Shown: positions 1-28,213, counted from the stretch's first letter. The stretch is 28,213 nucleotides of DNA from a virus (IMGVR_UViG_3300025131_007473:1-28213), one strand, 5' to 3'. Program-made: numbers and translations. The notes: generated by a model not told the origin, from the letters alone.

Positions 1-773
1 CCAACATATTTATGAGTACCAGCAAAATGAATTAAATAAGAATTTCTCATTTGATTATCTGTTTCTTTATCTTCTATTGGACAAGATGCATTTTTCATTG
101 TATATTTGCCAGGTATAGAATTATATCTAGAGTCTAACCAAGTAATTTTTTCTGGATATTGACGACTATATTCATATACAAAAGGTTGATTAAGTTTAGA
201 CCAGAAAATAGGCCAATTATCACTTTTAATACTATTAACTATCCATTCATTATAATGTTTATTAGCAGTTCCATTAATAAATTGTACTCCTGTCTGTGGA
301 TAATGAATATTACCATGTATTATTTTTCTTATATATTCTGTATGACCGGGACTTCTAGATCGAAATCCTTTCATAATTGTATTTAGATTTATACATAATC
401 CTATATTTTTAATTTTAGGTAATTCAAAATCTCTATATACCCATATATCATTATGAAGTAATATTATATAATCTGCATCATTAATTTTTAAACATATTTC
501 ATGAATTTGTGAGGATAAATCTTTTTCTCTATCATCATCTGTATAGATAAAACCAATTTTTTTAAATCCAGAATTAAAATAATCCCATTTTAAATCTTTT
601 CTATTTAAAATATATTCATACCCTTTTTTCTTACACCAATTTTTAACTGACTTCATACATTTAAATAATAATTGTTGTGTTTGGTTGACTTCAAAAGTAC
701 TATTTTTAGAATCTAAATTCCAATTATCTACATATCCTTTTCCAACAAATGATTGTAATACTACTACTTTCAT
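1..773 (-). CDS. Putative glycosyltransferase, copy A (C-terminus cut by window edge)
   Basis: The frame is open from an ATG at 773 to the left edge, giving 257 codons with no stop, so the C-terminus lies outside the window. The protein is a clear paralog of the next gene upstream (770-1540): both share CMKSVKNWCKKKGYEY near the N-terminus, then DFELPKI, YPQTGVQFINGTANKHYN and YPEKITWLD. It probably transfers a sugar from a nucleotide-sugar donor, judging by the GT-A-like layout of an Asp-rich motif after hydrophobic residues. Here that motif reads LLHNDIWVY, so the first Asp of the sister's DND is His, which could weaken metal binding. Its start overlaps the stop of the upstream gene as ATGA, so the two are probably translationally coupled. 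The paralogy is certain; the enzymatic role is inferred, and no precise family was recognised. Confidence 0.8.
   Translation of the reverse strand, partial: MKVVVLQSFVGKGYVDNWNLDSKNSTFEVNQTQQLLFKCMKSVKNWCKKKGYEYILNRKDLKWDYFNSGFKKIGFIYTDDDREKDLSSQIHEICLKINDADYIILLHNDIWVYRDFELPKIKNIGLCINLNTIMKGFRSRSPGHTEYIRKIIHGNIHYPQTGVQFINGTANKHYNEWIVNSIKSDNWPIFWSKLNQPFVYEYSRQYPEKITWLDSRYNSIPGKYTMKNASCPIEDKETDNQMRNSYLIHFAGTHKYV
251..303. repeat. Near-identical 53-base block, copy A
   Basis: This block matches 1102-1154 with two differences over 53 bases and encodes the shared YPQTGVQFINGTANKHYN segment of the tandem glycosyltransferase paralogs. Confidence 0.85.
604..663. repeat. Near-identical 60-base block, copy A of GT paralog pair
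   Basis: These 60 bases match 1383-1442 with one difference (T versus C within ...AACTGAC/AACCGAC). They encode the shared CMKSVKNWCKKKGYEYILN segment. The flanking DNA of the two genes is far more diverged. Confidence 0.9.
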
Positions 774-1540
774 ATGTTATTAAATTCTTCTTGCATATTT
801 AAAGGTAATTTCTTAAAATTATGCATTTTAACTGATCCCCATAAATGAATTAGATAAGAATTTTTTATTTCTTCTTCAGTATAGTTGTATGGATATCTTC
901 CACTCCATTTATTTAAATGAGGAATACAATTATATTTAAAATCTAACCAAGTAATTTTTTCTGGATATTGACAACAATATTTATATGTATGATTTGTTCC
1001 ATCCCATATACTAGGAATTGCTTCTGATCTCCAATCTATATTAGATATATCTATATTTTCATCCCAATCATTATTTTTTATAGTACTAAGTACTGAAGTA
1101 TTATAATGTTTATTTGCAGTTCCATTAATAAATTGTACTCCTGTTTGTGGATAACGAAAGGATTCTGTATAAACACCTTTAAATAAGCATAATCCTATAT
1201 TTTCAATTTTAGGTAATTCAAAATCTTTGTATATCCATATATCATTATCAAGATTTATTATATAATCAGCGTTAATATTTAACAGTAATTCATGTCTTTG
1301 ATGACATAAATCCATTCCTTTATCTACATGTCCAAGTTGTTGTTTTCTTTTTGCACAATAATCCCATTCTAAGTTTTTAGTGTTTAAAATATATTCATAC
1401 CCTTTTTTCTTACACCAATTTTTAACCGACTTCATACATTTAGATAAAATAAAAAGATTATCTCTATTATCTATTTTAGTATTGTACTTAGCACCAAGAT
1501 GTCCTAAACCTACAAAATTTTGAAATACTACAATTTTCAT
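770..1540 (-). CDS. Putative glycosyltransferase, copy B
   Basis: A 256-residue protein starting at an ATG that overlaps the stop of the upstream gene as ATGA. It is the complete member of a tandem paralog pair with the truncated gene at 1-773. Residues 91-103 (ADYIINLDNDIWI) put a DND motif (Asp98, Asp100) after a hydrophobic strand, as in GT-A nucleotide-sugar transferases where Asp pairs hold the metal and donor diphosphate. No signal peptide or membrane segment is visible, so it is probably cytoplasmic. It is the second-last gene of a run following DNA polymerase, away from the main sugar module at 19-28 kb. It could modify host glycans, a virion protein or phage DNA; the sequence does not say which. 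The substrate is unknown. Confidence 0.75.
   Translation of the reverse strand: MKIVVFQNFVGLGHLGAKYNTKIDNRDNLFILSKCMKSVKNWCKKKGYEYILNTKNLEWDYCAKRKQQLGHVDKGMDLCHQRHELLLNINADYIINLDNDIWIYKDFELPKIENIGLCLFKGVYTESFRYPQTGVQFINGTANKHYNTSVLSTIKNNDWDENIDISNIDWRSEAIPSIWDGTNHTYKYCCQYPEKITWLDFKYNCIPHLNKWSGRYPYNYTEEEIKNSYLIHLWGSVKMHNFKKLPLNMQEEFNNI
1102..1154. repeat. Near-identical 53-base block, copy B
   Basis: Partner of 251-303, with 51 of 53 bases the same by direct comparison. Confidence 0.85.
1383..1442. repeat. Near-identical 60-base block, copy B
   Basis: Partner of 604-663, with 59 of 60 bases the same by direct comparison. Confidence 0.9.
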
Positions 1541-2034
1541 AATCGTTCATAATTTCTTTTTACGGGTTCCATAGTAAATTCTTTTAAAAACCATTCATTA
1601 TTTATATAAATTACTCTACCATAAAGTATATCATCTATAACTAAAACTTGATTAGTATTTATTTTAAAAGGATATGCAATTTTTTCTAACCATACTAAAT
1701 TATCTTTTATTTTTATTATTTTTTTATTCTCAGCAGGAAAAGTGTTTTTCATAGTAAGATCATGAATAATTGCGTTTTTATCTAATCCCCATACTACTTT
1801 AGAAATAAGACATTCTTGTACATTTTTACAAGTTATATTAAAGTTTCCTCGTTTATTTAATTGCATTAAACGAGCAAAATAATCACCTTTTAATTTTTTA
1901 TCATCAAGAGTTTCAAATTGAGAAAATCGTTTACGTCTAATTTGAATTTTATTAAATGTAATACTAACTTCATACGGTTTTACTAGTAATCCAAAGAAAG
2001 GAAAAGCTATTCTTGAAAATTTATTTGTACTCAT
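1537..2034 (-). CDS. Conserved-looking hypothetical protein, 165 aa
   Basis: An ORF of 165 residues with an ATG start inside the end of the DNA polymerase gene (14-base overlap) and a stop overlapping the next ATG. I do not recognise its family. The N-terminal half is basic (for example NKIQIRRKRFSQFETLDDKKLKGD). The C-terminal half alternates hydrophobic and polar residues (IKIKDNLVWLEKIAYPF, QVLVIDDILYGRVIYINNEW), which suggests beta strands. There is no signal peptide or membrane segment. Its position immediately after polymerase, with overlapping ends, says only that it is co-transcribed with replication genes. The tight overlaps and undisturbed frame support a real gene. Confidence 0.7.
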   Translation of the reverse strand: MSTNKFSRIAFPFFGLLVKPYEVSITFNKIQIRRKRFSQFETLDDKKLKGDYFARLMQLNKRGNFNITCKNVQECLISKVVWGLDKNAIIHDLTMKNTFPAENKKIIKIKDNLVWLEKIAYPFKINTNQVLVIDDILYGRVIYINNEWFLKEFTMEPVKRNYERL

Positions 2035-4279
2035 TTAATTCACCCCAACTTGAACCAATTTCAAAATCTACTTTTATTGGACAATTAGGGATTGATAAAC
2101 CACGATCTTTTTGAATACAACGTCTTGCATTTTCAATATAAACATCAATTAAATTTTCTCTTACTTCACTAACAATTGAATCATGAACTACAGTAAAAGT
2201 TAAAATATCATCTTCATAACGATTATCTTGTACCCAATTAATAAGATCAATAACACCAAGTAAATTAATATCTGAAGCAACACTTTGAATTAAGAAATTA
2301 ACACCAGATCTAATTGCATGAGAGGCAACTCCTTTATTTGGAGATTTAGATTCTGGTAAACGGCGTTTTCTACCGAAATGAGAATAAATAAAAGCATTAT
2401 TTTCAATGTATTTATTAGAATCATCAATAAATTTTTTCAATGCTTTAGCCTCTCTAAAATATTTATTAATAAATTGAGAAGATTGTGCTCTAGTAATTTC
2501 TTCACCTGCAGCAGCATCTTTATTAACTGTTTCTGCAATTTTTGCTGGACCTGCCTGATACATTATACCAAATGTAATAGCTTTTGCATATTGTCGTTCA
2601 TTTGGGTAATATTTTTTAACATCTGATACTTCGCAAACTAAATTAAACATTTGTTTTGCTACATAAGAATGAAAATCAAGTTTATCAATAAATGCTTGTT
2701 GAAGAAAAGAATCATTACTTAAAATAGCTGCGTAATAAACTTCTGCTGTTCCTAAATCACATTGAACAATTTTATACCCATCCCGTGCTTTAAATAATTT
2801 TTTAATATCTTTATTATCTCGTGGAATATTTTGATAGTTTAGATTACCAGAACTTGATAAACGACCAGAAGTAGTTCCTTGAATATTAAAACCGCTTCTT
2901 AATCTACCATCATTATCTATACCATTTACAATATTAGAAATATATGTTCCAGATAATTTAGATTTTTCACGCAAATCTAATACAGCTTGAGCAAGAGGAT
3001 GATTTAAAGTTTGTAATACTTCTTTATCTACACTTAATGCTCCTGTTGCTGTTTTCTTTTTAGATTTTAATCCAATAATTTCAAAGAATAACTTTCGTAA
3101 TTGCATTGTACTATTTGGATTGAAAGTTTTATTGTTAATTCTTTCAAATCTCTGTACATGAGGACTGTAACTAATTTCCTCAATACATTCTTCAATATCA
3201 ATTTTATATTCTTTATCTAGTTTTTCTAACTGCTCTAAATCAATTGGACCGCCAGTTCTCTCTAATATTTTAAGAGCTTTTGTAGCTGGTTTAAGAATTG
3301 TATTATATAGAGAATTAAATTCTTTACTTTTATCTACTAAAGGTTTAAATTTATTATAAAGTTGAAATGTTGCATCACCATCTTTACAAGCATAGGGTGC
3401 TAAGATTTCCATAGGAAGCATTCCATAATTAAAATCTGCTAATTTAATCTTATTTTTTCTAGCGAATGTTTTTTTATAATCATCTAATTCTTTTTCGTAA
3501 TCGCCTAAATCAGTAAAACGTAATGCTAAAGCTTTTAATCCATGTGTTCCTACTGCTTCCTCTAAACAATAATGAAGAAGCATTGTATCTTCCCAACGAT
3601 CAAATACAAATCCTAGAGAATCTTCTAAAAATTGCATATCAAATTTTGCATTATGAAATACACATCGTTTATTAGCAAAAAGATCAAAGAAATAATCAAA
3701 GTTATTAGTTATAACTTCTAAAGATATGAAATGCCCTTGATGTTCTCTTGATGATATTGCGATCCCAATAACAACACCTTTTCTCGGACTAAGAGATGTT
3801 GTTTCAATATCAACTACAATAGTATCAACATTATCATAATCAGAATAAACTTTTATAAGTTGATCCTGAGTTTCAATAAATTGATAATCTTTTTCTATAT
3901 TTTTACCTATATTTTGATCACTTAATATTGGTTTAATTTTAGAAAAAGCAGAAATAATATCATCATTTAATTGAGGTTTAAATATTGTCATATTAGGATG
4001 CATTATAGGAAGATATTTTTTCTCTATAAAAACTCCATTATATTTTTGTACTCCTGTATATCCTGCAGTATATTTAAGACTTTCTGCGCCAATAGGACAA
4101 ATAAGTTTATAACTATCTAATTCTTTCATATCTAAATCAATATCTTTTTTGAGTATTTTTTCTTTTTTATTAGAACATAGATATTTAATATCAAATGCAA
4201 TTTCTGAAAAATATTTTTTTATTGTTTTAGATGGTTCTTTTTCTGCCGTACTTGCAAATACAAAACAAACATCAGACAT
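2021..4279 (-). CDS. polA: Family A DNA polymerase with 3'-5' exonuclease
   Basis: Replicative phage DNA polymerase of 752 residues. I chose the ATG at 4279, which has an AAGGA ribosome site 7 bases upstream, over the GTG at 4300. Exonuclease motifs: DIET (Asp157, Glu159), HNAKFD (to Asp214) and YACKD (Tyr296, Asp300). Polymerase motif A is CDLGTAEVYYAA (Asp508, Glu513). Motif B runs from Arg562 with Lys566, Phe570 and Tyr574, the last followed by Gln rather than the usual Gly. Motif C is VVHDS, keeping catalytic Asp700 but with Ser701 where bacterial Pol I has Glu. Phe570 aligns with E. coli Phe762. There is no 5'-3' exonuclease domain. Residues about 58-115 (CPIGAESLKYTAG, then HPNMTIFKP) resemble the uracil-DNA-glycosylase fold attached to some phage polymerases. 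It overlaps the oxygenase gene upstream by 8 bases and sits two genes after primase. Confidence 0.97.
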   Translation of the reverse strand: MSDVCFVFASTAEKEPSKTIKKYFSEIAFDIKYLCSNKKEKILKKDIDLDMKELDSYKLICPIGAESLKYTAGYTGVQKYNGVFIEKKYLPIMHPNMTIFKPQLNDDIISAFSKIKPILSDQNIGKNIEKDYQFIETQDQLIKVYSDYDNVDTIVVDIETTSLSPRKGVVIGIAISSREHQGHFISLEVITNNFDYFFDLFANKRCVFHNAKFDMQFLEDSLGFVFDRWEDTMLLHYCLEEAVGTHGLKALALRFTDLGDYEKELDDYKKTFARKNKIKLADFNYGMLPMEILAPYACKDGDATFQLYNKFKPLVDKSKEFNSLYNTILKPATKALKILERTGGPIDLEQLEKLDKEYKIDIEECIEEISYSPHVQRFERINNKTFNPNSTMQLRKLFFEIIGLKSKKKTATGALSVDKEVLQTLNHPLAQAVLDLREKSKLSGTYISNIVNGIDNDGRLRSGFNIQGTTSGRLSSSGNLNYQNIPRDNKDIKKLFKARDGYKIVQCDLGTAEVYYAAILSNDSFLQQAFIDKLDFHSYVAKQMFNLVCEVSDVKKYYPNERQYAKAITFGIMYQAGPAKIAETVNKDAAAGEEITRAQSSQFINKYFREAKALKKFIDDSNKYIENNAFIYSHFGRKRRLPESKSPNKGVASHAIRSGVNFLIQSVASDINLLGVIDLINWVQDNRYEDDILTFTVVHDSIVSEVRENLIDVYIENARRCIQKDRGLSIPNCPIKVDFEIGSSWGELNEYK

Positions 4280-5060
4280 TAGTTGTCCTTTCTTGAACAC
4301 TAGTTTTTAATTTTACAGAACTTGGTATAGGATTTCTAATATAATCATCGTCCCATACAATATTTATATTCCAAGCAATAGTTCTTCTTTCACCTTCACC
4401 TATAAATGGATATACAAGATGATCTAACCATATAGGAAATATATAAAATACTCCGGGTTCTGGTACAATAAAATCACATTGAGGATATTTAAATGTAGGA
4501 ATATCTCTTCCAGAAACTGTGCCCCAATGTAATGCTGTTATACCATCCATAAGACCTTTTGCACCATGCAAATCTTCTTGTTCTATTTTTTTACCTTTTA
4601 TTTGGTCCGGTACTTTTAAATGTATAAAACCAGCTAAAGCAGACCAATATTCACTACCATGATCATGTAAAGGATTATAATCTGATTCATATTGATGAAC
4701 TGTCCATACATCATTAAGCTCTAAATGATATGGACTAGGTTGTTTATTTACTGCTTGATAAAAATGATGTACATATATATTAGTTGAATCTTTTAATAAT
4801 TTTTTAAAAGGCCAAAAACGTGGTTCATCTACATCAATTTTAAGTTGTTTACCTTTTTTAATTTCACCTACTAATTGACTCTGATATGTTTTTGAATTTT
4901 CATCTGCTTGTAGTTCATCACAATATTCATTTAATTGTGTAACCATTGATTCTGGTATTTTACCTGATCCTACATTAAGTGCAGGATGCTGTTTAATATC
5001 GAAATGTACATCTTTAGATTGTGGTACAGCTTCTCTATTATTTTCTACTGTCTCTGTCAT
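4272..5060 (-). CDS. 2OG-Fe(II) oxygenase family protein
   Basis: A 262-residue putative 2-oxoglutarate and Fe(II)-dependent dioxygenase of the type common in marine phages (the putative 2OG-Fe(II) oxygenase family near PF13759). The core runs from residue 115: VHQYESDYNPLHDHGSEYW supplies His132/His134, then a strand GFIHLKVP, then PGVFYIFPIWLDHLVYP with His214, and GEGERRTIAWNINI with Arg225 or Arg226 for the 2-oxoglutarate carboxylate. This H-x-H ... H ... R spacing is the metal and cosubstrate signature. The N-terminal 110 residues are hydrophilic and probably helical. It sits between primase and polymerase with ATGA overlap upstream and 8-base overlap downstream, so it is co-expressed with replication. 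Hydroxylation of a protein, nucleic acid or small molecule is possible; the substrate cannot be read from sequence. Confidence 0.85.
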   Translation of the reverse strand: MTETVENNREAVPQSKDVHFDIKQHPALNVGSGKIPESMVTQLNEYCDELQADENSKTYQSQLVGEIKKGKQLKIDVDEPRFWPFKKLLKDSTNIYVHHFYQAVNKQPSPYHLELNDVWTVHQYESDYNPLHDHGSEYWSALAGFIHLKVPDQIKGKKIEQEDLHGAKGLMDGITALHWGTVSGRDIPTFKYPQCDFIVPEPGVFYIFPIWLDHLVYPFIGEGERRTIAWNINIVWDDDYIRNPIPSSVKLKTSVQERTTNV

Positions 5061-5914
5061 TTTAATACCTCTTTTATTTCATTTAATGTAATTTCTCCAG
5101 GATCTTTACCTGTTGGAACTTTGATTATTCTTGAATAAATATTTCTAGTATCTAATAATTTTGCAATTTTTTCAGATGCGATTTGACCAGCAATATCAGG
5201 ATCCATCATTATATCAACTCTTGTTGTTCCAATTCTATCTAATATATCTAGTTTATTTTTATTAAAATTAGAAGCACCAAATAAACATACTGTGTTTTTA
5301 TAACCAAGTTGCCACATATTAAGCATATCAAATATTCCTTCAACAAAAATTAAATAGTTTGTATTTTTTATTTTGTCTAATGGAAATAGTATATTAGATA
5401 TTTTAGCTTTAGTTGGTTTACGATAATATTTAGATTGTAAATTTTTTTCTACTATTTTTCTGCCTTCAATAAATTTAAGTTTACCAAATTGATATACAGG
5501 TATGCAAATATAATTTTGTAGTTGAAGCTGCTGAGTTGTAAATGCTTCAAATTCTTTCATTGTAATACCATTAATTCCTTTAAAGTCTGCATTATACATC
5601 AAACGTTCATTTGGAATTTGTATTTCATCTATTTCAATAATTTGTTTTATTTTATTTCTTAATTTTTGTATTTTATAAGGTTGTTTACTTTCAATAGGTA
5701 AACGAGTTATTTCTCCTATACTTTCTAAAAATTTTGATGATCCACCTCCAAAACTACAACTCCAACAATGAAATAAATTTTTATCTAAATTATAACTAAG
5801 GCTTGGGCTTTTATCTTCATGTAAGCCAGATGTACAAGAAATAAGAATTTCTGATGGATTATTAGTTTTTTTGTATTGTATTCCTTTTTTATTGAGTAAT
5901 TCAATTAATTCCAT
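5057..5914 (-). CDS. DnaG-type DNA primase (CHC2 zinc finger and TOPRIM)
   Basis: A 285-residue primase that makes RNA primers for lagging-strand synthesis. The zinc ribbon uses Cys27, His32, Cys50 and Cys53 (ISCTSGLHEDKSPSL and FHCWSCSFGG), the CHC2 pattern. The TOPRIM core follows: YLIFVEGIFDMLNM with Glu192-Gly193, and VDIMMDPDIAG with Asp238 and Asp240, the metal-binding acidic residues. It is short compared with bacterial DnaG (about 580 residues) because it lacks the C-terminal helicase-binding region. The helicase is a separate gene upstream, with the FecR-RTX gene inserted between them. The ATG at 5914 has an AGAGAT-like ribosome site, and the 12 bases separating it from the FecR-RTX stop leave no room for a promoter there. 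The stop overlaps the oxygenase ATG as ATGA. Confidence 0.93.
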   Translation of the reverse strand: MELIELLNKKGIQYKKTNNPSEILISCTSGLHEDKSPSLSYNLDKNLFHCWSCSFGGGSSKFLESIGEITRLPIESKQPYKIQKLRNKIKQIIEIDEIQIPNERLMYNADFKGINGITMKEFEAFTTQQLQLQNYICIPVYQFGKLKFIEGRKIVEKNLQSKYYRKPTKAKISNILFPLDKIKNTNYLIFVEGIFDMLNMWQLGYKNTVCLFGASNFNKNKLDILDRIGTTRVDIMMDPDIAGQIASEKIAKLLDTRNIYSRIIKVPTGKDPGEITLNEIKEVLK

Positions 5915-5926
5915 TATATATCTCTT

Positions 5927-8761
5927 TTATACTAATATTCCATTTTCATATGTTCCTTCAGTAAAAGAACCACTATAATTCTCTAGTGTCACTTCCATAT
6001 CTGCAGCGCTGTCTGCATCCAAGTCTATTTGTAGTAACTTAGTATTGGAATTATATGTGACTTCTGGTGTTGTAGAACCTGTAAAAGATGGTACAATATT
6101 GAACATGGATGTAATATCAGATATGTCAAATGATTCATCTTGCTCATAATCTTTGATGATATCACCGCTACCAGCTGGTGAATCTTCCTTATTGGAATAT
6201 ATATATGTATCACTACCACTACCGCCCCATAAGGTATCTGCGCCTTCTCCACCTTCTATTTTATCGTCACCAAACAATCCGAATATTGTGTCGTTCCCGT
6301 CTTTTCCTTCTAGTGTATCATTGTTTGCAGTACCAGCGATGATTTCACTAGACTCTGTACCCTGTATGGTGTTATAACCGTCTGTAATAAGTGATGCTGC
6401 AAATTGTAGTATATTTGGTGCGTATATGTCTTTAAAATTAGGCATATAACCACCAAGATAGAAATCAAGAGGAATAGATGAATAAATAACTGCACCTTCT
6501 CCGTATTTGTATGCGAAATCGACTATTTCATCTTCATCACTTGTATTAAGTAATGCAAGAGAATCATCTGGAAGAGTATCTTTTTTGGTGTAACCATGAT
6601 TAGAACTATTCCCACCATCTATTGAAGTATCTGTAAGGAAACCTCCTGGCCCTTCTCCTACTACTGTTGATTTATCTACTACATCAATTTTTCTACTGTT
6701 AGTGAATCCTCTGATTATTTCTGCAGGCTCTTCTCCGAAAAGAATGTTCTCTGCATTTCCTACATGCCGGTCATGGATAACAAGAACCATACCTTCATCA
6801 ACACGTTCCTTTATACGATCTATCGCATTTGTATATTCATTTCCATACGAACCATTGGATGGATTAATCGCCCAGAGTATGTCCACTGTTGCAAGTTCTG
6901 TCTCCGAAAGAGTGGTCATTTTGATTGCATTGTGACCAGCATCCTCGATAGGAGCAACTTGTTTAGATAGTCCTTGACCATTTGACATAGAATAGTATCC
7001 TATATTAAGAGTAGAGTCTATAGTATCGCCTGTACTACCAACTCCTAAAAGATTTGGTTGTACTGTAGGTTCAGGTTCTGGTTCAGGTTCGGGCTCAGGT
7101 TCTGGTTCAACTACAATAATGGGTGCAGCCATGGCCATTGCAAAAAATCTTGGTTTTTCTGGTTCTTCATAAAATACTTCTTGTACTACTACAGGTTCTA
7201 CGTAGTGTTCTATCTGTGCAATCACCATAATAGGTTCTGGTGGTGGCGCAACAAATACAATAGGTTCTGGTACAAATTCTACAACTGGTTTGGGAACTTC
7301 CACAACTGGTTTGGGAACTTCCACAACTGGTTTGGGAACAACTTCTACAACCTGTTCTGGTGGTTTCTCTTCTACTACCTCTACAGGTTTCTCTTCTATA
7401 ACTTCTGGTGGTTTTTCCTCTACTACCTCTGGGCCCTTTTCTTCTATTACCTCTACTGGTGCATCCTCACCTTCACCTTCTACTACTTCTACTGGTTTTT
7501 CACCTTCTGGTGGGGCCTCTTCAAGTAATACTTCCTCTGGTGGTTTCTCACCTTCACCCTCTAATAGTTCTTCCCCTTCTCCTTCTTCTAATAGTTCTTC
7601 ACCCTCACCCTCTATAGGGCCTTCTGGTGCAACTTCTTGTGGGGCATCTCCTTCTTCTCCACCTTCTTCATCAGGGGCATCGGCATCATCACCCTTCTCC
7701 GCATCTTCTGGTTTCTCTTGTTCTTGTGGTTGTTCCTCTGGTTTTTCATCGACAACAAACTCCTTAAATGCCTCTTTTTGGACTTCAAATTCCTGTTTCG
7801 CAATCTCAACTACTTCCTTTATTTCCACAACAACCTCTTTTGCTACCTCTACTTCTTCCTTTGCAACCTCTACCTCTTGTAATTTTTCTTCTGCAACCTC
7901 TGCAAGTTTTTCAGCTTCCGCAATCGCCTCTACATCTCCTGTCTCTTCTGCAATCTGTTTTGCCTCTTCCGCCTCTTCCTTTGCATCTGCCGCCTCTTGT
8001 TCTGCAACTGCAACTTCCTGTTCCGCATCTGCAACTTTTTCTTCTGCAGCGGCCGCATCATTAGTCGCTTTCACTACCACTGTAGACGATAATGTGGTTA
8101 GAGTTTTACCGTAACTTTTCTGAATATCCTGTTTACTGAGAACTACTGGAGGCGGTGGAGCTTGTGTTGCACTGGTTAATTGTACTGTTGCACCTATTTG
8201 ATTTAACACTACTGAACCACTTGCGTTGGTCATAACTAGTTCACCGATTATGGGTTTACCGTCCCTACCCATTTCTGGTAATAGTGATATACTGTTTTCT
8301 GTACCTTCTGCAGCTGCAACACCAGCGACCTTAGTTCCACGTATACCAATAACCCCCACTGGAGTTTTAACTAACATTCCTTCTGGATCAGTCTTTGCAA
8401 TTTCACCAGATATGAAAGAGAATACACCACTAACCATATTGGCTGCAAATGTACCTTCTTGTCCATCTGGATTATAGACCATCTCATCAATGGTCATCTC
8501 TCCATCTTCACCAAGAGAGAATACTGTTTCATCAATGAATGTAATACCTATGGAACCATCTTCACCAGTAAGAATTGTATCACCTTGTAAGATAGGATCA
8601 TCCTTACTAAGAACAATCTTTTCACCGTCCCGAATAATGTATACAGCACCTTCTATCGTATCGACTCGACCTATTGTGTCAGTTTCCCCTGCAAATGCTC
8701 TTGTTGCAGCGAATAACATTAGTCCATGAGTTATTGCCTGAATGATACGTTTTAACTTCAT
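5927..8761 (-). CDS. FecR-domain / coiled-coil / Glu-Pro-rich / RTX surface or secreted protein
   Basis: A 944-residue multidomain protein. Residues 1-25 form a Sec-like signal (basic start, hydrophobic stretch, AFA-GE cleavage site). Residues about 30-150 match a FecR domain (GAVYIIRDGEKIVL, LQGDTILTGEDGS, TPVGVIGIRGTK). Residues 236-335 are an Ala/Glu/Lys coiled coil. Residues 336-565 are Glu/Pro/Val-rich with VEVPKPV repeats and an EP run. Residues 570-795 form a globular region with VDILWAINP and VLVIHDRHVG. Residues 800-855 carry RTX calcium-binding nonapeptides (GKDGNDTIF, GGEGADTLW, GGSGSDTY), followed by a C-terminus like type I secretion substrates. Comparable architectures are known from large bacterial surface or adhesin-like proteins. 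Base and codon use differ from the AT-rich neighbours, suggesting transfer. The ATG lies 3 bases after the previous stop. Domain calls are firm; the role in infection is unknown. Confidence 0.88.
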   Translation of the reverse strand: MKLKRIIQAITHGLMLFAATRAFAGETDTIGRVDTIEGAVYIIRDGEKIVLSKDDPILQGDTILTGEDGSIGITFIDETVFSLGEDGEMTIDEMVYNPDGQEGTFAANMVSGVFSFISGEIAKTDPEGMLVKTPVGVIGIRGTKVAGVAAAEGTENSISLLPEMGRDGKPIIGELVMTNASGSVVLNQIGATVQLTSATQAPPPPVVLSKQDIQKSYGKTLTTLSSTVVVKATNDAAAAEEKVADAEQEVAVAEQEAADAKEEAEEAKQIAEETGDVEAIAEAEKLAEVAEEKLQEVEVAKEEVEVAKEVVVEIKEVVEIAKQEFEVQKEAFKEFVVDEKPEEQPQEQEKPEDAEKGDDADAPDEEGGEEGDAPQEVAPEGPIEGEGEELLEEGEGEELLEGEGEKPPEEVLLEEAPPEGEKPVEVVEGEGEDAPVEVIEEKGPEVVEEKPPEVIEEKPVEVVEEKPPEQVVEVVPKPVVEVPKPVVEVPKPVVEFVPEPIVFVAPPPEPIMVIAQIEHYVEPVVVQEVFYEEPEKPRFFAMAMAAPIIVVEPEPEPEPEPEPEPTVQPNLLGVGSTGDTIDSTLNIGYYSMSNGQGLSKQVAPIEDAGHNAIKMTTLSETELATVDILWAINPSNGSYGNEYTNAIDRIKERVDEGMVLVIHDRHVGNAENILFGEEPAEIIRGFTNSRKIDVVDKSTVVGEGPGGFLTDTSIDGGNSSNHGYTKKDTLPDDSLALLNTSDEDEIVDFAYKYGEGAVIYSSIPLDFYLGGYMPNFKDIYAPNILQFAASLITDGYNTIQGTESSEIIAGTANNDTLEGKDGNDTIFGLFGDDKIEGGEGADTLWGGSGSDTYIYSNKEDSPAGSGDIIKDYEQDESFDISDITSMFNIVPSFTGSTTPEVTYNSNTKLLQIDLDADSAADMEVTLENYSGSFTEGTYENGILV
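7067..7109. repeat. Hexamer tandem repeat coding for Glu-Pro run
   Basis: Repeated GGTTCA/GGTTCT-type hexamers on the plus strand encode the alternating Glu-Pro run (residues about 552-565) of the FecR-RTX protein. The run is a rigid, extended linker and a likely site of length change by slippage. Confidence 0.85.
7281..7339. repeat. 21-base tandem repeat, 2.8 copies
   Basis: Two exact 21-base units (7281-7301 and 7302-7322) and a third partial unit (7323-7339) encode repeated VVEVPKP in the FecR-RTX protein. The exact identity points to recent expansion. Confidence 0.95.
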
Positions 8762-8763
8762 AT

Positions 8764-8979
8764 TTATACATCTCTCGATCTTTCTTTTTCTTCTGAATTA
8801 TCCAATAAAAAATTTGTTAATCCAAGTAAGTTTGCGCTAGTTTTTCTAAATAATGTCCATATTTTTTTATATTCTTTTATAGCTTGTCGAGAACTAAGGG
8901 GTTCAGAAAAATTATCAGCAATTACTAATGCTTCTTGCATTTCTGTTAAAATTTGATTTATTCTTTCTTTATCATACAT
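8764..8979 (-). CDS. Small helical protein, 71 aa
   Basis: A hypothetical protein beginning MYDKERINQILTEMQ and rich in helix-forming residues (QAIKEYKKIWTLFRKTSANL). I place the start at the ATG at 8979, 8 bases inside the end of the helicase gene; in-frame ATGs at 8994 and 9000 are alternatives, and a longer reading to 9039 would overlap helicase by 68 bases. The family is not recognised. Its last residues, EKERSRDV, closely match the helicase tail NEKSRDV because the two gene ends share a 25-base direct repeat. It lies between helicase and the FecR-RTX gene, so a replication accessory role is possible but unproven. Confidence 0.65.
   Translation of the reverse strand: MYDKERINQILTEMQEALVIADNFSEPLSSRQAIKEYKKIWTLFRKTSANLLGLTNFLLDNSEEKERSRDV
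8766..8790. repeat. 25-base direct repeat at gene ends, copy 1
   Basis: On the minus strand this covers the end of the 71-residue gene and matches 8974-8998 in 22 of 25 bases. It encodes the SRDV tail and includes an AGAGATGTAT stretch just before the FecR-RTX start. Confidence 0.8.
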
Positions 8980-10363
8980 CTCTTGATTTTTCATTTTCAT
9001 TATCTGTACCGAATTTAACAGCACTATGGGGTTTCTCATTAATTAAAGCTGATTGAGTTGGATCAATTTTTACACAACTCCAATCCATAAATACATCGAA
9101 ACTCATATGTTTACCATTACGCATTTTAGTTGTATGAATAGTAATTTTATTTTCAAGCTCTCTGTTATCTCCTTCAGGAGGGGGAAAGAAATTAAAACTT
9201 CTATCAGCAGCATCTAAGATACCTTTGGAGAATCTTGCTTCTCCTGTTGCATCAATTTGATATGGAGATACTAATGTAAGATCATATTTTCTACTCATTC
9301 CTTTTAATGCTTCTGCAATTATAATTTGTGTTTTCCAATCTTTTTGATCATCATGTTTAACAATATTAATATAATCTACAACTCCCATATTAAATTTAGG
9401 ATATTTAGATGTAAACATATTACAATAATGATCTATTCTATTAATTGTAAGAGATTCATCATCAATCATAAAAAGACGATTATCCTTAAATTCAGGTTTT
9501 TCTATTTTAATACGTTGTTCAAACTTTTTAAAATTTTTCTTTTGTTCTAATTCTCCTAACATATTTTCTAAAATATCATTAGGTTTATAAAAAGTTTGTA
9601 TTTTAGCTTTAGCCATTTGAATTTTTTGATTACTGTTTAGTTGATTACGAAATATATCAAGAAAAGGAACCCCAGAAATAATACTAAGAACACGATCATA
9701 AACTTCTTTATATCGCATTTCGATTGTAAAAAATGCTACAGTATTACCTTGAAAAAATCTATTTAAAGCAAGGTTAAGAGAAATTATAGACTTGCCTGAA
9801 CCACGTCTTCCTCCTAATAAAACTAATTCTTGTGTGGCAAAACCACCATTAACATTATCAAATTCAGCACTTAATCCGCTTGGATAAATTTTAAAATCAT
9901 CTTCTGATGGAAAAAATTCTAATTCAGCAACATCATATAATTCATCATCATGTGGAATAGCTTGATTAAGTCTTAATAAATGATTTTGAAATTGATCTAC
10001 AATTTCTATTTTTTCATAATCATCAAGATTATCTATAAACTTATCTAAAAAGAAAATAGTTTCATCTCGAATATAAAAATCTTGTAATTGTGCTATAAGA
10101 AATTCATCAGCTATAGTATCGTTATTATTTTCATCGCTTACAATTTGATTTTCTATATGTTCTTGTAATCCTATATCTTTTCTAAGAGCTATTATTTCGT
10201 CTGTAGAAGGTAGACGCATATGTGCTTTATAAAAACTTTTTATTTTATTAAAAAGAACTTGATTAATACCTGTAAAGTATTGATTAAGTAATTTAGAATA
10301 TAAATCATTGCTTTGCGTATCTAATAAACGACGCAAAGTTAGTTTTTGTAAATCAATTGCCAT
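8972..10363 (-). CDS. Replicative DNA helicase, DnaB-like
   Basis: A 463-residue hexameric-type helicase that unwinds DNA ahead of the polymerase. The RecA-like ATPase domain starts near residue 160. Walker A is LLGGRRGSGKS (Lys191), the catalytic Glu is in FFTIEM (Glu215), and Walker B is NMGVVDYIN (Asp330). Downstream come a glutamine/threonine-type sensor stretch (TLVSPYQIDATGEAR) and a C-terminal ITIHTTKMRNGKH segment typical of DnaB-family loops. The first 150 residues are helical and do not clearly match the bacterial DnaB N-terminal domain, so the primase or loader interface may be phage-specific. The ATG overlaps the upstream HTH gene by 11 bases. No separate loader gene was recognised nearby. 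Confidence 0.92.
   Translation of the reverse strand: MAIDLQKLTLRRLLDTQSNDLYSKLLNQYFTGINQVLFNKIKSFYKAHMRLPSTDEIIALRKDIGLQEHIENQIVSDENNNDTIADEFLIAQLQDFYIRDETIFFLDKFIDNLDDYEKIEIVDQFQNHLLRLNQAIPHDDELYDVAELEFFPSEDDFKIYPSGLSAEFDNVNGGFATQELVLLGGRRGSGKSIISLNLALNRFFQGNTVAFFTIEMRYKEVYDRVLSIISGVPFLDIFRNQLNSNQKIQMAKAKIQTFYKPNDILENMLGELEQKKNFKKFEQRIKIEKPEFKDNRLFMIDDESLTINRIDHYCNMFTSKYPKFNMGVVDYINIVKHDDQKDWKTQIIIAEALKGMSRKYDLTLVSPYQIDATGEARFSKGILDAADRSFNFFPPPEGDNRELENKITIHTTKMRNGKHMSFDVFMDWSCVKIDPTQSALINEKPHSAVKFGTDNENEKSRDV
8974..8998. repeat. 25-base direct repeat at gene ends, copy 2
   Basis: This covers the end of the helicase gene and matches 8766-8790 in 22 of 25 bases. The pair brackets the small 71-residue gene. 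Confidence 0.8.
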
Positions 10364-11129
10364 CTGCCATCACTGGGTATAAGTTGTTTCTATGTTCCTC
10401 TAAAAATCGTCCGTTATCGCCTTCTGTAAATAACCTATAAGATTCTCTTCCTGTCTCTTCAAGTATTGATTCAATTTGATGAATACGATATTTTATTGAT
10501 GATTCTTTCCATTCAATACCGTTTTCATATTGCCAATAAATTTGCCAATGTATATCTTCTTTACCTTCGTAATCTTCTCCATACTTTTTACGTGCTGCTT
10601 TTATTGCGTGTAATTCTACATATCGACGACGAGTAGGGTTACGATGTTCTTCAACCCAATCTTCATCAAATACTTCTTTTACATTAGCAAATTGACTATT
10701 TTTAGCGATTAGTACCTTATCACCTACTTTAAATTTTACTTCTAAATCTTGAACAATATGATCAACTTTAGCTTTTGACTTTTTGCCACGACCTCTTAAT
10801 GGGACATTTAATTCCATTAAAAACTTTTTAACTCTTTGTGGTGATATAAAATTTCTTTGTGCAATAACAGTAAGCCCATCTCCATTAAGATAGTCATCTG
10901 TCATAGATTTCTTTTCTGTTTCAGAGAATTTTTTAAATCGTGCTTTTGCTTTAAGTTCTTTTTCACGTTCAATTCGTTTATGAAAATCATCAATAACAGC
11001 ATCTAGTCTTTTAGGACTATAACTAATACCAAGATGCTCACAGATAAGTTTTTTGGTTTTGCCTTTTTTCAGCATCCAAATAGCTTGACGAATTTTTGAT
11101 TCGGGAATAGTAGAAATTTTCTTTACCAT
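10353..11129 (-). CDS. HTH-containing DNA-binding protein, 258 aa
   Basis: A protein with two helix-turn-helix-like stretches: residues about 12-50 (AIWMLKKGKTKKLICEHLG, then SPKRLDAVIDDF) and about 75-110 (DYLNGDGLTVIAQRNFISPQ, then VKKFLMEL). A basic linker RGRGKKSKAK follows. The region from about 133 (FKVGDKVLIAKNS ... VKEVFDEDWVEE) looks like a small beta-barrel, and the C-terminus is charged. It is the first gene after a sigma70-like promoter at 11161-11189 and overlaps helicase by 11 bases. Plausible roles are transcription regulation of the replication operon or helicase loading/origin recognition; I cannot choose between them. The ATG at 11129 has an AAGG ribosome site about 10 bases upstream. 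Confidence 0.75.
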   Translation of the reverse strand: MVKKISTIPESKIRQAIWMLKKGKTKKLICEHLGISYSPKRLDAVIDDFHKRIEREKELKAKARFKKFSETEKKSMTDDYLNGDGLTVIAQRNFISPQRVKKFLMELNVPLRGRGKKSKAKVDHIVQDLEVKFKVGDKVLIAKNSQFANVKEVFDEDWVEEHRNPTRRRYVELHAIKAARKKYGEDYEGKEDIHWQIYWQYENGIEWKESSIKYRIHQIESILEETGRESYRLFTEGDNGRFLEEHRNNLYPVMADGN

Positions 11130-11160
11130 TACATATTTACCTTATTTATTCAACTTTTTA

Positions 11161-11189
11161 AGTATAACAAATAAAAGACCGGTATGCAA
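11161..11189 (-). promoter_or_regulatory. Sigma70-like promoter for HTH-helicase-primase-polymerase run
   Basis: On the minus strand, -35 TTGCAT (11184-11189), a 17-base spacer and -10 TATACT (11161-11166) lie in the intergenic gap upstream of the ATG at 11129. The -10 matches five of six consensus bases; the -35 matches only TTG. The same TTGC/17-base arrangement recurs at 12321-12349. Confidence 0.65.
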
Positions 11190-11199
11190 GTTAAGATTA

Positions 11200-11511
11200 T
11201 TAATGTGTGATCAGCTCGTCATCTGTAAAGTATAAGTCATTTACTATATTCCTAATTATTCCTGTATGAGTATATATTATCGTAAATTTTTCATTAAAAA
11301 ATCTATTTGATCTATAAAGTTTTTCAGTATAAAAACTTGATATATAACTTTCAAGTAAGTTTTCGTATTCTGATCCTGTTTTTAAAGTTTTTGGATAAAA
11401 ACTTTCTATAAGTTTATGAAAATATTCTCGTTTAACTGCAAGAGGCATTCCTAATACATAATCTAAACTTTCATTTGGAAATTCTGATAGTGCAAATGTA
11501 TCATCTGGCAT
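11200..11511 (-). CDS. Hypothetical protein, 103 aa
   Basis: An unrecognised small protein beginning MPDDTFALSEF. I use the ATG at 11511; the longer reading from a TTG at 11535 would start inside a terminator hairpin and is unlikely. It is rich in aromatic residues (YFHKLIESFYPK, SYISSFYTEKLYRSNRFFNE), with no signal peptide or membrane segment. The intrinsic terminator of the gene upstream ends only 7 bases before this ATG, with no obvious ribosome site and no promoter in the gap. Expression therefore probably depends on terminator readthrough and should be much lower than that of the upstream gene. No function can be assigned. Confidence 0.6.
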   Translation of the reverse strand: MPDDTFALSEFPNESLDYVLGMPLAVKREYFHKLIESFYPKTLKTGSEYENLLESYISSFYTEKLYRSNRFFNEKFTIIYTHTGIIRNIVNDLYFTDDELITH

Positions 11512-11517
11512 TGTAAT

Positions 11518-11544
11518 AAAAAAAGGGATAGCCAAAGCTATCCC
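11518..11544 (-). terminator. Intrinsic (Rho-independent) terminator
   Basis: Minus-strand hairpin GGGATAGC - 4-base loop - GCTATCCC followed by seven T residues. It lies about 25 bases after the stop of the multi-HTH gene. The stem is perfect over 8 base pairs. Confidence 0.95.
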
Positions 11545-11568
11545 CTTTCCCCTTTAATTTAAAACTGA

Positions 11569-12249
11569 TTACTCAGCAACGGATTTAGGGGTATAATCAG
11601 CACAAGCTAGACCACGACGTGTAAGAACCGTCTTGACCCCGCGCACGGTCTTGTCAAAATGATCAGCAATCTCTTCAACAGTTTGATCAAGCAGATCCTC
11701 AATCCCCTCATAAGGATCAGACTTGGAGGTCTTTTTATCTCGTTGTGGAGCCTTTAAGCCCATGCTTAAAAGTTTTCCTCGAACTGAATTAACAGAACGA
11801 TCTACGGCATCTGCAATTTCTTCCAGATAAGCATCATCATTAACCATGTCTTCGATCAGAGTTTCTTGCTCTTCACTATAGGTACGCGGTGTAACTTTCT
11901 TTTCTGCCGGTTTAACGTGAGAAGTCATTTCAAGTGAAAGAGCTTTCCCATTAATTTGACGAGCGGTAAATTTACCGTTGGCAAAACTTGCAGCAATTTC
12001 TTCTGCGGTATGAACACCAGAATTTTCTGACAAATAATCAGAAAGACTGGCTGTCTCTTCCGCCGAAAATACCGGAGCTGCACCCGGCTTTTTGGGCACA
12101 TCATATCCAAGCTTACGAAGCTTAGCCGTTACTGAACGCCTTGGAAAATCGAAATCATCCATAAGGTTTTCAATAACTTCTTCAGTAACGCCTCCACCAG
12201 CAGCGTCGTGCATAGTGGAAACCATTTCATCAGTGTATTCAAACTTACT
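11569..12249 (-). CDS. DNA-binding protein with four tandem HTH/SANT-like units, 226 aa
   Basis: Starts at the ATG at 12249 (MSKFEYTDEMV), chosen over 12291 because a GAGGGG ribosome site lies 10 bases upstream. Four related units follow, each an acidic helix then a helix-turn-helix-like segment: residues about 3-45 (with VIENLMDDFDFPRRSVTAKL), 58-100 (AEEIAASFANGKFTARQING), 117-160 (YLEEIADAVDRSVNSVRGKL) and 175-215 (VEEIADHFDKTVRGVKTVLT). The EIAD...RSV..KL pattern resembles Myb/SANT-like DNA-binding helices. The gene has its own promoter with a consensus -10, a leader with a perfect inverted repeat, and a strong terminator, so it is probably an abundant monocistronic product. Base composition looks less AT-rich than its neighbours. 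A chromatin-like or regulatory role on phage DNA is inferred. Confidence 0.82.
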   Translation of the reverse strand, partial: SKFEYTDEMVSTMHDAAGGGVTEEVIENLMDDFDFPRRSVTAKLRKLGYDVPKKPGAAPVFSAEETASLSDYLSENSGVHTAEEIAASFANGKFTARQINGKALSLEMTSHVKPAEKKVTPRTYSEEQETLIEDMVNDDAYLEEIADAVDRSVNSVRGKLLSMGLKAPQRDKKTSKSDPYEGIEDLLDQTVEEIADHFDKTVRGVKTVLTRRGLACADYTPKSVAE

Positions 12250-12287
12250 CATTGTATCAAATCCCCTCGTTGAATTTTGAAGTTTGT

Positions 12288-12310
12288 TCAAGAAGTTATT
12301 GTCTTCTTGA
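12288..12310. promoter_or_regulatory. Perfect 8-bp inverted repeat in leader of multi-HTH gene
   Basis: The arms TCAAGAAG and CTTCTTGA are separated by 7 bases and lie just downstream of the inferred transcription start and 39 bases before the ATG at 12249. It could be an operator bound by the HTH product (autoregulation) or a 5' mRNA hairpin that protects the transcript. Confidence 0.7.
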
Positions 12311-12320
12311 CTATGTAATG

Positions 12321-12349
12321 ATTATAAGAGAAAAATGTATTTAAAGCAA
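12321..12349 (-). promoter_or_regulatory. Strong sigma70-like promoter for multi-HTH gene
   Basis: Minus-strand -35 TTGCTT (12344-12349), 17-base spacer and a perfect -10 TATAAT (12321-12326) in the largest gene-free gap of the window (12250-12393). The predicted start is near 12314, giving a leader of about 65 bases with the inverted repeat and a GAGGGG ribosome site. Confidence 0.8.
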
Positions 12350-12393
12350 GATTAATTTTACAGATTCTTGTGTTTTGGTTCATTTAAAATAAA

Positions 12394-14124
12394 CTAAAAA
12401 TTTCCGTTTAACACACTTTCACTATTTTGCCAGTAATCTATAATGGTAGTTCCTTGTTGATTAGCTTTTTTGTATTTGGAACTACTATTATCACCGGCAG
12501 TTATCAATGCATAGCAATCTTTAGTAACCGTTGAGGTTACTTTAAAATTATAGTTTTCCAGATGTGATGCAAGTTCTGATCGTGTCATATTTAATTTACC
12601 TGTAATACAGACTTTTCGTACTGGTATTTTTGCAATATCATCTGTTGTAATTTCTTCTGATAGCTGTAATGGAAGATCATAAACCCAATCTTCATTTTCT
12701 TCAAGCCATGTTATTACGCTTTGTACCATAACAGGACCAACGCCTTTAATATCCTCATATCCAATATCTCTTAGATTTCTAAACTCTGGAATATGTGATA
12801 CTATTAATTTAGCAGCACGTTTGCCTACGGTATGTATCCCAAATGATGCTAGAACTAATGAGTATGGTTTAGTTTTAGCACGTTCTATTTCCTCGGCTAC
12901 TTTAGCACCATTTGCTCCTAGTATATCCCAATTAGGGTTATCGAATAGATCAGCAGGATGTACAAATCCCATTTTCTTAATTGATGCAGGACCAAGCCCT
13001 TTTATCTCCAATGTCTTAATAAAATGTTCAACTACTTTAGATGCATTAACTGTATCGGAGAATAACTTAGGGCCATTTCTTTTTAGTTTATAACCAAGAG
13101 TTGTTTCTGCATGTTCTTTAGTTATTTTTAATCCGTGCGAAGAATGTTCAAGAACTCGTAGGAATTTAGGTATAACTCCTCCAGCTCTCTCAATTTCAAT
13201 TCTATCACCTAAGCCTAATTTATGATTCTGTATCTGCTCAATATTATGTAGAGTAACACGCGTAATTGTAGCATCATCTAATATAACAGGATCAACAACA
13301 CCTGTTGGAGATACCTGTCCTGTTCTACCTACTGTCCATAATACATCTTTAAGTATAGTTTCAGCAGTTGTTTCCTCCCTGGTTTTTAGCGCAACTGCAA
13401 ATCGTGGATATTTAGAAGTATATCCTAAATGATCACATTTTTTCCAATCATCACAACGATAAACGACTCCGTCGCAGGGATATTCCCATGCTTCATCGTG
13501 TAATACTGTAAAGAATTCCATATTTTTTAGAACATCTATCTTTTTTAGATAATTCATTTTCCATGATAGGATATCATGAGCAATAAATTGAATATTTCTT
13601 TCTTTAAATTCTTTAGGAGATTTTAGCCCTAGCGCACCGCTTACATAATTGCGAAAATTATCAACATCGTTGTGAGTAACACATTCGCCATTTATGACAA
13701 CTTGCGCATGGTCTGTAGATATTTTTTTCGGAATATTTTGAATTTCATGTGCGAGTGCGGTAACGTCATCGCCTCTATCCCCATTACCTCGAGTAAGAGC
13801 TAAATGAAGTTTTCCATTTTTATAAATAAGTGTAAGGTTAGTCCCATCAATTTTGGGCGTACGCACATCCATGAAAGATTCAATTTCCGATTTTTCATAG
13901 ACTTTTCTTAGGGAATAAAGAGTATAAGGGTGACGTACTTTACCAGCAGCTCCACCAACTTTTAGTGTTGGCGAATCAGAATCTCGCCATCCTTGCGCTT
14001 TTTCAATTTTTTCAAGCTTTTCATAAACTTGATCCCACTCTGCATCGGAGATGCGCGGCGTAGATAAGTCATAATATTTATGGGAATGCTCAAGAACGTA
14101 GTTCTTTAGCTGGGTGTAATTCAT
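12394..14124 (-). CDS. ligA: NAD+-dependent DNA ligase (LigA-type), zinc finger missing
   Basis: A 576-residue ligase that seals nicks using NAD+. Domain Ia (YYDLSTPRISDAEWDQVYEKL, ending SPTLKVGG) is the NMN-binding region. The adenylation motif is TPKIDG with Lys91. The nucleotidyltransferase domain continues through RGNGDRGDDVT, NGECVTHND and CDGVVYRCDDW. The OB fold has VGRTGQVSPTGVVDPV and RIEIERAGGVIPK. HhH repeats follow (LEIKGLGPASIKKMGF, GYEDIKGVGPVMVQSVITWL). The C-terminal BRCT domain (about 504-576, VCITGKLNMTRSELASHL) is complete. The four-Cys zinc finger normally found after the OB fold is absent, explaining the length below about 670 residues. It has its own promoter at 14147-14175 and an AGAGGA ribosome site 7 bases before the ATG. 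Confidence 0.96.
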   Translation of the reverse strand: MNYTQLKNYVLEHSHKYYDLSTPRISDAEWDQVYEKLEKIEKAQGWRDSDSPTLKVGGAAGKVRHPYTLYSLRKVYEKSEIESFMDVRTPKIDGTNLTLIYKNGKLHLALTRGNGDRGDDVTALAHEIQNIPKKISTDHAQVVINGECVTHNDVDNFRNYVSGALGLKSPKEFKERNIQFIAHDILSWKMNYLKKIDVLKNMEFFTVLHDEAWEYPCDGVVYRCDDWKKCDHLGYTSKYPRFAVALKTREETTAETILKDVLWTVGRTGQVSPTGVVDPVILDDATITRVTLHNIEQIQNHKLGLGDRIEIERAGGVIPKFLRVLEHSSHGLKITKEHAETTLGYKLKRNGPKLFSDTVNASKVVEHFIKTLEIKGLGPASIKKMGFVHPADLFDNPNWDILGANGAKVAEEIERAKTKPYSLVLASFGIHTVGKRAAKLIVSHIPEFRNLRDIGYEDIKGVGPVMVQSVITWLEENEDWVYDLPLQLSEEITTDDIAKIPVRKVCITGKLNMTRSELASHLENYNFKVTSTVTKDCYALITAGDNSSSKYKKANQQGTTIIDYWQNSESVLNGNF

Positions 14125-14131
14125 GTTTAAA

Positions 14132-14137
14132 TCCTCT
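14132..14137 (-). promoter_or_regulatory. Ribosome binding site of ligase gene
   Basis: AGAGGA on the minus strand, 7 bases before the ATG at 14124; it fixes the start of the ligase. Confidence 0.85.
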
Positions 14138-14146
14138 ATTAAATAT

Positions 14147-14175
14147 ATAATAGCATAATTGAAAGGAAATGTCCA
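14147..14175 (-). promoter_or_regulatory. Sigma70-like promoter for ligase
   Basis: Minus-strand -35 TGGACA (14170-14175, five of six consensus bases), 17-base spacer and -10 TATTAT (14147-14152, five of six). It lies between the radical SAM stop at 14184 and the ligase ATG, predicting a leader of roughly 16 bases. Confidence 0.75.
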
Positions 14176-14183
14176 AACATTTT

Positions 14184-15875
14184 TTAACAGAGATTCTTCT
14201 TTTTAAACTCAACTTTATTAATTTCTATAAATCGTTTATAATAATTTTCTACATTTTTTCTACTTAAATTTACTACATAGTTTTTAAATTCTTTTTTTCG
14301 TTCATGGTTTAGATTTATTAATTTTTTACCAGTTAAAAATTTAGTTTTCATAAAAGCTACACTTTCTTTATGTTCTAAACCAAGATCTCTTATTCTGGCA
14401 TATTCTCCGTGAGCACTTCCTCCAAACCTAGTAAAAGAATGATTTTTAAAGGCTTTTTTCCATTTTTCTTGAATTACAAAACATTCGTCTAGATTCATAG
14501 TGTCATGTTCCCAATAAAATTTTGGAGTGAATTCTAATTTTGTAAATCCAAATTTCTCAGGATATCGAGAATGATCTGAAAAGTCTACTACCCCCGAAAG
14601 TTCTTCAATAAAAGGGCCAACATCTAAAATAGATGTTTGTATTTCATCAATAATTTTTTGTTGTAATAACCATTCTAACGAATTATCTAAACTTTCTTTT
14701 GTTTCTTTAGGTAATCCAATAATAAAATATGCCGTTGTCCATATTTCATTTCCGCCTTTATTTTTTAAAATCTGTAAAAGTTCTTTTACTCTTTCAGGAT
14801 CTAATCCTTTTCCTGCAAATTTACCTGCTTCGTGACATAGAGTCTCAATACCATAAAAACCAGCTCTATATCCTGATCCTAACATTTCATCCATTAAATC
14901 CATATATTTATGAAAAGGATCAATTCTAACATAACTTGCCCATTCAATTTTAAATGGTAGTTTTGCTACCATTTCTGCCCATTCACCTACCCATTTACGA
15001 TTATCATTAAAACAATCAGAAGTTAAATTGTATCCTTGTATGCCAAAATCATTATAATTTTTTATAAGTTCTTCTTTTAATGAGTTAATACATCTTTTAG
15101 AAGAATATCTTGTTTCATAATAACAATATTTACAATTAAAACCACATCCTCTACTTACTTCTAATGGTGCCCAATTATGTGGTAAAAAACAATCTTCTTT
15201 TGTAAAAAAATTATGAGGAACTTTTTTATTGTCAGATTTCCACTCATCTCGATCACAAAGAATAAAATTAATTCCATTTCTAGTTATTGAAGGAATTATA
15301 TTTTCTTCATTTTTTATTTTATTTATTAATGCAATAATTGCATTATCAGCCATTCCACACAATACATAATCACAATAATCTTTAATAGCATAATTATCAG
15401 GAGCTATATGACTCATTTGTAATATTCTTGTAGTTCTAGCTCCTCCAAGTATAATTTTAGCTTTAGGATTATATTTGTCTAAAATTAGACGAAGATTACT
15501 AAACCACTCTCTTAATTTTTCATTAGTATATTCCCATAAAAATAAAGAGTAAGCTGCAGTAGTTAATTTATCAATTTTAGTTATTGTCGATTGGTTTGAA
15601 AAACCACTAGCATCAGAAAGTTTTTTATTTTGAAAAGATGGATATAAAAAAGTAGTAGAAATACCAACACATAATGTATTTTCATCAATTAATTTTTCAA
15701 AATAACTAAAAAATTTTTTATTATCTTCTAGAAATCTAAACCAATCAAGTACTATTGTTTTATATCCGGCATTAATTAATTGAGATTTTAGAACATAAGT
15801 TCCTGCATATCTTGCAGCATAAGTTTCTTTTGTTTGATTTGAGATATCACTTAAAAAAATGACTTCATTGCTCAT
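14184..15875 (-). CDS. Radical SAM protein with N-terminal B12-binding-like domain
   Basis: A 563-residue radical SAM enzyme, which uses a [4Fe-4S] cluster and S-adenosylmethionine to generate a radical. Residues about 1-200 have the alternating strand/helix layout of the B12-binding-like domain common in this superfamily (EVIFLSD, KTIVLDWFRFLED, CVGISTTF, KAKIILGGARTTRIL, YCDYVLCGMADNAIIALI), but no DxHxxG cobalt-binding motif is visible. The cluster motif is SRGCGFNCKYCYY, with Cys244, Cys248 and Cys251. Later segments match the radical SAM barrel (YNLTSDCFNDNRKWVGEWAEM, IEWASYVRIDP, GYRAGFYGIETL, WTTAYFIIGLPKET). It overlaps the DUF3310 gene as ATGA. The substrate is unknown; methylation, tailoring of a sugar or a modified nucleoside are all possible. 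Confidence 0.9.
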   Translation of the reverse strand: MSNEVIFLSDISNQTKETYAARYAGTYVLKSQLINAGYKTIVLDWFRFLEDNKKFFSYFEKLIDENTLCVGISTTFLYPSFQNKKLSDASGFSNQSTITKIDKLTTAAYSLFLWEYTNEKLREWFSNLRLILDKYNPKAKIILGGARTTRILQMSHIAPDNYAIKDYCDYVLCGMADNAIIALINKIKNEENIIPSITRNGINFILCDRDEWKSDNKKVPHNFFTKEDCFLPHNWAPLEVSRGCGFNCKYCYYETRYSSKRCINSLKEELIKNYNDFGIQGYNLTSDCFNDNRKWVGEWAEMVAKLPFKIEWASYVRIDPFHKYMDLMDEMLGSGYRAGFYGIETLCHEAGKFAGKGLDPERVKELLQILKNKGGNEIWTTAYFIIGLPKETKESLDNSLEWLLQQKIIDEIQTSILDVGPFIEELSGVVDFSDHSRYPEKFGFTKLEFTPKFYWEHDTMNLDECFVIQEKWKKAFKNHSFTRFGGSAHGEYARIRDLGLEHKESVAFMKTKFLTGKKLINLNHERKKEFKNYVVNLSRKNVENYYKRFIEINKVEFKKKNLC

Positions 15876-16411
15876 TCATCAAGTTCTTTAATCAGATCTT
15901 TTAAATACCATAGTGCTTTTTGTAAATCTTCTAATTGTGATTTTTTATTTGTATGTTTTACGTTATAACGAGTAGTATATTTAATGACATTTCCTTGTGC
16001 ATAAGACATATCCCAAGATTTAATATATTTAATAGTTTCGATTCCTTTATTGTAATGAGGAGGATGATTAACCATATCAGGTTTTACTAATTCTCTTTCA
16101 GAAACAGGAGCACCAGATAATCTTTTATATATTGTTTTTCCTTTATCTGGTGACTCATATATAGGTTTACCCCATAATTCTGCAGGGACATCTTCTCTAG
16201 CAGGATACACCTTACCTTCTCTTTCTTCTCTCATTTTACGAACTACATATTGATCCCAACTTTCATTTGGTTGTCTATCCGATTTTTGTTTTTGCTCTCT
16301 AGTAGGTTCTGCAAAATCTTGTTTTGCAATAGAATTTTTACGAACTACATATTGATCCCAACTTTCATTTGATTGTCTATCTGATGGATCAGTACTTAGA
16401 TTATTACTCAT
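15872..16411 (-). CDS. DUF3310 domain protein with N-terminal repeat
   Basis: A 179-residue protein. The C-terminal third (VNHPPHYNKGIETIKYIKSW, then NVIKYTTRYNVKHTNKKSQL, EDLQKALWYLKDLIKEL) is the DUF3310 domain widespread in phages and related to the T7 gp1.7-like nucleotide kinase, so a role in nucleotide metabolism is possible. The N-terminus carries two copies of DRQxNESWDQYVVRK at residues 11-25 and 45-59, produced by a 50-base direct repeat. The repeats are hydrophilic and probably unstructured. A GGAGGG ribosome site lies just before the ATG at 16411, and the stop overlaps the next ATG. Confidence 0.88.
   Translation of the reverse strand: MSNNLSTDPSDRQSNESWDQYVVRKNSIAKQDFAEPTREQKQKSDRQPNESWDQYVVRKMREEREGKVYPAREDVPAELWGKPIYESPDKGKTIYKRLSGAPVSERELVKPDMVNHPPHYNKGIETIKYIKSWDMSYAQGNVIKYTTRYNVKHTNKKSQLEDLQKALWYLKDLIKELDE
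16234..16283. repeat. 50-base direct repeat, copy 1
   Basis: Matches 16336-16385, 102 bases away, with two differences. It encodes DRQPNESWDQYVVRK in the DUF3310 protein. Confidence 0.93.
16336..16385. repeat. 50-base direct repeat, copy 2
   Basis: Partner of 16234-16283, encoding DRQSNESWDQYVVRK. The 102-base offset keeps the frame. Confidence 0.93.
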
Positions 16412-16716
16412 TAAACCCTCCGTTTAATTGCATCTAGTAATTTTGATAAATTTTCTTTTTTATTTAGATTAGTACCTTCAATAGTAATATTAAGAATTTC
16501 TTCTAATTCTCTAAGCATAACTTTTACAGTTAAACCTTTATCTTCACCACCTATTTCTGGTTTTTCATATATTTTTAATTGTACAAGTTTACTTATAACA
16601 CTACGATACCCTTTTTCGAAGTGTTTGGCAAGTTCATGTACATCTTTTTTGGATGAAACAGTATATAATGATATTAATTCATTTTCCTGTTCATCACTCC
16701 AAGCTTTAACTGTCAT
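16411..16716 (-). CDS. Small Myb/SANT-like DNA-binding protein
   Basis: A 101-residue protein whose first 50 residues (WSDEQENELISLYTVSSKKD, VHELAKHFEKGYRSVISKLV) match the three-helix Myb/SANT pattern: an aromatic W at the start of helix 1, then an acidic E/D-rich helix, then LAKHF...RSVISKL as the recognition helix. The same EIA/LAK...RSV..KL pattern appears in the four-unit protein at 11569-12249, so the two may be distant relatives. The C-terminal half is helical and charged. A GGAG ribosome site precedes the ATG at 16716. It overlaps the PC4-like gene upstream and abuts DUF3310 downstream. DNA binding is inferred. Confidence 0.7.
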   Translation of the reverse strand: MTVKAWSDEQENELISLYTVSSKKDVHELAKHFEKGYRSVISKLVQLKIYEKPEIGGEDKGLTVKVMLRELEEILNITIEGTNLNKKENLSKLLDAIKRRV

Positions 16717-16984
16717 TTATTTCTCCAAAATTAAATTCTAATTGAGCAGAGTATTTAAATCTTTTACTTACTATTTCAGCAGCATTTTCTAATAAAGGTA
16801 ATAAAGAACATACCTCATCTGCAGGTAAGGCTAATCCACTTTTTGTCGGGAACCATTGTCCCGTATCACCATCCATAGCATATTCTCTTATATGCAAATA
16901 TAAATTTTCTCTAAATTCATTGACAGTAACTTTAACGGCATTTCCATTATTTTTATGAAATGCCGTTCCAAAGTCGATATCCAT
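16706..16984 (-). CDS. PC4-like single-stranded DNA-binding protein
   Basis: A 92-residue protein whose residues about 17-65 match the PC4/p15 transcriptional-coactivator fold: VTVNEFRENLYLHIREY then GQWFPTKSGLALPADEV. The pattern of an F-R..LYLHIREY strand, a WFPTKSGLAL hairpin and a following helix is typical. PC4-like domains bind ssDNA as dimers; in phages they are thought to act in replication, recombination or transcription. The tail is acidic. It sits among small DNA-associated genes with overlaps on both sides. An alternative is another Whirly-like ssDNA binder, but the PTK-G-L motif favours PC4. Confidence 0.82.
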   Translation of the reverse strand: MDIDFGTAFHKNNGNAVKVTVNEFRENLYLHIREYAMDGDTGQWFPTKSGLALPADEVCSLLPLLENAAEIVSKRFKYSAQLEFNFGEINDS

Positions 16985-17190
16985 TATTTAATTTCTACAG
17001 ATTTATCCGTTTCAGTAACAACCATCGTTGTTTTTTTCTTTGCTTTAGGAACAGCTCGTTTTGACTTAACTTTTTCCCATGTTGCAAGATGATCACTTGC
17101 AGCACTACCTGAAATACCATTAATTTTTAGGTAATTTTCAAGTTCTGCTTTATTTTTAAACAATGCTAATTTATCATTACTTATTTTCAT
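16984..17190 (-). CDS. Small basic protein, 68 aa
   Basis: Unrecognised. The N-terminal half is helical and ends in HLATWEKVKSKRA, followed by a Lys-rich stretch PKAKKKTT and an acidic tail. The layout (helical half, then a W-E-K-x-K motif and a basic tail) resembles the neighbouring 60-residue protein at 17187-17369. Start and stop overlap neighbouring genes by 4 and 1 bases. The basic tail suggests nucleic-acid contact; nothing more can be said. Confidence 0.6.
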   Translation of the reverse strand: MKISNDKLALFKNKAELENYLKINGISGSAASDHLATWEKVKSKRAVPKAKKKTTMVVTETDKSVEIK

Positions 17191-17369
17191 CGCTTAAACA
17201 TACTCCTTTTCTTTTTTGGTTGAACTTTAGCTTTTTGAGGGATCTTTTTGATTTTTTCCCACCTATGAATATATTCATCAGCTAAATGAGTCATATTTTT
17301 TGCCTGTAATTCTACTAATAAAAGTGGAATTGTATCTATTTTCTTAAGTTCATTATCATGTATTTCCAT
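17187..17369 (-). CDS. Small basic protein, 60 aa
   Basis: Unrecognised. It has a helical half followed by YIHRWEKIKKIPQKAKVQPK and a KKKR end, matching the layout of the next gene (ATWEKVK plus Lys-rich tail). The stop overlaps the next ATG as ATGA. The two may be a diverged tandem duplication of a small nucleic-acid-binding protein. Confidence 0.6.
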   Translation of the reverse strand: MEIHDNELKKIDTIPLLLVELQAKNMTHLADEYIHRWEKIKKIPQKAKVQPKKKRSMFKR

Positions 17370-18711
17370 GTAAATACTCCTTTAAAGTACCGCCTTCTAC
17401 TGGACGATTTAAATAATCTTTACCCATAATATATATATTTTTATTTTTATCTTCTATTTGGGATAACCATTTATTATAGCAACTTTGCGCGCCTTGTAAA
17501 CCTCTCAAATAATGAGCATTAACAGTATGAAAGGCATTACTCCACCAAATTACTTCTGTTTTACTATTAGTGATTATAGAAGTTAATTTGCTTGGATCTT
17601 CACAAATATCACAATAAATATAATGATGTTTTAATTTTTTATATTTGTCCCAATGATTTTTTAAATTTTCTTCAGAACCCCATCTTGCGATCTCTTGTTT
17701 CCATAAAAATTCATAAGTCTCATTTTCTGTTTGTCTGCCTACTGTTTCATTTATTTGATATTTACTTTTGGCCCATTTTAAAAATTCAGGGTAATTAGTA
17801 CCATCCCAATGAGTTAAAAGTAATTTTTTAAAAGCTAACGCTGACTTACTATAATCATAAAAAATAATTTCTGTATCTTCATTAAAATCAAAATAATTTA
17901 AAATAAAATTAGGTTTAAATGCAGCTGCTACAGAATATAATTTATCAATTGGTTTATCTAATTTAATATATTTTAATTCTTTATATGCTTCTGTATTCCA
18001 AAAAAATACACAAGTAGGTGCATAACTTATAATATTATTAATCCAAGAAAGTTGTCGTTGTAATTCTACAGCACTTTTATTAGGATATACATATTGTTTT
18101 TGTTCTCTAATTTTAGGATGAAAATTATAAACTGTTAATCCATTTGCTAAACTTGTATTAATAAAATTCCACCCATCTACTAAAGGAGTACATGATACTG
18201 TTTCTTCAGTTGGTTTTAAAGATAATGGAGTATAATCATCATGAATATCATGAACATGTCTTTTTGCATTTGCTAAAATAGTTTTTTCGTTATTTTTTAT
18301 ACCATAAACAGGTTTATCAAATTTTTTATAATAATCTAAATTAACTAATAAACATTGTTTATGTAATCCATAATATCCTTTTCCTTCTGGATGAGCAGTA
18401 TTAGGATTTTGTTTATCCATTATATGCCCTGTTATAAAAAAAGTATGAGTTTCCATCCATTTTTCAAGTAGCTCAAAAAATTGAGCTTCTTTTATTAAAT
18501 GGCCTATACATTGAACAATACAATATTTAACATTTTCTTTTAATGCTTTATCAAGTATTCCATTTACAGATGTACCTGTTAAAATTTTTCCAAAATATTT
18601 AAATCGAGTAAAAAATTCTGTTAATTCTTTAGATTTTTGTGCGGCGGTTGCATTAGGAATAACAGCAGAATCATTTAAAATACCAACAATATAATTTTTA
18701 TTTATTCCCAT
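17356..18711 (-). CDS. Large hypothetical protein, 451 aa
   Basis: Unrecognised. The start is set at the ATG at 18711 (MGINKNYIVG), which has a GAG-type ribosome site; the longer reading uses a TTG at 18732. An N-terminal part to about residue 140 has strand-helix alternation (NYIVGILNDS, YCIVQCIGHLIKEAQFFELL, FFITGHIMDK, GLHKQCLLVNLDYYKKFDKP), reminiscent of nucleotide-sugar transferases that handle a donor and report YGxxKQCLLVNLDYY. The C-terminal half (CVFFWNTEAYKEL, EIIFYDYSKSALAFKKLLL, VIWWSNAFHTVNAHYL) looks like a second alpha/beta domain. There is no signal peptide or membrane segment. Because it sits next to glycan-related genes, a glycosyltransferase-like role is a guess. Confidence 0.7.
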   Translation of the reverse strand: MGINKNYIVGILNDSAVIPNATAAQKSKELTEFFTRFKYFGKILTGTSVNGILDKALKENVKYCIVQCIGHLIKEAQFFELLEKWMETHTFFITGHIMDKQNPNTAHPEGKGYYGLHKQCLLVNLDYYKKFDKPVYGIKNNEKTILANAKRHVHDIHDDYTPLSLKPTEETVSCTPLVDGWNFINTSLANGLTVYNFHPKIREQKQYVYPNKSAVELQRQLSWINNIISYAPTCVFFWNTEAYKELKYIKLDKPIDKLYSVAAAFKPNFILNYFDFNEDTEIIFYDYSKSALAFKKLLLTHWDGTNYPEFLKWAKSKYQINETVGRQTENETYEFLWKQEIARWGSEENLKNHWDKYKKLKHHYIYCDICEDPSKLTSIITNSKTEVIWWSNAFHTVNAHYLRGLQGAQSCYNKWLSQIEDKNKNIYIMGKDYLNRPVEGGTLKEYLHGNT

Positions 18712-19336
18712 TTTTCTCGTAGCTATCTTCAATTAATTGTTTCCATTTTTTATTAGTCTGATAATTTCCATGAATTATTATATGATAACGACCTTCATTA
18801 CTTTTGTTATAATATGCATGTGTATTTCCTACATCTAATATAAATGCTGTTCCCTCCTTAAAAGGAACTGTTCCATGATACGCCATTTTCATAATACAAT
18901 TTTTTGGATGGTTAAGGGCTATATTTACTGGAGATAATTTATGTTCATTCATATCAGTATGTGGGACTATAAAACCTCCTGGCTCTAATAACATAAATCT
19001 TACTCTATAATAAATATTACATGGGTATATATTTTTTAAAAAATTATATGTATAGGGACACTGAGATGCTATATCTGTCCATTTATACGGAGTTTCTTTA
19101 TTTGATTTATACCCATAAGATGTATAATGATTAGTACTAGATTCAGATATTCCATGAAGGCATAAACTAGCCCATCCTTTATGTTTATATCCAGCAATTT
19201 GATCTTCTGCTCTATGAGGTACAAACTCATTTTTTAAATCTTGTGCTTCTTTTAACATTTCTTGATATGGAAATTCAATATCCAGCTTTAGCCAAGGAAG
19301 TTTACTTTCATTAATAATCCAGTTAAAAGTTGCCAT
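18698..19336 (-). CDS. Asp/Asn hydroxylase-like 2OG-Fe(II) dioxygenase
   Basis: A 212-residue protein starting at the ATG at 19336, one base after the stop of the Fe-S carrier gene; a longer reading from 19393 would overlap that gene by 56 bases. The core has RVRFMLLEPGGFIVPHTDMN with His126 and Asp128, then GTAFILDVGNTHAYYNKS with His173 and GRYHIIIHG with Arg183. This HxD ... H ... R set matches the aspartyl/asparaginyl beta-hydroxylase family (PF05118-like), which hydroxylates Asp or Asn side chains with Fe(II) and 2-oxoglutarate. The substrate could be a protein or a metabolite. The gene follows directly on an Fe-S carrier and precedes the large unknown protein with a 14-base overlap. Confidence 0.85.
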   Translation of the reverse strand: MATFNWIINESKLPWLKLDIEFPYQEMLKEAQDLKNEFVPHRAEDQIAGYKHKGWASLCLHGISESSTNHYTSYGYKSNKETPYKWTDIASQCPYTYNFLKNIYPCNIYYRVRFMLLEPGGFIVPHTDMNEHKLSPVNIALNHPKNCIMKMAYHGTVPFKEGTAFILDVGNTHAYYNKSNEGRYHIIIHGNYQTNKKWKQLIEDSYEKNGNK

Positions 19337-19337
19337 T

Positions 19338-19763
19338 TCATAAATCCAAATCAAAACTAAAGCTAGTTCCACATCCACAACTTTGTTTTGCACCAGGGTT
19401 CTCTACTATTAATGATTTTCCAAATCCTTGATCGCTAACATCAATAGTTGAGCCGTAAAGATATTTAAGACTTGTTGTATCAATAACTGCTTTTGGTGAT
19501 TCACAAAACGTCACATCATCTTTTGTTAGTTCTGTATCTTCATCCATTAAATAATTAAAACCGGAACAACCACCGCCTGATACTCCGAAACGAAAGAATG
19601 AATCTTGTTTTTCAAAATTAGTTTCAATAAATATTTTTGCTTTATTTGTAAGTGTAGGTAATTCTCCTTTTACTTCTTTATTTATTTCCGGTGCATGAAA
19701 ATGAAAATCTCTCAGAATCTTATCCTCAAGAGAATCTTTGTACCCCTTTACTATCTGTGACAT
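19338..19763 (-). CDS. iscA: A-type Fe-S cluster carrier (HesB/IscA/ErpA-like)
   Basis: A 141-residue protein with the A-type carrier signature: GVSGGGCSGFNY (Cys66) and QSCGCG (Cys129, Cys131), the three Cys that bind the cluster. The core from about residue 36 is a normal-length IscA domain; the first 35 residues are an extension not typical of bacterial IscA. The reading begins at an ATG with the strongest ribosome site seen here (AGGAGG, 9 bases away), overlapping the GT4 gene by 38 bases. Phage-encoded IscA/HesB proteins are known from marine phages; here it may help build clusters for the radical SAM enzyme or host enzymes. The symbol reflects family, not proven orthology. Confidence 0.93.
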   Translation of the reverse strand: MSQIVKGYKDSLEDKILRDFHFHAPEINKEVKGELPTLTNKAKIFIETNFEKQDSFFRFGVSGGGCSGFNYLMDEDTELTKDDVTFCESPKAVIDTTSLKYLYGSTIDVSDQGFGKSLIVENPGAKQSCGCGTSFSFDLDL

Positions 19764-20886
19764 TTTTAATTACCTCCTCATATTGATATGCAACGTTATT
19801 CCATGTATTTTCTAATTTAATATGTTTAATTTCTTTAATAATTTTATCTTTTTCATGGTGATGATATATATTTTGCATTTGACTTTTTAAACTTTCTGTT
19901 ACTGGTTCATTGACAAATGTATGAGAACTCATTAATGTAGTCGCATCTCCAGGTTTAAGAGCGAAATATTCTGAATTTGAAATATCTATCATTTGTTTAT
20001 TAACTGCTATACGAAGTCCTGCATCTTCTGGAATAAATTCTGTATGAGGACCTATAGCAGGTAAAATTGGAAAACATCCACAGGCAACAGCTTCTTGAAT
20101 ATGCATCCCAAATCCTTCTGCGCGATATGGATGAATTATAAATTTGCAATTTTTATAGATACTTGCCATTTCTTTTTCAGACAAATTATCATCTATATAA
20201 ATAATATCAGCACATCCTGTTTTATATTGCATTTTTACAATTTCATTAAGTAGATTATTCATACCATAAACAGAAGGATTATCTTTAATAATTATAGCAC
20301 AATTATCATATTTAGCAAATGCATCATTCCAAGCATTTAATAAAATATCTACTCCTTTGCGCCATTGTCCATTGCCGACGAAAACAAAATTATATTTTTT
20401 AGGATTAACACCAGGAAATGGTTCTACTGATTCATTATTAAAAATATTTTCATCGTATCCATTTGGAATGGTATTTATTTTATCAGGATTCATTCCACCT
20501 GTTATAAAAATTTGTTTCTCATAGTTAGAAGGGACGCATAGTGCATCTGCAAAATTTTCAAAACGATATTGCCATTCAAAAGGAACTTTAGAAAATTCCC
20601 AGGGTTGTATATAAATTATTTTTGTTTCTTTATTTTCAGGCCAATTCCATATAGGAGGATAGCTATGTCGTAATTGAATATGTATATTGTTAATTTCATT
20701 TAGTGCTATTTTTTCTAATTTTTTAATAGTATTTACGTTAAGATTAAAATCTGTATTAATACTATCAAGTGGTGTAATACATAAATTAATATCTTTACTT
20801 TTATTTAATTTTAAAGCAAGATTTCTATTAATAATTGATAATGAATGATTATCAAAAAATTTTCCTAATATTTCTACGTTTATCAT
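19726..20886 (-). CDS. GT4-family glycosyltransferase
   Basis: A 386-residue retaining glycosyltransferase with GT-B fold. The donor-binding half has NFVFVGNGQWRKGVDILL, then CKFIIHPYRAEGFGMHIQEA (E-x7-E with Glu257 and Glu265), the hallmark of family 4, followed by GCFPILPAIGPHTEF. The N-terminal acceptor half has YIQPWEFSKVPFEW and ALCVPSNYEKQIF. No signal peptide or membrane segment is visible, so it probably acts in the cytoplasm on nucleotide sugars. It overlaps the start of the Fe-S carrier gene and abuts the GT2-like gene upstream. It is one of about six transferase-like genes in the window. The acceptor is unknown. Confidence 0.92.
   Translation of the reverse strand: MINVEILGKFFDNHSLSIINRNLALKLNKSKDINLCITPLDSINTDFNLNVNTIKKLEKIALNEINNIHIQLRHSYPPIWNWPENKETKIIYIQPWEFSKVPFEWQYRFENFADALCVPSNYEKQIFITGGMNPDKINTIPNGYDENIFNNESVEPFPGVNPKKYNFVFVGNGQWRKGVDILLNAWNDAFAKYDNCAIIIKDNPSVYGMNNLLNEIVKMQYKTGCADIIYIDDNLSEKEMASIYKNCKFIIHPYRAEGFGMHIQEAVACGCFPILPAIGPHTEFIPEDAGLRIAVNKQMIDISNSEYFALKPGDATTLMSSHTFVNEPVTESLKSQMQNIYHHHEKDKIIKEIKHIKLENTWNNVAYQYEEVIKNVTDSKGVQRFS
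19773..19778 (-). promoter_or_regulatory. Strong ribosome binding site of Fe-S carrier gene
   Basis: AGGAGG on the minus strand about 9 bases before the ATG at 19763, inside the end of the GT4 gene. It supports independent, high translation of the carrier. Confidence 0.75.
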
Positions 20887-21716
20887 TAATATGCCCTATC
20901 ACAAAATTGTTCATAATAACTAAATAATTCATCTGTTTTTACTTCATAAAGACGAGGCCATTGAGCCTCGCCTAAGCCAGATGATTTAAAATTTCTTAAT
21001 TCTTCAAAGTTATCTAAAGTAACCTGATTCCATAATGTATAAAAAGGATCTTCTTCAGCTATATTAGAATGCCCAATATTATGAATTTTTTGATGTAATG
21101 GTTCTTTATCTCTACATAAACTATAATGTATTGTTACTAATGGACTTAATAACCTATTAAGTCCTGCATGACTTTTATCTGTCCAACGAGCGTAAACAAA
21201 AGTACTATCTTTTGTTGTTATGAATCCTTGATTTTCTCCGAAAAAAGGAGTAAAATCATCATTTGCAATTACTAATGTTTTATCTTCTATTTCTTTATAT
21301 GGAGTACCCCAAGTCATACAAACATCATATTTATAAAGATATCTTTCTATAATAGGAAGATAATTATAAAAAAATGTTTTATGATTTAATAAAATTTCAT
21401 CTGCGTCAATACTTATAATAAGATCATTTTCACAATGTTCTTTAAGAAAATTTCTTTCATAATTATCATTTTCAATAGGAATATCACTTTTATGAAAATC
21501 ATCTTCTATAATAGATATCTTATTATCACCATCTATTTTTTGAAGTTCTTTCCATAATTTATCTTCATCAAATTTAAAAGAATTTTTACTCCAACTTATA
21601 CGATCTTTATCTACTCCTAAAATAATTTCATCAACATAGTCATAATATTGGTTTATACTTTTAGAAAGATATTCAGCATCATAACTAATTAATCCAATTA
21701 CACTTTTTTTAATCAT
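20886..21716 (-). CDS. GT2-like glycosyltransferase
   Basis: A 276-residue protein starting at the ATG at 21716 (MIKKSVIGLISYDAEYLSKS), which overlaps the methyltransferase gene by 8 bases; an ATG at 21746 is the longer alternative and has no ribosome site. The N-terminal strand-helix and the IISIDADEILL motif (Asp104, Asp106) match GT-A family 2 enzymes and GT2-like proteins that act on sugars via a metal-bound DxD. The C-terminal half holds WTDKSHAGLNRLLSPLVTIHY. A TAATG junction joins it to the GT4 gene. The sugar and acceptor are unknown. Confidence 0.78.
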   Translation of the reverse strand: MIKKSVIGLISYDAEYLSKSINQYYDYVDEIILGVDKDRISWSKNSFKFDEDKLWKELQKIDGDNKISIIEDDFHKSDIPIENDNYERNFLKEHCENDLIISIDADEILLNHKTFFYNYLPIIERYLYKYDVCMTWGTPYKEIEDKTLVIANDDFTPFFGENQGFITTKDSTFVYARWTDKSHAGLNRLLSPLVTIHYSLCRDKEPLHQKIHNIGHSNIAEEDPFYTLWNQVTLDNFEELRNFKSSGLGEAQWPRLYEVKTDELFSYYEQFCDRAY

Positions 21717-22419
21717 TTTGTGCAAAAGCCTTTTTTCTAAATCCATATATAGCTAACCCGCTATAATATGCAAATGCATCTGCATTTCCACTTGAAATTC
21801 GTTGTTTTTTAAATTCTGTTACTAACCTATCAGAATATTGTTCAATCTTTTGTTCTAATAATTTTGAAGATTCTTCACTTGAGTATCCAGAAAATAAAAC
21901 TACACATTGCCGACTCATAGCATGAAATACTTTTGTAAAGAAATGATCATATACTTCTTCTGTAATAGGTTCAATATCACAATAAATAATATCAAATTTA
22001 GGTTGTGAAGACCAAGATACATCTCCAAATGATGCTTCAATAATTTTAAGATGATTACTTTTAATATTTTCTATAATTTCATATTTTTGAAGTATATCAT
22101 ATAATCCAGATTTAACATTAGGCCATCCACTATCATCTGGTGCAACCTTTTTTGGTTCTCTAAAATCATATGAAAAATTATCTACACCTACTGCACTTGT
22201 TTTAGCATTACCATAAAGAGCACCAACAAGAGTACTTCCTCTATAAGTTCCAAGTTCTAGATAACGAGTTCCATCTTTATTACATAAATTATTTAATAGG
22301 CATTTAATTTTTATAGATGATTGTCCAAATAGTTGTCTCTCCACATCTGATAATTTTGATTTTTCAGCATCAGATAATTTAAGACAAGCATCTACAAATT
22401 GTTCAGTCAGTCTCGGCAT
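21709..22419 (-). CDS. Class I SAM-dependent methyltransferase-like protein
   Basis: A 236-residue protein with a Rossmann-type methyltransferase core: TRYLELGTYRGSTLVGALYG at residues 51-70 is motif I, and VGVDNFSY, IIEASFGDVSW and FDIIYCDIEPITEEVYDHFF are the following strands with the acidic residue. This resembles the Methyltransf_24 type. A strong AAGGAG ribosome site lies 8 bases before the ATG. It sits between a small membrane protein and a GT2-like gene in the sugar module, so sugar O-methylation is plausible but inferred. Confidence 0.8.
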   Translation of the reverse strand: MPRLTEQFVDACLKLSDAEKSKLSDVERQLFGQSSIKIKCLLNNLCNKDGTRYLELGTYRGSTLVGALYGNAKTSAVGVDNFSYDFREPKKVAPDDSGWPNVKSGLYDILQKYEIIENIKSNHLKIIEASFGDVSWSSQPKFDIIYCDIEPITEEVYDHFFTKVFHAMSRQCVVLFSGYSSEESSKLLEQKIEQYSDRLVTEFKKQRISSGNADAFAYYSGLAIYGFRKKAFAQND

Positions 22420-22645
22420 TATTTTTTCTCCTTATAAATAATTGATCAATGTAATAAAAAGGAATTCCGCATAATAAAATAAATAAACTTATTAAAAGAC
22501 ATCCAAATATAAAAGGGACTAAAGTTATAAACCAAATTATTATAAAACAACTTGTAAATAATCCTACATTATTAGGTTTTTTGCTAATTGTGCTATTGAT
22601 CATATTTTCTAAATTTTCTTTTGTAACATATACTTTATCAGTCAT
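22403..22645 (-). CDS. Small membrane protein, 80 aa
   Basis: Two hydrophobic segments with a short break (residues about 30-70: LFTSCFIIIWFITLVPFIF, GCLLISLFILLCGIPFYYI) followed by a positively charged QLFIRRKN end, consistent with two membrane helices. The start at 22645 (MTDKVYVTKEN) has a nearby GAG-type ribosome site and an 8-base overlap with the gene upstream; the alternative is 22660. It lies inside the glycan module, so membrane anchoring or transport for that pathway is possible. No family was recognised. Confidence 0.7.
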   Translation of the reverse strand: MTDKVYVTKENLENMINSTISKKPNNVGLFTSCFIIIWFITLVPFIFGCLLISLFILLCGIPFYYIDQLFIRRKNNAETD

Positions 22646-23396
22646 TAATTTTCTCGTCAAGAGTTTTATAAAGGTCAGAATCTTTCCATATATTTTTAAG
22701 AGTTTCTAAATTTCTCATTTCTGCTTTGAGTTTATTTTGATCGCCTGCTCTTATTCTTTTATTATCTCGACTTTCATGATGTATAAGTTTTACAGGAATT
22801 TGATAAATTTTAAATCCTGCTTCTCTCGCCTGTAAACAATAATCAACATCTCGATTATATGTCCATTCAAAATTCGGGCGAAAATTTCCTAATTTTTTAA
22901 GTACTTCTCGTCGTATATATACACCACCAAAAGTAGTCCATGCAACTTCTCTAACACAATCAAATTGTCCTTCATCAATTACTAATTGTTCTTTAAACTT
23001 TGCATGAGTATCCATACATAAACCACTGCCAATATGATCAGGATTATTATCTGTAAATTTACCACCGGCACTTTGAACGTAATGGTTTCCATTAGGTTTA
23101 TCAGTAGCAGGATACAATAAAAGACACCCAAATAAACCAGCTTCTGGATATTTATCTACATAATTTAAAAGGTCATTAAACCATTTATGATTTTTATCTT
23201 CTGCTGTAGGAAATATATCTGCATGTAAAATAAAAATATCATCATTAGGGAATTGATTCCACATTTTTTGATACATCATATCTGATCCAATTCCTGCAGA
23301 ATCTTTTTTAAATACAATTGGAAGTTGCCAATATAAAGATTTATGTTTGATAATTTCATTATCATCTATATATGGACAAATTATTTTTACACTCAT
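22638..23396 (-). CDS. GT2-like glycosyltransferase, rhamnosyltransferase type
   Basis: A 252-residue protein with GT-A motifs: FILHADIFP near residue 57 (a DxD-like site), then TTFGGVYIRREVLKKLGNF and YNRDVDYCLQAREAGFKIYQ with LIHHES, the typical C-terminal signature of family 2 transferases. The ATG overlaps the stop of the upstream small gene. It probably transfers a sugar from a nucleotide donor onto a glycan. The acceptor is unknown. Confidence 0.85.
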   Translation of the reverse strand: MSVKIICPYIDDNEIIKHKSLYWQLPIVFKKDSAGIGSDMMYQKMWNQFPNDDIFILHADIFPTAEDKNHKWFNDLLNYVDKYPEAGLFGCLLLYPATDKPNGNHYVQSAGGKFTDNNPDHIGSGLCMDTHAKFKEQLVIDEGQFDCVREVAWTTFGGVYIRREVLKKLGNFRPNFEWTYNRDVDYCLQAREAGFKIYQIPVKLIHHESRDNKRIRAGDQNKLKAEMRNLETLKNIWKDSDLYKTLDEKIND

Positions 23397-23557
23397 ATCG
23401 AATCTTTTTCCTTTATTTTTGCTAATCGTTCTTTTAGTACAGATATTGTAGTATTATATCTACCCCCATCTGTTTGCATTAATTTATATATTTCTTCAAA
23501 ATGCCTTATTTCTTGTTCTAAAATTTTTACTGTCCATATTACTAATGAATTACTCAT
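23393..23557 (-). CDS. Small coiled-coil-like protein, 54 aa
   Basis: Unrecognised. I use the ATG at 23557, which overlaps the stop of the epimerase gene as ATGA and has a GGAG ribosome site 9 bases upstream; the ATG at 23575 is the longer alternative. The sequence is almost entirely charged helix with heptad-like leucines (VKILEQEIRHFEEIYKLM, ISVLKERLAKIKEK), suggesting a coiled coil. It is followed directly by a GT2-like gene. Confidence 0.6.
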   Translation of the reverse strand: MSNSLVIWTVKILEQEIRHFEEIYKLMQTDGGRYNTTISVLKERLAKIKEKDSI

Positions 23558-24573
23558 ATTAATTTCTCCGTCCATGTTTTAGGAGTATTTTCTTTTATAA
23601 ATTCAAGATCTAAATGATACTCAAACTTTTTCCCCTTTTCTCCTCCATGTTTTTTAATCCATTTAATCATTTGTTTAATAGTATCATCAAGACCTATTTG
23701 TATATTATAATTAAATTCAGTCATAATTTTATTACTAGAACAATAAGCATTTTTTACTTCTGCAGGACGATCTGGATAAAATTCAAATTGAGGATATTTT
23801 TCACAAAAATGACCAACTTTTCCTGCTAAATCTTTTATAGTAATTTCATTATTATCTGGTCCTATATTATATACTTGTCCACAAATATTTCTATGAGACT
23901 TTATCATGGTACTTACTGCTCGTATACAATCTCCAACATTACTAAAACTTCTTTTTTGTTGTCCATCTCCATATATTACTATTGGTTTTCCTTGTAAACA
24001 TCTATTAATCATAATTCCTAGAACATTTCTAAAAGGATCATAGTATCTTTGTCCAACTCCTATTACATTATGTGGAACTAAGGTTACATAGTTTAGTCCA
24101 TGTAATTTATTTAACAATGCTAAATGTTCTTCTGCTTGTACCTTAGCTAAACCATATGGATCTTCTGGAGCTGTTGGCATATCTTCTGTAAATGGTGGAA
24201 TTTGAGCACCATATCTAGCCATTGAACTACAATTAATAAGTAGCCGTACATTATTATGTAAACAAGCACTAGCTACACTTACTGTACCAGATACAATACT
24301 TTCTACTGTAATTTTTGGACTAAAAACGCTAAGTCCCTCATAAGGAAGTGCTGCAGTATGAAATACCGCATCTGCTTTTCCCATAATATTTTTTAGCTCA
24401 TTATAGTTTAATATATCAATATTATATAATTCTATATTATCAGGCACATTTGACTCTATACCACCAATAAAGGTATCACAACCAGCTATATCATATTCAC
24501 CTTGCATTTGTAAATGACCAGCTAAAGTACTTCCTAAAAGACCTCCAATACCGGTAATAAAAATTCTACTCAC
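23554..24573 (-). CDS. NAD-dependent sugar epimerase/dehydratase (SDR)
   Basis: A 339-residue extended SDR enzyme acting on nucleotide sugars. The Rossmann motif is TGIGGLLG at residues 7-14; FHTAALP follows, with INCSSMARYG (Ser116/Ser117) and DPYGLAKVQAEE (Tyr140, Lys144) as catalytic residues. The pattern matches UDP-glucose 4-epimerase-like and GDP/dTDP-sugar enzymes; the exact reaction cannot be set. The start is not ATG: GTG at 24573 overlaps the upstream stop as GTGA, and TTG at 24576 is the alternative; an AAGGA ribosome site precedes both. With the RmlB-like and aminotransferase genes upstream it forms a sugar-nucleotide set. Confidence 0.9.
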   Translation of the reverse strand: MSRIFITGIGGLLGSTLAGHLQMQGEYDIAGCDTFIGGIESNVPDNIELYNIDILNYNELKNIMGKADAVFHTAALPYEGLSVFSPKITVESIVSGTVSVASACLHNNVRLLINCSSMARYGAQIPPFTEDMPTAPEDPYGLAKVQAEEHLALLNKLHGLNYVTLVPHNVIGVGQRYYDPFRNVLGIMINRCLQGKPIVIYGDGQQKRSFSNVGDCIRAVSTMIKSHRNICGQVYNIGPDNNEITIKDLAGKVGHFCEKYPQFEFYPDRPAEVKNAYCSSNKIMTEFNYNIQIGLDDTIKQMIKWIKKHGGEKGKKFEYHLDLEFIKENTPKTWTEKLI

Positions 24574-25550
24574 CAAGTAAATTCCTTTTTATAGAAATCT
24601 ACAATATCTCTAATTGAATTATTAAATATTTTTTCAGGTTGCCATCCATATTGTATAAGATGATGACAATTAATAGCATATCGTATATCTTGTCCAAGTC
24701 TTTTTGTAGTTAAATCTAAGTATTTTTCATAATCAGGAACATTAACACTAGATTTTCCCATAAAATAACAATTAATAATTTTTTGAACAGTTTGTAAATT
24801 AGTTTGTTCAAATCCAGATGATATATTATAGATTTTATTTCTATCTGCTTTTTCTAATAAAATCATTACTGCATTAATTGTATCTTCTACATGGGTCCAA
24901 GTTCTAATAGGTTTTCCTCTATTATGTAGTTTTATTAATTTATTACGTTGTAATTTTCTAACAGTAACTGGAATAAGTTTTTCTGGATATTGGTATATTC
25001 CATAATTATTAGAAGGTCTAACAATTAAATATTCTAAACCATGAGTTCTAGCCCATGATTTTATTAATAAATCAGCTGCTGCTTTAGTTGCTGCATATGG
25101 ATTACTAGGATTAAGTGGATCTTCTTCATTAAAATATCCATTTTCTATATCTCCATAAACTTCATCTGTTGAAAATTGATAAAATAATGGTTTATCAGCA
25201 CTACTTAAAGTACATTGTATAAGTTCTAGTAAATTTCTTACACCATCAATATTGGAAGACACAAAATTTTGAGATTTTTTAAAACTATTTTCTACATGAC
25301 TTTCGGCAGCTAAATTAAATATAACATCACATTCAGGAATCCACTCTATGGTAGTTATATTATCATTAAAAAATTTAAATTGATTTGGATAATTTTCTTG
25401 AAAATATAATAGCTGGTTATTATTAGATACATAATTAAATTTATCAATTCCGTACACAAACCATCCTTCTTTTAAAAGCCTATAAGTAAGATGGTTACCT
25501 ATAAATCCCCAATTTCCTGTTATAATAGCTGTTTTATGTTTTTGTTGCAT
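24570..25550 (-). CDS. rfbB: dTDP-glucose 4,6-dehydratase-like enzyme
   Basis: A 326-residue SDR enzyme. Residues 11-18 give TGNWGFIG, then DKFNY, FNLAAESHVENSF (81-87), QFSTDEVYGD with Thr128-Asp129-Glu130 and SNPYAATKAAAD with Tyr152 and Lys156. The Thr-Asp-Glu trio plus YxxxK is characteristic of dTDP-glucose 4,6-dehydratase, which makes the 4-keto-6-deoxy intermediate. A GDP-mannose or CDP-glucose 4,6-dehydratase is the main alternative. It overlaps the aminotransferase by 17 bases. No RmlA-type nucleotidyltransferase is in the window, so the activated sugar is likely taken from the host or encoded elsewhere. Confidence 0.88.
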   Translation of the reverse strand: MQQKHKTAIITGNWGFIGNHLTYRLLKEGWFVYGIDKFNYVSNNNQLLYFQENYPNQFKFFNDNITTIEWIPECDVIFNLAAESHVENSFKKSQNFVSSNIDGVRNLLELIQCTLSSADKPLFYQFSTDEVYGDIENGYFNEEDPLNPSNPYAATKAAADLLIKSWARTHGLEYLIVRPSNNYGIYQYPEKLIPVTVRKLQRNKLIKLHNRGKPIRTWTHVEDTINAVMILLEKADRNKIYNISSGFEQTNLQTVQKIINCYFMGKSSVNVPDYEKYLDLTTKRLGQDIRYAINCHHLIQYGWQPEKIFNNSIRDIVDFYKKEFTW

Positions 25551-26553
25551 TTAATTTCTCGTGTATTGGATAACAAAGTATTCTTTCATAAACATAATTA
25601 CTAATAGGATACGCAGGGTCTTTATACCTTAAAGGTTTATAGTATTTTCTACATATTCTATCTTTATAATATGCTTGTTCTAATGAAGAAGGTTCTTTAT
25701 GAATCCAAGGCATTAACATAGGAAACCATTTATCATCAGAATGATTAGGAAGTGTTTGCCCCTCTAAATTAGTAGTTAAATCATATTTTAATTGATAATA
25801 ATTATTTTGATAATTTTCTATCATTTCTTCAAAATTAATTTGATCCCACCATTGTAAAATACCTGCTGCATTTAATTCACTTATCTTATAGTTACCACTT
25901 CTCTCATTAAATGCACCATCAGTAAAACCAAAATTTATAGCGTTTCTACATTCTTTTTCATATTTTTTATCTACTATTATTAAACCACCTTCACCAAATC
26001 CTAAAGGTTTAGTGTGATGAAGTGAAATAATAGATCCGATACCTAAATTACAACTATTAGTATTATTATAAAAACTATAAGGTGATGCTGCATTATCAAA
26101 TATAAGAATTTTTTCTTCTTTTTCACATTGTTCTATTAAATAATTTAAATCTTGTAAATGTCCAAAACAATTAGTAGCAATTACTATATTACCATAACTT
26201 TGTAAATATTCATCATTTATTTGTATATTTAAATTTTGATCAAAATCTACTACTATTGGACCACCACACGGTCCTAAAGAAGCAGAAGGAAAATTAAAAT
26301 CTTGTGTTGTAACTCTAAAATCTTTTTGATGAAAATGTCTGATACCAAAAACTAATGCATGAAGCGCTCCTGTTCCACTACAAGTAGCAATAACAGCTCT
26401 ATCATCAGCTATTTCTAATAAAGTACGCGCTCTTTCTTCTAAAAGTCTAACAGCTTTACCATAATTACTCCATTGATTTGTTTGTTGAGCATTACCTAAA
26501 TATGATTTAAGTTTAGTATAATCAAATGTTTTATTTTGTATAAAAGGTATCAT
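25534..26553 (-). CDS. DegT/DnrJ/EryC1/StrS aminotransferase
   Basis: A 339-residue PLP enzyme that usually installs an amino group on a keto sugar. The family pattern is visible: CSGTGALHALVFG at 58-70 (PLP phosphate contact), ATNCFGHLQDLNYLIEQC, IFDNAASPYSF (Asp153) and SLHHTKPLGFGEGG with the PLP Lys182. Placed directly upstream of the 4,6-dehydratase, it would act on the 4-keto-6-deoxy (or 3-keto) product to give an amino sugar. The ATG at 26553 follows the stop of the previous gene with no gap. Activity on a specific sugar is inferred. Confidence 0.92.
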   Translation of the reverse strand: MIPFIQNKTFDYTKLKSYLGNAQQTNQWSNYGKAVRLLEERARTLLEIADDRAVIATCSGTGALHALVFGIRHFHQKDFRVTTQDFNFPSASLGPCGGPIVVDFDQNLNIQINDEYLQSYGNIVIATNCFGHLQDLNYLIEQCEKEEKILIFDNAASPYSFYNNTNSCNLGIGSIISLHHTKPLGFGEGGLIIVDKKYEKECRNAINFGFTDGAFNERSGNYKISELNAAGILQWWDQINFEEMIENYQNNYYQLKYDLTTNLEGQTLPNHSDDKWFPMLMPWIHKEPSSLEQAYYKDRICRKYYKPLRYKDPAYPISNYVYERILCYPIHEKLNATKT

Positions 26554-27207
26554 TTATTTTTTATTATTTTCCAATGTAGAATGATGTTTTACTGCTTGTT
26601 TTATTTCTTCAACACTTCTCTTTGCAAGTACTACTAAACCATTACACATATTTTCAATTTTAAGTACAGTCCATTCAGAATTTTCTTCTAAAAATTCATT
26701 AATAGCAGGAACTATAAGTTTTCCTAATTCTGTTGTATCGTGAAACATTAAATATCTACTTGCTTTATTACCATGTAATTTTAATTCTTGAGAAAGTTGT
26801 TCATATGTATGATCTGTATCAAAAAATATAGTATGACATGGGTCAAGTTCTATTTCTAATGTATTTGCTTTTTTAAATGAAAAATTAACATCATTTTCTT
26901 GAGCAATATCGTATACTTCTTCTATATTTCCTCCATACTCAGAAGGATCATTAATATCATAAGATATTAAAGTTTTAACTGATGTTATACTAAGTTTTTT
27001 ATAGTCTATATGATCTATTAATCTAGAATTTGATATAGCTAATCCATATAACAACGCCCATGTAGACACAATTCCTCTAACTCCTAACTCAACAACACTA
27101 TCAGAATTTTTTGCTGTTGCTGCTAGGGTATTAAAATGATACCACATATCACTTTTTTCATCTTGTGCGTGATAATCAAATTTTTCTTGTAATCTATTAC
27201 TAGGCAT
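26554..27207 (-). CDS. SAM-dependent O-methyltransferase-like protein
   Basis: A 217-residue class I methyltransferase-like protein. Motif I is SVVELGVRGIVSTWALLYG at about 37-55; the later FFDTDHTYEQLSQELKLHG (Asp130, Asp132, His133) and YLMFHDTTE match the DHTYE and HDT signature of cephalosporin hydroxylase/Methyltransf_24 relatives, where the acidic residues bind the metal. A strong GGAAGGAG ribosome site precedes the ATG at 27207. It sits between a putative transferase and an aminotransferase, fitting sugar tailoring. The substrate is inferred. Confidence 0.78.
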   Translation of the reverse strand: MPSNRLQEKFDYHAQDEKSDMWYHFNTLAATAKNSDSVVELGVRGIVSTWALLYGLAISNSRLIDHIDYKKLSITSVKTLISYDINDPSEYGGNIEEVYDIAQENDVNFSFKKANTLEIELDPCHTIFFDTDHTYEQLSQELKLHGNKASRYLMFHDTTELGKLIVPAINEFLEENSEWTVLKIENMCNGLVVLAKRSVEEIKQAVKHHSTLENNKK

Positions 27208-27970
27208 TTATAACTCCTTCCCAATTTATATAAGGACTTAAAAAAGGTTCAATACAGTGAGTAGCAATACTAGGAAGAGCAGATATGAAATGTCTATTTT
27301 TTTCTTTTAACTTAATAAATTTATTATAATCTCCTAAGTTTTCTATATGTATATTTAAATCTTCAAATAATACTTGTCCTTTAACAGCAAAAGTTCCACA
27401 AATACTTGGAACTGTTCTCCAATGACAATATCTACCTAATATAATCTGTGACATTAATCCTTTGTATCTTGGACTATATTTATCAGGATGATCATATAAA
27501 CATATATAATGTAAATCATTATATATAGAAAATATATCTTCTATTATTATAGGCCAATTAGCTAAATGTAAATAATCATCTTCGATGATATATATAATAT
27601 TATGAGTATTTAAATTACTATAAATATAATCCCACATTAATGCGCCTGATGCTTTTTCTAGATCAGGTTTTTCCATTCTTTTTCTATACACATTTCCATT
27701 CTCATCATGATCATCATAATATTCATTTTTTTCTTCCCATTCTAACTCAAGAGTAGGTAATAAACTTTGAGAATTAATCTCGACAAGTTTACAATTTTCT
27801 GGGAGTGATTTAAAATAGTCATCTACTACTGGTCCATCATGTAAAATAGTAATTGGATTATCTTGCCGAGTATTTAAAAGGTTATTCCAAGACTTTTCGA
27901 AACTAAACCAATGTGGTCTATTATCTTTTTCATTTCGATGTGATGTTGTTCTATAATAAATATCTATCAT
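27200..27970 (-). CDS. Putative glycosyltransferase
   Basis: A 256-residue protein with alpha/beta alternation and an IIYIIEDDYLH motif (Asp131, Asp132) in the position of a GT-A DxD site, followed by HYICLYDHPDKYSP and VPSICGTFAVKGQV. The N-terminus (IDIYYRTTSHR, NPITILHDGPV) resembles family 2-like phage and viral transferases. No membrane segment or signal peptide is seen. Its start overlaps the PhyH-like gene as ATGA and its stop overlaps the methyltransferase start. The role is inferred from fold and neighbours; no precise family was recognised. Confidence 0.7.
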   Translation of the reverse strand: MIDIYYRTTSHRNEKDNRPHWFSFEKSWNNLLNTRQDNPITILHDGPVVDDYFKSLPENCKLVEINSQSLLPTLELEWEEKNEYYDDHDENGNVYRKRMEKPDLEKASGALMWDYIYSNLNTHNIIYIIEDDYLHLANWPIIIEDIFSIYNDLHYICLYDHPDKYSPRYKGLMSQIILGRYCHWRTVPSICGTFAVKGQVLFEDLNIHIENLGDYNKFIKLKEKNRHFISALPSIATHCIEPFLSPYINWEGVINA

Positions 27971-28213
27971 AATTTAATTGGTTTATAAATATAAGGATGC
28001 GGATAATTCCGATCAATAAAATCTTTATCTTTCATATTATTAAATCTATAATGGCATGACCATCTAGTTCTATCTGATTTAAGTTCTCCACTTTTATGTA
28101 TTAATAAAGGATTAAAAAATAAAACATCACCTGGATCAATACTAACTGCTTCATACTCGTAATTACCATCTACATATCCAAAACCATCTTCTATATCTTT
28201 TGCTATATCACCT
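27967..28213 (-). CDS. PhyH-like 2OG-Fe(II) dioxygenase (N-terminus beyond window)
   Basis: The last 81 codons of a gene that runs off the right edge; the stop overlaps the next ATG as ATGA. The visible part reads IDPGDVLFFNPLLIHKSGEL, then SDRTRWSCHYRF, the C-terminal signature of phytanoyl-CoA dioxygenase-like enzymes: the His of LLIHKS is the distal iron ligand, and the Arg in the DRTRW stretch is expected to hold 2-oxoglutarate. The HxD pair should be in the missing N-terminal part. This would be the third Fe(II)/2OG oxygenase in the window. Its substrate is unknown; proximity to the sugar genes suggests sugar or lipid tailoring. Confidence 0.85.
   Translation of the reverse strand, partial: GDIAKDIEDGFGYVDGNYEYEAVSIDPGDVLFFNPLLIHKSGELKSDRTRWSCHYRFNNMKDKDFIDRNYPHPYIYKPIKL

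What the first reader, a model, noticed from the sequence alone, without database searches (positions are those of the whole stretch)
14184..28213. Concentration of iron-dependent enzymes with a phage Fe-S carrier
The window codes for an IscA/HesB-type carrier (with the best ribosome site seen), a radical SAM enzyme, an Asp/Asn-hydroxylase-like oxygenase and a PhyH-like oxygenase here, plus another 2OG oxygenase at 4272-5060. The carrier may supply the radical SAM cluster, tying infection to iron supply, which is scarce in the ocean (inference).
Basis: partly seen in the sequence, partly recalled or inferred. Interest (0 to 1): 0.65.

Follow-up and report, generated by a model that had tools for sequence, protein, structure and literature searches.

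The report
Phage iron-sulfur carrier in glycan island
An uncultured, probably ocean-dwelling relative of phage T5 carries a gene for an iron-sulfur cluster carrier that every sampled relative keeps, locked to an iron oxygenase and a sugar-modifying protein, while radical SAM enzymes that could use its clusters come and go nearby; phage iron-sulfur genes are already known, but this fixed gene block was not found described.

Summary
The genes are real. The window (a whole IMG/VR record from an uncultured T5-like phage, 28 kb) encodes an A-type Fe-S carrier with all three ligand cysteines, a radical SAM protein with CxxxCxxC, an Asp/Asn-hydroxylase-like oxygenase (AspH), a PhyH-like oxygenase cut by the contig end, and another 2OG oxygenase. 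The carrier has the strongest Shine-Dalgarno site of 33 genes scored. By its own test, co-occurrence holds: 7 of 10 contigs of at least 20 kb with this radical SAM family also have an IscA, against 1 of 50 control viral contigs. But iscA is core while this radical SAM is rare (2 of 50 iscA contigs). Unrelated radical SAM genes sit beside ligA in relatives, and radical SAM density in iscA contigs is about three times the control. The fixed partner is a coupled block GT1-iscA-AspH-P458: iscA lies directly upstream of AspH-P458 in 64 of 64 testable contigs. Two close relatives carry a SufU gene exactly between iscA and AspH. Best reading: a functional A-type carrier serving phage-encoded Fe-S enzymes in a glycan-biosynthesis region; the client is unproven. 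Phage A-type carriers with radical SAM genes were published in 2017, so this is a new variant.

The parts
19338..19763 (-). iscA: A-type Fe-S carrier, 141 aa, ErpA/IscA-like core (residues ~37-136) with a ~36-aa N-terminal extension; ligand Cys 66, 129, 131
   Evidence: PF01521, TIGR00049 over cut-off, HI1723/IscA/SufA in PDB; three Cys invariant in 69/69 distinct relatives; L12, D19, F20, H21, P25 of the extension at least 95% conserved; median dN/dS 0.077
19772..19778 (-). Shine-Dalgarno AGGAGGT of iscA, inside the 3' end of GT1
   Evidence: strongest of 33 window genes; position read
18698..19336 (-). AspH: Asp/Asn beta-hydroxylase-like 2OG-Fe(II) oxygenase, 212 aa from ATG 19336
   Evidence: PF05118 E 3.2e-14; H145, D147, H192, R202 (numbering from GTG 19393) at least 95% conserved; Cys 112 and 166 in 67/67; stop-start coupled to iscA
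17356..18711 (-). P458: 451 aa from ATG 18711; N-terminal part possibly glycosyltransferase-like, C-terminal part with a class I methyltransferase-like fold; four invariant Cys
   Evidence: no Pfam, PHROG or NCBIfam match; AF2 pLDDT 65.6, residues ~90-221 poor; methyltransferase fold Z 9.4 over 225-445; Cys 64, 120, 174, 234 in 83/83
19726..20886 (-). GT1: GT4-type glycosyltransferase, 3' end overlaps iscA
   Evidence: PF00534 E 3e-14; upstream of iscA in 48/48 testable contigs from the P458 scan
14184..15875 (-). Radical SAM protein, 563 aa; N-terminal Rossmann-like domain plus radical SAM core; class B (cobalamin-type) fold without DxHxxG
   Evidence: PF04055; AF2 pLDDT 83.7; MgmA, AprD4, OxsB, TsrM at Z 18.4-18.8; motif scan
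15872..16411 (-). DUF3310 protein; with ligA it bounds the site that holds the radical SAM gene here and other genes in relatives
   Evidence: PF11753; maps
12394..14124 (-). NAD-dependent DNA ligase, the other boundary
   Evidence: PF01653/PF03120
16411..16716 (-). T5 D5-like transcription regulator (lineage marker)
   Evidence: phrog_323 E 2e-9
2021..4300 (-). family A DNA polymerase, about 42% identical to T5 polymerase (lineage marker)
4272..5060 (-). 2OG-Fe(II) oxygenase, phrog_81
   Evidence: PF13759, phrog_81; 57% identical homologue beside primase and polA in L024
27967..28212 (-). PhyH-like 2OG oxygenase, C-terminal fragment
   Evidence: PF05721; complete in sibling contig L011:1087-1797
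20886..27970 (-). glycan/nucleotide-sugar genes: a GT2-like protein, a sugar epimerase/dehydratase, an RmlB-like dTDP-glucose 4,6-dehydratase, a DegT-type aminotransferase and proteins without family

Best explanation
iscA is a core gene of an uncultured T5-like phage lineage and encodes a working A-type Fe-S carrier. It is translated from a strong ribosome site. It takes clusters from the host's assembly machinery, or in some relatives from a phage-encoded SufU/IscU, and passes them to phage-encoded Fe-S enzymes. The best candidate clients are the phage's radical SAM enzymes, which vary from genome to genome (here a class B-type radical SAM protein). These act, with the AspH and PhyH oxygenases, in making or modifying a glycan or another small product of the island. 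Shown: gene identities, ligand conservation, purifying selection, the fixed iscA-AspH-P458 order, SufU insertion in two relatives, radical SAM enrichment. Inferred: cluster transfer, clients, the glycan product.
For: Three ligand Cys in 69/69; median dN/dS 0.05-0.08 for iscA, AspH, P458 and radical SAM. iscA directly upstream of AspH-P458 in 64/64 contigs picked by P458, not by iscA; iscA and AspH overlap by 1 or 4 nt in 41 of the distinct cases. SufU (TIGR01994, 154 bits against a cut-off of 92.5) sits exactly between iscA and AspH in L015 and L016; another relative (G010) has an IscU elsewhere, and all 8 large-phage records with a divergent IscA that were tested also carry an IscU. Radical SAM density 3.2 times control; IscA in 7/10 radical SAM contigs against 1/50. 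Different radical SAM genes flank ligA in L013, L117 and L139.
Against: Most iscA contigs show no radical SAM gene, though many are short: none in 16 of 27 contigs of at least 20 kb. This radical SAM family is in only 2 of 50 iscA contigs. The control is not matched by lineage or habitat. A fixed gene order in one lineage can reflect common descent. No transfer data exist. In the second viral IscA group, IscA occurs without AspH or P458 nearby (0/64).
Confidence: 0.5

Rival explanations
1. The carrier serves host Fe-S proteins: it keeps host respiration or biosynthesis running during infection, and the phage radical SAM genes are incidental passengers.
For: iscA is universal in the sampled lineage while radical SAM genes are patchy; 16 of 27 iscA contigs of at least 20 kb show no radical SAM gene. 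Phage-encoded SufU and IscU would serve host proteins equally well.
Against: Strict coupling to two phage-specific genes (64/64) and the conserved N-terminal extension point to a phage partner; radical SAM enrichment.
Confidence: 0.25
2. The true partner is the coupled block: IscA loads iron or a cluster into AspH or P458. P458 (four invariant Cys) may itself hold a cluster, or IscA may deliver Fe(II) to the mononuclear-iron site of AspH.
For: iscA-AspH-P458 adjacency in 64/64, overlaps of 1-4 nt, P458 Cys 64/120/174/234 in 83/83 and AspH Cys 112/166 in 67/67. The extended IscA goes with AspH-P458, the short IscA without them.
Against: P458's confident domain looks like a class I methyltransferase, which needs no cluster; its Cys-bearing middle region is poorly modelled. 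About a third of P458 columns are invariant anyway. 2OG oxygenases take up Fe(II) without a carrier (established knowledge).
Confidence: 0.2
3. No functional link: iron enzymes are simply common in marine phages, and the gene order is inherited by descent.
For: 2OG oxygenases, AspH and radical SAM cassettes are reported from marine phages such as pelagimyophages (PMC7029224). All relatives belong to one syntenic lineage.
Against: Low dN/dS, conserved coupling across 50-80% protein identity, SufU inserted precisely beside iscA, radical SAM enrichment.
Confidence: 0.15

Closest known systems
A-type Fe-S carriers (ErpA, IscA, SufA; PF01521, TIGR00049)
   Same: Core region and C...C-x-C ligand set; closest solved relative is ErpA-like HI1723
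   Different: About 36-aa conserved N-terminal extension; below the ErpA, IscA and SufA equivalog cut-offs
Marine environmental viral genomes with A-type carrier and/or IscU plus radical SAM genes (Nishimura et al. 2017, PMC5332604)
   Same: Viral carrier genes together with viral radical SAM genes, and the same proposed role
   Different: The notable cases there are T4-like; here a T5-like lineage with iscA fixed in a GT1-iscA-AspH-P458 block, and SufU rather than IscU beside it in two relatives
Pelagimyophages (Zaragoza-Solas et al. 2020, PMC7029224)
   Same: AspH-type hydroxylase as a core gene and radical SAM cassettes in a variable region
   Different: Different phage group; no 'iron' or 'Fe-S' term found in the main text of that paper
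Class B radical SAM enzymes (TsrM, OxsB, MgmA, PhpK) and AprD4
   Same: N-terminal Rossmann-like domain plus radical SAM core over nearly the full length, Z 18.4-18.8; PhpK model 67 bits
   Different: No DxHxxG, far below family cut-offs; best cellular relatives found are at most 33% identical over part of the protein
Phage T5
   Same: Family A polymerase about 42% identical over 90% of its length; D5-like regulator
   Different: AspH, P458 and this radical SAM have no match, and iscA only weak ones under 45% identity, in the phage record collection

Membership tests
A-type Fe-S carrier (TIGR00049 / PF01521) | Curated score cut-off for the subfamily | tested here: met
   TIGR00049 79.9 bits against 58.8; PF01521 35.4 against 26.3
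A-type Fe-S carrier (TIGR00049 / PF01521) | Three cysteine ligands, C...C-x-C | tested here: met
   Cys 66, 129, 131 in 69/69 distinct sequences
A-type Fe-S carrier (TIGR00049 / PF01521) | Binds and transfers an Fe-S cluster | not testable with these tools
   needs protein work
ErpA, IscA or SufA equivalog | Score over the equivalog cut-off | tested here: not met
   ErpA 77.9/117, SufA 60.5/136, IscA 57.7/151 bits
Radical SAM superfamily | CxxxCxxC motif and radical SAM domain | tested here: met
   CGFNCKYC, PF04055 51 bits against 29.5; Cys in 15/15
Cobalamin-dependent (class B) radical SAM | N-terminal cobalamin-type Rossmann domain with full-length fold match | tested here: inconclusive
   TsrM, OxsB, MgmA at Z 18.2-18.8 over nearly the whole chain, but AprD4 and MiaB/RimO score in the same range
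Cobalamin-dependent (class B) radical SAM | DxHxxG cobalamin ligand motif (not universal: absent in TsrM, from memory) | tested here: not met
   no DxHxxG in any of 15 members
Cobalamin-dependent (class B) radical SAM | Binds cobalamin | not testable with these tools
   needs protein work
Asp/Asn beta-hydroxylase (PF05118) | Pfam cut-off and conserved His/Asp/His/Arg | tested here: met
   53.5 bits against 22.6; H145, D147, H192, R202 conserved
SufU (neighbour gene in L015, L016) | TIGR01994 equivalog cut-off | tested here: met
   154.3 and 153.5 bits against 92.5
T5-like phages | T5-type replication and regulation genes | tested here: met
   polymerase and D5-like regulator; structural genes were not examined

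The most novel reading that the evidence does not exclude
The extended phage IscA is a dedicated maturation factor: its conserved N-terminal extension docks onto the coupled AspH-P458 pair, making the block a phage-specific metal-loading unit that yields an unknown hydroxylated and methylated glycan or similar product, with radical SAM modules swapped in to vary that product.
Probability: 0.12. Interest if true: 0.75.

Novelty: new variant of a known kind. Interest (0 to 1): 0.45.

Why it matters
Why phages carry single Fe-S assembly genes is an open question. A lineage in which the carrier is fixed, coupled to two phage-specific genes, joined in some members by a SufU, and surrounded by changing radical SAM genes gives named candidate clients to test. 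If the carrier feeds phage radical SAM enzymes, infection would place a defined demand on host iron and sulfur; if it feeds host proteins, that also becomes testable.

Tried and rejected
A first map and the PF01521 scan suggested that radical SAM and iscA exclude each other; this was wrong, because PF01521 missed iscA in G007, G013 and G014 and the two genes lie far apart in G007 and G008. 'G010 lacks radical SAM' was also wrong: it carries another subfamily right after ligA. The P458 genome scan found no cellular relative; PDB profile searches with P458 and AspH found nothing. A 21-base control pattern was too rare; a 15-base pattern gave the control set. The strong iscA ribosome site is shared by close relatives, but AGGAGG lies within 20 nt of the called start in only 10 of 74 distinct iscA (starts are uncertain in the divergent ones), so it was not shown to be a lineage-wide feature. 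Marine origin rests on literature parallels, not on sample metadata, which I did not see. In the VIA list no glycosyltransferase was reported for P458's N-terminal half; this part was barely tested, and the GT suggestion rests on weak viral-library hits.

Full report
WHAT IS THERE. The window is a complete IMG/VR record of 28213 bases, linear, probably a genome fragment. Nearly all large genes lie on the minus strand. Polymerase (about 42% identical to T5 polymerase over 90% of its length), a D5-like regulator, NAD-dependent ligase, primase and DnaB-like helicase mark a T5-like phage. No record in the phage collection matches the first 25 kb at DNA level, and AspH, P458 and the radical SAM protein have no match there even as proteins. 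Two corrections: AspH most likely starts at ATG 19336, and PhyH is a fragment whose complete gene is in a sibling contig.

THE CARRIER. The IscA core resembles ErpA (HI1723) most closely but falls below all equivalog cut-offs. Its three ligand cysteines are invariant in 69 distinct relatives, and an N-terminal extension outside the Pfam domain has conserved L12, D19, F20, H21 and P25. Its Shine-Dalgarno site is the strongest of 33 genes. Median dN/dS is 0.077. The gene is therefore kept for function.

CO-OCCURRENCE TEST. A scan of viral contigs found 378 places encoding an iscA relative (best 80 kept) and only 17 encoding this radical SAM family. Of the 10 radical SAM contigs of at least 20 kb, 7 carry an IscA, against 1 of 50 control viral contigs (P 2e-6). 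Some of the seven are near copies of each other, and three have a divergent IscA, so independent cases are fewer. In the other direction, 2 of 50 iscA contigs match this radical SAM profile, one of them marginally. Looking for any radical SAM domain changes the picture: 11 of 27 iscA contigs of at least 20 kb carry at least one, against 6 of 38 controls (P 0.04); for 30-65 kb it is 7 of 13 against 3 of 26 (P 0.008); matches per Mb are 17.8 against 5.5 (P 0.006). The control contigs were picked by a 15-base pattern and are not matched by lineage or habitat.

A VARIABLE SITE. In the window the radical SAM gene lies between DUF3310 and ligA. In L117 an unrelated radical SAM gene (NrdG2/MoaA-like) holds that place; in L030 a gene without radical SAM motif does; in L012, L013, L027 and L028 a third kind, and in L139 and its overlapping locus L088 a 38-40% relative of the window's gene, follow ligA directly. 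In G007 and G008 the relative lies upstream of the glycan genes. In G008 and L039 a 730-aa radical SAM protein follows P458.

THE FIXED PARTNERS. Contigs were selected by P458, independently of iscA. In 64 of 64 with at least 600 bases upstream of AspH, iscA lies immediately upstream; GT1 is present in 48 of 48 testable. iscA and AspH overlap by 4 nt in 22 and by 1 nt in 19 of the distinct cases; AspH and P458 overlap by 11-23 nt in most. In two close relatives a SufU gene, over its equivalog cut-off, sits exactly between iscA and AspH. A second viral IscA group lacks both the extension and AspH/P458 nearby (0 of 64); in the 8 records tested an IscU is present. P458 has four Cys invariant in 83 sequences; its C-terminal half has a class I methyltransferase-like fold (Z 9.4) and its N-terminal half weakly resembles glycosyltransferases. 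With the RmlB-like dehydratase, DegT aminotransferase and further GT genes, a glycan or nucleotide-sugar role is likely.

THE RADICAL SAM PROTEIN. A good model (pLDDT 83.7) matches MgmA, AprD4, OxsB and TsrM over nearly its full length (Z 18.4-18.8, tied). It has the cluster motif but no DxHxxG. The sequence family models nearest to it are PhpK and other B12-type proteins, all far below cut-off. Its substrate is unknown.

JUDGEMENT. Observation confirmed. The general idea is published (PMC5332604); the fixed block, SufU insertion and phage-specific radical SAM family are the new parts as far as the held papers show. The iron-scarcity argument remains an untested inference.

Noticed in passing
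L015:3223-3672 and L016:10413-10847: Phage-encoded SufU (sulfur transfer/scaffold protein) inserted exactly between iscA and AspH.
   Followed up: yes
window 12394-15875; L117:3230-4114, L013:14503-15426, L139:18109-19755: The flanks of ligA act as a variable site that has taken up radical SAM genes of at least three different subfamilies.
   Followed up: partly
L019:1220-3409 and L039:8004-10193: A 730-aa protein with a C-terminal radical SAM domain and an FkbM-like stretch lies directly after P458 (FkbM resemblance is my reading of the sequence, not tested).
   Followed up: no
window 5927-8761: 944-aa protein with FecR-like and RTX calcium-binding repeats within the replication genes, in a stretch with much higher G+C (0.41 at 6001-8000 against about 0.27 in neighbouring stretches).
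   Followed up: no
L170-L233: A second viral IscA group (about 108 aa, no extension), often in large phages; an IscU was found in all 8 such records tested, next to iscA in G019 and G020.
   Followed up: partly
L026:2829-3503: WbqC-like protein beyond the window's end in the sibling contig, extending the glycan gene region.
   Followed up: no
L066:9255-9467, L075:10411-10632, L126:9014-9214: A small conserved ORF (about 67-74 aa) lies between iscA and AspH in some relatives.
   Followed up: no
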